The position numbers were made by a program, and so were the translations under genes. This document shows positions 1 through 63,748 of a stretch of 63,748 nt of DNA, piece after piece. Location of the stretch: the NCBI RefSeq assembly GCF_003545805.1, contig NZ_NMQR01000027.1, positions 1-63,748 of the forward strand, in the 5' to 3' direction. This DNA comes from Photorhabdus sp. CRCIA-P01 (lineage in GTDB: Bacteria; Pseudomonadota; Gammaproteobacteria; Enterobacterales; Enterobacteriaceae). Every line of letters starts with the position of its first letter. Within the stretch, counting starts at the first letter, position 1. Under the pieces are notes generated by a model. It had not been told where the DNA came from. It did no database searches and saw nothing but the letters and a program-made list of their open reading frames with translations.

Positions 1-2
1 GT

Positions 3-269
3 TCGTTGCCTTTAGATGTGGAGCGGGCTGCCACGGCAATAAGAAAGCATTGGTCAGTGGAAAATGAGCTACACTGGGTTTTAGACGTCATCTTTCGGGA
101 AGATGCTATCTCGCTTAAAGATCCTGATGGTGCAGCACAAATGGCTCTTTTTAATCGAATAGCATTAAATGTGATTAAACAAAATACGAGTATAAAAGAT
201 AGTCAAGCAGCGAAACGTCGAAGAGCGACTTGGTCAGGAGAATTTCGTAGCCAGCTTCTCTTTGATTAA
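3..269 (+). mobile_element. ISAs1-family transposase, 3' end only (cut by window edge)
   Basis: The last 88 or so residues of a DDE transposase of the ISAs1 / H-repeat-associated type. The signature IRKHWSVENELHWVLDV followed by F-E-D-A is the conserved C-terminal block of this family. The frame is open to the first base, so the gene begins outside the window; no start codon should be assigned here. The stop at 267-269 is normal for the family, so this end looks intact. Its position just before the NRPS operon fits an accessory region shaped by insertion elements. Whether the whole element is functional cannot be judged. Confidence 0.8.
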
Positions 270-548
270 ATTAAATACAAAGTGGAATCCCGCCCTGCCA
301 TCCAGCTAATAGTTAGTATCGTCTAACCTTTAATCGAACGGAGGGTAAATTATTCTATGTTTTCCCATTGAGTACTCAGTATGATACCCAAATACCATTA
401 TGATAATCATAATATATACTTACAATGAATATCTCTGGTAAGAAATATCAATTAGATAATTATTTCAGTAATGAAAAAATTTAACAAAGAAAGGTTACAT
501 ATTATCTTAATAAAAAAAGAATTCCGTTAACTTATAAAGGAACGAATT
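270..548. other. Intergenic region upstream of the NRPS operon
   Basis: AT-rich, no coding signal on either strand. It holds a Fur-box-like palindrome (396-414) and an AAGGA ribosome-binding site just before the 549 start. The operon promoter must lie here, but no clear -35/-10 pair could be fixed. Confidence 0.5.
396..414. promoter_or_regulatory. Fur-box-like palindrome
   Basis: A perfect 8-1-8 palindrome (ATTATGAT-A-ATCATAAT) at 397-413. Against the 19-bp Fur consensus I count 15 matches over 396-414. It lies about 135 bases before the first gene of the NRPS operon. This suggests iron-responsive control of the cluster; Fur binding itself is inferred. Confidence 0.5.
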
Positions 549-1559
549 ATGAAAAGACGTACATTTATTGGCGTGGCTGCGGGTGCGGCTATTGGCAGTG
601 TCATACCCACCGTTAACGCTCGCACTGATAGTAACCGCCTGTTTGGCGTGCCACGTTCATTACTCTCTCCGGGGGAAGTTGAAGAAAATAAGCTCAGGCT
701 GTCAATGTCAAACGCCAAACTCCCGGTTGAAGTTTGGGAAGAGATCATCACCTATAACCGATTCTGGGAAACCCTACGACAGCAGCCCGATTTAGCATTA
801 GAATACCGGGAATCACCGGAAAAAGTGTTGGCTGAATTTGGCATAGACAAAGATATCGTTAGCCCCGGCTCCGCAGAGGAATTACTGTTATTCATCACTT
901 ATGACAAAGACTTAATGAATGCGGTAAAAACCAACGACTATGAAGCGCTCTTTTCCCACCTAAAAACCTATGGTTTAAACGAAAGGGGCTCAAGTCTGAG
1001 AAGCCGAATCAATCATCATCTCAATCAAGATGCCAGCCTTGTCGCACATTTTAAAGAACACATCGACTCCTATCAGCTCCAAGATACCGACAGTCCTCCT
1101 CTTATCCGGCTGAAAGAAATTCTGGAACCCTTAAACCATGAAGATGACACCAGTATTGAGATTGCTCGCCTGGTGGTAGGGGCAAATGTCGTTGCTGCGG
1201 TTAACGTGGCTGTCGGCACCCGAGTTGTCGCGGCAGTGAATGCGGCGGCGGCAGTTAACGTAGCAGCCTACTTGAGCCTGGCGGTACAAGTAGCGGTCAC
1301 TGTATGCATGGCAAATTATTTACCCAAAATTGATCATAGCGACCTTTCAACCGGCACGGCTTCTCTTCACCTTGCCAGACTCTATAACAACCAAGAAATG
1401 GTCGATACACTGGTCAAAGAAGCGGTCAGAAGGGAAATCACCGCTTGCCTGTTTGCAGCGCAAAAGTGTGGTTATATCAATCTGCCCACAACACGCGAAG
1501 AACGCAAAGAAGTGATTCATCTCTTTACCGAATTGTCTTTAGGAATGGCAGCAGCATGA
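549..1559 (+). CDS. Tat-signal protein of unknown function with Ala/Val/Asn-rich repeat tract
   Basis: A 336-aa protein I do not recognise. The N-terminus (MKRRTFIGVAAGAAIGSVIP) reads as a twin-arginine signal peptide, so the folded protein is probably exported. Residues about 75-110 (FWETLRQQPDLALEY, then EKVLAEFGI) resemble the helical pattern of Nif11/nitrile-hydratase-type leader domains, with a weaker second copy around 115-150. Residues about 215-260 form a low-complexity tract repeating VAAVNVA / VAAVNAA / AAVNVAA, hydrophobic enough to enter a membrane. It is first in an operon with an NRPS and a MacAB exporter, and its stop overlaps the next start (ATGA). It could be a substrate, scaffold or periplasmic partner of the product; that is inference. 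The start has an AAGGA site eight bases upstream. Confidence 0.75.
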   Translation: MKRRTFIGVAAGAAIGSVIPTVNARTDSNRLFGVPRSLLSPGEVEENKLRLSMSNAKLPVEVWEEIITYNRFWETLRQQPDLALEYRESPEKVLAEFGIDKDIVSPGSAEELLLFITYDKDLMNAVKTNDYEALFSHLKTYGLNERGSSLRSRINHHLNQDASLVAHFKEHIDSYQLQDTDSPPLIRLKEILEPLNHEDDTSIEIARLVVGANVVAAVNVAVGTRVVAAVNAAAAVNVAAYLSLAVQVAVTVCMANYLPKIDHSDLSTGTASLHLARLYNNQEMVDTLVKEAVRREITACLFAAQKCGYINLPTTREERKEVIHLFTELSLGMAAA

Positions 1560-2050
1560 ATAATATCGTGGGATTAAATCCAGACTTCAAAGTCATATTA
1601 ATGAATGTCGCGACGCTCGTCCTGATCGCTTTAGTTTTTCTGCCTGTACCATACTGGCTCAGTAACAGCAATCCCAATAAGCTGGCGGCAAGTATTGCGA
1701 CAACTCTCTTTGTCATCATTGCCTTATTTGTAGGCTATCAACTGTTATCAAATAAAGCCGTGGTCAAGGAAGGAAAATTATTGATGAAGTCCGGGGTATA
1801 TTCACACGAATGGGTTATTTCCTCATTACGCCAGGAAGAAGGCGTTTCCCTGGAAGATTTTAGTCGCAGTAATGGTATACATATTATCCATTATTCGTCT
1901 GGATACTACCACAAGGGACAAAACAAATATTTCATTCTGCGTGTCAGCAAGCGCCCTCTGATCTGCTTTAGCTCAGAAGGTAATATTGGGTTATGCATAG
2001 ATGAATCTATTTTTGGAAAAATAAAGGGCGAGTTGCAAGGTGAAATATAG
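1556..2050 (+). CDS. Small membrane protein with two N-terminal TM segments
   Basis: A 164-aa protein read from the ATG that overlaps the preceding stop (ATGA), which fits translational coupling better than an upstream start. Two hydrophobic segments (about residues 12-31 and 42-60) are followed by a soluble domain of about 100 residues. That domain begins KEGKLLMKSGVYSHEW and its pattern is reminiscent of bacterial PH-like (YdbT/DUF304-type) domains; this is a weak resemblance. Eighteen bases separate it from the NRPS, so it is part of that operon. Function unknown. Confidence 0.7.
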   Translation: MNNIVGLNPDFKVILMNVATLVLIALVFLPVPYWLSNSNPNKLAASIATTLFVIIALFVGYQLLSNKAVVKEGKLLMKSGVYSHEWVISSLRQEEGVSLEDFSRSNGIHIIHYSSGYYHKGQNKYFILRVSKRPLICFSSEGNIGLCIDESIFGKIKGELQGEI

Positions 2051-2067
2051 TCTGGAGCCGCAAGATA

Positions 2068-5000
2068 ATGGAATATAGTGACAATTATTGGCCGTTGAAT
2101 TATACCCAGCTCCGCTTAGCTATTGCTAACACTGTTGCTGACGATAAGTCTGTCTTCAATGTCGGTGAATTCGTCAGCTTCCGTGATAATATTAATCTGG
2201 CAAGATTGAAGCAGTCCATTATCACCATTCATCACTTCAATGATGGTTTTTCCTTACGTTACCGTATTGCTGAACACAATATTTTTCAGGAAAAGGGATC
2301 TACACCCGTCGAAATTATACCAATAAAACTGTCGGATCCCGCAGTAGAACCAGCAGCAAAAGCTGATTTTGCCAAAAGAACAGCTCAACCGCTAGCGCCT
2401 GAAAAAGGGGTGACGATAAGGCATTATCTTTATTTTAATGATGTTGGTTGCTGTTTTTGGGGGATCATTGCTCACCATATCGCCACAGATTATTGGGGCA
2501 TAGGTCAGTTGATTCACGATGTTTTGTCTTGCTATGAACAACAAGCATTCCACTCAACATCAGCGCCTATTTTTACCTATCAGGCTTACCTTGACGATGT
2601 TAAATATAAAGCAAACGTGCATTATGCCAACAACAAAGAGTATTGGAATAACTACCTCAACCAACTGCCCAAATTAGAGGATTATGCCCGTAAACGCCTA
2701 TTTCCCTCAAAAGCAATTAAAGTAAGCCGGACGCTCACCGCAAACAACGGTGGTTTTACCTTTAATGATAAATTAATGATGATATTGGCACTATGTCTGC
2801 AAATGACCAAACGAGGTCGCTTATCAACAAGTATCATCAATTTACCTTTCTCTAATCGACGTGATAAAGGAGAATACCGCTATTATCGCCCGACAATGAA
2901 CACCTTGCCTCTTATGGTTTCTTTAGCCCCGCAAGCAACAATAAAACAGATCCTCGTAGCAATGCAGTCGCAAATTAGCCTGCATAGCAAGCATAGCCGT
3001 ATTGATATAAATGATTTAAATCATGAAGCAATCAGTCGAGCAGATCAATTCACTGCCGCTCCCTATGTTAATCTGCTACATGAGCTTGAACATGATCTTA
3101 TGAAAGATAATCGCGCCATTCGCGGTTGTATGACTTCCGGCGCAGTCAACAATTATGGTATTAATATCCGGTTTTCTCCTGATGGAAAATCAGCATTAGT
3201 TGAATTGGATGTGGGGAGCCGACTATATAGTTATTTTGCCGCCCATACTCTGATCGACGATTATTTACGTATTTATAGTACTATTGCAGAAAATATTAAT
3301 GAAACGGTTGAGATATATTGGGGAAAATATAAAGAAATTGAACCAATGGATAATATTATATCTAGCCTGGATAACCCCGAAAATATTGTCATTAATCACC
3401 CTATTAAAGAGAATATTATTGCCAGAATAGCACAAGTCGTTGCAGTATCGCCGGACAAAAAATCAGTCATTTATGGGGATCAAGCAGAAATAAACGCCGT
3501 GCATTGCCTTAATTACCATGAACTTTACCACAAATTATTAACTTTCAGTCAATTGATATTATCCTGCCCTCTACAAAACCGAAGGGTAGCAGTGTTATTA
3601 CCCAGAGGGATGGATTCCTTATTATCTCTATTATCAATCCATACTGCGGGACTCTGTTTTGTCCCAATCAATATGACATTTGGGCAAGAAGAAATTAATA
3701 GCATATTAGATGGCCTGAATATTTCTTTATTAATTACTGCCTATCGCTACCATGAAAAAGTAAGCGGTATTAATAATACTCATCTTCTCTTTATTGAAGA
3801 TATAGAAAATCGCCCTTCCGAAATATTCCTGGGGAATGATATAAAACGCCCCGCGGCTCAAGAGGATGAAGCCTATATCTTTCTCACATCAGGCACCACG
3901 GGTGTACCGAAAGCAGTACCGATAACGTTTAAGGGGCTTTATGCCTATTTAGCTGCAATGACAGAGCAGTATGATATTAAACAAGATGACGTTATTCTCA
4001 ATTTCAGCACACCCGTTTTCGATGCTTATATTGAAGAGGTGTTTGGCTGTTTTTATCAAAGCGCCACGTTAGCCATTGCCAGTGATCACATGATCGTTGA
4101 GCTTAATGCACTGTTTTCATTTTGCCATGCACAATCAGTCACTATAGTTAATTTTCCTACCAATTATTGGCATCAAATTGTCTTTTTCCTACATGCAGCC
4201 ATTAAAGAATTAGCGCCTTCGATTAGAATAACAATTATCGGTGGCGATCTGGCAATGGATAAAGCCATTCATCATTGGTTGGAAAAAGTAGGATGTGGCA
4301 TTTCTCTGATTAACTCTTATGGCCCAACAGAATGTTGCGTTGTGGCTAGCAGTCACAAAATAGATGATAAATTTCAACCCGGTAATATCATTGGCAAAGC
4401 GCTAGCAAATACCACTATCGTTATTCGGGAATATGGAACTGACAAGATCATCAATGGCAGTAATGGAGAAATATGTATCCGTGGCGATTCTATCTGTACC
4501 GGATATATTAACGATAATCAGTCAACTTCACGTAAATTCTTACAATTGAACGATGGAGAAATCTATTATTTAACCGGAGACCGTGGATTTTACGATGCCC
4601 AAGGGAATTTAAATTTTATTGGCCGCCTGGATAAAGAGCGTAAAATTGACGGAAAACGTGTCGATCTGGATGAAATGCAAAAATTACTTACAACGGCGAT
4701 TAATATTGATGACATTCATTTAACGATAAAAGAAAATGAAACGGGGTACCAATATATTAATATATTTATACCTGATGGATCATGCTCAATTACACGTCAC
4801 GAAATCGTTTCATTCTTGCGTGGATGTTATCCAAAATTACAGGTGCCTTTTATTGTCGAATTAGCCTCATCCAACGATGCTGCTCCAGTGTCAGAGTTGA
4901 ATAAAGAAGATAATATTTCTCAAATTAAAAGGGAAAAACGAGAAATATTTTTTACTCTATGGCGAGAAGTTTTTGGCGATAGCGATAGCGTTATTAATGA

Positions 5001-6468
5001 AGAGACTAATTTCTTTGACGCAGGTGGTACTTCGCTTAAAGCATTATTGTTAATTAATAAGATCCAGCAACGTTTTAATTGTTCTATTCACCTGGAAGAT
5101 TTCTATCACGCTCCTAGATTAGGTTATCTATTACAATCTGTCATTCAACAAGGGAAAATACCGGTTTTAATCGATAAAAATAGCACTTGCCTGACAGAAC
5201 AACACGACCAGTATTATTGGATCATCGATACTATCTCTAATCGTTCAGGCGCTCATAATATCCCGTTATATTATCATCTAACCGGTGATATTGATTTAAA
5301 GAAACTACGTTATGCTTTGCTGTATACCATGCAATATTTCCCTGCTCTCTGCCAAAGAGTCACCATAACAGATGGGCAACTCTCTTTAACCTTCTCACCG
5401 GCTATCGAAGAGAACCTACCTTTCGAATATATCGATTTAACTCATGCTACCGGCATCAATATTGAAATTTCATTACGCAAGATCTTAAATGATATGGCAT
5501 TTAAGCCGATGGCGTTACAGGATAATCCACCGGTATATTTTAAGTTATTGAAAATAGCAGAACATGAGCACTACCTTTTATTAAATTTCCATCATGCATT
5601 TTGTGACGGGATGTCGATTGCTCACGTGTTGCAAAAATTATCTTCCGCTTACGCAGATAATGTACCAAAGATTGCAGCCGCGACGGAAACAGGCATTAAT
5701 GTCATTAATGTCATTAATCAGCGCATGTCAGACGAAACATTAAATTTTTGGACAGAAAAATTGTTCAATGTACTTTCAGTTGCCGGACAGCGTAATGATA
5801 CATCAGAAACTCATCAGAGGATCCGGGGCCGACGTTATTCAATGCCGTTGTCTCCTCAATTAATTGCCGCACTATCCAGCACGCGGAAAAAATATGCGGT
5901 GACTCTGGAACATATTGTGATTGGCGCATTTCTAATGACCATTAACTCATTACTCAATAAAGATGAGATTATCGTAGGTATTCCTTGTGCCAACCGCGTT
6001 CCTCCCATACCGTTTGACAATGTTGGTAGCTTCGCAACAACACTACTGCTGCCCTATATTACGGCGGAAACTTCGCTGATTAACGTATCCAGATATGTCC
6101 GCGATTTTCTGGCGGACGCGAATAAACATTCCAATATCTCACTGGCCTATTTAAAACAACATCTTCATCACCACCACAGTATGCAATTACCGGAAATCAC
6201 CTATTATTTTTCTTCTCAAATAGGATTTGAGACTGGTTTATATCTTGGTGAAATCCATTGCACCAAGGAAAAAATCAAGGGGCTTAAGCCTAAAGGAGAT
6301 ATTGCGCTCGAACTGATCAATTCACCAACTGGGATAGGTCTGGAATGGCTCTACGATGATGATATTTTCTCTGAAGATATCATCAGCGACATGGGGCTGT
6401 TTTTGATTGATTTATTGGATTGCATAGGCACTCAGCATGACCTGATGCCTGACGATTCGAAACGATAA
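2068..6468 (+). CDS. Nonribosomal peptide synthetase, domains C-A-T-C
   Basis: A single-module synthetase of 1466 aa with an extra terminal condensation domain and no thioesterase. The N-terminal C domain (about 1-425) carries HHIATDYWG at 136-144, a variant of HHxxxDG. The A domain (about 450-930) shows SGTTGVPK near 607, YGPTE at 751-755, a TGD motif near 837, and a short A10-like LNKED. By hand alignment to GrsA the ten-residue code reads D-A-E-N-I-G-S-V-V-K, closest to codes I associate with lysine; low certainty. The carrier domain has GGTSLKA with phosphopantetheine-site Ser989. The second C domain (about 1045-1460) has canonical HHAFCDGMS at 1175-1183. The lack of a release domain suggests that the last C domain off-loads the product, perhaps onto an amine or the free-standing carrier encoded at 9562. 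It lies in the operon with MacAB-type export genes. Confidence 0.93.
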   Translation: MEYSDNYWPLNYTQLRLAIANTVADDKSVFNVGEFVSFRDNINLARLKQSIITIHHFNDGFSLRYRIAEHNIFQEKGSTPVEIIPIKLSDPAVEPAAKADFAKRTAQPLAPEKGVTIRHYLYFNDVGCCFWGIIAHHIATDYWGIGQLIHDVLSCYEQQAFHSTSAPIFTYQAYLDDVKYKANVHYANNKEYWNNYLNQLPKLEDYARKRLFPSKAIKVSRTLTANNGGFTFNDKLMMILALCLQMTKRGRLSTSIINLPFSNRRDKGEYRYYRPTMNTLPLMVSLAPQATIKQILVAMQSQISLHSKHSRIDINDLNHEAISRADQFTAAPYVNLLHELEHDLMKDNRAIRGCMTSGAVNNYGINIRFSPDGKSALVELDVGSRLYSYFAAHTLIDDYLRIYSTIAENINETVEIYWGKYKEIEPMDNIISSLDNPENIVINHPIKENIIARIAQVVAVSPDKKSVIYGDQAEINAVHCLNYHELYHKLLTFSQLILSCPLQNRRVAVLLPRGMDSLLSLLSIHTAGLCFVPINMTFGQEEINSILDGLNISLLITAYRYHEKVSGINNTHLLFIEDIENRPSEIFLGNDIKRPAAQEDEAYIFLTSGTTGVPKAVPITFKGLYAYLAAMTEQYDIKQDDVILNFSTPVFDAYIEEVFGCFYQSATLAIASDHMIVELNALFSFCHAQSVTIVNFPTNYWHQIVFFLHAAIKELAPSIRITIIGGDLAMDKAIHHWLEKVGCGISLINSYGPTECCVVASSHKIDDKFQPGNIIGKALANTTIVIREYGTDKIINGSNGEICIRGDSICTGYINDNQSTSRKFLQLNDGEIYYLTGDRGFYDAQGNLNFIGRLDKERKIDGKRVDLDEMQKLLTTAINIDDIHLTIKENETGYQYINIFIPDGSCSITRHEIVSFLRGCYPKLQVPFIVELASSNDAAPVSELNKEDNISQIKREKREIFFTLWREVFGDSDSVINEETNFFDAGGTSLKALLLINKIQQRFNCSIHLEDFYHAPRLGYLLQSVIQQGKIPVLIDKNSTCLTEQHDQYYWIIDTISNRSGAHNIPLYYHLTGDIDLKKLRYALLYTMQYFPALCQRVTITDGQLSLTFSPAIEENLPFEYIDLTHATGINIEISLRKILNDMAFKPMALQDNPPVYFKLLKIAEHEHYLLLNFHHAFCDGMSIAHVLQKLSSAYADNVPKIAAATETGINVINVINQRMSDETLNFWTEKLFNVLSVAGQRNDTSETHQRIRGRRYSMPLSPQLIAALSSTRKKYAVTLEHIVIGAFLMTINSLLNKDEIIVGIPCANRVPPIPFDNVGSFATTLLLPYITAETSLINVSRYVRDFLADANKHSNISLAYLKQHLHHHHSMQLPEITYYFSSQIGFETGLYLGEIHCTKEKIKGLKPKGDIALELINSPTGIGLEWLYDDDIFSEDIISDMGLFLIDLLDCIGTQHDLMPDDSKR

Positions 6469-6483
6469 CAAATAGTAAAGTGG

Positions 6484-7650
6484 ATGCTGATTGTGCTGGT
6501 CAAAAAAAAGAAATGGGTGGTTATCACCATCGCCATGATCGTTTTTCTTACCGTGCTTTATAACAACTTTAGCCAAAAAGAGACATCTACGGTTATGGCA
6601 GAACAAATCGTCACCGGAACATTAGGTGATGTTATTACTACGGTAAATGCTGCCGGTGTTATACAACCAACCAGTCAGGTCAATGTTGGTAGCCAAATCT
6701 CAGGCCAGTTAACCAAGTTATATGTTGAAGTCGGGGATATCGTCGAAACAGGTAAGCGGGTCGCCAGCATTGATGATACTTTTTATCGTACTAAAGTTGA
6801 GGCAAGCCGAGCGCGACTAGAAAAATTGCGAGCCATGTTGCAGGAGGAGCAATACGCTTATCAACTTCTGGTCATCACGGAAAAGCGCCAAAGAGAGCTT
6901 AACTTGCGCTCCGCAACCAGCCAGCAACTGCTGGATGAGGCTGCTTTTGGCGTCAAGAAAAGTCAGGCAAGAATTGAAAGCCTCAAAGCAGACATCAGGC
7001 AAAATGAACATATTTTGCATAGTGAAGAAGTCAGCCTCAGTTATACCCAAATCTATTCGCCTATTGCCGGCGTAGTGACTGCAATCCATGTTGACCCTGG
7101 GCAAACTCTGAATGTCAATCAACAGACACCGGTCCTCATGCAAATTGCCGACCTCAAAAATATGACTGTTTATGCAAAAGTTTCCGAAGCAGATATTAAC
7201 CAAATCGTCACGGGGCAAAAAGCCTCCTTCAAGATCTATAGTACAAATCAGCATATATGGCACGGTAATGTTAAGAAGATTATGTATAAGCCCGATCTCA
7301 TTAATAATGCCGTTTATTATACGGTGCTATTCGATGTCCCTAATGATAATTTCCTGCTCAAGCCCAGTATGAGCGCGGATGTCACTATTGTGACCCACGA
7401 AAGCATCGGAGTAGTAACCATACCCAGTGACATACTGAATAATAAACGACATCAACCTTTGAACGATGATCTAACGACCTATTTTTTACGTGAAATGAGA
7501 GAGGAAAATATCGTAGTAAGAAAATTACTCATCGGTCATAACAATGGAAGACGTTCAGTCGTTGTCAGCGGATTGCAGAATAACGAGCAGATCGTTGTAC
7601 TTTCCAAACAAGATAATCTTGGGAAGAGCCAAAATGATAACGCTAAATAA
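6484..7650 (+). CDS. MacA-like periplasmic adaptor (HlyD/MFP family)
   Basis: A 388-aa membrane fusion protein. One N-terminal anchor (about residues 11-26, after KKKK) is followed by a split lipoyl domain (GSQISGQLTKLYVEVGD ... YSPIAGVVTAIHVDPGQ), a coiled-coil hairpin (about 95-180) and beta-barrel segments. Adaptors of this type link a MacB-type ABC transporter to a TolC-like channel. It sits 15 bases after the NRPS and overlaps the ATPase gene by 17 bases, so it probably exports the NRPS product. No outer-membrane partner is encoded here; a chromosomal TolC would be needed. Confidence 0.88.
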   Translation: MLIVLVKKKKWVVITIAMIVFLTVLYNNFSQKETSTVMAEQIVTGTLGDVITTVNAAGVIQPTSQVNVGSQISGQLTKLYVEVGDIVETGKRVASIDDTFYRTKVEASRARLEKLRAMLQEEQYAYQLLVITEKRQRELNLRSATSQQLLDEAAFGVKKSQARIESLKADIRQNEHILHSEEVSLSYTQIYSPIAGVVTAIHVDPGQTLNVNQQTPVLMQIADLKNMTVYAKVSEADINQIVTGQKASFKIYSTNQHIWHGNVKKIMYKPDLINNAVYYTVLFDVPNDNFLLKPSMSADVTIVTHESIGVVTIPSDILNNKRHQPLNDDLTTYFLREMREENIVVRKLLIGHNNGRRSVVVSGLQNNEQIVVLSKQDNLGKSQNDNAK

Positions 7651-8299
7651 TATCTGCAAAACCTACGGCAATGAGGGTAAACAGCATCTTGTCTTGAAAG
7701 ATATTTGCTTAACCATAGACCAGAATGATTATGTTGCTATTCTTGGTCGCTCCGGTTCAGGGAAAAGTACCTTATTGAATATAATAGGGCTTTTGGATCT
7801 CGCCAGTGCGGGAGAATATCTTATTGACGATCTCACGGTAATTCAGCAAAAGATCCACTCATTGGCGCTTTTACGGCGAAAATATTTTGGCTTTGTCTTC
7901 CAGAATTATAACCTGCTCGAAAACTACCGCATTGATGAAAACATCTTGATGCCCATGTACTACTTAAAAAGAAACTTCGATTATGACAGAGAACATTTTC
8001 ATTACTTAATCGATCGCCTCCAACTTGACAATTTATTAGATAAATACCCGCGCCATCTGTCAGGAGGAGAACAACAACGCGTTGCTGTCGCTCGCGCTTT
8101 GATCAACAATCCAAAGTTTATTATTGCCGATGAACCTACCGGCGCGTTAGATACCACTAATGCGACCAATCTCATGCAGCTTTTTGCTGAATTACATCAT
8201 AATGGATGCGGCATTATCCTAGTAACACATGATCAAGCTATCGCCAAATATGCCAAACGCAAACTATATTTAGATAATGGTTGTCTGGTGACTCAATGA
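7634..8299 (+). CDS. MacB-type ABC transporter ATP-binding subunit
   Basis: A 221-aa ATPase of the LolD/MacB group, read from the ATG giving [12 protein letters not shown] rather than a longer frame that would overlap the adaptor gene extensively. It has Walker [11 protein letters not shown]-loop FQNYN, signature LSGGEQQR, Walker [12 protein letters not shown] and switch histidine VTHDQ, all canonical. In classic MacB the ATPase and permease are fused; here they are separate genes joined by an ATGA overlap, as in many antibiotic and peptide exporters. Confidence 0.92.
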
Positions 8300-9525
8300 G
8301 TATGAGTAAAATAACCTTAAAATTCAACATTTATTCGATGGTTATCCTGTTTAACCTCAAGATGACGGTACGCTCTCTTACCGCTCATAAAACACGGGTC
8401 TTCTTGACGCTATTATGCATTGCTATCGGGGTAGCTTCGATTGTGATCATGCAAGCAATTGGTACAGAAACCAAGCATCATATTGTTAAGATGGTCTCTT
8501 CAATGGGAAGCAATATCATTTCAGTAAAATACAAGAGACAAGAAAACGGCGCTTTCGATTCCCATCATGATTATCTGACACCAGAGGATATAACGTCACT
8601 TTCAGGTAATCCCCATATTAGCCACAGCACCCTATTTTACGCTGCGCCAGGAACGATAGTTTCTCCACAAGGCACTGCTGATGTTCAATTAATTGGTGCC
8701 AATGCAGATATCGCGATTATCCGTAATCTGGTAATTGATCGTGGACGTTTTTACACATTACAAGACGATGCTGCCCTAGCAAATGTTGTTGTTTTGGGGG
8801 CCTCTCTGGCCGAACGACTTTTTCCACAAAAAGAAACCGCATTCGAGCAAAGCATCAAGATCAACGACATCTCAATGCAAGTTATCGGTATCTTGACACA
8901 GAAAGGCGAAGGTATGGATGCAGGAGTAGATAATGCCGCCTTTTTGCCAAGCAACAGCTATCTGGTACGGCTGTTCGGCAATACGCCTCCTAGTGGCATG
9001 GCGTTGAAAGCCAAAGACGCCTCTCATATTGAATCAGTTAAATACGCTGTTGAAGAACGGTTGTCACGGTTTAAACATCAACAAAGCTACGAGATACGTA
9101 ATACCACGGAATTGTTGAAAACGTTGCATGAAACTCAGTCAAAAATTAATCTTTTCCTATTGTCAATATCGTCAGTAACCCTCTTTGTCGCGGGTGTCAG
9201 TGTCATGAATACCATTCTCATCAGTGTTAGAGAACGTAGAAGAGAGATAGGTATACGGCTTGCCGTAGGAGCAAGTTATTCTGATATTTTTTACCAGTTT
9301 CTTACTGAAGCATTTTTGATTTCATTATCGGGAACACTATTAGGGCTGTTATTCTCATTTATCGGTTTCAGAATTTTATTACTATTTGATATTACGGTTG
9401 GTTTCTCTTTCTATTCCTTTTTATTAGCTTCCCTTGCAGCCTGCTTCATTACCGTCGTGTTTGGTGTATATCCATCACATCGCGCAGCCGCATCGGCGCC
9501 AATCGAAGGGATCAGAGAGTTGTAG
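8296..9525 (+). CDS. MacB/FtsX-type ABC transporter permease
   Basis: About 409 aa starting at the ATG that overlaps the ATPase stop. Layout is that of MacB-type permeases: one N-terminal TM segment after a TLRS-like stretch (RSLTAHKTRVFLTLLCIAIGV), a large periplasmic domain (about 70-280), then three C-terminal TM segments. The FtsX-family coupling region VRERRREIGIRLAVGAS is present. With the two preceding genes it makes a complete inner-membrane plus adaptor export unit for the cluster. Confidence 0.9.
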   Translation: MSMSKITLKFNIYSMVILFNLKMTVRSLTAHKTRVFLTLLCIAIGVASIVIMQAIGTETKHHIVKMVSSMGSNIISVKYKRQENGAFDSHHDYLTPEDITSLSGNPHISHSTLFYAAPGTIVSPQGTADVQLIGANADIAIIRNLVIDRGRFYTLQDDAALANVVVLGASLAERLFPQKETAFEQSIKINDISMQVIGILTQKGEGMDAGVDNAAFLPSNSYLVRLFGNTPPSGMALKAKDASHIESVKYAVEERLSRFKHQQSYEIRNTTELLKTLHETQSKINLFLLSISSVTLFVAGVSVMNTILISVRERRREIGIRLAVGASYSDIFYQFLTEAFLISLSGTLLGLLFSFIGFRILLLFDITVGFSFYSFLLASLAACFITVVFGVYPSHRAAASAPIEGIREL

Positions 9526-9561
9526 CTTGTTTTATTTAATACAAATTTTTTTGGAGGAATA

Positions 9562-9792
9562 ATGAAAGATCAGCTTCTCTATGAGATTTTACATCGAGAA
9601 ATCAGAGCACTTTACCCGGAAGTAGAGACAATACCGGAGGATGAAAATCTTTTTGATATCGGTTTCGATTCGATAAAAATGCTGATGCTGGTTGATCGGC
9701 TAAATTATGCGGGGTACCCAATTAACTTTGCAGATTTAGCCCGCTGGCCGACAATCAACGATTGGGTCAAACTGCTCGAAAAAGATAAATAG
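9562..9792 (+). CDS. Free-standing carrier protein, aryl-carrier (EntB/VibB C-terminal) type
   Basis: A 76-aa acyl/peptidyl carrier protein with phosphopantetheine site GFDSIKML. The C-terminal half (INFADLARWPTINDWVKLL) closely matches the aryl carrier domain of EntB-type proteins, where it contacts the partner C domain. A strong TTGGAGG ribosome-binding site precedes it. No aryl-AMP ligase or other loading enzyme is encoded in the cluster, so it is either loaded in trans or carries something else. Its end lies six bases from the convergent hydrolase. Confidence 0.87.
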   Translation: MKDQLLYEILHREIRALYPEVETIPEDENLFDIGFDSIKMLMLVDRLNYAGYPINFADLARWPTINDWVKLLEKDK

Positions 9793-9798
9793 CGCTGT

Positions 9799-10989
9799 CT
9801 ATTTCATTGACGAATGGTGGATGATCCATACAGCCAAATCTGCAATTACCTGCACCGGGATCTGACCTGGTTGCAGATAATCCTCTCCACCATCACATCC
9901 TATTGTAGGCAATAAAATATGATTCAATCCAGTGTAGAGTTTGAACTCTGCCTGCTTATTATTTTGCAGGGCAGTTTGCCACATCGTGAAATCAACATTA
10001 TGCAAAATCTGGAAATCCTGATCTCCCTGAGCAAAAAATAACGGTATTGCAGGCAAGCTGTTTAAGCAGCCAAATGCATGATAATTCTCAATCTGTTTGA
10101 GATAACTATCCGGCACTGACAAAAAGCTCTCAAGAGATACTGTATCTTGCCCTTTCCCACTGGGTAATTGGGATAAAATCACCCGGAGTAAATTACGGAA
10201 AGGCGCCGCCAACATCGCAATGCCCGTAACATTTAAACCCGATTTTTGCTGTAAGTTCTTTGCAATTAATGGGCTGACATATCCGCCGAAACTGTGCCCA
10301 ACCAGAAATACTGGCATATCGTGAAATTCAATATGTCCCATTAAACCGGTCAGAATATTACAAGCATCGTCAACAATTTCCGTATTGAGATCGACAACCT
10401 CAGGGCCCATATTTCTCTGCCGGATACGGTAATAGCGTTTGTCAAAACGTACACTCGCAATGCCATATTGACTTAATTCATGTGCCAACATACGAAATAG
10501 TGGATTAGGCCCAACATCATAATCCATCGAATGCGGACCAGAACCCGCAAGCAATAGTACAAGTGCTTTGGCAGTATGGGGTGATGGTAAACATACCAAA
10601 CCATCCGGGACATCTCTAAGACCAAACGTCTTTAACGTTTTTTCGATAAAAATACCCTGTTTTGCATACGCATCAGGTATTGGGCATTGAGATAATGTGA
10701 GAGAATCAATTTGCCGATCTTTAATCCCAATATAAAGATTGAGCTTTCCATTGAGAGTATTTAGCCGTAGATGACAAGCACCTTGCTGCTGATAAATAAT
10801 ATCAATATCTGAGTTACACAAACTGTCTGCCAATATAGTTAAAGCTAAATCATCAGCCGCCATACGCAATGATTCATTCATTAATTCCCTGGCTACTTCC
10901 CATTGCTCATTAAGCAATGTGGTTATTAATATCTGTATTTCACTTTCCAATGTGGCAATTAAGTTCTTAATAAGCATGTAATTACTCAA
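9799..10989 (-). CDS. Alpha/beta hydrolase with N-terminal accessory domain
   Basis: A 396-aa protein. The C-terminal two thirds are a serine hydrolase fold: LAGSGPHSMD near 147-156 gives the oxyanion region, GHSFGG holds nucleophile Ser233, GDQD near 320 and LNH near 350 supply the expected Asp and His. The N-terminal 100 residues resemble the small DUF3887-like domain often fused to such hydrolases. It points away from the NRPS operon and ends beside it. A role in product release or editing is possible but unproven; a general esterase or peptidase is equally likely. Confidence 0.8.
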   Translation of the reverse strand: MSNYMLIKNLIATLESEIQILITTLLNEQWEVARELMNESLRMAADDLALTILADSLCNSDIDIIYQQQGACHLRLNTLNGKLNLYIGIKDRQIDSLTLSQCPIPDAYAKQGIFIEKTLKTFGLRDVPDGLVCLPSPHTAKALVLLLAGSGPHSMDYDVGPNPLFRMLAHELSQYGIASVRFDKRYYRIRQRNMGPEVVDLNTEIVDDACNILTGLMGHIEFHDMPVFLVGHSFGGYVSPLIAKNLQQKSGLNVTGIAMLAAPFRNLLRVILSQLPSGKGQDTVSLESFLSVPDSYLKQIENYHAFGCLNSLPAIPLFFAQGDQDFQILHNVDFTMWQTALQNNKQAEFKLYTGLNHILLPTIGCDGGEDYLQPGQIPVQVIADLAVWIIHHSSMK

Positions 10990-10993
10990 CTTC

Positions 10994-11266
10994 CTACGGC
11001 CACAACCGCGATGTATGCACTAAAGCTAAAATCCAGACAGTTTCACTACTAATCTCATAAACCAGTCGATAGTGTTCGTGTGGAAAAAATTCCAAAGTAC
11101 CAGAGATCTCTCCGGCATGACCGATATAAGGGAAATCTGCTAATCGATCAGCCGCTGACTCAAACAGTTCGTCCATTTTGAGTGCAGCGTCTGGATTTCT
11201 TACAATAAGGTACTCCCATATTGCCTCGCTATCGCAAAGCGCCTGAGGTGTCCAAATTACGTTCAC
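10994..11266 (-). CDS. ParE/RelE-superfamily toxin
   Basis: A 90-aa toxin of the ParE/RelE fold: an N-terminal helical hairpin (ALCDSEAIWEYLIVRNPDAA) with WEY, the middle LADFPYIGH, and a C-terminal beta-sheet with HYRLVYEI and LALVHTSRLWP. ParE members inhibit DNA gyrase, RelE members cleave mRNA; the sequence looks nearer ParE. Its start overlaps the antitoxin stop by four bases. No truncation is evident. Confidence 0.88.
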   Translation of the reverse strand: MNVIWTPQALCDSEAIWEYLIVRNPDAALKMDELFESAADRLADFPYIGHAGEISGTLEFFPHEHYRLVYEISSETVWILALVHTSRLWP

Positions 11267-11529
11267 TTACGAGCCTTAACCTGTTCTCTTCGAGCCGCAA
11301 AAATCGCTTTTACGTCGCTATGTTCAACACCATTACCCTCTTTTACAGATTGGCGTGCGATATCAACCTTTTCCTGAAGGAAAGCACGATATTTATGACG
11401 CTGGACATATTCATGCATCAGTTCACGGACAACTTGAGAAGCTGGGCGGTGTTCTGCTGCCGTAGCAGCCATAAAGTGATCACGCAGATCTGATTCAAGT
11501 TTCATAGTAAAAACAGCTTGTTTACCCAT
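11263..11529 (-). CDS. Antitoxin of the ParE-like pair (ribbon-helix-helix type)
   Basis: An 88-aa protein read from MGKQAVFTMKLES because a GAGGGAC ribosome-binding site sits directly before that ATG; a longer frame of 105 aa has no such support. The N-terminal KQAVFTMKLESDLRDHFMAAT with S-Q-V-V-R-E-L matches ribbon-helix-helix antitoxins, which bind their own operator. The C-terminal acidic/basic tail would wrap the toxin. Antitoxin first with ATGA overlap to toxin is the usual autoregulated arrangement. Confidence 0.85.
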   Translation of the reverse strand: MGKQAVFTMKLESDLRDHFMAATAAEHRPASQVVRELMHEYVQRHKYRAFLQEKVDIARQSVKEGNGVEHSDVKAIFAARREQVKARK

Positions 11530-11620
11530 AGTCCCTCCTCGTTTGATATAAAAAAATATATACCATTTCATTATTGACATCCACTCCTACCGACTTAGCC
11601 AGGAGTGGATATCCAATGGA

Positions 11621-13276
11621 TTATGGTGACTCTCTCCGCTGTTGAACGGTAACAATATGATCCGCTTTAGCGAGAAGATCGGCATTATGCGAGACAACAA
11701 TCCACAAACCAGGCCAATGCTCAGGTAAAACAGTCCATAAACGACGGGCTGTATCCATATCTAATGACGAATCGCAGTTATCAACAATATAAACATCAGC
11801 GGGACGACATAACATCCGGGCTAATGCCAAACGCTGACGCTGGCCGCCAGATAATTGACCGGCACGACCAGAATTAATGACGGTATCGAGCCCTCCTGGC
11901 AATTCATATGAGCCGGGCGTCAAACCTACCGCCTCCAGCGCCCGCACCATGACATCATCATCGATATCTTTATCACCCAACGCGAGGTTTTGCCTTACAG
12001 TTCCACCAAAAAAACCGGCTTTCTGTCTGGCATATCCAATACGTGGATTCCGCCACCAGTTTTCATTTCCCAGAACTTCTCGGTTATTCCAAAGTACACT
12101 GCCGGAACTGGATTTTTCCAGACCAATCAGGTAACGCAAAAAGGTGGTTTTACCCGAACCAATATCACCAACAATGCCAATAACCTGATTAGCTGTTGCC
12201 TCAAATGAAACAGGGAGTTGAGTTTTTGAATATGCCAGATGATTAACGCTCAGCTTATGCAGAATTTCATCTTGCTCATACTCTTTGGTCTCTTTTTTAT
12301 CTACTTTATTCGCCAGAAACTGTCTGATTCGCCCATAACACACATCAGCATTTTTATAATAGGCAACTGACCGACCAAAGAAGAGTATCTGTTCACTGAT
12401 CCAACCGATATAGGTCAAAAATAGTGCCAGATTCCCTACAGTAAAACTGCCATCAACGATTCGTTTACTCACTATCAATAAGACAGCCGACGTCCCAAGT
12501 ATGACAATATTTTTGAACAACCCAGAAAGAAGGTCAGTAAATACCTGATGTTTGGCTTGAATAGCTCGTCGATTGACAAATTTCTGCGATAACCGCTCAA
12601 TCTGCCCCTCCATTTTGTTGCCAAGGCGCAGGTCGCGTATACCCGTTAAGACGTCAGTAATCTTGCCGGCAATATCCCCTTGCGATTGACGTTTACTCTG
12701 CTGTAAATTCCCTACCTTGCGTTTAAGTATCACCCCGACCCAGAGGCCCACAATCATAGGCATAAGAGCAAGTGTGGTTATTATGTCAGTGTTGATAAGC
12801 ACAACTAATGCGATAATTAAAAGTAATGCACGGTAAATAAAATCAGAGGTCCAACTCAGAAATTCCGCAATTTCATCACTATCATCACGGATACGGTTTA
12901 AAATATCGCCTTGAGAAAAAGTCTGTCTCTGATTGCGGGAACAATGGCTCACGCCCCATAAAACCCGCTCTTTCAGGTAAGCACTGACTTTGAAAATTAA
13001 CGTAAAGTCAAAGGTTAACCCTAGGAATAGAAACAATGATCGCAAGACCATTGTGGCAATCGCCGAGGCAAGTAACCACCAGACCACAGGGTTAGTCGGC
13101 TCATTCATCGCTCTATCGAGTAATTTACTGATTAAGTAACCAATCAACAGAGGAAAACCATGCATCAGTGTCCACACGAACATGGTAATGAAATAGAGAG
13201 GAGCAAACTTTTTTATCAGCTCAATCAAGGCTGGTAACATTTTAAGTTTAGTTGATACATTGGAGGATATAGTCAT
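11621..13276 (-). CDS. ABC exporter half-transporter, non-catalytic Walker B
   Basis: A 551-aa fused membrane/ATPase protein with about six TM helices (residues 1-310) and one NBD. Walker A is GDIGSGKTT and the signature LSGGQRQR is canonical, but the Walker B region reads VYIVDNCDSSLD, so the catalytic Glu after Asp is replaced by Asn. The switch His is present (VVSHN). It overlaps its partner by four bases (ATGA). Together the two form a heterodimer in which this subunit supplies the degenerate ATP site and the good signature. Substrate unknown. Confidence 0.9.
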   Translation of the reverse strand: MTISSNVSTKLKMLPALIELIKKFAPLYFITMFVWTLMHGFPLLIGYLISKLLDRAMNEPTNPVVWWLLASAIATMVLRSLFLFLGLTFDFTLIFKVSAYLKERVLWGVSHCSRNQRQTFSQGDILNRIRDDSDEIAEFLSWTSDFIYRALLLIIALVVLINTDIITTLALMPMIVGLWVGVILKRKVGNLQQSKRQSQGDIAGKITDVLTGIRDLRLGNKMEGQIERLSQKFVNRRAIQAKHQVFTDLLSGLFKNIVILGTSAVLLIVSKRIVDGSFTVGNLALFLTYIGWISEQILFFGRSVAYYKNADVCYGRIRQFLANKVDKKETKEYEQDEILHKLSVNHLAYSKTQLPVSFEATANQVIGIVGDIGSGKTTFLRYLIGLEKSSSGSVLWNNREVLGNENWWRNPRIGYARQKAGFFGGTVRQNLALGDKDIDDDVMVRALEAVGLTPGSYELPGGLDTVINSGRAGQLSGGQRQRLALARMLCRPADVYIVDNCDSSLDMDTARRLWTVLPEHWPGLWIVVSHNADLLAKADHIVTVQQRRESP

Positions 13277-15000
13277 ACCATAAGCCCATGATTACTCGTT
13301 AACATTGCGATTTCTGTTTCAGGGATTCGTTGTTGAATCCGCCCATCATCGATAATGATAATTTCATCAACCACCGAAAGTGTGTGAAGGCGATGTGCAA
13401 CCATCACGACAGTACGATTGTGGCTTAACTTTTCAAGTAATTTCAGCCAACTCTCTTCCGTTCGCGGATCAAGTTGAGAAGTTCCTTCATCAATAATGAC
13501 CAACGAGCAATGCTGTAACATCACTCTGGCACCCGCTATCATTTGAATTTCTCCTGCTGATAGCATCAGACCATTAGTACCAACCGGTGTATCAAGACCA
13601 TCAGGTAATGCCCTAACCCATTCAAGCGCATCTAATTCCTGGAGAACCTCCCAAATTTGATCGTCAGATATTTCATTGCTGAAAAGCGTTAAATTTTCCC
13701 GCAATGTTGCGGAAAACAGATGAGTACGCTGACTCAAGACAGCAATCTTTTTCGCAAACTCTTCCGGCTTAATCGTTGAGACATCGACATTACCCATTGT
13801 TACTCTGCCTGAATCGGGTCGCGCGAATCCACACATCAAATTAAGAAGGGTACTTTTCCCCGCCCCCGTTCTACCAATAATGCCAATTTTGCTCCCCGGA
13901 GCGACGTAAAAATTAACGCCATGCAAAATCTGCGTTTCTTTTCCGTTATAACTGAAATCAACATTATCGAAATGGATAGAGAGAGGACCATCAGGCAGTA
14001 AATTATCCGATGATTTACCCGGGACGCCTTCATTTAACATTTTTGCCGAAAGTGACAAAGCAGCAAATAATTTCTGTATCAGCTCTATTTCTGATGACAT
14101 ATCCTCCACCGGCTCCCGAAGTTTATCAACGTAGAGATAAACCATCGTTAATGTACCGATGCTTAAGCTGTTCTCACCAAGTAATTGCAGCCCAAAACCA
14201 AAACCTATACCAAAACAGAGTGCAAAGAAGATCTGAGTAATTGGCCAAAAAGCCCTGCCACCAATATAAGCACTGCGTTCAAATTTGAGCAACATTGACA
14301 GCATCTTACGAAATGCAATAGCAGGCCAATGCGCCTGCGACAATGGTTGTAAATCATCCATTGCATGTAATGAATCACCGACAAAACCAAAGATTCGGGC
14401 TTTTTCATTTCGCGCAATTAACCAACGACGAACAGAAAGTCTGGTTAACTGAATCAATACATACGCCACCAGTATGACGACGACTGCTATGGCAATACCT
14501 GCCTGAGGCATGACGCTGAATATAATAACCAATGTCCCTAATGTCAGCGCTAAATTAGCAATGGCCTTGAAACCTGCTTTAGAAATCGTTTTTCCTATAA
14601 TATCAGCATTACCTTCAATATTTTCCAGCAATTCTCCCTGTGATCGCCGTTCTATTTCCAATACAGGTAAAACTGTCATCACATGGTGAAAGAGCTTATA
14701 TCTAATGGTATCAGCAATACCCCAACCGGCTTTGGTGCTCATGTAACTGGTTACCAAACTACCGATAACACCAATCGATGCAATAAAAACATAAATAATT
14801 GCCAACACGATAAGTTGATCAACAGTCGTTCCTGATGTCGCCTTATCAACATAATTCCGGATAATATAAGGACCGCTTAGATCGCACGATAATGTAACGG
14901 TTAAGGCCAAAAACGCACATACAACTGTCCCCTTAAATGGTATGGCACTCTGTAACAGTATCCGCCATACAGTTAAATTCTTTGACATGACGCTTTTCAT
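13273..15000 (-). CDS. ABC exporter half-transporter, catalytic partner
   Basis: A TM-NBD half-transporter, 575 aa from the ATG at 15000 (MKSVMSKN); an in-frame start at 15048 would add 16 residues with no clear ribosome-binding site. Walker A GRTGAGKST, Walker B LVIIDEGTSQLD with the catalytic Glu, and switch His VMVAHRLH are canonical, but the signature is LSAGEIQM instead of LSGGQ. This is the mirror of the defect in its partner, giving one working and one degenerate composite ATP site as in known asymmetric exporters. An ERIC element lies directly upstream. Confidence 0.9.
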   Translation of the reverse strand: MKSVMSKNLTVWRILLQSAIPFKGTVVCAFLALTVTLSCDLSGPYIIRNYVDKATSGTTVDQLIVLAIIYVFIASIGVIGSLVTSYMSTKAGWGIADTIRYKLFHHVMTVLPVLEIERRSQGELLENIEGNADIIGKTISKAGFKAIANLALTLGTLVIIFSVMPQAGIAIAVVVILVAYVLIQLTRLSVRRWLIARNEKARIFGFVGDSLHAMDDLQPLSQAHWPAIAFRKMLSMLLKFERSAYIGGRAFWPITQIFFALCFGIGFGFGLQLLGENSLSIGTLTMVYLYVDKLREPVEDMSSEIELIQKLFAALSLSAKMLNEGVPGKSSDNLLPDGPLSIHFDNVDFSYNGKETQILHGVNFYVAPGSKIGIIGRTGAGKSTLLNLMCGFARPDSGRVTMGNVDVSTIKPEEFAKKIAVLSQRTHLFSATLRENLTLFSNEISDDQIWEVLQELDALEWVRALPDGLDTPVGTNGLMLSAGEIQMIAGARVMLQHCSLVIIDEGTSQLDPRTEESWLKLLEKLSHNRTVVMVAHRLHTLSVVDEIIIIDDGRIQQRIPETEIAMLTSNHGLMV

Positions 15001-15054
15001 CTTTAGGTTATGGCACCTCATTAAAATTAGCGATGTTATTTGCAACAATCAGTA

Positions 15055-15181
15055 TATACCCGTTATCTTTCAAGCTGCCTCTTTGTTGGCTGCACTCACT
15101 CACCCCGGTCACATAGTTATCTATGCTCCCGGGGATTCGCTCCCTTGCCGTCGCGATGCAACTCGAAATCTATTAGGTATA
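15055..15181 (-). repeat. ERIC element, copy 1
   Basis: A full 127-bp enterobacterial repetitive intergenic consensus, bounded by TATACC and GGTATA and matching the ERIC consensus when read on the minus strand. It lies upstream of the ABC exporter pair. Any open frame through it is incidental. Confidence 0.95.
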
Positions 15182-15427
15182 TGCAGCCAACATCAAGGTT
15201 ATTAATAACAGATCGATCACAACAGCAAGATCTGGTTCACATTTAGCAAAATGCAATTATCGCAAAATACCCGCATTTATCACGATCTGATTGAAATGTT
15301 TATAAACGCTATCACAAGAAAATAACCGAACAATAAAATCGAGACCTTATTCTACAATGTCAATACCTTTATCAGGTCATTTAATAACCTAATTGTCAGG
15401 TACATTCTCAATACGAATAATGAACAA
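15182..15427. other. Spacer between two ERIC copies
   Basis: No gene seen. Half-site matches to CRP (GTGA followed by weak right halves) occur around 15210-15245 but are not convincing. Together with the two ERICs and 15555-15828 it makes up a non-coding stretch of about 860 bases between the ABC pair and purC. Confidence 0.5.
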
Positions 15428-15554
15428 TATATCCTTCATCTTTCAAGCTGCTGCTTTGTTGGCTGCTTTCACTCACCCCAGTCACATAGTTATCTATGCT
15501 CCCTGGGATTCATTCACTTGCCGCCGCGCTGCAACTCGAAATCTATTAGGTATA
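15428..15554 (-). repeat. ERIC element, copy 2
   Basis: Second 127-bp ERIC in the same orientation, 246 bases from copy 1. It differs by several substitutions (for example GCTGCTTT in place of GCCTCTTT), so it is not a fresh duplication of copy 1. The following 15555-15825 is AT-rich with no gene visible. Confidence 0.95.
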
Positions 15555-15825
15555 AATAACTTATTCCAAACAATGAATCATAAATGGAGTAAAAAATAGC
15601 AATAATTCCAATGAATTATAATGATTTTTACAAATATATAGCGACTATATAAATGAATTCCTATTCAATATTAACTGCCTTAAATTGCGCGTAATTTAAA
15701 CAATTCATTACTACAAAGCCCTAGTCTATTCTATATCGAATTAATTCATATTAACTATTCATATTGTCAGATAATATTTGATCATAAAAGGCCAATGAAA
15801 AAATCACAACCAGAATCACTTGTGC

Positions 15826-15848
15826 CAATAAAAGGGCCTTTCGGCCCA
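15826..15848 (-). terminator. Intrinsic terminator of purC
   Basis: Read on the minus strand: GGGCC-GAAA-GGCCC followed by TTTTATT, 18 bases after the purC stop. A textbook rho-independent terminator. Confidence 0.85.
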
Positions 15849-15865
15849 AGTAATCGTTTGCGCAA

Positions 15866-16579
15866 TTAGTCCAAAATAACACCGATACGGCGCGCTACCT
15901 CTTCATACGCTTCAATCAGACCACCAAGACTTTGGCGAAAGCGATCTTTATCCATTTTGTTCAACGTCTCTTTGTCCCACAAACGGCTACCATCAGGAGA
16001 AAATTCATCCCCCAGAACTATCTGCCCTTTGAACAAACCAAATTCCAGTTTGAAATCAACCAAAATCAAACCCGCATCATCAAACAATTTGCTCAATACC
16101 TCATTGGCCTTGTAGCTCAATTCTTTCATTTCAGCCAGATGTTCCTTGCTAACCCAATCAAAAGTTTCACAATAAGATTCATTCACCATTGGATCGTGCT
16201 TAGCATCATTTTTCAGAAACAGATCGAACAGAGGTGGATTCAATACCAGACCTTCCTCAACACCAAGGCGTCTAACTAATGACCCCGCAGCCCGATTACG
16301 CACAACACATTCAACCGGCACCATATCCAGCTTTTTAACTAATACCTCAGTGTCCGATAACAGTCGTTCCATTTGCGTCGGAACCCCTGCTTCCGCCAAT
16401 TTGCTCATAATGAAATGGTTAAATTTATTATTCACCATCCCCTTACGATCAAACTGTTCAATACGTTCACCATCCAATGCTGATGTATCATTACGGAACT
16501 CCAACACTAACAAATCAGGATCATCCGTGGTGTACACCGTTTTTGCCTTTCCACGATACAACTCAGCTTTTTTTTGCAT
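15866..16579 (-). CDS. purC: Phosphoribosylaminoimidazole-succinocarboxamide (SAICAR) synthase
   Basis: 237 aa, the normal length. It joins aspartate to CAIR in step 8 of purine synthesis, using ATP, in the cytosol. Recognised from the N-terminus [17 protein letters not shown], the EFRND and [11 protein letters not shown] motifs and [11 protein letters not shown]. The start has a GGAG site nearby. In E. coli it is followed at once by bamC; here the effector pair is inserted upstream. I see no clear PurR operator in front of it. Confidence 0.98.
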
Positions 16580-16965
16580 CTTATATACTCCAGAGATATT
16601 ACTACCATAGATAAATAATAAAACAGATTGTCGATAAAATCCTGTCCAAAGGGCTGATTTTTTCTATAATTATCTGATTAGTCTAAAAAACAGCCAAATT
16701 TCATGCTAAAAAACCGTCTGCCTATCAATCTCAAGGCAAGCTGATGACCTTCGAAAAACTTATCCTCAAAGGTCATCTGGTAAGTAAAGCTAACAAAAAA
16801 ATTGCTCGATTCTGTATTTCTGGAGCGTTAAAAACTCAAAATATCGTGAATATCTTAGCAATATGGTAACCAACGATAGTCAGCGATATTAATTTGAATT
16901 TCCTGAGTTTCAGGAAGAAATTATATGAAGGGGATATTCTTAACACAGCGCTATGTTAATAAGCT
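16580..16965. other. Intergenic region between purC and the effector gene
   Basis: About 385 bases, AT-rich, with no supported gene. It must hold the purC promoter. A perfect 7-3-7 inverted repeat lies at 16900-16916 (TTCCTGA-GTT-TCAGGAA), meaning unknown. Confidence 0.5.
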
Positions 16966-16983
16966 GGCCTGCACACGCAGGCC
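16966..16983. terminator. GC hairpin after the effector gene
   Basis: GGCCTGC-ACAC-GCAGGCC, six bases after the stop of the minus-strand effector. On the plus strand a CCTTTT follows; on the minus strand there is only a weak T run. Probably a terminator, direction uncertain. Confidence 0.5.
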
Positions 16984-16988
16984 CCTTT

Positions 16989-18155
16989 TCAGTGAATCCC
17001 ATGCAAAGCATTTTCTGTCTTGACAGAAAGGGGGGAGAATTGACCCGCTCTCAGTTCTGTCAGCGCATAAAGGAGACGTCCCATCCGGCCATTACCATCA
17101 GTGAAACCGTGAAAACCGACGACAGCAGCAAAAAGCTGTTTCCCAATCTGAGGATCTTCCTTGTCCAATGTCTCCAAATGATGTGCCAGCATTGCTGCAC
17201 CGCCTATACTAGAAGGAAGGCTCCCACCGCTGATTGCTGGACCACGATAATCACGCTCTATGTTTGGAACCAGTCGATGATGAAGCTCCTTGAGGGCTTG
17301 GCTATCAGTGAGATCTTTTCCATTATGGGTATACTCCTTGAGTAGCGCTGTGAAGTTACTCCATTCGTTCCCCCCCGAAGTGGATGCCTTAAGGATCCAG
17401 GCGGTAGCACGGTCAGCATTATCCGTTAACTTACCTGGGTTATAAAACTCTTCAGAAAGGGTTTCTGCATAAATGCCCTGGCTAAGATCTTGGCCTCTTA
17501 TTGCTTCTTGATGATGTTGGGCTGCCAGCAAGTTCTTCTCTTCCATCATCAAAACTGGCTCAAGACTGTCAACAGCTTTAGCAGCCGAAGGTTGCGTACG
17601 TAATTGTTCAAAACTGACAAAAGACTGCTCAGGGGCCGCCAATTTATTGGTCAGTTGAGCTGCGGCCTGGTGCCCTATCAGATCCTGTAATTTCTTACCC
17701 GTTTCTGTATTCAGTAGTGACTCGGACATAGCACACTGTAGCAAAAGAGAATGTTCAGCCAACGTTGCTTCCGTCATTTTATGGGTATCTGCTGTTTTTA
17801 ACCTCTCCAGTACTTGTTCTGGTGTCCGCAAACTGCCATCCTTAAACAACATACGAGCATGGCTAACCGAATCCGTGCTCTGTAGACGCTGCTGTTGCGC
17901 CCCTTCGGTAGAAAAGAGGGTTTTAGTCACCTCTTTAGCCACTGAGGCACTACTGCCATGTAAGAAAAATTTACCTACCCCTTCAAGGAAACGGGCAAAG
18001 TGATTGCCTTTTGGATGTGTACGCAAAACCTGTTGCAGATCTGCATTAATATGATATGCATGCCCAGCAACTTGCAATTTACCTTCGTTACGAACCTGCT
18101 CTTGTATTTGTGATGAGGCATGTTGTAATGCGGTAAGATTCTTAAATTCGATCAT
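16989..18155 (-). CDS. VopS-like Fic-domain type III effector (Rho GTPase AMPylator)
   Basis: A 388-aa protein with the Fic core HGFTDGNGRMGR, catalytic His349, and the tail ALHGIH. Length, N-terminal pattern (FKNLTALQ ... EGKLQVAGHAYHINA), the LVPNIERDYRGPAISGGSLPSS block and active site all correspond to Vibrio VopS (387 aa, active His348). VopS is injected by a type III system and AMPylates a switch-I threonine of Rho GTPases, collapsing host actin. The Fic Pro after His is Gly here, as I recall for VopS. No inhibitory-helix gene is seen. It follows and overlaps a CesT-type chaperone gene, which supports type III secretion. Start chosen for the CAGGAGA site eight bases upstream. Confidence 0.93.
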   Translation of the reverse strand: MIEFKNLTALQHASSQIQEQVRNEGKLQVAGHAYHINADLQQVLRTHPKGNHFARFLEGVGKFFLHGSSASVAKEVTKTLFSTEGAQQQRLQSTDSVSHARMLFKDGSLRTPEQVLERLKTADTHKMTEATLAEHSLLLQCAMSESLLNTETGKKLQDLIGHQAAAQLTNKLAAPEQSFVSFEQLRTQPSAAKAVDSLEPVLMMEEKNLLAAQHHQEAIRGQDLSQGIYAETLSEEFYNPGKLTDNADRATAWILKASTSGGNEWSNFTALLKEYTHNGKDLTDSQALKELHHRLVPNIERDYRGPAISGGSLPSSIGGAAMLAHHLETLDKEDPQIGKQLFAAVVGFHGFTDGNGRMGRLLYALTELRAGQFSPLSVKTENALHGIH

Positions 18156-18609
18156 AAATTATTCTCCTGTCATAAGACGACGGCAAGGTATTTTTCTGTG
18201 ATAGTGACGATGGAAATGTATTTGCCCAAGTAATAAATTCAGACAATTCATGCTCCAACTTATTGGCCGTGAGAGGTAGCAAGGGTAATATTCTATACGC
18301 AACGACCCCAAGCTCTTGATGCCAACCAACACCAGGTAACTGATTATTTAATGGATTAAGTGCTATATTGAGCAAATAACGAAGAGTGTCAGCATCAGCT
18401 GAATCTGGAAGTACCATATCTATCTGGCCAATAATGACTAAATGTTCTTCCTGACGACGCAAAATAACAGGCATAGAGTTATCGATGAGTAAGAAGCAAT
18501 TTCCCTCTTCATCAAAAGAGAGTCCATTCATACCCAATTTGGTTGCCAGTTCGGTCATTAATATATTAGTGAGATAATCATTCATAGTGGAGAAAGGAAA
18601 CCCAAGCAT
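18142..18609 (-). CDS. Type III secretion chaperone of the VopS-like effector (CesT/Tir family)
   Basis: A small protein of 155 aa (or 147 from the internal MNDYLTN at 18585; neither start has a clear Shine-Dalgarno). It has the class I chaperone pattern: N-terminal helix with LGMNGLSFDEEGNCFLLID, strands with PVILRRQEEHLVIIGQI, and the LNPLNNQLPGVGWHQELGVVAYRILPL segment. Such proteins dimerise, bind the effector N-terminus and deliver it to the type III ATPase. It overlaps the effector start by 14 bases. The apparatus itself is not in this window. Confidence 0.82.
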   Translation of the reverse strand: MLGFPFSTMNDYLTNILMTELATKLGMNGLSFDEEGNCFLLIDNSMPVILRRQEEHLVIIGQIDMVLPDSADADTLRYLLNIALNPLNNQLPGVGWHQELGVVAYRILPLLPLTANKLEHELSEFITWANTFPSSLSQKNTLPSSYDRRIIYDRI

Positions 18610-18874
18610 CTTGATGATAGGATTTTAAGCTTTCAGCAATATGATGACTGTCAGATCTAGTCTATCTTTTGTATATTGGCAACCAATATTAAGCAGTTAT
18701 AGATAACAGCCTTACCACAAATAAATTCAAAATTAACAATCGAATCAATTACATAGACTAGATAATATTTAGGCGCCGACTTTTCAGTAGTACCCTTTCC
18801 AAGGGAAATTGCGCTGGAAGAGACCATCTTAACCTCGCGGCAAGACCATCTTTTGTACGAGAATTCAATGAAAT
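18610..18874. other. Intergenic region upstream of the chaperone-effector pair
   Basis: About 265 bases with no gene seen; it presumably holds the promoter of the effector pair. Hairpins of the bamC transcript begin at 18875. Confidence 0.4.
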
Positions 18875-18935
18875 CAAAGCGCTCACTTAAACAGCCAGCG
18901 CTTTGTCAATAATCCGAGGGGGCTTTTCGCCCCTT
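18875..18935 (-). terminator. Tandem hairpins downstream of bamC
   Basis: Two inverted repeats after the bamC stop: GGGGC-5 nt-GCCCC (18919-18933) and CAAAGCGCT / AGCGCTTTG (18875-18883 with 18897-18905). Neither has a strong T tract on the minus strand, so termination strength is uncertain. Confidence 0.55.
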
Positions 18936-18944
18936 TAATTAGAC

Positions 18945-19994
18945 CTATAATCCTGTGGTCTGGCTGAAAGCAGCCTTCAACGCTGCAACCAATTCGTCAT
19001 TTTGTGACTGGGTCAACGGCTTACCTTTATCACTGATAAACTGTAAGCTGCTCCGGTTATTCAAATCACCAACCTGTAATTTGTAATCACCTTCATTAAT
19101 GGATGGTTCATTAACACCCATTGATTTCCAGCCAGATGAACCGAGGCTTTTATAAGTTACAGTAATAGAGCCCGTTGAACGGCTGCGGCTACCCACTTTC
19201 ATACCGACTTTTTCCAGTGCTGCCGGTAATCTATCCCAAACAATATTATATGGCGCCCGAACAATCATCTGAGGTAATCCAGATGTATCACCGCCACTCC
19301 GTACATCCAATGAACCTAGATTACGCGCCACAGAGTCATCGCTAATGCGTTCACGCTGCTGGTTTACACCTTCAATTAATTCATTGAGCATCAGTGTGTT
19401 ATAACGTTGGATTTCAAGAGGATCAGTTATCTGATGATCACCTTGTCTCAGCCCTTCATTAGTAACGGATAATTCAATCTGATAGCTCTGGCGTGCAACA
19501 CTAATACGATGACGAGTCTGATATGGAACATTTTCATCCGCACGCGGCCAATCGAGCCAATCGGTTGTCAATGTCTGGCTAGCATCATCGCGTTGGCTAA
19601 CTTGGTAACCTTTTTTCAATAGCACATTGTTAATCTGTGACCACAGATGACTATTCTCAGGCGTGCTTTCAAATAGCAACTTACTGCTCTTTGCACTGTT
19701 TTCAGTACGGGAACCACTCAATAGGGCGAGTGTCTGAGATGGCGGGCGAATATCAAGCGCTTTCCCAACCTGCCCCTTAGAGGCTATTGCTGGAATATCA
19801 TATTCACCATTCTGCAATGGCAATACCATACCCGCAGGAACTTTCAACGCCTTCAGGGAAGGAGTTTCAAGATATGTCTCATCATCATTGACTTGGCGCT
19901 TATAGCTCTGGTCGTTGGAACAGGCTGCCAATAACATGACAAGTGACATACCAGCAACCTTCATCACCTTCGATTTTTGCAACAATATTGCCAT
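18945..19994 (-). CDS. bamC: Outer-membrane assembly lipoprotein BamC
   Basis: 349 aa with a lipoprotein signal (MSLVMLLAACSND, lipobox LAAC), an unstructured linker, then two helix-grip domains. It is a subunit of the BAM complex that inserts beta-barrel proteins. The linker motif PSLKALKVPAGMVLP matches the BamD-binding stretch of BamC. It follows dapA by 16 bases, the standard enterobacterial dapA-bamC operon. Confidence 0.96.
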   Translation of the reverse strand: MAILLQKSKVMKVAGMSLVMLLAACSNDQSYKRQVNDDETYLETPSLKALKVPAGMVLPLQNGEYDIPAIASKGQVGKALDIRPPSQTLALLSGSRTENSAKSSKLLFESTPENSHLWSQINNVLLKKGYQVSQRDDASQTLTTDWLDWPRADENVPYQTRHRISVARQSYQIELSVTNEGLRQGDHQITDPLEIQRYNTLMLNELIEGVNQQRERISDDSVARNLGSLDVRSGGDTSGLPQMIVRAPYNIVWDRLPAALEKVGMKVGSRSRSTGSITVTYKSLGSSGWKSMGVNEPSINEGDYKLQVGDLNNRSSLQFISDKGKPLTQSQNDELVAALKAAFSQTTGL

Positions 19995-20010
19995 TAAAAT
20001 TCCCTAAATT

Positions 20011-20910
20011 TTACAATAATCCGGCCGTTTTCAAGGCTTTTTCAACTGAGACTTTTCCTGCATCCGTCAATGGCGTCATCGGCAGACGCACGGTGTCATC
20101 AGCAATCAAACCCAATTTGTGACATCCCCATTTAACTGGAATCGGGTTAGGTTCAACAAAGAGCTGACGGTGTAAATCCATCAGGCGGTTATTTAACTGA
20201 CGCGCCTCTGCAAACTGGCCGTTTAATGCCAACTCACAAAACTTAGCAACTTCAGGCGCCGCAATGTTTGCAGTAACAGAAATAACCCCTTTGCCACCAA
20301 GCTGGATAAAATCCAATCCACTTGCATCATCACCACTCAATAAGATGAAACTGTCATCATTAACCAATTCTTGGATTTGACTAACTCGATTTAAGTTCCC
20401 TGTAGCTTCTTTAATTGCGACAATATTTTTAATCTTCGCCAAACGCGCCACAGTTGACGGCAGCAGATCACACCCGGTACGAGAAGGCACATTATACAGA
20501 ATTTGTGGTAAATCCGTATTTTCAGCAATCGTTTTAAAATGCTGATATAAACCTTCCTGCGACGGCTTATTATAATAAGGCGTTACCGTTAGGCAACCAA
20601 CAACGCCACTGTTTTCAAAACGTTTCGTTAGGGATATTGCCTCAGCAGTCGCATTTGCACCTGTTCCGGCAATAACCGGAATACGCCCATCAGCCAATTC
20701 CACGGTTGTCAAAACAACATCGCCATGCTCATCATGACTCAATGTGGCAGATTCTCCAGTTGTCCCTACCGAGACTATCGCTGATGTCCCACTAGCAACA
20801 TGGTAATCGATTAACGTTTTCAAACTGGCCTTATCAACCTGACCACTCGCATCCATTGGTGTTACCAGCGCAACAATGCTACCTGTAAATTCAAATCTCC
20901 CGCTAGACAT
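20011..20910 (-). CDS. dapA: 4-hydroxy-tetrahydrodipicolinate synthase
   Basis: 299 aa from the ATG at 20910, which has a GGGGG-rich site upstream; a frame open to 20958 gives an N-terminal extension not seen in the family. It condenses pyruvate with aspartate semialdehyde, the first committed step to lysine and diaminopimelate. The Schiff-base lysine is in AIKEATGN, the catalytic tyrosine in [10 protein letters not shown], and TTGES binds pyruvate. First gene of dapA-bamC. Confidence 0.97.
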
Positions 20911-21162
20911 TACATAACCCCCTATACAAACAAGAGCTCCATGGTACTTTTTAGTCATTCAGAAGGAAACTATTTAACACAGGATTTCGATGAATTTTGT
21001 TAATACCAGATAACCTCTGTTAAAAAGAAGTGATAACCAAAGTAATTTGTTGAAATTCAATGATAGGGAATGGAAACACAATAGAGCAACCTTGATGCAA
21101 TTGACCTTGGCAGTATGGCCTTTTTATGTTTACCTTAACGAAAACACAGCAGAGAAGGAAAA

Positions 21163-21714
21163 GTGACTTTGCCACAATCAGAACAACATTTTCTCGTTAT
21201 AACCGCTTTAGGCGCTGACCGCTCTGGTATCGTCAACACCATTACTCGTCTTGTGAGTGAGTGTGGTTGTAACATTGAAGACAGCCGCTTAGCCATGTTT
21301 GGCGAGGAATTCACCTTCATTATGCTACTTTCCGGTAGCTGGAACGCTATCACAATGATTGAATCCTCACTGCCACAGAAAGGGGCCGAGCTCGATCTTC
21401 TTATCGTAATGAAACGCACAAAGTGCGATGTCCACACAACATTTCCTTCCACGGTTTCCGTTAAGGTTGATGTTGATGATTCAGCCGGCATTGTTGAGCA
21501 GTTTACCAATCTGTTTACTACACAGGATTTTAATATTGCTGAACTGGTATCAAAAACACAGCCACCAGAAGGCGATATCCCTGCTCGGTTGCAGATCCAG
21601 ATTACCGCCCACAGTCTATTAGAGGATGACGGCATAATTATTAAGCAGGCGTTTAATAAGTTATGTACAGATCTAAATGCACAAGGCAGTATTAGTATTC
21701 TAGAACCACTTTAG
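21163..21714 (+). CDS. gcvR: Glycine cleavage system transcriptional repressor GcvR
   Basis: 183 aa with two ACT domains (about 8-85 and 95-170); FLVITALGADRSGIVNTITRL opens the first. GcvR binds GcvA and blocks activation of gcvTHP when glycine is low. The start is GTG with an AGAAGGA site. It is divergent from dapA and followed after 26 bases by bcp, as in E. coli. Confidence 0.96.
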   Translation: MTLPQSEQHFLVITALGADRSGIVNTITRLVSECGCNIEDSRLAMFGEEFTFIMLLSGSWNAITMIESSLPQKGAELDLLIVMKRTKCDVHTTFPSTVSVKVDVDDSAGIVEQFTNLFTTQDFNIAELVSKTQPPEGDIPARLQIQITAHSLLEDDGIIIKQAFNKLCTDLNAQGSISILEPL

Positions 21715-21740
21715 TTGAAAGATTAAACGGAGAATACAGG

Positions 21741-22211
21741 ATGAACCCATTGAAAGCCGGTGATAAGGCCCCTCAGTTCAGCCTTCCTGACCAAGATGGA
21801 GAAACAATCAATTTATCTGATTTCGAAGGCCAGCGTGTTTTAGTCTATTTTTACCCTAAAGCAATGACTCCTGGTTGTACTGTACAAGCCTGTGGTCTGC
21901 GCGATGAAATGGATACATTAAAGGAATCAGGTGTTGAAGTGCTAGGCATTAGCACAGATAACCCAAGTAAATTGTCACGCTTTGTGGAGAAAGAAATGCT
22001 GAACTTCACATTGTTGTCCGATGAGGATCATCAAGTTGCTGAACAGTTTGGTGTCTGGGGCAAGAAACAATTTATGGGAAAAACCTATGATGGTATCCAC
22101 CGTATCAGTTTCCTGATCGATACCAACGGTAATATTGAGCACGTTTTTGATAAATTCAAGACCAGTGATCACCACCAAATCGTGGTGGATTATCTGAAAC
22201 CGCACCCTTAA
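21741..22211 (+). CDS. bcp: Thioredoxin-dependent thiol peroxidase (Bcp/PrxQ)
   Basis: 156 aa of the atypical two-Cys PrxQ group. The peroxidatic Cys is in TPGCTVQACGLRD (Cys46), with the second Cys five residues later as in E. coli Bcp. It reduces hydrogen and lipid hydroperoxides in the cytosol. Cotranscribed with gcvR by position; a strong hairpin follows. Confidence 0.96.
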   Translation: MNPLKAGDKAPQFSLPDQDGETINLSDFEGQRVLVYFYPKAMTPGCTVQACGLRDEMDTLKESGVEVLGISTDNPSKLSRFVEKEMLNFTLLSDEDHQVAEQFGVWGKKQFMGKTYDGIHRISFLIDTNGNIEHVFDKFKTSDHHQIVVDYLKPHP

Positions 22212-22250
22212 ATAGAAATTTAATCACGCTCATTTAACCGCTCAAGATGC

Positions 22251-22295
22251 TAGGGGCAAGTACGGGAGGGATATCACCACCCCGTACTTCCCCTA
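22251..22295. terminator. Bidirectional hairpin between bcp and perM
   Basis: A long stem (TAGGGG, bulged C, AAGTACGGG pairing with CCCGTACTT-CCCCTA) between two convergent genes. It lacks a clear long T tract but is well placed to end transcripts from both sides. Confidence 0.65.
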
Positions 22296-22326
22296 ATAAC
22301 GGGTACCAACATCATTAAAAATAGAT

Positions 22327-23406
22327 TTACTCTTTTATTTCACCGTTTTCTGTTATAACTATCTCTTCCGGCCAGGCTTGGATCACCGCTTTAATCAGCG
22401 TCGCCAGCGGAATAGCAAAAAATACGCCCCAGAATCCCCACAAACCACCGAAAGTAATCACGGAAAGAATGATTACCAACGGGTGCAAGTTTACGGCTTC
22501 AGAGAATAAAATCGGCACCAGCAAGTTACCATCCAGCCCTTGAACAACTAAATAGGCAATAATCAAAGTCCAGAAATCTGTCCCGACTCCCCATTGAAAT
22601 AACGCAACCAGTACAACAGGAATCGTGACAATCAGCGCACCCACATAAGGAATTAACACTGACAGCCCAACCAAAACAGAAAGCAGCAATGAATAATCCA
22701 ATCCAAGAAATGCAAACACCGCGTAGGTACAAATACCAACGATCACCATCTCGGTGACTTTACCCTGAATATAGTTAGTGATTTGCTGGTGCATCTCGCG
22801 CCATACCTGCCCGGCCAAAATGCGATTACGTGGCAGGACCCGTTGCAATGCTTGCAACATCTGGTTTTTATCTTTTAGCAAGAAGAAGGCCATCAGTGGC
22901 ACAAGAATCAGATAAATAGCCAGCGTTAACAAACCAATCAATGAAGCCACCGAAAATTTCACCACAGACTCTCCGGCAGTTGAAATCTTACTGCGCAAAT
23001 TTTCGGCCATCATATCAATGATGCCAGCATCAACCAAAGCCGGATAACGGGCTGGTAATGTCTGAGCATATTCATTAAACCGATTAAGCATATTAGGTAT
23101 ATCTGACAACAGATTAATTCCCTGCTGCCATACAGTTGGCGCCACAATCAAGATGACCAACAAACTAATACCGGAAAAAATAATTAGCACGATACAAACA
23201 GCCACTGTGCGCGAACATCCCAGTTTTTCCAGTTTAGCCGTTGGCCATTCCAACAAATAGGCAAGAACAATCGCCACCAGTAAAGGTGTCAAAATGCCAT
23301 GTAAGAAATAAATAATGCAAAACCCTGCCAACAAGATGACAAATAACGCAATAACTTGCGGATCAGTAAACCGACGGCGATACCACTGTATAATCATATC
23401 CAGCAT
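22327..23406 (-). CDS. perM: AI-2E-family transporter PerM (YfgO)
   Basis: 359 aa, polytopic, with the family pattern: two hydrophobic hairpins at the N-terminus, a soluble insert (about 80-150), then four to five C-terminal TM segments including the LDGNLLVPILFSEAVNLHPLVIILS block. It matches E. coli PerM along its length. Permease function is known only loosely for the family. Convergent with bcp and divergent from bepA, the E. coli order without the hyf operon. Confidence 0.94.
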   Translation of the reverse strand: MLDMIIQWYRRRFTDPQVIALFVILLAGFCIIYFLHGILTPLLVAIVLAYLLEWPTAKLEKLGCSRTVAVCIVLIIFSGISLLVILIVAPTVWQQGINLLSDIPNMLNRFNEYAQTLPARYPALVDAGIIDMMAENLRSKISTAGESVVKFSVASLIGLLTLAIYLILVPLMAFFLLKDKNQMLQALQRVLPRNRILAGQVWREMHQQITNYIQGKVTEMVIVGICTYAVFAFLGLDYSLLLSVLVGLSVLIPYVGALIVTIPVVLVALFQWGVGTDFWTLIIAYLVVQGLDGNLLVPILFSEAVNLHPLVIILSVITFGGLWGFWGVFFAIPLATLIKAVIQAWPEEIVITENGEIKE

Positions 23407-23542
23407 TGACCAGGCTCCTTGATAGCAATATTCATATTTCTATTTTTCTTAAAAATTGTACTAATTGATTAATTTTAAGGTACCCTTGTTTATCATACAC
23501 GCATTATCTAAAACGATGGTCAAATGAGAGCATTTTTGTTTT

Positions 23543-25006
23543 ATGAAAATAATGTCTAATCAATCTCTGACAGCAATATTAATCAGTACATTATTGCTAA
23601 CAAGCTCCCCTGTTCTCAGCGCCTCCATTGAAGATTCATTACCGGATATGGGTACCACGGCAGGTTCAATCCTGAGCATCAATCAGGAACTGGCAATGGG
23701 AGATTTCTACGTTCGCCAGATGCGTGACAACGCTCCGCTGATTTATGACCCATTATTAACACAATACATCAATGCCCTTGGACAAAGGCTAGTGGCCCAT
23801 GCGGACTCAGTTAAAACACCTTTCCATTTCTATCTGATTGATAACCCGAATATCAACGCTTATGCTTTCTTTGGCGGTAATGTCGTACTCCATGCCGCAC
23901 TTTTTCGTTATAGCCGTAATGAAAGCGAGCTTGCCTCGGTAATGGCTCACGAAATTTCCCACGTCACTCAACGCCACTTGGCACGAATGATGGAAGATCA
24001 GCAACGTACAGCACCGCTAGCCTGGGCAGGTATGTTGGGTTCTATTCTTTTACTAATGGCTAGTCCACAAGCAGGGATGGCAGCCCTCAGCGGCACTATC
24101 GCCGGCGTACAACAAGGCATGATCAGTTTTACTCAATCCAATGAACAGGAAGCTGATCGTATTGGCATGCAGACATTACGTAAAGCTGGCTTTGATCCTC
24201 AAGGTATGCCAGATTTTATGCAAATCATGGTAGATCAAACCCGTTACAGTTCCAAGCCACCAGAAATGCTACTCACTCACCCGTTACCTGACAGCCGCCT
24301 TGCTGATGCACGTAACCGCGCTAATCAATATCCGGCCCAGAACCTTCCACAATCTCAAGATTTTCTGTTCGCCAGAGTCCGTGTCATGGGCATGTACACC
24401 ACAGAACAACGCGGCTACCTTGAACAGATTTTAGAAAATTACCGCAGAGGCACAGCTAAAGAACAACTTGCCGCCGCTTATGGCCGGGCAATCTTACTTT
24501 CCCAAGATAAAAAATACACTGAGGCACGAGCTATTCTGGAATCACTGTTAGCAAAACAACCGGATAATGTCTGGTTCATTGACACAATGACTGATATCGA
24601 CATTGAACAGAACCGAATTGCTCAGGCTATCACCCGGTTACAGAACACTTTGCAGAAACAAAAGGACAATTTGGTATTACAGATCAATCTCGCTAATGCG
24701 CTTATTCACGCCAAACAATATCAACAGGCTTTAAAACTGCTCCACCGCTATACATTCAATAACCCAGATGATCCCAACGGTTGGCACCTGACAGCCGAAG
24801 CCGCTGCCAAACAAGGTAAACGCCATGAAGAATTATCAGCGCATGCTGAAGAAATGGCACTTCGCGGTCAGTTTGGCAATGCCATCAAATACCTCAGTAG
24901 TGCCAGCTCACTCGTAAAATTAGGTAGTGACGATCAAGCACGTTATGATGCTCGTATCGATCAATTACGCCAGCTACAACAGCGTTACAGTCAATACAAA
25001 CGTTAA
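23543..25006 (+). CDS. bepA: Periplasmic beta-barrel assembly metalloprotease BepA
   Basis: 487 aa: a signal peptide (cleavage near SPVLSA), an M48 protease domain with zinc motif HEISH and the later glutamate in EQEAD, and a C-terminal TPR domain (about 310-480). BepA degrades stalled LptD and BamA and assists their folding. Followed nine bases later by the arsC-like gene, as in E. coli. Confidence 0.95.
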
Positions 25007-25015
25007 GGAACTCTC

Positions 25016-25372
25016 ATGCAACAGGTGACGATTTATCATAATCCCCGCTGCTCAAAAAGCCGTGAAACTTTGGCACTTATTGAAGAACGGGGAATTAAGC
25101 CACAGATTATTCTCTATCTGGAGGCTCCTCTCACCGTAGAAAAATTATCCGTTCTGCTAGAACAGCTTAATTTTCATGATGCACGCCAATTGATGAGAAC
25201 GAAAGAAGATCTATACAAGGAGTTGAATCTGGCTGATGAAAAACTCACTCAGCATGATTTACTGAAAGCGATAATTGCTCATCCTAAACTGATTGAACGC
25301 CCAATCGTCGTTTGCGGTGATAAAGCCAGACTTGGGCGCCCACCGGAAAAAGTAACAGAAATTCTTGATTGA
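25016..25372 (+). CDS. yfgD: Arsenate-reductase-like (ArsC/Spx family) protein YfgD
   Basis: 118 aa with the thioredoxin-fold ArsC signature HNPRCSKSRETL and RPIVVCGDKARLGRPPE. This glutaredoxin-linked family reduces arsenate, but the yfgD branch sits with bepA and is not part of an ars operon, so the true substrate is uncertain. A hairpin follows before the convergent hda. Confidence 0.9.
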   Translation: MQQVTIYHNPRCSKSRETLALIEERGIKPQIILYLEAPLTVEKLSVLLEQLNFHDARQLMRTKEDLYKELNLADEKLTQHDLLKAIIAHPKLIERPIVVCGDKARLGRPPEKVTEILD

Positions 25373-25385
25373 TCAGAATCGATGT

Positions 25386-25409
25386 GATGATGGTGACATC
25401 ACCATCATC
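25386..25409. terminator. Bidirectional hairpin between yfgD and hda
   Basis: GATGATGGTG-ACAT-CACCATCATC, ten-base perfect stem between two convergent genes, with TTTAAA following on the plus strand. Confidence 0.7.
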
Positions 25410-25410
25410 T

Positions 25411-26118
25411 TTAAAGGTGCAAAATATCCTTCACAAATGGAATCGTCAGCTTGCGCTGGGCAACTATCGAAGCGTGATCTAACTGATTCAATGCCATAAA
25501 CAGGGTCCGCATTTCTCTGTCTAATCTTTTCAGTAAAAAGCGCCCTACATCTTCCGGCAATTCAAAACCGCGTAACTTCGCTCGCAATTGCAAGGCTTGT
25601 AATTTCTCATCATCGGAAAGCGGTTGTAATTTATAAATTTGCCCCCAATCCAGACGAGAAGCCAAATCAGGTAATTTAAGATCTATCTGGCGAGGTGGAC
25701 GATCGCCGCTAATAAGCAAACAAGTACGGCCAATCTCCAGAATGCGATTATAAAGATTGAAAATCGCCATTTCCCACTCTTCATCACCAGCAATGCACTC
25801 AATATTATCGATACAAACCAGTGACAAGTGTTCCATGCCATCAAGCACCTCAGGGATAAAATAGGCACGTTTATCCAGCGGAACATAGCCCACGGCTTCA
25901 TCTTTTAGGGACAATTCAGCACAGGCGGCATGCAACAAATGACTTCGGCCCCCACTATCACGGGACCAGAAATAAATATAGCTGCCATGCGGCTGATTAA
26001 TGGCCAATTTGATTGCAGCTAACAGGGTGACATTTTCCCCCGGAAAGAAACTGGCAAAAGTTTCGTCATCGGGAAGATACAAAGGTAACGAAAGCTGCGA
26101 TGGTGTGTTCAGAAGCAC
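25411..26118 (-). CDS. hda: DnaA inactivator Hda (RIDA regulator)
   Basis: AAA+ protein of 235 aa from GTG at 26118. An in-frame CTG two codons later would give 233 aa, the length of E. coli Hda, which is translated from CTG; that start may be the real one. The clamp-binding motif QLSLPL is at the N-terminus, and Hda with the DNA-loaded sliding clamp stimulates ATP hydrolysis by DnaA. Also seen are [17 protein letters not shown] and a Box VII-like SRLDWGQIY with the arginine finger. Its usual upstream neighbour uraA is displaced here by an insertion of about 5.6 kb. Confidence 0.95.
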
Positions 26119-26409
26119 CTCAAACAGAGCTGGTAATAAACGCGAACAAGTTTATCACAGAAAATAGTTATAAATGAACTGTATAGGTAAATAATAAAAA
26201 AACTATTTTTAGGATTCAATAAGTTAAATCCGTTTCGGCCCCAGAAACGCATAATATTTCGTCATAATACAGAACGGCCCGCAAGCGCCTGTAAAATATT
26301 CCGCATGTGAAAATAGGAAAAATTTAAGTTTTTAATCCGATGTTATTTAAGAGCTATATTATCTAAGAAAAAGCCATCAGACAGCGAGTTTTATTCTTTC
26401 TTAAAGAAA
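26119..26409. other. Intergenic region hda to 26410 gene
   Basis: About 290 AT-rich bases. No gene or strong site seen; it must hold the hda promoter. Confidence 0.4.
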
Positions 26410-27042
26410 TCAATGCAATAGCTCTTTACTGATAACAAAGAGACGATGATAGTGATAATCTTTGTCATAGCCCCAGCAATAATTAGCCCAGGTTACATAG
26501 AAGTCATCCCATGATGTAATTAGGTTCAGCGGACGCTCTTCTTTGATACCATCAGAAACATACACGTGATACTCATTAATACTGATAGCCCAAGCAATCA
26601 TACGTTCCCAAAACCTACGTCCATCTAATGTTTGCTCACTATCAGACACAATAATGGAGTATCTTTCTAGGAAAAATCTAAAAAACTCTTGTGGCAAACC
26701 TCTCACTGCTCCGTCATGTTGAGGAAGGACTGTACGCCACACAAGTATCTGTGTGCATGTTTTTTTTGATGGAACAACATGCTCCATAAATTCCAGCTTC
26801 ACAGCATAAACCGTCTCAGGCATATCCGCATTAGTCACCAATCTATATTGATTGCCAGAAACAGATGTCAGTAAGCGGTAACCGTATGGAATAACAAATC
26901 CAGGCAAAGAAAAGTCTTTCACTCCACGTTCAATGAAAGCCTGTGTGTGTTCTACATTTTTCTCTGTCATGTTAAGTTTGATATTGAAATCGGCTTCAGT
27001 GATCAATATTGGCATTTTTTCTTTTACTCTATAATCATTCAT
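26410..27042 (-). CDS. Hypothetical protein, 210 aa
   Basis: I do not recognise this protein. The start at 27042 is preceded by GGAGGAGAC, a strong ribosome-binding site, so the 12 further upstream residues of the open frame are probably not translated. It is soluble, without signal peptide or TM segment, and rich in aromatic residues in its C-terminal third (WDDFYVTWANYCWGYDKDYHYH). No catalytic motif seen. It lies alone between hda and the PTS operon, in a block absent from E. coli at this place. Confidence 0.75.
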   Translation of the reverse strand: MNDYRVKEKMPILITEADFNIKLNMTEKNVEHTQAFIERGVKDFSLPGFVIPYGYRLLTSVSGNQYRLVTNADMPETVYAVKLEFMEHVVPSKKTCTQILVWRTVLPQHDGAVRGLPQEFFRFFLERYSIIVSDSEQTLDGRRFWERMIAWAISINEYHVYVSDGIKEERPLNLITSWDDFYVTWANYCWGYDKDYHYHRLFVISKELLH

Positions 27043-27425
27043 TGTCTCCTCCAGCGGTTGTCGGAGCACTTCTGACAAAAAAACCGAAAATCTTTACTTC
27101 GACACTGCCTTATCACTGGTTATCAATGCTCACTGTATTAGCAAAATGGTAAATGATCAATGTCTGACCGACTTATAAACTAGCACTCACCCTCATTCCA
27201 TAAGTGAGAAATCTCGCTGCAACGTCCTACATAACTTGACATTTTCACACTCTGTACAATCCAAATGAAGATCACATTCTATCGCTATTCTTTAAACTCT
27301 TCTTGATTAATATGCGAACAAAATCGCAACATATTTAACATAAGTTGCTAGTCTTAGTAAAAAGTGAAAGCTCTCATTAACCATTTATCCCATAAGAAAC
27401 GATATAACAAACTGGAGACTGAGCA
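27043..27425. other. Promoter region of the PTS operon
   Basis: About 380 bases with no gene. It holds the divergent promoters of the 26410 gene and of the PTS operon. CRP half-sites (TCACA at 27245 and 27272) lack matching left halves, and no regulator gene of the ChbR type is nearby. Confidence 0.5.
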
Positions 27426-27731
27426 ATGAAAAAAATCCTATTGTGTTGTGCGGCCGGTATGTCCACCAGCATGTTGGTACAACGTATGCAAGCAGAAGTG
27501 ATAAAACGGGCATTGGACATTGAGATCAAGGCTGTCCCCACGGTTGAATTAGAACACCTGATAGCCGACGCTGACGTTGTTTTACTCGGCCCACAGGTGA
27601 GGTATCAATTGGCCCATTTTTCCGCTATCGCCAAACCACTCGGTAAACCAATAGACATTATTGACATGATGGATTATGGCACTCTTCGTGGTGATAAGGT
27701 TCTCGATAAGGCATTAAGCCTGCTGGAATAA
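27426..27731 (+). CDS. PTS cellobiose/chitobiose-type IIB component
   Basis: 101 aa IIB of the lactose/cellobiose family. The phosphorylated cysteine is Cys8 in LLCCAAGMSTSMLV; the fold is that of ChbB/CelA. It passes phosphate from IIA to the incoming sugar. A GGAG site precedes the start. First gene of an operon in the order IIB-IIC-IIA-GH4, like Bacillus licBCAH and E. coli chb. Confidence 0.93.
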   Translation: MKKILLCCAAGMSTSMLVQRMQAEVIKRALDIEIKAVPTVELEHLIADADVVLLGPQVRYQLAHFSAIAKPLGKPIDIIDMMDYGTLRGDKVLDKALSLLE

Positions 27732-27759
27732 GCCATTTCATCATCACGCGGAGTACCCC

Positions 27760-29088
27760 ATGAGTCTCTATACCTCTTTTATGCGTGTCTTAGAAAACTA
27801 CATTATCCCGTTTGCCGGGCGAGTCGGCAACCAGCGGCACATTACCGCAATGCGTGACGGCTTTATCTCAGCCATGCCATTTTTGATCATCGGCAGTATG
27901 ATGTTAATTGTGGCAAACCCGCCATTTGACTCACAAACCACATCCTCATTCGGCCAAGCTTGGTTGTCCTTTGCTAAAACACACTGGGATACCATCACAA
28001 TGCCTTACTTTATGACGATGGGATTAATGAGTATCTTTGTTTCGGTCGGCACCGCCTACAGTTTAGCTAAATCCTACGGTCTGGACGGGTTAACTTCTGC
28101 TTTACTGTCACTAATGGCATTTTTGCTAGCAGCAGCACCACAGATAGAAAACAAAATAGCGCTCGATTTCCTCGGTGGCGCGGGGGTATTTACCGCATTA
28201 ATTTGCGCTATCTGGTCAGTTGAACTAACGCGTTTACTAAAAAAATATAACATCACCATCCGAATGCCAACACAAGTACCACCAGCAATTGCCCGTTCTT
28301 TTGAACTTCTGTACCCAGTCATAGGTATCTTGTTGACAGTTTATCCTGCCAGCTTGTTATTGCAGAGTGAATTCAACCTACTTATTCCTGCGGCTATAAT
28401 GCAAATGTTCCAACCCCTCATTTCCGTCGGTGATACTCTGCCTGCCATTATACTGGCGCTACTCATTGCTAACTTACTGTGGTTTGCCGGTATTCATGGT
28501 GCCAACATCGTTACTGGCTTGATGGCCCCTATTTTTATGGCAAATATTGCCACCAATGCAACATTAATGGCCCAAGGTACTGCTGCAACACAAATTCTCA
28601 CAGATCCTTACTGGTCGTTTTATATCTGTATTGGCGGCTCTGGTTCTACGTTGGTTCTGGCGATTCTGTATCTGCGCAGCCGCTCTATACATTTGCGTAC
28701 TATCGGAAAACTGAGCGTGGTTCCATCCATATTCAATATTAACGAACCACTGCTGTTTGGTTCACCGATTGTGATGAATCCAACCTTATTTATTCCACTA
28801 TTGGTTGTGCCATTGGTCAATGCAGTATTGTCCTACAGCATCCTGCATTTTGACCTGGTGCATAAAATGGTCGCCATTTCGCCCTGGACTACACCGGCAC
28901 CATTCGGCGCGATGATTTCCGCCGCCTGGGATTACCGCGCGGCGGTGCTGGTTATCGTATTAATGATAATCGATCTCTTTATCTGGTATCCCTTCTTCAA
29001 AATTTACGAAAAGCAATTAGTCAATGAAGAAGTTAAACAACAAGAAGGTACGGTATCCACTAGTGTAGAAACTCAATCTCAACCATAA
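27760..29088 (+). CDS. PTS cellobiose/chitobiose-type IIC permease
   Basis: 442 aa with about ten TM segments, the sugar-translocating part of the PTS. Family motifs include GNQRHITAMRDGFISAMPFLIIGS, FAGIHGANIV and NINEPLLFGSPIVMNP, where the last contains the conserved Glu of the substrate site. The sugar is predicted to be a beta-linked disaccharide such as cellobiose or chitobiose; which one is not decided by the sequence. Confidence 0.93.
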   Translation: MSLYTSFMRVLENYIIPFAGRVGNQRHITAMRDGFISAMPFLIIGSMMLIVANPPFDSQTTSSFGQAWLSFAKTHWDTITMPYFMTMGLMSIFVSVGTAYSLAKSYGLDGLTSALLSLMAFLLAAAPQIENKIALDFLGGAGVFTALICAIWSVELTRLLKKYNITIRMPTQVPPAIARSFELLYPVIGILLTVYPASLLLQSEFNLLIPAAIMQMFQPLISVGDTLPAIILALLIANLLWFAGIHGANIVTGLMAPIFMANIATNATLMAQGTAATQILTDPYWSFYICIGGSGSTLVLAILYLRSRSIHLRTIGKLSVVPSIFNINEPLLFGSPIVMNPTLFIPLLVVPLVNAVLSYSILHFDLVHKMVAISPWTTPAPFGAMISAAWDYRAAVLVIVLMIIDLFIWYPFFKIYEKQLVNEEVKQQEGTVSTSVETQSQP

Positions 29089-29105
29089 ATTTGGAACATT
29101 TACAC

Positions 29106-29447
29106 ATGAATTTAGAACAAACTATTGATTTAGAACAAACTATTGTAGAACTGCTGGTTCATGCCGGAAGCGCACGCAGTCATGCACTAATGGCATTACA
29201 ACATGCCAGAAACGGTGACTTTCAAACAGCACAAACACTGATGGCTGAATCCCAACAGGCAATCAAAGAAGCGCACACCATTCAAACCACTCTGATCGGA
29301 TTGGATGAAGGCTGCGGTAAATTACCTGTCAATCTCATCACCGTCCATGCGCAAGATCATTTAATGAACGCAATAGTTATTCAAGATCTTGCCAGCGATA
29401 TGATTGAGCTCTATCGCCGAATACCATCACAAGAGGAAAAAATATGA
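29106..29447 (+). CDS. PTS cellobiose/chitobiose-type IIA component
   Basis: 113 aa from the ATG at 29106; a TTG at 29091 is less likely. All-helical IIA of the LacF/ChbA type with the phosphohistidine in KEAHTIQTTLI and the trimer-core Asp in AQDHLMNA. The duplicated stretch LEQTI-DLEQTI near the start is a small local repeat. Its stop overlaps the GH4 start by four bases. Confidence 0.92.
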   Translation: MNLEQTIDLEQTIVELLVHAGSARSHALMALQHARNGDFQTAQTLMAESQQAIKEAHTIQTTLIGLDEGCGKLPVNLITVHAQDHLMNAIVIQDLASDMIELYRRIPSQEEKI

Positions 29448-30751
29448 AACGAATCAAAATAGCCGTTATTGGTGGCGGTAGTAGCTACACCCCCGAATTA
29501 GTCGAAGGGCTTATTCAACACCAAAAAAACATTCCACTATCTGAACTGGCATTAGTTGACATTGACAGTGGAAAACAGAAAGTAGAAATTATCGCCGCGC
29601 TTACTCGCCGTATGTTAGTTCGTCACGGCATGGAACACGTTATCGTCAGCGTCCATTTCACACCAGATAATGCCATTCGCGGGGCCAGTTTTATTTTAAC
29701 TCAACTACGTGTCGGCCAGCTTCCGGCTCGCGCCGCGGACGAGCGTCTGGGGTTAAAATATGGCTTGATCGGTCAGGAAACTACCGGCGTAGGTGGATTT
29801 GCCAAAGCACTACGTACCATCCCCGTTTTGCTAGATATCGCCCACAAAGTTGAACAACTTGCACCAGACGCATGGATGATTAACTTCACCAATCCAGCCG
29901 GGATCGTTACCGAAGCGATTTCCCGCTATAGCAAAGCAAAAATTATTGGCCTATGTAATGTCCCGGTCACAATGCATCACATGATAGCTAATATGCTACA
30001 ACGCCCTTATCAGGATGTGCAGTTACGCTTTGCCGGGCTTAATCATATGGTCTGGGTGCATCAAATACTGGTTTCAGGTCAGGATAAAACTCAACAGGTA
30101 CTTGATATGCTATGCAATGGTGCAGCCTTAACCATGAATAATATTAAAGAGGCACCCTGGCCTCCGCCACTACTCAAGGCACTAGGCGCCATCCCCTGCC
30201 CTTATCACCGCTACTTCTACCAAACCCGCAATATGTTACAGGAAGAGCGCGAGGCTGTGGTCGAACAAGGCACTCGGGCAGAACAGGTCATGAAAGTAGA
30301 ACAGGAACTATTTGAACTGTATGCTGATCCAGCACTTGATCACAAACCAGAACAACTCAGTTTCCGCGGTGGTTCATTCTACTCTGAGGTCGCACTGGAT
30401 CTGATTTGCGCCATTTATAACAATCTCGATAGCCAATTGGTGGTCAATACCACAAACCACGGGGCTATTCGGGGTTTGCCGGACGATGCCGTCATTGAAA
30501 CCAACTGTATTATTAATGCAGAAGGCGCCCACCCGCTGACATTTGGCCGCCTGCCTGACAGTATGTATGCTCTGACACAACAGATAAAAACCTATGAACG
30601 CTTAACGATCAAAGCAGCGATTCATGGCGATCGCAATGCTGCACTGTTGGCACTGATCACCAATCCATTGGTTGCCGATGTAGACATTGCTTCACCACTG
30701 TTAGATGACGTATTGACGATAAACCGTAATTATCTGCCACAATTTCGATGA
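29444..30751 (+). CDS. 6-phospho-beta-glucosidase, glycoside hydrolase family 4
   Basis: 435 aa GH4 enzyme that cleaves the phosphorylated disaccharide by an NAD- and Mn-dependent redox route. Seen: dinucleotide site [29 protein letters not shown], the metal-binding LCNVPV whose CNVP form marks 6-phospho-beta-glucosidases, and LNHMVW. It completes an uptake-and-hydrolysis operon. No chbR regulator or chbG deacetylase is present, which favours cellobiose or aryl-beta-glucosides over chitobiose. Confidence 0.93.
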
Positions 30752-30907
30752 ATAAGCGGTACCTGATTAGTTAATTTGAAATCAGAACAAGCATAAAATT
30801 AAAGTGATATCTGTTACTTCTGACTAATAGATATCGCTAACTGACTTTGTAACCTCTTTTTTTGCGGCGCCGTACGCATTTATCTTTCACATTAATGCAC
30901 AAGAAAC

Positions 30908-30943
30908 TTGACTTATTTAATATTTGTAACTACTGTTAGTTAC
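30908..30943 (+). promoter_or_regulatory. hicAB promoter and operator
   Basis: TTGACT (30908-30913), 17-base spacer, TACTGT (30931-30936). A perfect inverted repeat GTAACTA-CTGT-TAGTTAC (30926-30943) overlaps the -10, where HicB-type antitoxins usually bind to repress their own operon. Confidence 0.6.
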
Positions 30944-30967
30944 ATTATTGAGGGAAAAGAAGAGTGT

Positions 30968-31208
30968 ATGAGCAAAGCGGAGAAACTGATAGAAAAGTTT
31001 CTTAATAGCCAAAAAACTTTTGAATGGTCTGAACTTGTTGTGTTATTAAGCCTATTAAACTATGAGAAACAAGAAAAGCAAGGTTCGAGGGTACGATTCT
31101 TCAATGAATCACACAATTTTAATGCACCGCCCTCATCCTGAAAATTACATTAAAGGTGGTACACTAAAAGCCGTGAAACAGACTTTAAAAGAAGTGGGGT
31201 TGATATGA
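30968..31208 (+). pseudogene. hicA: hicA toxin, frameshifted
   Basis: The frame starting MSKAEKLIEKFL runs through the HicA RNA-binding core (FEWSELVVLLSLLNYEKQEKQGSRVRF) and then stops early after SHNFNAPPSS. The missing C-terminus is in another frame just downstream: MHRPHPENYIKGGTLKAVKQTLKEVGLI, ending in a TGA that overlaps the hicB ATG as in intact modules. A net shift of +1 (one extra base, or two missing) near 31110-31120 explains it. The catalytic His for mRNA cleavage, expected in the RPHP-flanking region, lies after the break, so the toxin should be inactive unless the shift is a sequencing error. Confidence 0.85.
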
Positions 31209-31552
31209 AATATTTAAAATATAAAGGTTATTTAGGTACAATTGAATTTGACCTGGAAAACAATACTCTTTTTGGTAAATTGGAATATATCCGCGATTTA
31301 GTGACTTATGAAGCAAAAACAATTGCAGAATTGGAAAATGAATTTAAAATCTCGGTTGATTTGTATTTGCAAGACTGCAAGGAATTAAATAAGAATCCTG
31401 ATATACCATATAAAGGGATTTTTAATGTTAGAGTTAATCCAGAATTGCATAGAAAAATTGCAGAACTAGCACTTGAAGAAGATGTGACGATTAACGCTTT
31501 CGTGAATCAAGCGCTAGAAAATGAAGTCAGTAAACATTATGTAGGGCCTTAA
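31205..31552 (+). CDS. hicB: HicB-type antitoxin
   Basis: 115 aa with the partially degraded RNase-H-like fold of HicB (MKYLKYKGYLGTIEFDLENNTLFGKLE, then YEAKTIAELENEFKISVDLYL) and a C-terminal ribbon-helix-helix DNA-binding part (FNVRVNPELHRKIAELALEEDVTINAFVNQAL). It would neutralise HicA and repress the operon. It is intact although its toxin is broken. Confidence 0.93.
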   Translation: MKYLKYKGYLGTIEFDLENNTLFGKLEYIRDLVTYEAKTIAELENEFKISVDLYLQDCKELNKNPDIPYKGIFNVRVNPELHRKIAELALEEDVTINAFVNQALENEVSKHYVGP

Positions 31553-31682
31553 TAGCCCCATCGGATTAATGACAAAAGTCTAGCTATCTGGGCCAAGTCT
31601 TTGATCTAATAGAGACACTGGAAAATGGGTACCTTGATATACTAAAAGACCCCACACTACAACAATATGATTGACATCAACA

Positions 31683-31708
31683 GAACCCCACTTTTTGAAT
31701 GGGGTTCG
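31683..31708. terminator. Hairpin between hicB and uraA
   Basis: AACCCCA-CTTTTTGAA-TGGGGTT between convergent hicB and uraA. The stem is clear; a T tract is lacking on both strands. Confidence 0.45.
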
Positions 31709-31729
31709 TCAGCAATCTGGGATGCTCTG

Positions 31730-33022
31730 TTATTTACCGTGCTTAACAGACCCAACAGAAGATTCAATATACCGTTCTTCGGGACGGAAAACCGTGACCA
31801 GGCGGAAAATCAAACTCATACCGATACCAACAATCGTTGCCAGCGCCATGCCTTTAAGTTCAGCAACACCGATATTAATTTTCGCCCCACTGACGCCAAT
31901 AATAAGAATAACGGAAGTCAGGATCAGATTTTGCGCTTTGTTGTAATCCACTTTGGAATCAATCAGCACCCGAATACCTGATGCGCCAATAGCCCCATAA
32001 AGCAACAGCGAAACACCACCCATGACCGGAACCGGCACAGCCTGAATTGCGGCCGCCAGCTTACCGACACAGGAGAGCAGAATCGCCAGTATCGCAGCGC
32101 CACCAATAACCCAAGTACTGTAAACTTTGGTAATTGCCATGACACCAATATTTTCACCATAAGTCGTATTTGGCGTTGAACCAAAGCAACCGGAAATCAC
32201 GGTTGAAAAACCATTTGCGAACATAGAACGGTGCAAACCCGGCTCTTTTAGCAAATCTTTTTTCACAATATTCGCTGTTACCACTAAATGACCAACATGT
32301 TCAGCTATGACAACCAGCGCCGCAGGCAAGATTGTCATAATAGCAAACCATTCAAAACGTGGTGTATAAAAAGTTGGCAATGCAAACCACGGTGCTTCAC
32401 GTACCGGCATCAGGTCAACTACTCCCATCAGGAACGCCAACGCATAACCTACCAATACGCCAATGAGAATCGGGATGATAGCCAGGAATCCACGGAACAT
32501 AACTGAACCAAGAACGGTTACCGCCAGCGTTACCAGAGAAATGGTCAATGTTGTTGAATCAACATCGGCACCTTCCGCCGGACGCAAACCCGCCATATCA
32601 GCCGCAACACCCGCCAGTTCCAGACCGATAACCGTAACAATCGCCCCCATTGCCGCGGGTGGAAACAGCACATTAATCCAACTTCGCCCTGCCACCTTAA
32701 CAATCAGTGAAACCAGACAAAACAGCACGCCACATATAATAAAACCACCCAAGGCTAATTCATATCCCAGAGGCAACAACAATAAGACCGGTGAAATAAA
32801 AGCAAAGCTCGATCCCAAATACGCCGGAACCTTTCCTTTACAAATCACCAGATACAACAATGTACCGATACCATTAAATAGCAGAACTGTCGCCGGGTTG
32901 ATTTTAAACAAAATCGGCACCAATACCGTCGCACCAAACATAGCAAAAAGATGTTGGAAGCTGAGTGGAACGGTCTGTAAAAAAGGAGGCCGCTCATCTA
33001 CCCCAATAGTGCGACGGGTCAT
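31730..33022 (-). CDS. uraA: Uracil:proton symporter
   Basis: 430 aa, 14-helix nucleobase transporter of the NCS2 family. Seen: the N-terminal FQHLFAMFGATVLVP, the EHVGHLVVTANIV stretch with the uracil-contacting Glu, and GCFGSTPNTTYGENIGV. It imports uracil at low concentration. It follows upp in the same direction with a terminator-like hairpin between them. Confidence 0.97.
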   Translation of the reverse strand: MTRRTIGVDERPPFLQTVPLSFQHLFAMFGATVLVPILFKINPATVLLFNGIGTLLYLVICKGKVPAYLGSSFAFISPVLLLLPLGYELALGGFIICGVLFCLVSLIVKVAGRSWINVLFPPAAMGAIVTVIGLELAGVAADMAGLRPAEGADVDSTTLTISLVTLAVTVLGSVMFRGFLAIIPILIGVLVGYALAFLMGVVDLMPVREAPWFALPTFYTPRFEWFAIMTILPAALVVIAEHVGHLVVTANIVKKDLLKEPGLHRSMFANGFSTVISGCFGSTPNTTYGENIGVMAITKVYSTWVIGGAAILAILLSCVGKLAAAIQAVPVPVMGGVSLLLYGAIGASGIRVLIDSKVDYNKAQNLILTSVILIIGVSGAKINIGVAELKGMALATIVGIGMSLIFRLVTVFRPEERYIESSVGSVKHGK

Positions 33023-33056
33023 CTTATTTATCCTCTTAATATTATCGCGCCAGAAC

Positions 33057-33083
33057 CAAAAAAAGCCGACTCAAAAGTCGGCT
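33057..33083 (-). terminator. Intrinsic terminator between upp and uraA
   Basis: On the minus strand AGCCGACT-TTTG-AGTCGGCT followed by a run of T. It would reduce read-through from upp into uraA, so uraA expression depends on partial read-through or its own promoter. Confidence 0.85.
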
Positions 33084-33093
33084 GGCTAACCTA

Positions 33094-33720
33094 TTATTTC
33101 GTACCAAATATTTTATCGCCCGCATCCCCCAAGCCAGGCACAATATATCCCTGTTCATTGAGTCTTTCATCAATAGAAGCCGTATACAGTTCCACATCGG
33201 GATGGGCTTTTTCCAGCGCGGCAATACCTTCAGGAGCAGCAACCAAAACCAGCACTTTAATCGACTGACAACCTGCTTTTTTCAATAAATCGATAGTTGC
33301 AATCATGGAGCCACCGGTTGCCAACATAGGGTCAACCACCAGCGCCATACGTTCATCAATATTGGAAGCCAGTTTCTGGAAATAAGGGACAGGTTCTAAG
33401 GTTTCTTCATCACGATAAACCCCTACGACGCTGATCCGGGCACTGGGAACATTCTCCAATACACCATCCATCATACCCAATCCCGCACGCAGAATCGGTA
33501 CGACGGTTATTTTTTTACCTTTAATCTGCTCAACTGCTACTGGGCCACACCAGCCATCAATAATGACTTTTTCTGTTTCTAAATCAGCAGTTGCTTCATA
33601 AGTCAAAAGGCTTCCAACTTCTGCGGCCAGTTCACGAAAGCGTTTGGTGCTGATATCATTCGCTCGCATCAGGCCGAGTTTATGTTTAACAAGAGGGTGA
33701 TTCACCTCAACGATCTTCAT
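33094..33720 (-). CDS. upp: Uracil phosphoribosyltransferase
   Basis: 208 aa, full length. It converts uracil and PRPP to UMP. Recognised from [18 protein letters not shown], the PRPP loop [12 protein letters not shown] and the uracil-binding [17 protein letters not shown]. Divergent from purM, the E. coli arrangement. Confidence 0.98.
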
Positions 33721-33866
33721 GGACCTCTCCTACTGTATGTCATGTCGCCAGCAGACAAAAAAACCGCGAGATTATACCTTCTTTTACCCATAACACCACT
33801 ACCAATCCGTTGATTTTCATCAAACATAGCCCGGCTTACCGAGAACCGAGATCCTAAACAAGAGTC

Positions 33867-33882
33867 TCGCAAACGTTTGCTT
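33867..33882 (+). promoter_or_regulatory. PurR operator of purMN
   Basis: TCGCAAACGTTTGCTT matches the PurR consensus ACGCAAACGTTTGCGT at 14 of 16 bases, 65 bases before the purM start. This is where PurR with hypoxanthine or guanine represses purMN in E. coli. Confidence 0.88.
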
Positions 33883-33946
33883 AGACTGTTAGAATTGTTA
33901 CTATTCTGTCTTAATTTATCAAACGCAACCGCCTTGGGGGCTTCGA

Positions 33947-34987
33947 GTGACCAACAAAACCTCTCTCAGTTATAAAGATGCTGGTGTCGATATCGACGCC
34001 GGTAATGCCTTAGTCAACCGTATTAAAGGTGTTGTAAAACAGACCCGTCGCCCAGAAGTGATGGGCGGTTTAGGTGGGTTTGGCGCTTTATGTGCATTAC
34101 CACAAAAATACCGCGAGCCAATTCTGGTTTCTGGTACTGATGGCGTGGGTACCAAGTTGCGTCTGGCAATGGATCTCAAACGCCATGACACGATTGGCAT
34201 TGATTTAGTTGCAATGTGCGTCAATGACTTGGTTGTTCAAGGTGCAGAACCCCTGTTTTTCCTTGATTACTATGCCACCGGGAAACTGGATGTTGATACG
34301 GCTGCCAGCGTTATCAGCGGTATCGCGGAAGGCTGTCAATTATCCGGCTGTGCCCTGGTTGGTGGCGAAACCGCAGAAATGCCGGGGATGTACCACGGTG
34401 AAGATTATGATGTTGCCGGCTTCTGCGTTGGCGTGGTTGAAAAATCAGAAATCATTGATGGCAGTAAAGTTCAGGCGGGTGATGCCTTGATTGCCCTCGC
34501 CGCCAGTGGCCCTCACTCAAACGGCTATTCTCTGATACGCAAAATTCTGGCCGTCAGCAACACCGATCCAGAAGCAACAGAGCTCGAAGGTAAATCACTA
34601 GCAGATCACCTGCTCGCCCCGACAAAAATTTATGTGAAATCCCTTTTATCCTTGATTGAACAGGTTGATGTTCACGCTATTGCTCATCTAACCGGTGGCG
34701 GTTTCTGGGAAAATATTCCGCGTGTCCTGCCTGAAAATACCCAAGCACAGATTAACGAATCCAGTTGGCAATGGCCGGCCATATTTAATTGGCTGCAACA
34801 GACTGGCAACGTTAGCCGTCATGAAATGTACCGCACATTCAACTGTGGTGTCGGGATGGTAATTGCATTACCACCAACAGAAGTTGAGCACGCGCTTGAA
34901 TTACTTAATATCGCCGGTGAAAAAGCCTGGCAAATCGGTACTATCGCGACGCTGAAAGAGGGTGAACAACAGGTTGTTATTCAATGA
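33947..34987 (+). CDS. purM: Phosphoribosylformylglycinamidine cyclo-ligase (AIR synthetase)
   Basis: 346 aa from a GTG start ([22 protein letters not shown]), same N-terminus as E. coli PurM. It closes the imidazole ring of AIR using ATP in step 5 of purine synthesis. Motifs [10 protein letters not shown] and SGTDGVGTK are intact. The stop overlaps purN (ATGA). A PurR box lies upstream. Confidence 0.98.
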
Positions 34988-35622
34988 AAAATATCGTTGT
35001 ACTCATCTCTGGCAGCGGCAGCAATCTCCAAGCGGTGATTGACGCCTGCCAGCAGAACAGAATCAATGGGCAGGTTTGCGCGGTATTGAGCAATACCGCG
35101 AATGCTTACGGTCTGCTACGCGCTAAACAAGCGGATATTCCCACCCATGTTATTAGCCCGAAAAACTATGCGGATCGTCAGGCTTATGATGAAGCGCTAA
35201 AACACGCGATTGATCAGTATCAACCAGATTTGCTGGTCCTCGCGGGTTATATGCGTATTCTGATGCCAGATTTTGTGCAACACTATCTTGGCCGCTTGTT
35301 AAACATTCATCCTTCTCTATTACCCAAATATCCTGGCCTGCATACTCACCGCAAAGCGATAGAAAACGGAGATACAGAACATGGTACTTCCGTCCATTTT
35401 GTCACAGAAGAATTGGATGGCGGCCCGGTGATCCTGCAAGCTAAAGTTCCTATTTTTGCCGGTGATCAGGAAAATGAGGTTGTTAAACGGGTTCAAACTC
35501 AGGAACACAGCATCTATCCATTAGTTATCAACTGGTTTGTCGAAGGGCGCCTAAGTATGGTTAATGGCAAAGCGTATCTGGATGGAAAGATTCTCCCTCC
35601 AGAAGGCTATGCCGCAGAATAA
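34984..35622 (+). CDS. purN: Phosphoribosylglycinamide formyltransferase
   Basis: 212 aa, transfers formyl from 10-formyl-THF to GAR in step 3 of purine synthesis. [15 protein letters not shown] binds the phosphate; the catalytic trio is visible as Asn in [14 protein letters not shown], the His two residues on, and Asp in [10 protein letters not shown]. Translationally coupled to purM. Confidence 0.98.
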
Positions 35623-35745
35623 TCTATTTATTAACGGCTAATTACAGTACAGTGCTGTGGTAACATACCCGGCACTGCGAACTATTATTCATTACGAACT
35701 ATTATTAATTATGTTCCTTTTTTATCAAAAACACTGAGGTGTCAA

Positions 35746-36321
35746 ATGTCTGGTGGTTCTCATACTCCACCTGTTAGGTTACGCCCCCTTGAGCGGGAAG
35801 ATCTGCCTTTTATCCATCAATTAGATAACAATGCTAGCGTCATGCGTTACTGGTTCGAAGAACCTTATGAAGCTTTCGTTGAACTGTGCGATCTCTATGA
35901 CAAACATATTCACGACCAGAGCGAGCGCCGGTTTATTATCGCAAGTTCCGACGCCAAAGTTGGTTTGGTTGAATTAGTCGAAATCGACTATATCCACCGC
36001 CGGTCAGAATTTCAGATTATCATCGATCCCGCCTATCAGGGCCAAGGCCATGCAACCAAAGCGGCAAAACTGGCAATGGAATATGCATTTTCCGTACTTA
36101 ATCTGTATAAACTCTACCTGATTGTTGATAAAGAGAATATCAAGGCCATTCACATCTATAATAAGCTAGGTTTCTATATTGAGGGCGAATTAATAGACGA
36201 ATTCTTTATTAATGGCAGTTACCGCACAGCCATTCGCATGTGCGTTTTCCAACATCAATATTTTGCATCCAAGGAAGATGAAAAAATGAGTCAACAATTA
36301 CAGACCATAATATATACCTAA
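35746..36321 (+). CDS. speG: Spermidine N1-acetyltransferase
   Basis: 191 aa GNAT enzyme that acetylates spermidine and spermine to limit polyamine toxicity. Strong match to Spe[30 protein letters not shown], acetyl-CoA loop QGQGHATKA, and [13 protein letters not shown]. Between purN and ppk it is an addition relative to E. coli. The last two codons and the stop are supplied by an ERIC element (from 36313), so its natural C-terminal end has been replaced or trimmed. Confidence 0.96.
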
Positions 36322-36439
36322 TAGATTTCGAGTTGCAGCGCGGCGGCAAGTGAACGAATCCCCAGGAGCATAGATAACTATGTGACTGGGGTGAGTGAAA
36401 GCAGCCAACAAAGCAGCAGCTTGAAAGATGAAGGGTATA
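36313..36439 (+). repeat. ERIC element, copy 3
   Basis: 127-bp ERIC in opposite orientation to the other four. Its first nine bases (TAT ACC TAA) form the end of speG, and it ends 64 bases before ppk, so it is probably transcribed in the ppk leader. Confidence 0.95.
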
Positions 36440-36503
36440 GCGACAAACGACGCCCCGTCGTATTCAAAGTGCTAATACTTTTACCTCAACACCTGGAGTA
36501 ACC

Positions 36504-38573
36504 ATGTCCCAAGACAGGCTCTATACCGAGAAAGAACTTAGTTGGTTATCATTCAACGAACGTGTGCTTCAAGAAGCAGCGGATAAGAGCAATCCATTAA
36601 TAGAACGGATGCGGTTCCTTGGTATTTACTCCAATAATCTGGATGAATTTTACAAAGTCCGTTTTGCCGATGTGAAACGGCGGATATTAATTAATGAAGA
36701 ACGAGGATCGGCCACTAGCGCTCGAAATGTCTTGAAAAAAATTCAGGCTAAAGTGGCTAAAACCGATCAAGAATTTGATGTGCTGTATAATGAGTTGCTA
36801 CTAGAAATCGCTCGCAATCAAATTTTTCTCATCAATGAACGACAAATTTCACCCAATCAACAAATCTGGTTACGTCAATATTTTCGTCAACATCTGCGGC
36901 CACACATTACGCCAATTCTGATCAATCCAGAAACCAACTTGGTTGAATTTCTGAAAGATGACTACACTTATCTGGCAGTTGAAATTGTCCACGGCCAGAA
37001 TATTCAATATGCGCTATTGGAAATTCCGTCAGATAAGGTGCCACGTTTTGTTAACTTGCCGCCTGAGATGCCACACCGCCGCAAGTCAATGATCCTGCTA
37101 GACAATATTATGCGTTATTGTCTTGATGAAATTTTCAAAGGCTTTTTCGATTATGATTCACTGAACGCCTATTCAATGAAAATGACCCGTGATTCTGAAT
37201 ATGATTTAGCAACAGAGATGGAATCAAGCTTACTCGAACTGATGTCATCCACGCTGAAACAACGGCTGACAGCGGAACCAGTAAGACTCGTTTATCAGCG
37301 AGAAATGCCAGATGAAATGGTGGAATTACTGCGTAGCAAACTTGGCTTATCAAACAATGACTCGGTAATTGCTGGCGGACGCTATCACAATTTTAAAGAT
37401 TTCATTAAATTCCCCAACGAGGGGAAGAGAAATCTACTCAATAAACCTTTGCCGAGATTACGACACACCTGGTTTGATAATTTTCGCAATGGTTTTGATG
37501 CGATTCGTGAACAAGATGTGTTGCTCTATTATCCCTACCACACCTTTGAACATGTGCTGGAATTATTACGCCAGGCTTCTTTCGACCCAAGTGTACTTTC
37601 CATCAAGATCAATATTTATCGAGTAGCAAAAGACTCGCGCATTATTGATTCCATGATCCATGCTGCCCATAACGGTAAAAAAGTGACCGTTGTAGTTGAA
37701 TTACAGGCACGATTTGATGAAGAAGCCAATATTCATTGGGCCAAACGGCTAACCGAAGCGGGTGTACATGTTATTTTCTCAGCACCGGGACTAAAAATTC
37801 ACGCAAAACTGTTTTTTATTTCCCGTCTGGAAGGTGAAGAAATTGTTCGCTATGCCCATATTGGTACCGGTAATTTTAATGAAAAAACGGCTCGCCTCTA
37901 CACCGACTACTCCTTGCTGACAGCAAATCCCAAAATTACTAACGAAGTGCGCCGGGTATTCAACTTTATTGAGAACCCCTACCGCCCGGTCAAATTTGAA
38001 AACCTGATGGTTTCGCCGCAAAATTCCCGCGCAATGCTCAACCAGCTTATTTCACGGGAAATCGCCAACGCCAGAGCGAATAAGCCCGCAGGTATTACGT
38101 TAAAGATTAATAATCTGGTTGATAAAGAGCTGGTGGACCGCCTATACGACGCTTCGGAAGCGGGGGTAAAAATACGTCTACTGATACGTGGTATGTGTTC
38201 ACTGGTACCCAACCAGCCAGGATTTAGCGAAAATATTCAAATCACCAGTATTGTTGACCGTTTTCTCGAACATGATCGGGTTTACGTATTCACTAATGAC
38301 GGAGACGAAAAAGTCTTTCTCTCGTCTGCTGATTGGATGACCCGTAATATCGACTACCGAATTGAAGTTGCAGTTTGCCTGCTTGATCCACAATTGAAAC
38401 AACGGGTACTGGACATTCTCGAATTACAATTCAACGATACGGTAAAAGCCCGTTACGTTGATAAAGAGCTGAGCAATAGTTATGTGCCACGGGGTAATAA
38501 GCGGAAAATCCGGGCACAACTGGCTATTTATGACTATATAAAAGCCCTCGAACAACCTGAACCAAGAGCTTAA
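36504..38573 (+). CDS. ppk: Polyphosphate kinase 1
   Basis: 689 aa, standard size. It makes long polyphosphate from ATP at the membrane, reversibly. N-terminal [15 protein letters not shown], the autophosphorylated His in [11 protein letters not shown], and [19 protein letters not shown] are all conserved; the second active-site His is in LEHDRVYVF. Followed three bases later by ppx. Confidence 0.98.
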
Positions 38574-38576
38574 TTT

Positions 38577-40109
38577 ATGCCGCTAACACATGACAAGCCA
38601 ACGCCCAGACCAATAGAAATCGCGGCTATTGATCTAGGTTCAAACAGTTTTCATATGATTATCGCACGAATTGTTAACGACGCATTTCAGATTTTAGGTC
38701 GCTTAAAACAACGGGTCCATCTTGCCAACGGTCTTGATAACAACAATCAATTAAGCGAAGAAGCAATAACACGCGGTCTTGCCTGTCTAGCTTTATTTGC
38801 TGAACGGTTACAAGGCTTTCCTGCTGATAACGTTTGTCTGGTGGGCACTCACAGCTTACGTGAAGCCAGTAATGCCGAAGAGTTCATCAAACGCGCTAAA
38901 GACGTTATCCCCTACCCGATTGAAATTATTTCCGGCCATGAAGAAGCCCGCCTGATCTATATGGGGGTAGAACATACGCAACCAGAAAAAGACCGTAAAC
39001 TGGTGATTGATATTGGCGGAGGCTCCACTGAACTGGTGATTGGTGAAAATTTTGAGCCATTATTGGTGGAAAGCCGACGCATGGGATGCATTAGTTTCGC
39101 TAATCAATTCTTTCCCGATGACGAAATTAACGCAGAAAGATTCCGCCGAGCGCGGCTTGAAGCTGCACAAAAACTGGAAAATCTCTCATGGCAGTACCGC
39201 ATCACTGGCTGGAATTCAGCGCTTGGCGCATCCGGGACCATTAAAGCAGTGTATGAAGTACTGGTTGCAATGGGAGAAAAGGACGGATTAATCACCCCTG
39301 AACGGCTGGAGATGTTGGTCAAAGAAATACTCAAATTCAAGAAATTAAAAACCCTCGACCTACCCGGATTATCAGATGATCGTAAACACTTTTTTATCCC
39401 CGGTCTGGCTATCTTATGTGGCATATTCGATACCCTGCATATAAAAGCATTACAACTCTCAGATGGTGCGCTACGTGAAGGCGTTTTATATGAAATGGAA
39501 GGCCGTTTCCGTCATCAAGATATCCGCCAGAGAACCGCAAGAAGCCTGGCTGAACACTATAATATCGACAGAGAACAGGCAAAACGTGTCCTGAATACGA
39601 CTGAAACACTTTACCAACAGTGGGCAATCCAGAACCCTAAATTAGTGCAACCTCAACTCGAAGCGATTTTACACTGGGCGGCCATGTTACATGAAGTTGG
39701 ATTAAGTATTAATTTAAGCGGATTACAGCGACACTCTGCCTATATTCTGCAAAACACCAACTTACCAGGCTTTAATCAGGAACAACAATTACTGCTGGCA
39801 ACCCTGGTTCGCTGTCATCGTAAGACAATAAAACTGGATGATTTGCCAAGATTCAATTTATTCAAGAAAAAACAGTATCTGCCATTAATTCAAATTCTAC
39901 GTCTGGCAACTTTACTCAATAATCAACGCCAATCCACAACCATCCCTGAATCACTCAGACTGATTACTGATGATAGTTATTGGGCGCTCTATCTGCCTTA
40001 TAATTATTTATCAGAAAACACCCTGATGCAGCTTGATCTGGAAAAAGAGCAAGGTTACTGGCATAACGTTACGGGTTGGCAATTAGAAATAGCCGAGGAA
40101 TCAATATAA
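38577..40109 (+). CDS. ppx: Exopolyphosphatase
   Basis: 510 aa of the Ppx/GppA ASKHA fold: phosphate loops [15 protein letters not shown] and [13 protein letters not shown], catalytic Glu in [10 protein letters not shown], and a C-terminal HD-like helical domain with [18 protein letters not shown]. It releases phosphate from polyphosphate ends. ppk-ppx operon; a strong hairpin follows. Confidence 0.98.
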
Positions 40110-40119
40110 TTGCATCACT

Positions 40120-40144
40120 GTTTCCCCGAATTCTTCGGGGAAAC
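40120..40144. terminator. Bidirectional hairpin after ppx
   Basis: GTTTCCCCGAA-TTC-TTCGGGGAAAC between convergent ppx and the DMT transporter: an 11-base perfect stem, without long T tracts. Confidence 0.7.
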
Positions 40145-40159
40145 AAGCTATTATAAATG

Positions 40160-41008
40160 TCATAATTTCAAAAGAATGACACCCGCTATGATTATCACAA
40201 TACCAATCCACTGAATTTGGCTCAACCGTTCTCCGCGAATAAAAAAGCCCAATAAAGCAGTGACCCCACTTGCCAATGAACTCAGAACGGTAACAACGGC
40301 AACCTGTCCCGTTGCAGAACCGTAAGCTAATGAAGCAAACCCGATCAAACTAAAGAAACTAATTGAAAAAACCAGAGCGATAATTGAAATCGGCGGTAAT
40401 GATAAGTTCCCTTTTTTTAACAGTGTAAAGAACAAAACAACCACAGCGGTTAAATAGTAAATCCATAATGCATTGATAACACCCAGATCTCTAACAGCAA
40501 ATTCCCCTTGCAACCAGAAGCCTAAACCAAACATCAGTGAAGACAAAAGTGCAAAGAAAATTGAACCGGATGATTCTCGTTGTCCGTCTTTTGATTTCGG
40601 TATACTGGTTAGACAGGCACCAACAACACAAATAAATAGACTAAACAGAACCAAAGCGGTCATTGGTTTCCCATTTATTAGTGACAAAATCGTGGTAACG
40701 GCACCATAAAGCGAAACAATCGGCACGACAATGGAAGCCTTGCCGATCGATAATGCTTTAAGCAAAAACACCATTGCCATTAAATTGCAAACCGAAGCAA
40801 CAACACATAGGGTCAATTGAAAGAAACTTGCATTAACAAACGACATCTCAAAATAAAAAAACAGCAACAACGATAAAACAAAAAAACCAAATAGCTGACT
40901 GTAGAACAAAGATTTAGCAACGCCGACTTTTCTTGCGACTTGCCCTGCCAAAAAATCAGTACTTCCCCAACACAATGCTGAAATCAACCCCATCAGAATA
41001 GCCATCAT
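40160..41008 (-). CDS. DMT-superfamily (EamA) transporter
   Basis: 282 aa, ten predicted TM helices in two EamA repeats; begins MMAILMGLISALCWGSTDFLAGQVARKVG. Members export amino acids, nucleosides and small metabolites. It ends the minus-strand unit started by the ATP-grasp gene (12 bases between), divergent from the AroA-pair operon, so it is a good candidate exporter for whatever that locus makes. Confidence 0.88.
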   Translation of the reverse strand: MMAILMGLISALCWGSTDFLAGQVARKVGVAKSLFYSQLFGFFVLSLLLFFYFEMSFVNASFFQLTLCVVASVCNLMAMVFLLKALSIGKASIVVPIVSLYGAVTTILSLINGKPMTALVLFSLFICVVGACLTSIPKSKDGQRESSGSIFFALLSSLMFGLGFWLQGEFAVRDLGVINALWIYYLTAVVVLFFTLLKKGNLSLPPISIIALVFSISFFSLIGFASLAYGSATGQVAVVTVLSSLASGVTALLGFFIRGERLSQIQWIGIVIIIAGVILLKL

Positions 41009-41020
41009 GATGATCTCTTA

Positions 41021-42283
41021 TTAATTTGTTTTTAACTGAACGCTGTTAGCAATACGTGTCGCATTTTCCATCGCTTGCTCACAGCTATTACCATAAGCCA
41101 GAACATAACCGACAATAGAACCAAAATTTTTACTTTTCGATGAACTTTTATTTTTCGATGAACTTTTACTTTTCGATGAAATAGAAAAAGGCGTCTTTTT
41201 AAACCCCGCGGAGATAAAATAAGGAATATCAGCATCTATTCTAATATCATCGACAATCCCCTCACCACGATAAAAAACAAATGCATCAGCGACAAATGGA
41301 TAAACTATTTCCGACGCTGGTGATATAGAACTTTCGATACCACAAACAAAATCGACCAAGTATTTGACCATATTAATCCCAGAGGTCATGAAGATCTGTT
41401 GAGCGGCTCTGGCACCCGCTATGCGCAAATTGATTTCAACTAATACAGGCCCACGAGAGGTATAAATAAACTCTACATTTATTGCGCCACCTCGTAATCC
41501 CAAAACAGCGACCCACTCTTTAACAAGCTTACAAGCCATTGTAAACTCAAATTCGGATAGCTCCGCAGGATGAGATAAACCTATCATACACAAGCTATCA
41601 TCAGGAGAAACAAAAATTCTATTGATACCCATTAAATGCCATTCATCATGACTATAAACTAATTCCGCTCCATAAAAATTTCCTTGCAGGAACTCTTCTA
41701 TCAAAAACTCCTCATTAACTTTACCGAGCATTGACATTGTGCCATTAGATGAAATTTCTGAAATCACATGGTAATAATCATCTAAAGATTTACAAAGTGA
41801 TACCCCATAAGCCCCCGCATCACGAAGTGGCTTAATAACAAATGGAAAAGGAACTTTAGGATTTTCTGGAATATTATTATAAGAAAAAACCTCGTAAGTA
41901 GGTTGCTCATAACCATGTTGTGCCAGGATATCCCTGACATTTTTCTTACTGAATGCGCTCCTCAAACCATTTATATCCGAGTGAGGTAAACCAAATTCTC
42001 GTGCTACTTCAGACGCCACAATCATAAAATCATCATAGCAGCCTAAGATCGCAGCAACAGGAATACGGTTATCTTTAATTAAATTAATGATATCTGTACT
42101 ATTTCTCGTATCGACATAATAAATATTATCAAATAATTCCTTTCTTAAATCATCATATAATCCTTTATTCATTGATTCCATTGAAGTAAATAACACAGGA
42201 GAAAACCCTAAATCTCTAATATAATCAATTGCCGAGCATTCAACCGGTCTTGCTTCAATAAAAATAAAAACACTCATATCCAC
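41021..42283 (-). CDS. ATP-grasp ligase with Ser/Lys repeat insertion
   Basis: 420 aa carboxylate-amine ligase of the ATP-grasp fold. Seen: pre-grasp Rossmann part (about 1-115), PFPFVIKPLRDAGAYGVSLC for nucleotide lysine and glycine loop, FLIEEFLQGNFYGAELV, and the metal/phosphate block GPVLVEINLRIAGARAAQ. The layout fits L-amino-acid ligases and other peptide-bond-forming enzymes of small-molecule pathways. Near residues 367-384 is a KSKSSSKNKSSSKSKN stretch encoded by three 18-bp tandem repeats (41130-41183), unlike the rest of the protein. A GGGGTGG site precedes the start. Confidence 0.87.
   Translation of the reverse strand: MDMSVFIFIEARPVECSAIDYIRDLGFSPVLFTSMESMNKGLYDDLRKELFDNIYYVDTRNSTDIINLIKDNRIPVAAILGCYDDFMIVASEVAREFGLPHSDINGLRSAFSKKNVRDILAQHGYEQPTYEVFSYNNIPENPKVPFPFVIKPLRDAGAYGVSLCKSLDDYYHVISEISSNGTMSMLGKVNEEFLIEEFLQGNFYGAELVYSHDEWHLMGINRIFVSPDDSLCMIGLSHPAELSEFEFTMACKLVKEWVAVLGLRGGAINVEFIYTSRGPVLVEINLRIAGARAAQQIFMTSGINMVKYLVDFVCGIESSISPASEIVYPFVADAFVFYRGEGIVDDIRIDADIPYFISAGFKKTPFSISSKSKSSSKNKSSSKSKNFGSIVGYVLAYGNSCEQAMENATRIANSVQLKTN
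41130..41183 (-). repeat. Three 18-bp tandem repeats inside the ATP-grasp gene
   Basis: Three near-identical units (on the plus strand TTTACTTTTCGATGAACT and two variants). The length is a multiple of three, so gain or loss of units keeps the frame and changes only the Ser/Lys linker. Confidence 0.85.
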
Positions 42284-42727
42284 CCCATCGTTAGTTGATA
42301 TTTATTAATTTATGACGCTTTCTTCATTCCTGAAATAATCTAATTTTATTTAATAATAAAAAAATTCATTAAAATTAAGACAACCTAATCATCATGTATA
42401 GTTCCAATTAAGATGACTTTCAAATAAAAAAACCGTCAGAATACAACCAGACTCAGCTCTTTAATACATAACCGATTAAATAATAAAAGAATTCTTTTAA
42501 TAAAAAATAAATTTACCACCAAGATAAAATATTTATTCATTTTTAAAATAAAAAAATAACCAATTATTCCATTTTAATAATAAATTTCATTTGACATATC
42601 AGACTTTATATACTTTTATTAATACTGCATTGATTTACGGATATTTTTAGTTAACAGAATAAATTGTTTAAATTAATTTATTGTTTCCAAATCTTCTTCT
42701 TATATATTTTCATTTATAGGAGTATTT
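42284..42727. other. Divergent promoter region of the AroA-pair locus
   Basis: About 444 very AT-rich bases between the ATP-grasp gene and the Rid gene, with no gene seen. Both transcription units must start here. One FNR-like sequence (TTGAT-ATTT-ATTAA, 42295-42308) lies only 12 bases before the ATP-grasp start; its meaning is doubtful. Confidence 0.6.
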
Positions 42728-43126
42728 ATGTCATCTCATGAAATTAGAAAAACAGTATTCAGCCCCTCTCCATGGGAAAATAAAATGGGATACTCAAGAG
42801 GAAAAAGAGTTGGTAATCAGATCTTTATTGCAGGATGTGTCGCTTCGGATGGTGATGGAAATGTCATGGGGAAAAATGCTTACGAGCAAACTCTATTTAT
42901 CATAGAAAAAATTGAGAAATATTTAAAAGAGCTTGATGCAGAACTGACTGATGTTGTCAGCACAGTAACACATTTAACAGATTTCCAACATTTTGATGAT
43001 TATTGTCGAGCATTTAATGAAAAATTTGGCGATATACGCCCAGTCAATACGACTATTGCCGTTAAATCAATGGTGAAGCCAGAACATTACGTTGAAATTA
43101 CAACTATTGCTATCGACAGCAAATAG
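42728..43126 (+). CDS. Rid-family (YjgF/YER057c/UK114) protein
   Basis: 132 aa with the Rid fold: YSRGKRVGNQIFIAGCVA, YEQTLFIIEKIEKYLKELDAELTDVV, HFDDYCRAFNEKF and RPVNTTIAVKSMVKPEHYVEI. The arginine of RidA (in PARS) that salt-bridges the imine substrate is replaced here (PVNT), so it belongs to the branches lacking classic imine deaminase chemistry. Such members often accompany biosynthetic loci. First gene of the Rid-AroA-AroA-AsnB operon, with an AGGAG site. Confidence 0.88.
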   Translation: MSSHEIRKTVFSPSPWENKMGYSRGKRVGNQIFIAGCVASDGDGNVMGKNAYEQTLFIIEKIEKYLKELDAELTDVVSTVTHLTDFQHFDDYCRAFNEKFGDIRPVNTTIAVKSMVKPEHYVEITTIAIDSK

Positions 43127-43178
43127 TTAAATTAAAGAATAATACCAATGGTAATTGATCTCTACCTGGAGGCTTGGC

Positions 43179-44483
43179 ATGAATAAAGTTAGCGTGCTCC
43201 CCGGTTCCACTCTTAATGGGGAAATAGTCATACCATCATCTAAGCCTCATATCCAAAGAGCGCTACTATTAGCACTGTTGAATGAAGAAATAACAACCGT
43301 AAATAATATATCGTGGTGTACCGAAACCGAAGATCTCCTTATTGCTTTACAACAGTTTGGTCTGAAAATTCTGGACAAAAGTGAAAATCACATCATCTTG
43401 AAAGGGGCACGTCCAATATATCATTGTAATGGGATCATTAATGCTAACGGTTCTGGCATGTTATTCAGAATCAGTGTCGCTTTAGCATCACTAACAGAAA
43501 AGGAAGTTTATATAAAATGCAATGACTCACTGTTTAACAGAGAAAGTCTGTATGATGAATCATTTTTTTCATACCTGAATGTATTTGCAGAAAAGCGAGA
43601 AGAAAATATCGTTATTATTTCCAGGAGAATATATCCTTCACAGTCATCATTAAACTTCAATAAGAGTACTCAATTCCTATCATTCTCTCTTCTTGTTTCG
43701 CCATTTATTAAAGGGAAAAGTATTATCATTAACAACAACGGCGAAACTAAGAATGGATATGTCGATATGACAATTAACATGATGGCGTTGCTGGGGAGTA
43801 AAATCACTCGAATAGGCAGCACATTTATTTCAACTGAATATCAATCAAGGGATATTACGATTAACATCCCTTCTGATTTCACATCACTAAGCTACATTGC
43901 TTCGTCAATATTAAGTATTAATCGACCAAGCAAAGTCACCATCAGAAGTTATTATTTGGGTAATACAATTAACGAAAGAGTATTATTTGACATATATAAA
44001 AAATTTGGCATGAATTTAAACTATAACCCAATTAAGAATGAACTTAATATCAGCCTGGAGGAGGAGCATAACGCCATTACAGATGAAATCCATTTAAATG
44101 AACTTCCTTCCGCTGCCACTAACATTATCGCGGCAGCGATTAATGGTAATCGAGATATCACATTTTCCGGTCTTAATGCTATAAACAATCATAAATGTCA
44201 ACGAGCATTTATTATCAACGAAAATATACGCATGATGGGAGGAAAAAGTTATTTAATTTTTAATGATACCGGGGCTTTCAACAAAATAAGGATTAACGGT
44301 AACGGACCATTAAATGGAGGCGTTGAAATATTCAGCTACTATGATCATCGAATTTGCGCATCCAATATTATTGCATCACTAGGGGCAAGAGAACGAACAA
44401 CGGTTAATCATATACATAAATTAGATGATGGTTTTCCTGGATTTATCCCATCCTTAAGTTCTCTCGGAGCTAAAATAAGTTAG
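43179..44483 (+). CDS. EPSP-synthase (AroA)-like protein 1, divergent active site
   Basis: 434 aa from the ATG at 43179, seven bases after TGGAGG. The double-domain inside-out barrel pattern of EPSP synthase is visible throughout: PSSKPHIQRALLLALL (Lys and Arg of the substrate site kept), NANGSGMLFR, STQFLSFSLL and YYDHRICASN. By hand alignment the catalytic Asp (DAA in AroA) is Ser (LPSAATN), and the Lys-Glu of VKETDR is altered (NNHKCQR). It should not make EPSP; it may transfer enolpyruvyl to another acceptor, or act with the next gene's product. Function unassigned. Confidence 0.85.
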   Translation: MNKVSVLPGSTLNGEIVIPSSKPHIQRALLLALLNEEITTVNNISWCTETEDLLIALQQFGLKILDKSENHIILKGARPIYHCNGIINANGSGMLFRISVALASLTEKEVYIKCNDSLFNRESLYDESFFSYLNVFAEKREENIVIISRRIYPSQSSLNFNKSTQFLSFSLLVSPFIKGKSIIINNNGETKNGYVDMTINMMALLGSKITRIGSTFISTEYQSRDITINIPSDFTSLSYIASSILSINRPSKVTIRSYYLGNTINERVLFDIYKKFGMNLNYNPIKNELNISLEEEHNAITDEIHLNELPSAATNIIAAAINGNRDITFSGLNAINNHKCQRAFIINENIRMMGGKSYLIFNDTGAFNKIRINGNGPLNGGVEIFSYYDHRICASNIIASLGARERTTVNHIHKLDDGFPGFIPSLSSLGAKIS

Positions 44484-44510
44484 CTAACAGTATAAAAGCG
44501 AGACAAAAAT

Positions 44511-45866
44511 ATGAAGTATTATGGTAATAATCATCCGCCATTTATCGAAATAAACAAAACCAAATCATTAAATGGCTCAATAACTTTACCTGCCTCCAAA
44601 AGTTCTTCAACCCGCGCCATTCTGACTGCATCATTAACGGAAGGTACAAGTAAAATAAATAACATGGCATCAGGGAACAATACAACAGCAATGAAATTAA
44701 ACTGTTCCCGCTTAGGGGCATCATTTAATAGTGATATTACAGGGACAATCGTAGAAGGCATGGATATCAGAAAAGTTGATAAAAAAATCATCTTTAACCC
44801 AGGTAATTCTGGCGTTGTATTACGGCTATTAATGGGAGTATCCGGTTATTTACCAGATACTGAATTTATTACAGAATACAGTCACTCCCTGGGTACACGA
44901 TCACAATCAGAAATGGTCAATGCACTAAAATTACTCAATATTCAGTGCACTGCGGTTGGGCCTGATTCACTTTTACCGATAAGCATGAAATCGGATAGAA
45001 ACATCAGTAGTTACACCGAAATTTCATGCAGAAAGAGTTCTCAATTCCTGAGTGGACTACTTTACTTAGGTGCCATTAGTGAACGAGATCTGCAAATAAA
45101 AGTCATCGATACCATTACCGCACCATCAATGGTTCACACGACAATTAATAATTTGCGCAAAGCCGGCATTAATATTGAATATGACGATAAATTTCGCAAT
45201 TTCTTTACGACAGGAAAGAGTCGATTTATCCCATCAGAATTTAGCGTTGGCGCTGATCCAGCCAGCACAGCGGCGATTCTTGCACTTTGTGCCTCACTGA
45301 ATGCTGATGTCACCCTAAACGGTTTCTTTGAGGAAGAATTAGGTAATGGCGCAGTGGTAAATTATTTAATTAACAGTGGAACGAAAATCAGCTTCATCAA
45401 GGATAATTGTCTCAATATTCGATCTGGCGGAACCCTAAAAGCGCAAGATTTCGATGGTTCACTGGCACCAGATGCTGTACCTGCACTTGCTGCATTAGCT
45501 GCGTTTGCCGACGGTAAAAGCGTTTTCTATAACATTGAACATATCCGCTATAAAGAATCAGACAGAATTTCTGATTTTCGACGGGAATTAGACAAAATAG
45601 GGATTAGATCAGAAGAGAAGCTAGACCAATTAATTATTTATGGCAATCCCCATGGATATAAAGGCGGTGTTATTGTTGATGGTCATTACGATCATGGATT
45701 AATCATGGCGCTCACAACCATAGGTTTACATTGTGATGAGCCCCTCATTATTAGTGATCCATATCATGTTGGTCAGACCTACCCAGAATATTTCGCCGAA
45801 ATATCCACATTAGGCGCCAATGTGAACGAATTAAAATATTCTGGCCCTATACCAGAAGACATTTAA
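44511..45866 (+). CDS. EPSP-synthase (AroA)-like protein 2, altered PEP site
   Basis: 451 aa AroA homologue. It keeps what the neighbour lost: SKSSSTRAIL, NSGVVLRLL, KSSQFLSGLL, catalytic Asp in SLAPDAVPALAAL and Lys-Glu-Arg in IRYKESDRISDF. But the PEP-phosphate arginine of the DHR motif is Gly (YDHGLIMAL), and the C-terminal Lys of the AroA KTFPDY motif is Gln (GQTYPEYF). Low identity to copy 1 indicates old paralogues, not a recent duplication. Enolpyruvyl transferases of this fold are known in nucleoside-antibiotic pathways (NikO/PolA), so a secondary-metabolic role is reasonable. Confidence 0.87.
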   Translation: MKYYGNNHPPFIEINKTKSLNGSITLPASKSSSTRAILTASLTEGTSKINNMASGNNTTAMKLNCSRLGASFNSDITGTIVEGMDIRKVDKKIIFNPGNSGVVLRLLMGVSGYLPDTEFITEYSHSLGTRSQSEMVNALKLLNIQCTAVGPDSLLPISMKSDRNISSYTEISCRKSSQFLSGLLYLGAISERDLQIKVIDTITAPSMVHTTINNLRKAGINIEYDDKFRNFFTTGKSRFIPSEFSVGADPASTAAILALCASLNADVTLNGFFEEELGNGAVVNYLINSGTKISFIKDNCLNIRSGGTLKAQDFDGSLAPDAVPALAALAAFADGKSVFYNIEHIRYKESDRISDFRRELDKIGIRSEEKLDQLIIYGNPHGYKGGVIVDGHYDHGLIMALTTIGLHCDEPLIISDPYHVGQTYPEYFAEISTLGANVNELKYSGPIPEDI

Positions 45867-45901
45867 ATATCATTGATAACTCTTAACCAAAGGAATTCAC
45901 T

Positions 45902-47434
45902 ATGTGTGGAATTGGTGGTGTTTTTAATACAGAAAATAGGCTTATTGATGATATTGAGAATAAGCTACAGACTATAATGTCAAAAATAGCACATCGAGGC
46001 GATCCATCTCGGTTTAATGAGAAGATTGTCAGAAATAACTTTTCAATCGCAACCAACAGACTTGCTATTGTCGAACGCGATTCAGCCTATCAACCCATAT
46101 CGAATCAGGAACATGATCTTCATCTTGTTCTGAATGGTCAAATTTATAATTACAAGTCTCTTCGAAATGAATTAATTAAACAAGGTTATCAATTTAAAAA
46201 TGGTGGCGATGCAGAAGTTATCCTAATTTCATATATTTGTTATGGCAAATCATTTATTAAAAAACTAGATGGAATGTTTAGTTTTATTCTATTTGATAAT
46301 AAGAATAATAAATTCTTATTAGGCAGAGATCACGTCGGTATAAAACCTCTCTATTACACCCAAAAAGAGGATAACTGGTATGTGGCATCAGAAATAAAAT
46401 CATTGATCGAGTTTAACTCAGAAATTAAACCTGTTGAACCCGGTTCAATTTTCGACGGATTTACCAGTGAGAAATATATTAGCTACGGCACAACTATCCC
46501 AGCAAGCAGCGATAACTTCGAACAGGCAAAAGAAAAAGTCTATTCACTGTTAGATAATGCCGTCAGAAAGCGAGTTGACACAGACCTACCTGTATCAATT
46601 ATGTTTAGCGGCGGCATAGACAGTACCATCGTGCTCTATCTTGCAAAAAAATATCACCACGATATTACAGCGATTTCATTTGGATTACCCGGCTCAAAAG
46701 ACATTGAAATTGCCCAAAGATATTGTTCTGAGAATAAGATAAAACATATTATATATACATTTACTCAGGAAGAATTAATCAATAATATCCAAGACGCTAT
46801 CTATTATGGTGAATTTTTCGAACAAATTGATGCGATTGATTCAACTATTGCTCACTTTGGCTATTATATTGCTAACCGCCTTGGCTTTAAAATTGCTTTA
46901 TGTGGAGAAGGTAGTGATGAAATTTTTGCTGGCTACGATTTATTTAAGACCTATCCCGATCCCCATCATCTCTCCCTATATCGATTAAATAATCTTCATA
47001 GGACTGATTTACAAAGAGTTGATCGGGCAAGTATGAGAAATACTGTTGAAGCAAGAGTTCCCTTTATGGATTCAGCACTAGTGCCTTATGTTTTAAGCCT
47101 GGATTTCTCTTATAAACTCAATAATGGGATAGAAAAACATATTTTACGCGAAGCATTCAGAGGAAAAATACCCGAATATATTATTGACAGACCAAAAATA
47201 AGAATGCCAGATGGTAGTGGTGTAAAAAATACTATTATTGATTACGTTAAAGATATTAAATGCAATCTACCAAGAAACACGGTTGACAGCCTTAATTCTA
47301 TCGGGTTAACCAATCAAAGTTCATTGTATTTCGCTGAAAAATATCTCTCTTTTGGTTATCCACTACCGAAAGAACGCTTCAAAGAATCTGGCAAAGATTT
47401 CTCAGAATCTGGTTACTTTAATTTCATATCGTAA
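45902..47434 (+). CDS. AsnB-type glutamine-hydrolysing amidotransferase
   Basis: 510 aa, two domains: an N-terminal Ntn glutaminase with Cys2 (MCGIGGVFN), RLAIV and NGQIYNY, and a synthetase domain with PP-loop FSGGIDST and GEGSDEIFAGY. Both active sites look complete, so it can release ammonia from glutamine and adenylate a carboxylate. Shorter than E. coli AsnB (554 aa) and in an operon with AroA-like genes, it is more likely to amidate a pathway intermediate than to serve asparagine supply. An ERIC begins ten bases after the stop. Confidence 0.9.
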   Translation: MCGIGGVFNTENRLIDDIENKLQTIMSKIAHRGDPSRFNEKIVRNNFSIATNRLAIVERDSAYQPISNQEHDLHLVLNGQIYNYKSLRNELIKQGYQFKNGGDAEVILISYICYGKSFIKKLDGMFSFILFDNKNNKFLLGRDHVGIKPLYYTQKEDNWYVASEIKSLIEFNSEIKPVEPGSIFDGFTSEKYISYGTTIPASSDNFEQAKEKVYSLLDNAVRKRVDTDLPVSIMFSGGIDSTIVLYLAKKYHHDITAISFGLPGSKDIEIAQRYCSENKIKHIIYTFTQEELINNIQDAIYYGEFFEQIDAIDSTIAHFGYYIANRLGFKIALCGEGSDEIFAGYDLFKTYPDPHHLSLYRLNNLHRTDLQRVDRASMRNTVEARVPFMDSALVPYVLSLDFSYKLNNGIEKHILREAFRGKIPEYIIDRPKIRMPDGSGVKNTIIDYVKDIKCNLPRNTVDSLNSIGLTNQSSLYFAEKYLSFGYPLPKERFKESGKDFSESGYFNFIS

Positions 47435-47443
47435 TTTAACCAT

Positions 47444-47570
47444 TATACCCGTCATCTTTCAAGTTGCCTCTTTGTTGGCTGCACTCGCTCACCCCGGTCA
47501 CATAGTTATCTATGCTCCCGGGGATTCGCTCCCTTGCCGTCGCGATGCATCTTGAAATCCATAGGGTATA
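47444..47570 (-). repeat. ERIC element, copy 4
   Basis: 127-bp ERIC between the convergent amidotransferase and Crp/Fnr-type genes; probably contributes to the 3' end of both transcripts. Confidence 0.95.
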
Positions 47571-47622
47571 TTCTGTTAACAATGCAGCTATTTAGCGATA
47601 AAAATAGGATTTTTTATTTTCA

Positions 47623-48309
47623 TCACTTAACGTCAAATTGAAACTCAATATCCTTTTTTAAGAAATCATAACCAATAATTTCAACTCTCTTATTCTTTGA
47701 TACAATTATTCCTTTTTCATTCAAACTCTTAATAGCTCTATTTAATTGCCTGACTGAAACACCTAAAACAGATGCTAAATCTTCCCTTTTCTCTAATACC
47801 AACACAGTTCCATTTCTTTTCGAATGATAGTAAAGAAATCGCTTTAACTTATCCTCAACAGTTAGAAATACTCCCGTTCGAAACAAAGAAGACTCAAAAA
47901 GCTTATTACTGAGTTGTTTACAAACAAATTGAAGAAATCCAGGATCTGTTAATCCAAATATTCTTACCGTCTCTAGCGGAATTGATAGCAGTACTGATCG
48001 CTCCTGAGCAAAGACAGTATTAATTATGTTATCGCCTTGGGAATGAAAGAATTCTAAATCTCCTATAAGAAAAAGAGGAATAGCAAAGGCAAAAACACAG
48101 AATTTTCCATTAATATTATAAAACTCAACCTTTAGTTTACCCTCAACTAAAATATAGAGATGAGTAAAAATTGATGACTGATGTGTAAGATAGGCATTTT
48201 TCTTAACTTCAACCACATCTAACTTTGGCATAAATGCTGCTGGGAGAATGCTATCAAGATGATATTTATCAACATAATCTTTCAATTTATTCTCTTTATC
48301 CCGATACAT
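47623..48309 (-). CDS. Crp/Fnr-family transcriptional regulator
   Basis: 228 aa: cyclic-nucleotide-binding beta-roll (about 25-120; YLTHQSSIFTHLYILVEGKLKVEF), dimer helix and a C-terminal winged HTH (REDLASVLGVSVRQLNRAIKSLNEKGII). No Fnr-type N-terminal cysteine cluster, and the cAMP-pocket arginine/serine pattern of Crp is not evident, so the signal is unknown. Placed between the AroA-pair operon and the nucleoside genes, it could control either. An ERIC lies 38 bases upstream of its start. Confidence 0.87.
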   Translation of the reverse strand: MYRDKENKLKDYVDKYHLDSILPAAFMPKLDVVEVKKNAYLTHQSSIFTHLYILVEGKLKVEFYNINGKFCVFAFAIPLFLIGDLEFFHSQGDNIINTVFAQERSVLLSIPLETVRIFGLTDPGFLQFVCKQLSNKLFESSLFRTGVFLTVEDKLKRFLYYHSKRNGTVLVLEKREDLASVLGVSVRQLNRAIKSLNEKGIIVSKNKRVEIIGYDFLKKDIEFQFDVK

Positions 48310-48347
48310 ATTTCATTTACCATCTCTTAAATCACTCCATAACTAAG

Positions 48348-48474
48348 TATACCCGTTATCTTTCAAGTTGCCTCTTTGTTGGCTGCACTCACTCACCCCG
48401 GTCACATAGTTATCTATGCTCCCGGAGATTCGCGCCCTTGCCGTCGCGATGCAGCTTGAAATCCATAGGGTATA
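48348..48474 (-). repeat. ERIC element, copy 5
   Basis: 127-bp ERIC, same orientation as copy 4, directly upstream of the Crp/Fnr-type gene and so inside or next to its promoter region. Confidence 0.95.
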
Positions 48475-48602
48475 TATTTAAACATTTTAGATTTTTCCAT
48501 TTATTCTCCGTTAATTTCCCCACCAAAGTATTTATTGATAACAAATAATATATTTAATAAATTTTTCTCCACTATACACAAGGATAAATAGAATTTAATT
48601 TT

Positions 48603-49595
48603 TCACCATGGCAATCTCATTATTTCCTTTTCCAATCGTCTTTTCAATTCATTACCACAAAAGGAAGCATATAATGCATTTAAATTTGTTTCAATAAAAT
48701 CACTATATTGCCAACCAAAATATCGATTAATCCTCAAATATTCTTCACATAAGGTAATGTTTGCAACTGTCCGGGTATCTGTATTAATCCCAATATTTAC
48801 ACCAATCTCTTTTAAAAAATTAACTGGATGGTTTTCATAGATATCATAAATATCGCAAACAATATTACATGTCGGGCAAATTTCTAAATGTATATTTCTT
48901 TCTATAAGAAGATCAATAACATCTCGATCTTCAATACTTCTGACACCATGACCTATACGAGAAATATTTAATTTATTGATAGTCTCGCGTACACTTTCAG
49001 CCCCTTTCGCTTCTCCTGCATGCGCAATAACATTTCCACCATTTTCCAACACCATTCTAAACGCATTCAAATGTGCATTAAGTGGATATCTTGCCTCATC
49101 GGCAGCAAGATCGAGAGCAACAACACCGTAATTAGAATATTCATTGACAAGATATGCGGTTCTCAAACTTTGATCTTCTGAAAAATGCCGCAATGTACAT
49201 AATATTAAACCTGCTGCTATGCCATATTTGACTGAATAATTTTCCATTGACTCCAAAGCAATTTCTACAATATCGCGATCACTTAATCCTAAGCAAAGAT
49301 GAAGTAAAGGTGCAAATCTAATTTCAGCATAAATTACATTATCGCTTTTTAATTGTATGAAAAGATCTTCTACAGCATCAGCTATTACATCCCTTTTTTG
49401 TAATAAATCCAATGAAGGAGTAATTTTATTTAAAAAATCACCTAAATCATGGCATTTTTCAGGGGCAATATATTTTTCACAAAATGACTTCTGGGTAATA
49501 TCAGGAATAAATTTTTTAACGAAATGATAACTCAACCCACAATCAAGATGTGTATGTAACTCTACCTTTCTCAGTAAATCAGGATTAAAATTCAT
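48603..49595 (-). CDS. Adenosine-deaminase-like aminohydrolase
   Basis: 330 aa of the ADA/AMP deaminase family. Metal and catalytic motifs: VELHTHLD, HAGEA (catalytic Glu), RIGHG, and INTDTRT where ADA normally has TDDP. The zinc Asp is kept but the following Asp, which contacts the purine, is Thr. That could change the substrate, so adenosine should not be taken for granted. It follows a nucleoside hydrolase by 25 bases; together they would deaminate and cleave nucleosides. Confidence 0.87.
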   Translation of the reverse strand: MNFNPDLLRKVELHTHLDCGLSYHFVKKFIPDITQKSFCEKYIAPEKCHDLGDFLNKITPSLDLLQKRDVIADAVEDLFIQLKSDNVIYAEIRFAPLLHLCLGLSDRDIVEIALESMENYSVKYGIAAGLILCTLRHFSEDQSLRTAYLVNEYSNYGVVALDLAADEARYPLNAHLNAFRMVLENGGNVIAHAGEAKGAESVRETINKLNISRIGHGVRSIEDRDVIDLLIERNIHLEICPTCNIVCDIYDIYENHPVNFLKEIGVNIGINTDTRTVANITLCEEYLRINRYFGWQYSDFIETNLNALYASFCGNELKRRLEKEIMRLPW

Positions 49596-49620
49596 CTTTT
49601 ATCCTCCTATATAACTAAAA

Positions 49621-50550
49621 TTACGATAATAATGTCAATAGTTTATTCTTAAATACCTTACCCTTGATTTCAGTTACCACAGTCATATTATAGGGATGAT
49701 TGAGAAGATCGGTTGAATCAATAACTAAATGCCCATATGAACGTGAGCTTTGATATTCAACATAACCATACACCTCTAATTTATCCTCTATCATCTCATT
49801 CGGATATAAAGCAATAGCCATTGTTATAGGATCGGGCAGATCAAATCCCTTTCTATTCGTTCTTCCCTCATTGAATTCAATCAATGTTCTATTACAGCTC
49901 ACTGCAAATTGGCCAAGATCACCTAAAGAATTTAATTTATCCATATCGAATTCATCAATAAAAGCCTGTTCCATACCTAACTCCCACCCACAAAAGATAA
50001 GAGGCAATCCAGAATTCAATACGATATGTGCCGATTCAGCATCAGAATAGATATTGAATTCAGCTAATGGCGTAATATTACCTGGATTCAATCCAGAACC
50101 ACCCATAATATAAATCACTTTAATAAATTTATATAAATCTGGCTCTTTTAAGATAGCCATTGCGATATTTGTCAACGGCCCCAAAGTGATTATTTCTATC
50201 TCACCAGGAAATCTTTTCACGATATCAATAATTGCATCTACTGCATGTTTATCTTCTGCTATTAGCGAAGACTCTGGTAAATTCATATTACCCATACCAT
50301 CTTTTCCATGAATATGATATGAAGCATAGTGATCTCTAAATAATGGTTTACTCATCCCTTCATATACCGGAGGAATATATGTTCCTGCTTTTTCAATACT
50401 GACTAACGCATTTTTCCTGCACTGAGCAACAGCACAATTACCGGCAACAATAGTAATACCTTCAATAAAAACCGAGGGTTCACGGAGCGCCATCAGTAAT
50501 GCAACTGCATCATCGGAAGCCGTATCTGTATCAATAATGAAATGTCTCAT
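49621..50550 (-). CDS. Inosine-uridine-type nucleoside hydrolase
   Basis: 309 aa with the calcium-binding N-terminus IIDTDTASDDAVALL, the ribose-binding EFNIYSDAESAHIVL and the late Asp in DLPDPITMAIAL. It hydrolyses ribonucleosides to base and ribose. First gene of a two-gene salvage operon with the ADA-like gene. A perfect CRP site lies about 120 bases upstream. Confidence 0.92.
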   Translation of the reverse strand: MRHFIIDTDTASDDAVALLMALREPSVFIEGITIVAGNCAVAQCRKNALVSIEKAGTYIPPVYEGMSKPLFRDHYASYHIHGKDGMGNMNLPESSLIAEDKHAVDAIIDIVKRFPGEIEIITLGPLTNIAMAILKEPDLYKFIKVIYIMGGSGLNPGNITPLAEFNIYSDAESAHIVLNSGLPLIFCGWELGMEQAFIDEFDMDKLNSLGDLGQFAVSCNRTLIEFNEGRTNRKGFDLPDPITMAIALYPNEMIEDKLEVYGYVEYQSSRSYGHLVIDSTDLLNHPYNMTVVTEIKGKVFKNKLLTLLS

Positions 50551-50589
50551 AGCCTATTTCCCTTTATCATGTTCCTTACATTAGGCTAT
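50549..50589. repeat. Inverted repeat around the nucleoside hydrolase start
   Basis: ATAGCCTA (50549-50556) and TAGGCTAT (50582-50589), eight-base perfect stem. The loop holds the AAGGGAAA ribosome-binding site, so in RNA it could affect translation. Speculative. Confidence 0.35.
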
Positions 50590-50665
50590 AAGTTCCGCCA
50601 AAAAAAAGTCATATGACCTTTTTCCAGAATCAAGAAACAATGTGCACAGAGATAGATAACCAATA

Positions 50666-50681
50666 TGTGATCTACTTCACA
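50666..50681. promoter_or_regulatory. CRP (cAMP receptor) binding site
   Basis: TGTGA-TCTACT-TCACA: both half-sites match the consensus exactly. It lies about 120 bases before the nucleoside hydrolase start and points to catabolite control, as for nucleoside catabolism in E. coli. Confidence 0.85.
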
Positions 50682-51032
50682 ATACATCGTCAATAGATAA
50701 TTTGAATGAATACGTTCTAAATGGCATATGAACAAAATATTCGGAAAAAATAGCCAACTAAGATAGATAATTAAAATCATTTATTAAACTTATCTCTTTT
50801 AAGCCATATTTAAATATGAGTGGAACAATATATTTATATTGATAATATTTCTCCTGCATTTTATAACCAACCTAAATTCTCTCAAAAATTAGGCGATATA
50901 ACCCAACAACCGTAAAGAAAATGAAGGTAACAGAGATAGCATCATTTGCATAATTTCTGGAGCCGTCTCGAAAAAATTGACAAAAAACGCCATAATTTAC
51001 CTTAAAAAGCGCTTCCTTGACATATTTTCCAC

Positions 51033-51050
51033 ATTTTCTCCATTTTTTAG
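51033..51050 (+). promoter_or_regulatory. BaeR-box-like site upstream of mdtA
   Basis: The core TTTTCTCCAT is identical to the first part of the BaeR consensus; the 3' part fits poorly (about 13 of 18 in all). It is about 105 bases before mdtA, where BaeR activates the operon in E. coli. Confidence 0.6.
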
Positions 51051-51153
51051 CCTATCCTCACTGTCTAAACTAATAGCATGTGATTAAACCGATATTTCAG
51101 TCGGACATAATCAAGCAACACCTTGGCCTTGCGTTTGAGAGAATGTCGAAGAA

Positions 51154-52371
51154 ATGAATCAAAATAATAAACACCGTACCCTCCTTTTCCGTGTAGTTTT
51201 TCGTGTAGTACTGGCCGTTGTTGTCATTGCTGCCGCTATATTTTTCTGGTACCAACTTAAAACCCCTCAACAATCTAGCCCATCTGATCAATCCTCTGGT
51301 TTAAAACATTCCCATTTACCCCCGGTTCAGGTTGCCACGGTAAAAGAGCAGGCAGTCCCTCGCTTTCTGGCCGGGCTTGGCACCATTCAGGCCGCCAATA
51401 CCGCCACGGTAACCAGCCGGGTTGAAGGTCAGCTTATCGCTTTGCACTTTCAGGAAGGTCAACAAATTAAACAAGGGGATTTACTGGCGGAAATTGATCC
51501 ACGCCCTTTTCAGGTTCAACTCGCACAAGCCAAAGGCCAACTGGCTAAAGATGAAGCAATATTGGCGAATGCCCGTCAGGATCTCAATCGCTACCAGAAA
51601 TTGGCAAACACTCACCTAATTTCCCAACAAGAAATGGATAATCAACGTGCACTTGTCCGCCAACACGAAGCCAGTCTGAAAGTTGATCAAGCAGCAATTG
51701 ATAGTGCAAAACTTCAACTCACTTACAGCCATATTACGGCTCCCATTTCCGGTAAAGTGGGCTTGAAACAGATCGATGTAGGAAATTTTATTTCCAGTGG
51801 TAACAGCTCTCCTATTGTGGTTATTACCCAAACCGATCCGGTAGATGTGCTATTTTCACTCCCTGAAAACGATATTAATGCTGTTTTACAAGCTCAGAAA
51901 ACGAATCACGACGTCGTTGTTAGTGCCTGGGATCGCAATAACCAGCAACAACTTGCCGAAGGAAAACTGTTAAGCCTTGATAATCAAATTGATGCTACTA
52001 CCGGCACAATTAAGCTGAAAGCGCGTTTTTCCAATCAAAATAGCATCTTATTCCCAAATCAGTTTGTTAATGTCCGTATTAAAGTCGATACACTGGAAAA
52101 CGCAGTGGTGATCCCAAATGCTGCCCTGCAAATGGGTAATGAAGGGAATTTTGTCTGGATGTTAGGTAAAGAGAATAAAGTCAGCAAACATCTGGTCACA
52201 GTCAAATTGCAGGATACAAAACGCGTTGTTATCAGTACCGGCTTAGCCGCAGGTGATAAAGTGGTTACTGATGGTATTGATCGCCTGACAGATGGCGCTA
52301 AGGTGGATATTGTCACACCGATGGCAAATAAGCCTCAGCCACAAAAACATGATAAAACGGAGAATTCCTGA
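51154..52371 (+). CDS. mdtA: MdtA, membrane fusion protein of the MdtABC efflux pump
   Basis: 405 aa RND adaptor: N-terminal anchor (about 10-33), lipoyl halves ([36 protein letters not shown] is the first), hairpin and beta-barrel, with FSLPENDI. It bridges MdtBC and TolC. Start codon overlaps nothing upstream; its stop shares a base with the mdtB start. Likely induced by BaeSR under envelope stress. Confidence 0.96.
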
Positions 52372-55300
52372 TGCAGGTGAACTCCCCGATCCCAGGAGGC
52401 GGGCCATCACGCCTGTTCATTTTGCGACCTGTTGCCACCACGCTGTTTATGGCGGCAATCTTGCTGGCAGGTATTATCGGCTATCGCATGCTACCCGTGT
52501 CTGCATTACCGGAAGTGGACTATCCCACCATTCAGGTTGTCACACTCTACCCCGGTGCAAGCCCCGATGTGATGACTTCGGCAGTCACCGCACCACTGGA
52601 GCGCCAACTCGGACAGATGTCTGGCCTTAAACAGATGGCATCTCAAAGTTCCGGCGGGGCTTCCGTGATCACATTACAATTCCAGCTAACTTTACCGTTA
52701 GATGTCGCCGAGCAGGAAGTGCTGGCGGCTATCAATGCAGCCAGTAATTTACTGCCAAATGACCTGCCTTACCCTCCCATTTACAGCAAAGTTAACCCCG
52801 CTGATCCGCCTATTCTAATGCTGGCAGTCACCTCAGATGCAATGCCAATGACACAGATTCAAGATATGGTGGAAACTCGTATTGCACAGAAAATTTCACA
52901 AGTCAACGGTGTAGGATTGGTGACACTCGCCGGCGGCCAGCGACCAGCCGTCAGAGTGAAGTTAAACGCCCAAGCGGTCGCTGCACAGGGATTGGATAGC
53001 GAAACCATCCGCACCGCTATCAACAATGCTAACGTTAATTCCGCCAAAGGTAGCCTTGATGGTCCGACTCGCTCTGTCACGCTTTCAGCCAACGATCAAA
53101 TGAAGTCAGTAAATGATTACCGCAACTTGATCATTGCCTATAAAAATGGCTCACCAGTACGGTTACAAGATGTCGCAACCATTGAACAAGGCGCTGAAAA
53201 TACCAAACTAGGTGCATGGTCAAATACCAAGCAAGCGATTGTGATTAATATTCAGCGCCAGCCCGGTGCCAATGTGATTGAAACTACAGATAATATTCGT
53301 CGGATGTTGCCGGAACTTATCAGCAGCTTGCCAAAGTTTGTCGATATGAAAATCCTGACTGACCGCACGACAACCGTTCGTGCCTCAGTGAGAGATGTTC
53401 AGTTTGAGCTATTACTGGCAATAGCACTGGTTGTTATGGTGATTTACCTGTTTTTACGTAACGGTATCGCCACACTTATCCCCAGTATCGCCGTTCCTCT
53501 TTCCTTGATCGGTACATTCGCGGTGATGTATTTCTGCGGTTTCTCCGTCAATAATCTGACGCTAATGGCGCTCACCATTGCCACCGGTTTTGTCGTGGAC
53601 GATGCCATTGTGGTCATTGAAAATATCTCCCGTTATATAGAACAAGGCGAGAAACCGATGACAGCAGCATTGAAGGGCGCAGGTGAAATCGGTTTTACCA
53701 TTATCTCCCTGACTTTCTCTTTGATTGCGGTGCTGATCCCGCTGCTTTTCATGGGCGATATCGTTGGTCGCCTGTTTCGTGAGTTTGCAATCACCCTGGC
53801 CGTGGCAATCCTGATTTCAGCCATTGTCTCACTGACATTAACCCCCATGATGTGCGCTCGCATACTGAAACCGGAAGCACAGATAAAACACAACCGTTTT
53901 GAACAAGCTAGTGAACGCTTTCTTGAACAAATGATTGCCGGTTATGCCACATGGCTGAAAAGAGCACTGAACCACCCGTGGATCACCTTTAGCATCGCCC
54001 TAAGCACATTGGCGCTAACTGCTTTGCTCTATCTGATGATTCCAAAAGGATTTTTTCCATCGCAGGATAATGGGCTGATTCAGGGAACACTAGAAGCGCC
54101 ACAATCCATTTCCTTTGCTGCAATGGTGGATAAACAACAGCAAGTTTCATCCTTATTACTACAAGACCCGGCAGTAGAAAATATCACCACCTTTGTGGGC
54201 ATTGATGGCAGTAACCCAACATTGAATAACGGGCGACTGCAAATCACGCTTAAACCACTCAATCAGCGTGATGACAGAATTGTTGACATTATTCCGCGTT
54301 TGCAGGAAAAAGTTGCCGCTATACCCGGCATAAAGCTCTATCTGCAACCGATGCAGGATTTGACGATTGACACTCAAGTTACTCGTACCCAATACCAATT
54401 CACTTTGCAGGCAACCTCTCTGGATGAATTGAGTATCTGGGTGCCAAAATTGTTGACTGAACTAAAACAGAGAGCAGAACTAGTTGATATCAGCAGTGAT
54501 TGGCAAGATCAGGGGCTGATCGCCTACGTTAAAGTAGACCGAGACACTGCCAGCCGATTGGGTATCTCAATGGCCGCTATAGATAATGCACTCTACAACG
54601 CATTCGGCCAGCGGCTAATTTCAACCATTTATACCCAGGCTAATCAGTATCGGATCATCCTGGAACATGATGTGACATCGACTCCAGGGCTGGCAGCATT
54701 TGATAACATCCGCCTCAATGGCACTGACGGCAATATCGTACCTCTCAGAACTATTGCAACTATTGAACAAAGATTTGGCCCACTGGCAATCAATCATCTG
54801 GCTCAATTTCCCTCAGCCACATTTTCTTTCAACGTTGCCGAGGATGCTTCTCTCGAACAGGCGGTCAATGCTGTTAGTGATGCAGCACAATTGATCAAAA
54901 TGCCCAAAGACATCACCACTCAATTTCAGGGAGCAACGCTGGCATTTGAAAGCGCACTGGGCAACACATTGTGGTTAATCGCGGCTGCCATTATCGCTAT
55001 GTATATCGTACTAGGCATACTGTATGAAAGCTTCATTCATCCAGTGACAATCCTCTCCACATTGCCGACAGCGGGAGTGGGTGCACTACTGGCGCTAATG
55101 ATGGCGGGTCACGAACTGGATGTCATTGCAATCATTGGTATTATCTTGTTGATAGGTATTGTGAAAAAAAATGCCATCATGATGATCGATTTCGCGCTGG
55201 CGGCAGAACGTGAACAGGGATTATCGCCTTACGAAGCCATTTATCAAGCATGTTTATTGCGTTTCCGCCCGATCCTGATGACCACGATGGCAGCATTACT

Positions 55301-55502
55301 TGGAGCACTCCCCTTGATGCTCAGCACCGGTGTAGGCGCTGAATTACGTCGGCCTCTGGGTATCTGTATGGTCGGTGGATTGATTATGAGCCAGATCCTG
55401 ACGTTGTTTACTACCCCAGTGATCTATTTACTGTTTGACCGTCTGGCCCACTATCGCCGCCATCGCCAGCTCTCAGTTATTGATCATCAGGAGCCACGGT
55501 GA
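52371..55502 (+). CDS. mdtB: MdtB, RND efflux transporter subunit
   Basis: 1043 aa, 12 TM helices and two large periplasmic loops. The proton-relay aspartates are in [17 protein letters not shown] and the family block [21 protein letters not shown] is present. MdtB pairs with MdtC in a heterotrimer that exports bile salts, novobiocin and other drugs. Overlaps mdtC by four bases. Confidence 0.97.
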
Positions 55503-58500
55503 AATTTTTTGCCTTATTTATCCAACGCCCTGTTGCCACCACGCTATTGAGTTTAGCCATAACCCTATGCGGGGTATTGGGATTTACCTTGTTGCCAGTT
55601 GCTCCTTTACCACAAGTGGATTTTCCGGTGATCTCCGTTTACGCCTCATTACCGGGCGCTTCACCGGAGACAATGGCCTCATCTGTCGCGACCCCACTGG
55701 AGCATGCCTTAGGCCGAATTGCCGGAGTTAATGAAATGACATCCAGCAGCTCCCTTGGCAATACCGATATCACGCTTGAATTTGATCTCAATCGTGATAT
55801 TAACAGTGCCGCACGGGATGTACAGGCAGCATTGAATGCCGCTCAGAGTCTGCTACCTTCCGGTATGCCGAGCAAACCGCATTATTACAAAGTCAACCCG
55901 TCTGACGCCCCGATAATGATCCTTACATTGACTTCTGATACCTATAATCAGGGGCAGCTTTATGATTTTGCGTCTACTCAACTGGCTCAGAAAATTGCCC
56001 AAGTTGAAGGCGTCAGTGAAGTCTCTGTTGGCGGAAGTTCATTACCCGCAATCAGAGTTGAATTGAATCCCGGAGCTCTGTTTCATCAGGGAGTTTCGCT
56101 CGATGCGGTACGTAAAGCGATCAGCAATGCCAATGTTCGCCGTCCACAAGGATATGTGGATTCCGATCAGCAACACTGGCAAATTCAAACGAATGATGAG
56201 TTAAAAACAGCCGAAAGCTATCGCCCGATCATCGTTCACTACAACAACAATTCACCAGTGCGATTACAGGATGTCGCAAATGTAAAAGATTCTGTTCAGA
56301 ATGTCAGAGCAGCCGGAATGTCTGGCGGTAAACCAGCTATTTTGCTGATCATTCGCCGTGAAGCAGGCGCGAATATTATCGCCACAGTAAACCGTATCCG
56401 TGAACAATTACCTGCATTACGTGAATCTATTCCTGCCAGTATTCAACTTAAAGTTGCTCAAGACCGCACACCAACTATTCGTGCTTCATTAGTAGAAGTA
56501 GAACGAGCATTGGTGATTGCTATCGGTCTGGTCATTCTGGTGGTATTCCTGTTCTTGCGTTCTGGTCGCGCAACATTGATCCCTGCCATTGCCGTACCTG
56601 TTTCACTCATTGGCACATTTACCGCCATGTATCTGTGCGGTTTCAGTTTGAACAATCTTTCCTTAATGGCGCTGACGGTTGCCACAGGATTTGTGGTAGA
56701 TGATGCGATTGTGGTACTGGAGAATATTTCCCGCCACCTTGAAGCTGGCATAAAACCCATGCAAGCGGCACTACGAGGTGTCCGGGAAGTGGGTTTTACG
56801 GTCCTCTCGATGAGTATTTCGCTGGTAGCAGTCTTTATCCCACTGCTGCTCATGGATGGATTGGTTGGTCGGCTGTTCCGTGAATTCGCCATTACCCTAA
56901 CCACATCAATCGGCATCTCATTATTGGTTTCTCTAACGCTAACGCCAATGATGTGCGCTCATTTACTAAAATCTCAGCTTCCCAAAACACAGAAGAAAAT
57001 ACGAGGATTCGGTAAAGTTCTACTGAAAATTCAGCAAGTTTACGGACGCTCCCTGATGTGGGTTCTTAATCATAGCCGTTGGGTATTGTTAATTTTGGCT
57101 GGCATCATTGCCCTAAATGTTTGGCTCTATATCAATATCCCCAAAACTTTCTTCCCAGAGCAAGATACCGGGCGGTTGCTAGGGTTTGTTCGGGCAGATC
57201 AAAGTATCTCTTTCCAATCCATGCGTGAAAAAATGAAAAATTTCATGCAGACAATCAATGCAGATCCTACGGTAGACAATGTTATCGGTTTTACCGGTGG
57301 TGGGCGGGTAAATAATGGCTTTATGTTTATCTCCCTGAAACCATTGAAAGAGCGTTCAGAAAGCACTGAACAGGTTATTTCACGCCTGAGAACTAAACTT
57401 GCCAATGAACCGGGAGCAAATCTATTTCTTATTCCGGTACAAGATATTAGGGCTGGCGGTCGCCAGGCTAATGCCAGCTATCAATTCACATTGCTGGCAG
57501 ATGATCTGAATGATCTTCGCAAATGGGAGCCTGTTATCCGTAAGGCATTAGGGCAATTGCCGCAACTGACTGACGTGAATTCAGATAAAGAGGATAAAGG
57601 CGCTGAAATGGCAATAATCTATGACCGCGATACTATGTCTCGTCTGGGCATTAATGTCAGTGAAGCCAATAGCCTGCTGAATAATGCTTTTGGTCAACGA
57701 CAAATATCCACCATTTATCAACCACTTAATCAGTACAAGGTTGTGATGGAAGTTGCACCAGAATATACGCAGGATGTCAGCGCACTGGAAAAAATGTTTG
57801 TGATTAACAATCAAGGAAAAACCATTCCGCTCTCCTATTTTGCCCATTGGCAACCGGCTAACGCGCCGCTCAGCGTCAATCATCAAGGGCTTTCTGCTGC
57901 TTCAACCATTGCTTTCAACGTACCGGAAGGCTATACCCTCTCTGATGCTGTCAATGCGATTGAAAGAACCATGACTGAACTTGGTGTACCCTCAACGGTT
58001 CGAGGCACTTTTGCTGGTACCGCCCAGATTTTCCAGGAAACCCAGAAATCACAATTATTCTTGATTCTGGCCGCCATTATTACCGTCTATCTGGTGTTAG
58101 GGATATTGTATGAAAGTTATATTCATCCACTGACCATTCTTTCTACTCTGCCTTCGGCCGGTATTGGTGCCCTGCTGGCACTGGAACTGTTTGACACACC
58201 ATTCAGCCTGATAGCATTAATAGGCATCATGTTATTGATTGGTATCGTGAAAAAGAACGCCATTATTATGGTGGATTTTGCCATTGAAGCTCAACGTAAC
58301 GGTAATATCCGCGCCCGTGATGCGATATTCCAAGCTAGCCTGTTACGTTTCCGTCCGATTCTGATGACCACACTGGCCGCCTTGTTTGGTGCCCTGCCAC
58401 TGGTGTTGAGTAGTGGCGACGGTGCGGAATTACGCCAACCCTTAGGAATAACCATTGTGGGTGGTTTGGTCATGAGCCAGCTTTTGACGCTATATACCAC

Positions 58501-58585
58501 ACCGGTTGTCTATCTCTGTTTTGATCGATTAAGGGAAAAGTGGCAACAACGGCGTACTACCAGACAAATTATGGAGCAATCATGA
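55499..58585 (+). CDS. mdtC: MdtC, RND efflux transporter subunit
   Basis: 1028 aa RND subunit, related to MdtB throughout (N-terminus [62 protein letters not shown]). Completes the MdtBC pump. In E. coli mdtD follows; here the stop overlaps the baeS start directly, so mdtD is absent. Confidence 0.97.
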
Positions 58586-59970
58586 AACTCGGCATCAGTG
58601 GTAAACTGTTTATGGCCATTTTCGCCACTTGCATGCTAGTACTCATCACCATGCACTGGGGCGTAAGAAGCAGCTTCCAGCATGGTTTTATTGGTTATAT
58701 AAAACAAAATATCCAGTTACGTACAGCCATGTTAGCCGAAGCACTGGCTGAGCAATATCAACAATATGGCAGCTGGAAATTCTTAAAGAGGAATGACCGG
58801 GCAATTTTTCAAATCATTCGCTCCATTGAACAAACCAGTGAAAGCCGCCAGGGTCCACCGCCTCGCGGTTGGCGAACTCAATTTTGGGTGGTGGACAGTA
58901 ATATGAAACTACTGGTTGGTCATGAAGGCAAAATCCCGGCAGAGACTTATCGCAAACCGATCATCTATCATCATCAAGTCGTTGGCTGGGTCATTGTCAG
59001 TACATCAGATAAAATTACCCGTCAAGCTGATATCAGTTTTGATCGCCAACAACAACTGACAAGCTGGATAATTGCCGGTTTATCCACCTTGCTGGCAATT
59101 ATAGCCACGCTATTATTATCCCGCGGTATGTTAAAACCCGTTAAACGTTTGGTTGAAGGAACGCATAAATTGGCAGCCGGTGATTTCAGTGCCCGAGTCA
59201 TACCATCAAGTAAAGATGAAATTGGTCAGCTTGCCCACAATTTTAACCAACTCGCCAGTACCTTGGAAAAAAACGAGCAGATGCGTCGCGATTATATGGC
59301 AGATATTTCTCATGAACTACGCACTCCCCTTTCTATATTGCGTGGCGAATTGGAAGCGTTACAGGATGGTGTTCACAAACCAACTCCAGAAATACTCAAC
59401 TCGTTATTGGCTGAAATTACCACATTGACCAAACTGGTTGATGATCTACACCAGCTATCTCTATCCGATCGCGGGGCGCTGGCATACCGGAAAGAATTTA
59501 TCAACATCAGTGAGTTAATTCAGGTTGCTATCGCATCTTATCGTGGACGTTTCCTTGATAAACAAATCCAAATGGATGTTAAACTTCCTGAAATTATTAT
59601 GGTGTTTGCTGACCCAAGCAGATTGACTCAGCTATTTCATAATTTACTGGAAAATAGTCTTCGCTATACCGCTGATAATGGAAAATTGATCATTAAAGGT
59701 TATTCTGACGATAACCACTTCATTCTGAATTGGGAGGACAGCAAACCCGACTTGTCACCAGAGCAATGCCAACGGGTTTTTGAACGATTCTACCGCAGTG
59801 AATCCTCACGAAACCGTGCCAGTGGTGGATCAGGACTTGGGTTAGCTATTTGCTATAACATCGTTGAAGCACATAACGGTACGATCCATGCCAAACCCTC
59901 ACCTTTAGGTGGCTTGAGAATTATCGTAGAATTGCCGCTAACTGAATCCCTTGACGGCGAAACGTTATGA
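58582..59970 (+). CDS. baeS: Envelope-stress sensor histidine kinase BaeS
   Basis: 462 aa from the ATG overlapping the mdtC stop. Two TM segments (about 9-28 and 160-182) enclose a periplasmic sensor domain; then HAMP, HisKA with phospho-His in [12 protein letters not shown]-box LLENSLRYT and G-box [11 protein letters not shown]. It senses envelope damage and phosphorylates BaeR. Four-base overlap with baeR. Confidence 0.96.
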
Positions 59971-60671
59971 GTACAGAATTTGAACATTATACTGTTTTGA
60001 TTGTTGAAGATGAGCCAAAGCTTGGACAGTTGCTGGTGGATTACTTACAGGCGGCTGATTACCAAACCCAGTGGCTACTGCGAGGTGATGAAGCTGTTTC
60101 CCATGTACAGCAACACAATCCAGATATTATTTTGCTGGATTTGATGCTTCCAGGCTGTGATGGCATCTCTATCTGTCGGGAAATTCGCCGCTTCTCTGAC
60201 GTACCGATTATTATGGTCACCGCCAAAACGGAAGAAATTGACCGTTTACTTGGATTGGAAATCGGGGCAGATGATTATATTTGTAAACCTTACAGCCCAC
60301 GTGAAATTGTCGCGCGAGTTAAAACAATTCTTCGTCGCTGTTACCGACCACAAGATATTGTCAAGCAAAGCGATCTACAAATTGACGAAGCCTGTTTCCA
60401 AGCGCGTTACCGCAATAAAATACTGGATTTGACCCCGGTTGAATTCCGGTTATTAAAAACGATGGCAAGTCGCCCAGGGCAAGTATTTTCCCGCGATAAT
60501 TTACTGAATAATCTATATGACGATCACCGAATCGTGACAGACCGTACCATTGATAGCCACATTAAAAATTTACGCCGTAAACTGGAACAATTGGATGACA
60601 GTAAAACATTCATTCGTTCTATTTATGGACTTGGTTACCGATGGGAAGCGGATATATGCCGTTTGTTATAA
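59967..60671 (+). CDS. baeR: Response regulator BaeR
   Basis: 234 aa OmpR-type regulator: receiver with phospho-Asp in [10 protein letters not shown], Thr in MVTAKTEE and Lys in CKPYSP; C-terminal winged helix ([22 protein letters not shown] ... [14 protein letters not shown]). It activates mdtABC and other envelope genes. Last gene of the mdtABC-baeSR operon. Confidence 0.97.
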
Positions 60672-60768
60672 CTGTCACACTTTAACTGAATTAAATTTCT
60701 TTCAACCTTTCACCGGTCAGAAATTCAGCTATATTAAAAATACTTACCTTTAATTGGAGGAATTTCTT

Positions 60769-61113
60769 ATGGCTGTAGGTCATTATGATCTTAAGAGAAC
60801 AAAAAACAAGCAGTATTACTTCAATTTAAAAGCATCGAACGGTGAAGTTATCCTTACCAGTGAAATGTATACCACCAAGGCAGCAGCGAATAAAGGAATT
60901 CGTTCTGTCCAAGCAAATTCACCGGCAGAAAAAAACTTCGAAATCAGAGAAAACAAATCTGGCAAGTCTTATTTCGTGCTGAAAGCGAGAAACTATCAAG
61001 TTATCGGCATCAGTGAGTCTTACGATAATGAAATCGCAGCCAAAAAAGGCATTCAATCTGCGATTAAACATGGTTTTAGCGTCGATGTTCGAGATCTGAC
61101 AAAGTCAGAATGA
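60769..61113 (+). CDS. yegP: YegP, tandem DUF1508 protein
   Basis: 114 aa from the ATG behind GGAGG (60756-60760). Two copies of the DUF1508 motif: KNKQYYFNLKASNGEVILTSEMY and KSGKSYFVLKARNYQVIGISESY, each followed by an A-K-G-I segment. The function is not known. Its place after baeR matches E. coli. Confidence 0.93.
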   Translation: MAVGHYDLKRTKNKQYYFNLKASNGEVILTSEMYTTKAAANKGIRSVQANSPAEKNFEIRENKSGKSYFVLKARNYQVIGISESYDNEIAAKKGIQSAIKHGFSVDVRDLTKSE

Positions 61114-61135
61114 TATTTTTTCATGATAAACCGCA

Positions 61136-61170
61136 CCTTATCAGTTGAAAGTCATCGTCAATTGATAAGG
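61136..61170 (+). terminator. Hairpin after yegP
   Basis: CCTTATCA-G-TTGA pairing with TCAA-T-TGATAAGG. Stem is good; the T tract is weak. Confidence 0.5.
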
Positions 61171-61327
61171 CGCTCTTCATCGATCACGTTCTTCGTTGAG
61201 CAATAGAACCAAACATTTCGTACTAATAAATTTGTATCCCCAACAAATTAAGCGTTAGAATCCCCGGCCTTATCCTTACTTTTTATAGTGAAAACTCATC
61301 TCAACTCAAACCGAGAATTTTTTAACC

Positions 61328-62704
61328 ATGTTTACTCCAGAATTACTTTCCCCTGCCGGTTCGCTGAAAAATATGCGTTATGCTTTTGCCTATGGCGCAG
61401 ATGCCGTATACGCTGGCCAGCCACGTTACAGCCTACGTGTTCGCAATAATGAATTTAATCACGAAAATCTGGCACTCGGCATTAAAGAAGCTCATGAACT
61501 TGGTAAGCGCTTTTACGTTGTGGTCAATATTGCTCCTCACAATGCCAAATTGAAAACTTTTATCCGTGATCTAAAGCCTGTCATCGATATGGGACCTGAT
61601 GCCCTCATTATGTCTGATCCCGGACTGATTATGATGGTTCGTGAAGCTTTTCCTGAAATGGAAATTCATCTTTCCGTTCAAGCTAACGCGGTTAACTGGG
61701 CGACAGTAAAATTCTGGCAACAAATGGGGCTGACGCGGATCATTCTTTCCCGTGAACTTTCTCTGGATGAAATTAACGAGATTCGCCAGCGGGTTCCCGA
61801 TATGGAACTGGAAGTTTTCGTACATGGTGCATTGTGTATGGCCTATTCCGGCCGTTGCCTATTATCCGGCTATATTAATAAACGAGATCCCAATCAGGGA
61901 ACCTGCACTAATGCCTGCCGTTGGGAATATCATGTCCAAGAAGGCAAAGAGGATGATATCGGTAATATTGTGCATATGCATGAACCGATACCGACAAAAA
62001 ATATCGTGCCAACATTGGGAAAAGGCACACCAACAGATAAAATATTTACGTTCGAAGAAGCAAAACGCCCTGGTGAATATATGTCGGCTTTCGAAGATGA
62101 ACATGGCACTTACATCATGAATTCCAAAGATTTACGTGCAGTTGAGCATGTTGAGCGATTAACTAAAATGGGCGTTCACTCTCTGAAAATCGAAGGACGT
62201 ACAAAATCCTTCTATTACTGCGCTCGCACAGCACAAGTTTACCGCCGAGCCATTGATGATGCCGTTGCAGGGAAACCTTTTGATCCAACACTGCTAACCA
62301 CGCTGGAAGGACTTGCTCATCGCGGCTATACCGAAGGATTTTTGCGCCGTCATACCCATGATGCCTATCAGACTTATGAATACGGTTACTCGATATCCGA
62401 TACCCAACAATTTGTTGGTGAATTTACAGGTGAGCGAGTCAACGGATTGGCTGAAGTTACTGTTAAGAATAAATTCATGATCGGAGACCGTCTCGAATTA
62501 ATGACACCATCAGGCAATATCCAGTTTACATTGGAAGCAATGCATGATAGAAAAAGCCAATTAGTGGAAGTTGCGCCTGGGGATGGGTATATTGTTTATT
62601 TGCCAATTCCTAAACAAATTGATATTAATTTCGCCTTATTAATACGTAACCTAAATGGTATTAATTCTCAATATCCTCAAACGAACCGAGACTCAGACAA
62701 ATAA
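61328..62704 (+). CDS. trhP: tRNA hydroxylation protein TrhP (YegQ), U32 family
   Basis: 458 aa of the U32 'peptidase' family (FTPELLSPAGSLKNMRYAFAYGADAVYAG; EVFVHGALCMAYSGRCLLS with the conserved cysteines; LKIEGRTKSFYYCA). In E. coli YegQ/TrhP makes 5-hydroxyuridine at tRNA position 34 from prephenate, so it is not a true protease. Same position as E. coli yegQ, ahead of cyaR. Confidence 0.96.
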   Translation: MFTPELLSPAGSLKNMRYAFAYGADAVYAGQPRYSLRVRNNEFNHENLALGIKEAHELGKRFYVVVNIAPHNAKLKTFIRDLKPVIDMGPDALIMSDPGLIMMVREAFPEMEIHLSVQANAVNWATVKFWQQMGLTRIILSRELSLDEINEIRQRVPDMELEVFVHGALCMAYSGRCLLSGYINKRDPNQGTCTNACRWEYHVQEGKEDDIGNIVHMHEPIPTKNIVPTLGKGTPTDKIFTFEEAKRPGEYMSAFEDEHGTYIMNSKDLRAVEHVERLTKMGVHSLKIEGRTKSFYYCARTAQVYRRAIDDAVAGKPFDPTLLTTLEGLAHRGYTEGFLRRHTHDAYQTYEYGYSISDTQQFVGEFTGERVNGLAEVTVKNKFMIGDRLELMTPSGNIQFTLEAMHDRKSQLVEVAPGDGYIVYLPIPKQIDINFALLIRNLNGINSQYPQTNRDSDK

Positions 62705-62743
62705 TCATCAATATCCCCTCTTCATGATGATATATTTCTTTTT

Positions 62744-62759
62744 TTAGAAACAGATCACA
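62744..62759 (+). promoter_or_regulatory. CRP site of cyaR
   Basis: TTAGA-AACAGA-TCACA: right half perfect, left half 3 of 5. Its centre is about 40 bases before the cyaR 5' end and a -10-like TAGTAT lies at 62781-62786, the layout of a class II CRP promoter. Confidence 0.6.
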
Positions 62760-62790
62760 TCAATACTATTTTATTTACCGTAGTATTGTT

Positions 62791-62884
62791 GGTGAAAAAT
62801 AAAAAATTAAAAAAGTTTTACAGTAAGACTAGGAACCACCTCCTTGGCCGGCTCAATCTCCCTTGAGCTGGCCTTTTCTTTTTT
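62791..62884 (+). ncRNA. cyaR: CyaR (RyeE) Hfq-binding small RNA
   Basis: Downstream of yegQ as in E. coli. The block AGGAACCACCTCCTT (from 62831) is identical to the conserved seed of CyaR, which pairs with ribosome-binding sites of ompX, luxS, nadE and others. A terminator stem GGCCGGCTCAA-TCTCCC-TTGAGCTGGCC with the conserved TCTCCC loop and a T-rich tail follows. The 5' end (near GGTGAAAAA) is placed by similarity and is approximate. In E. coli it is activated by CRP-cAMP. Confidence 0.93.
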
Positions 62885-63656
62885 GCTCAGAGAAATAAAA
62901 TCAACAAGTTACAGAATTCATTTACATGATTAATTAAATAGAGAAATTTAACTATTAAATCAATGAATATTTATATTAATGTGTTTCTCATACTCTACAT
63001 ATTAATAAGAAAATATTTCTACTTATTGAAATATCACACTATCTAAAGAAATGTAATTAAAATTTTCCACTGTTTAACAATTCAGGAAATTCGTCATATT
63101 TAGACCAAATATTATACAATTTGATAGAATTAATCAGGTGAAAATTATGAAAACAGATAATTACAATTTACTTATTGTTAAAACTATTAGTTCAACATTT
63201 ACCTGACGATATCGACTTAATCACCCAAAACGGCTTTTGCTTCATATATCCACAATATAAATAAGGGTAAAATAACCAAATCACCCCAAAGCTGATAAAT
63301 GACAGCGCAGTATCTGTTACTCCCTCATGAAAATCCCCTAATAGGAGCTGCTCAGTCAACCAAAAGACAATAGAAACGCATTTTTACACCGGATAAGCAT
63401 GAAAAATATCATCTAACAATAACATCAAGAAAAATCAGCTTAGCGAGTAACAGTCATAAACAGTCAACTTTCATCTATCAAACTCAGCTTGTATCAACAG
63501 GTCCAATGACTTTATAAAAAATCGTCTGCAAACAAGTTACTAAAGAGGAAACGTAATAATAAATTACTCTTGGTAAATGGAAGAAACCGAAATATCACTA
63601 TTCGCAATAGAAACATGAGAAATTTTCCATCCATGACAAAATCAAACGATATTGAT
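62885..63656. other. AT-rich region without a convincing gene
   Basis: About 770 bases. The only hint of coding is a 19-codon frame from 63147 with a GGTG site, and a different frame ending at 63263 (HLPDDIDLITQNGFCFIYPQYK); together they might be a frameshifted remnant of a small gene. Nothing else seen. Confidence 0.4.
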
Positions 63657-63690
63657 GTATTTATCAATCAGCTAATTGATTGATAAATAC
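63657..63690. repeat. Perfect 14-6-14 inverted repeat
   Basis: GTATTTATCAATCA-GCTAAT-TGATTGATAAATAC, 28 paired bases with no mismatch, in AT-rich intergenic DNA. It could be an operator for a dimeric regulator or an RNA hairpin; no T tract follows. Confidence 0.8.
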
Positions 63691-63748
63691 AAGTCAAAAC
63701 TAAAAATTTAGTATGATTATTATTCTGTATTATTATCACTTTTACAAA

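Follow-up and report, generated by a model that had tools for sequence, protein, structure and literature searches.

Paired, altered EPSP-synthase paralogues at the core of a putative small-molecule locus in Photorhabdus and other lineages

Results

A six-gene locus with an altered pair of EPSP-synthase relatives

A 63,748-nucleotide stretch of Photorhabdus sp. CRCIA-P01 (NZ_NMQR01000027.1; hereafter the window) carries a six-gene locus that is probably devoted to the short biosynthesis and export of a small molecule. Its core would be a pair of EPSP-fold enzymes, repurposed together for something other than ordinary PEP enolpyruvyl transfer, and the short pathway most likely yields an amide- or peptide-like compound for export.

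All six open reading frames are present, with families assigned by Pfam as EamA (DMT), ATP-grasp, Ribonuc_L-PSP (Rid), EPSP_synthase (twice) and Asn_synthase with GATase_7. The minus strand encodes an EamA/DMT-family transporter (40160..41008, 282 aa; PF00892, E 2.3e-23) and an ATP-grasp ligase (41021..42283, 420 aa as listed; PF13535, E 5.7e-14). The plus strand encodes a Rid-family protein (42728..43126, 132 aa; PF01042, E 1.5e-19), the divergent EPSP-synthase paralogue EPSP1 (43179..44483, 434 aa; PF00275, E 3.4e-35), a second paralogue, EPSP2 (44511..45866, 451 aa; PF00275, E 8.8e-61), and an AsnB-type glutamine-dependent amidotransferase (45902..47434, 510 aa; TIGR01536, 348.8 bits). The gaps within the two units are 12, 28, 27 and 35 bp for the ORFs as listed. 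The listed start of EPSP1 is a TTG at 43155; relatives in the genera g13 and g127 begin at the position matching ATG 43179, which gives the 434-aa protein and a 52-bp gap after Rid. The listed start of the ATP-grasp ligase is a GTG, with an ATG two codons downstream. The coordinates and Pfam families thus agree with the tightly spaced, divergent arrangement given in a preliminary description of this DNA. That description also proposed one shared AT-rich promoter region. The two units do diverge from a single AT-rich gap (42284..42727, 444 bp, 20% G+C), but promoter-like sites between 40100 and 47650 are not in excess (29, vs. 32.9 with an sd of 5.7 in shuffles); the 'shared promoter' is a matter of position only.

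Scored by EPSP2, the locus occurs in 7 of 12 Photorhabdus genomes. All six genes are present in the window and in the seven other core-bearing Photorhabdus loci examined (L005-L010 and L059), and dN/dS values lie between 0.02 and 0.19 in 42 comparisons (six genes, seven loci), showing that all six are under purifying selection. Three of the five genomes lacking EPSP2 retain fragments of other locus genes at the same site. A YeiL-like regulator, an adenosine deaminase and a nucleoside hydrolase lie beside the locus and might have hinted at a nucleoside product. We kept them out because all three have near full-length matches in G590, a genome without any of the six genes, while their copies are disrupted or incomplete in G581, L007 and L008 and unmatched in L005.

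EPSP1 and EPSP2 have lost residues of the PEP site

Both paralogues match PF00275 along their whole length. Against the NCBIfam aroA model (TIGR01356, cut-off 287.25 bits), EPSP1 falls below at 142.1 bits and EPSP2 narrowly passes at 290.3 bits; neither reaches the 392.7-bit cut-off of MurA (TIGR01072), with scores of 50.1 and 36.6 bits, respectively. In the numbering of E. coli EPSP synthase (AroA), EPSP1 carries the changes S23P, N94G, D313S, K340H, E341K and K411D, and retains R124, R344 and R386. EPSP2 carries S197A, Y200M, R386G and K411Q, and retains K22 and R124 as well as D313 and E341. Many S3P-side residues are kept, as in ordinary AroA (K22, R27, R100, S169 and Q171), although EPSP1 lacks S23 and K340 on this side. 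According to PMC12256929 and PMC3411725, D313 and E341 are the general acid/base, and K22, R124 and K411 belong to the PEP/glyphosate site.

These changes hold throughout each clade. D313, E341 and K411 are missing from 11/11 EPSP1-type rows (nine EPSP1 and two of a sister type, EPSP1b), and R386 and K411 from 10/10 EPSP2-type rows, all of which keep D313 and E341; all four residues are kept in 18/18 AroA controls. It should be noted that some of these rows are close copies of one another, and that the table omits the truncated EPSP1 of G1093 and the near-copies L005, L008, L010, L059 and L090; a single MurA row in the alignment stands outside the counts. In the tree, EPSP1 and EPSP2 fall into two distinct clades (support 100/99 each), with an ordinary Paenibacillus AroA as sister of EPSP2 and the Streptomyces rows on long branches. 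An ordinary AroA is encoded elsewhere in the window's genome. Judged by their residues, neither EPSP1 nor EPSP2 looks like an ordinary EPSP synthase.

The preliminary description had suggested an enolpyruvylated intermediate. This is unsupported: each paralogue lacks residues by which PEP is bound or processed in ordinary EPSP synthases. It is doubtful that EPSP1 and/or EPSP2 are nonetheless true enolpyruvyl transferases, as in the nikkomycin and polyoxin pathways, that act on a new acceptor and whose product contains an enolpyruvyl group or is derived from one. The conserved fold, R124, R344 and R386 in EPSP1, and D313, E341, K22 and R124 in EPSP2 would fit such a role, and a relaxed pocket could take PEP in a different geometry. 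Set against this is the loss, in every row read, of K411 from both clades, R386 from EPSP2 and D313/E341 from EPSP1, residues that the AroA controls keep.

EPSP1 and EPSP2 occur together, in a fixed order, in four lineages

In all 14 genomes or records examined that have an EPSP2-type gene, EPSP1 is its immediate upstream neighbour, and AsnB follows the pair, at least partly, in 12 of them. The 14 comprise seven Photorhabdus genomes (the window's included), the locus L010, three genomes of g13, two of g127 and one Streptomyces plasmid, the G and L entries being matched to each other by coordinate arithmetic. In g13, a Xenorhabdus-like genus, 3 of 30 genomes have the pair in this order, and an A-T-TE NRPS follows the core in two of them, split in one. 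In the third genus, g127, 2 of 4 genomes have the pair, without an adjoining AsnB and with a truncated EPSP1 in one. The pair and AsnB are also found, in the same order, on a Streptomyces microflavus plasmid, a single plasmid, Actinomycetota having been covered through the plasmid collection. Identities to the window across the pair and AsnB are 53/67/63% in G1109 (g13) and 25/44/44% in Streptomyces. Some relatives are broken (EPSP1 in G1093; AsnB and the NRPS in G1131). The recurrence of EPSP1-EPSP2 in the same order in four lineages is more than chance, and the core is conserved with AsnB in Xenorhabdus-like genomes and on the Streptomyces plasmid. The refuting condition named in the preliminary description, that the genes are not kept together in any other genome, therefore fails.

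The Streptomyces cluster also includes an AroA with ordinary active-site residues, as expected of a self-resistance copy. This could suggest that, instead of acting in biosynthesis, the two paralogues confer tolerance to an inhibitor of the shikimate pathway as spare or modified EPSP synthases. However, with catalytic or PEP-site residues missing, EPSP1 and EPSP2 are unlikely substitutes for AroA, and the pair is mostly accompanied by AsnB and by ligase or NRPS genes. We consider a tolerance role very unlikely.

Several further matches were set aside. A Paenibacillus aroA from the plasmid search (35% to EPSP2) has ordinary residues and adjoins shikimate kinase, and the G610 and G795 matches from class searches are ordinary at D313, E341, R386 and K411. 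The EPSP1b genes of G160 and G1109 form a sister clade in a different cluster, beside PhyH, TPP, MFS and SDR genes. With the Streptomyces EPSP1 as probe, 20 plasmid records matched, the other 19 at no more than 27.5% identity. A second EPSP1 plasmid match, in Acetoanaerobium, has 44% coverage. The viral contigs gave no match and the E. coli genomes no near match.

Ligase and transporter genes accompany the core in Photorhabdus alone

Among solved structures, the ATP-grasp ligase best matches the L-amino acid ligase BL00235, followed by a PurD-type protein and BacD. Its best NCBIfam matches are PRK02186 (102.7 bits, cut-off 625) and PRK07206; the score against DdaF is weaker (43.9 bits, below the cut-off of 840), a kinship at the superfamily level only. 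The VEIN motif is present. The DMT protein scores 52 bits against an NCBIfam carboxylate/amino acid/amine transporter, under the 230-bit cut-off; its gene has a dN/dS of 0.06-0.10, and it is the probable exporter of the predicted product.

ATP-grasp relatives (E<=1e-10) are absent from five of the six other genomes with an EPSP1-type gene; in the sixth, a relative with 23% identity lies away from the core. The DMT and ATP-grasp genes are linked with the core in Photorhabdus alone, and accessory genes turn over between lineages. The preliminary description had treated the six genes as one set: this stands across lineages for the EPSP pair, mostly with AsnB, but for DMT and ATP-grasp it is confined to Photorhabdus. 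An unlikely explanation is that two independent pathways, DMT/ATP-grasp and Rid-EPSP1-EPSP2-AsnB, are mere neighbours in Photorhabdus. The core does occur without an adjoining ATP-grasp gene in g13, g127 and Streptomyces, and the pieces surviving in G588 and G589 come only from DMT or ATP-grasp. These remnants are, however, equally consistent with partial deletion, all six genes accompany one another at every core-bearing Photorhabdus locus examined, and both units share one divergent intergenic region.

AsnB and Rid

AsnB resembles asparagine synthetase B in its intact Cys2, PPi loop (SGGIDS) and GEGSDE, and passes TIGR01536 (cut-off 267 bits), but remains below the PRK09431 cut-off (355.7 vs. 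499 bits). At E<=1e-20 the window's genome has no other AsnB-type match, and the enzyme could simply make asparagine. Taken further, it might be the cell's asparagine synthetase and the rest of the locus a decaying relic. This is highly improbable: purifying selection acts on all six genes, and at the same threshold AsnB-type matches are absent from the Photorhabdus genomes G581 and G590, which lack the locus, so AsnB is dispensable there. The best plasmid relatives of AsnB adjoin NRPS genes in S. microflavus and S. cellulosae, though not in the Tistrella region viewed. The S. cellulosae and Tistrella relatives (38-40%) lie in different contexts, with no EPSP-type gene annotated in the regions viewed.

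The Rid protein fails TIGR00004 (43.4 bits, cut-off 106.25). It has an N where two of the three structural relatives shown carry an R, which we take to be the catalytic Arg of the Rid/RidA detoxifying hydrolases; the surrounding RPVNTT stretch is identical in 7/7 Photorhabdus copies read.

Discussion

The best explanation of these data is the short biosynthesis and export pathway proposed above; the evidence supports a dedicated small-molecule locus in which two AroA paralogues are joined by a transporter and by enzymes of amide-forming families. The probable substrate of the EPSP pair would be a phosphorylated compound drawn from primary metabolism, of shikimate type or a similar phospho-hydroxyacid, as the retained S3P-side residues, and only these, suggest. 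AsnB would then convert a carboxylate to a primary amide with glutamine as the source. In Photorhabdus, the ATP-grasp ligase would couple this unit to an amino acid and the DMT carrier would export the resulting compound; the ligase's role may fall to a stand-alone adenylation-carrier-thioesterase protein in the Streptomyces and Xenorhabdus-like relatives.

NikO and PolA are EPSP/MurA-fold enolpyruvyl transferases, with UMP as acceptor, inside nucleoside antibiotic (nikkomycin, polyoxin) clusters, which are not known to have more than one enolpyruvyl transferase gene each. The Photorhabdus locus resembles these systems in having an EPSP/MurA-fold enzyme within a probable biosynthetic cluster. 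It differs in having two adjacent genes of divergent clades, and nucleoside-pathway genes are absent among its six. Indigoidine-synthetase-type NRPSs have the order A-Ox-T-TE. The Streptomyces neighbour NRPS is similar, with A, T and TE domains and a stretch inside A that matches SagB (E 5.9e-5, below cut-off) and no Pfam family; the g13 relative, in contrast, is A-T-TE without the insert, and the window has no such NRPS. Dapdiamide-type pathways share a compact gene set with an ATP-grasp amide ligase (DdaF), whereas an EPSP-fold enzyme, present in the window, goes unmentioned in the portion of PMC12568646 consulted. A published description of this gene set was not found among openly licensed papers, by title and start of abstract, and within that scope the earlier view that no described cluster has this exact set holds.

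A bolder reading, which we think improbable, is that each of the two paralogues represents a new type of enzyme and that EPSP1-EPSP2(-AsnB) marks an undescribed natural-product class common to insect-associated enterobacteria and Streptomyces. D411 and R344/R386 of EPSP1 would then bind an amino acid, by its ammonium and carboxylate groups, instead of PEP, and the pair would couple a phosphoshikimate to it. The product, an amide derived from shikimate, may in turn inhibit the shikimate pathway; the neighbouring ordinary AroA of the Streptomyces plasmid would then be a self-resistance copy.

To our knowledge, few natural products are built with EPSP-synthase relatives. A consistently altered pair of clades, found across phyla and mostly with an amidotransferase, is the marker of a pathway that automatic annotation conceals: EPSP2 scores as aroA, and its Streptomyces relative carries that label in its record. 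The adjacency of the two, with the EPSP1-type gene first and the EPSP2-type gene next, offers a simple handle for finding more such clusters, and the two proteins provide a means of asking what the EPSP-synthase fold does once its PEP site has been rebuilt. Should the product prove to act on the shikimate pathway, it would have a bearing on herbicide and antibacterial discovery.

Gene content and surroundings of the locus

All six genes that the preliminary description had placed at 40160..47434 were recovered there by ORF listing and Pfam: a DMT carrier and an ATP-grasp protein on the minus strand, and a Rid protein, two adjacent EPSP-synthase (AroA) paralogues (EPSP1 and EPSP2) and an AsnB-type protein on the plus strand. 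The start of EPSP1 is best read as the ATG at 43179. The site is marked in relatives, as in this genome (5.3 Mb, 208 contigs), by a gene on the left that we take to be ppx (38577-40109) and one on the right, presumably RND-adaptor-like (51154-52371). The G+C content of the six genes is 34-40%, compared to 42-44% for these markers, and falls to 31-36% in a gene block that separates AsnB from the right marker. This block, at 47623-50550, encodes a YeiL-like Crp-family regulator, an adenosine deaminase and a nucleoside hydrolase, and is unevenly distributed in Photorhabdus, with some copies broken. A repeat of roughly 128 bp, which we assume to be ERIC-like, is scattered over the window, at 47444-47571, 48348-48475, 15055-15182, 15425-15554 and 36312-36439.

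Conservation and loss within Photorhabdus

An EPSP2 probe (E<=1e-60) matched 7 of 12 Photorhabdus genomes, the window's own included. The six-gene arrangement of the window is repeated at L005-L010 and L059, other loci of the genus, and EPSP1 is 86-96% identical in six named Photorhabdus species, relatives that place the window's genome in this genus. Relative to the window, dN/dS was 0.02-0.19 (42 comparisons, each of the six genes at seven loci), highest in the ATP-grasp gene followed by EPSP1; the presumed ppx gave 0.04-0.06 (seven comparisons). We read the site in all five genomes lacking EPSP2. Pieces of DMT and ATP-grasp remain in G588, pieces of DMT in G589 and a degenerate piece of AsnB in G581, while none of the six genes was seen at the site in G590 or G582. 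Because the arrangement is shared and remnants persist, the locus is probably ancestral in part of Photorhabdus, with repeated losses since, and not a recent acquisition of the window strain. G590, though lacking the six genes, matches the regulator/deaminase/hydrolase block nearly in full, and copies of the 128-bp repeat also lie at the site in G581 and G582.

The EPSP1-EPSP2 pair is rare among the sequences searched but far-spread

Among 392 genomes of the family to which the window belongs, a profile of EPSP1 singled out eight with scores of at least 326 bits; the score after these was 196 bits. These were four Photorhabdus, two from a Xenorhabdus-like genus (g13) and two from a third genus (g127). 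The rows on which the profile was built include the window, G160 and a copy from Photorhabdus, identified as G138 by its coordinates, and these match by construction.

EPSP2 occurs in 3 of 30 g13 genomes. In G1109 (EPSP1 53%, EPSP2 67%, AsnB 63% identical), AsnB is followed by a 933-aa adenylation-carrier-thioesterase (A-T-TE) protein and a formyltransferase-domain protein. In G1141, the contig ends inside AsnB. G1131 carries a 6.7-kb segment twice (L090 7274-14012 and L091 7552-14291, 99.985% identity), containing EPSP1, EPSP2 and the 5' part of an AsnB apparently split by an insertion sequence; at its edges stand inverted copies, some 780 bp long, whose short ORFs we take to be transposase pieces. 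The NRPS gene lies next to one copy and reads as two ORFs. EPSP2 was found in two of four g127 genomes (EPSP1 54 and 53%, EPSP2 65%), with the same upstream gene in both, which in G970 encodes a TauE-family transporter; G1093 has a truncated EPSP1. In neither neighbourhood does AsnB adjoin the pair, the sole AsnB-type match (E<=1e-20) being a 569-aa frame of 33-34% identity elsewhere in the genome.

Outside Pseudomonadota genomes, the search covered plasmid records. A tblastn search of 72,556 of these with EPSP1 matched two. One of the matches spans almost all of the query and lies on a 608-kb plasmid of Streptomyces microflavus (a single record). On this plasmid, EPSP1 (25%), EPSP2 (44%) and AsnB (44%) directly succeed one another on the same strand; next come a 77-aa ORF, a 1287-aa A-T-TE protein and an AroA. 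This AroA (L041 24384-25706), less than 11 kb from EPSP1, has ordinary active-site residues and is possibly a self-resistance copy or serves precursor supply.

EPSP1 matched only its own genome among 398 Pseudomonadota (E<=1e-14). In 369 Gammaproteobacteria, EPSP2 and a wider profile each matched only their own genome, G610 and G795, the two samples having the same size and centre and overlapping the others. G610 and G795 have ordinary residues and were ruled out as core members. The Pseudomonadota, Gammaproteobacteria and family-profile searches scored no more than four candidate stretches in each genome. Given the few matches and the occurrences in g13, g127 and Streptomyces, the pair is rare in the sequences searched, but recurs over great distance. 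Among the openly licensed papers that our literature searches listed, we found no description of the locus, and we call it undescribed in that sense.

Two clades with altered active sites

In a tree of 40 proteins, for which the program issued a long-branch warning (MurA and Streptomyces rows among them), the 9 EPSP1 rows, including Streptomyces, all fall on the same side of one branch (100/99); the 10 EPSP2 rows do likewise at another (100/99). The sister of EPSP1 is EPSP1b (97/97), the EPSP1-type protein of another cluster in G160 and G1109. EPSP2 has an ordinary Paenibacillus AroA as its sister (100/99); AroA therefore does not form a single group, and EPSP2 may derive from within it.

Residues were compared in E. 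coli numbering across 11 EPSP1/EPSP1b rows, 10 EPSP2 rows and 18 AroA controls, counts that include close kin among many of the controls and EPSP rows. All 11 EPSP1/EPSP1b rows show S23P, N94G, D313 to S/T/N, K340H, E341K and K411 to D or C, and keep K22, R27, R100, R124, S169, Q171, Y200, R344, H385 and R386. All 10 EPSP2 rows show S197A, Y200M, N336H, K411Q and a change of R386, a carboxylate-binding residue, to G/A; they keep K22, S23, R27, R100, R124, S169, S170, Q171, D313, K340, E341, R344 and H385. N336H alone is not diagnostic, as some controls have it; D313, E341, R386 and K411 are kept in 18/18 controls. One study assigns the general acid/base role to Asp313 and Glu341 and names Lys22 as crucial too (PMC12256929); another describes a glyphosate site dominated by Lys22, Arg124 and Lys411, residues that have also been tied to the binding of PEP (PMC3411725).

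At 290.3 bits, EPSP2 lies just above the NCBI aroA cut-off (287.25 bits). Despite this, neither clade should be called an EPSP synthase on sequence alone, since residues with acid/base or PEP-site roles are lost in both. Judged by these residues, the losses are complementary, on the acid/base side in EPSP1 and on the PEP-anion side in EPSP2, and the two proteins may work one after the other or together in a complex. A second cluster in two g13 genomes (L042 1979-7956, L081 256-6062) encodes an EPSP1-type protein with most of the EPSP1 changes, a PhyH dioxygenase, an acetolactate-synthase-like TPP enzyme, an MFS protein and an SDR.

Partner enzymes

Cys2, the PPi loop and GEGSDE are intact in all six AsnB proteins read, which is why AsnB is probably an active glutamine-dependent amidotransferase. 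G581 and G590 had no AsnB-type match at E<=1e-20, and AsnB is therefore dispensable for ordinary life there. The Rid protein does not reach its family cut-off; at a position where it has N, R is present in two of the three structural relatives compared.

The solved structure that the ATP-grasp protein matches best is BL00235, an L-amino acid ligase, followed by a PurD-type protein and BacD; in NCBIfam, PRK02186 (102.7 bits) and PRK07206 rank ahead of DdaF (43.9), all below cut-off. Of the six genomes outside Photorhabdus that carry an EPSP1-type gene, five have no relative at E<=1e-10, and G160 has one of 23% identity elsewhere in the genome. On contig C56 of G160 (27547-30311), a frame of 646 aa that gave an AsnB-type match lies near one of 441 aa that gave an ATP-grasp match.

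The A-T-TE protein of g13 and Streptomyces may stand in for the ligase. The two adenylation domains are 36% identical and, read by eye, share a putative code that begins DAWQ and resembles the one for glutamine. A stretch inside the Streptomyces adenylation domain has a weak SagB match and no Pfam family, an insert that presumably resembles the arrangement of indigoidine synthetase. Both features are no more than hints.

A proposed pathway

We infer every step of the pathway. As the six genes include no obvious enzyme for making a precursor, the substrate would be a primary metabolite; the phosphate and ring contacts that are kept suggest shikimate 3-phosphate or a similar compound. This substrate would be altered by the EPSP pair, AsnB would amidate a carboxyl, the ATP-grasp protein would add an amino acid and the DMT carrier would export the final product. 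That the g127 pair adjoins a transporter and has no neighbouring AsnB argues that EPSP2 does not depend on an AsnB-made amide, and suggests that the product of the EPSP pair can itself be an end product.
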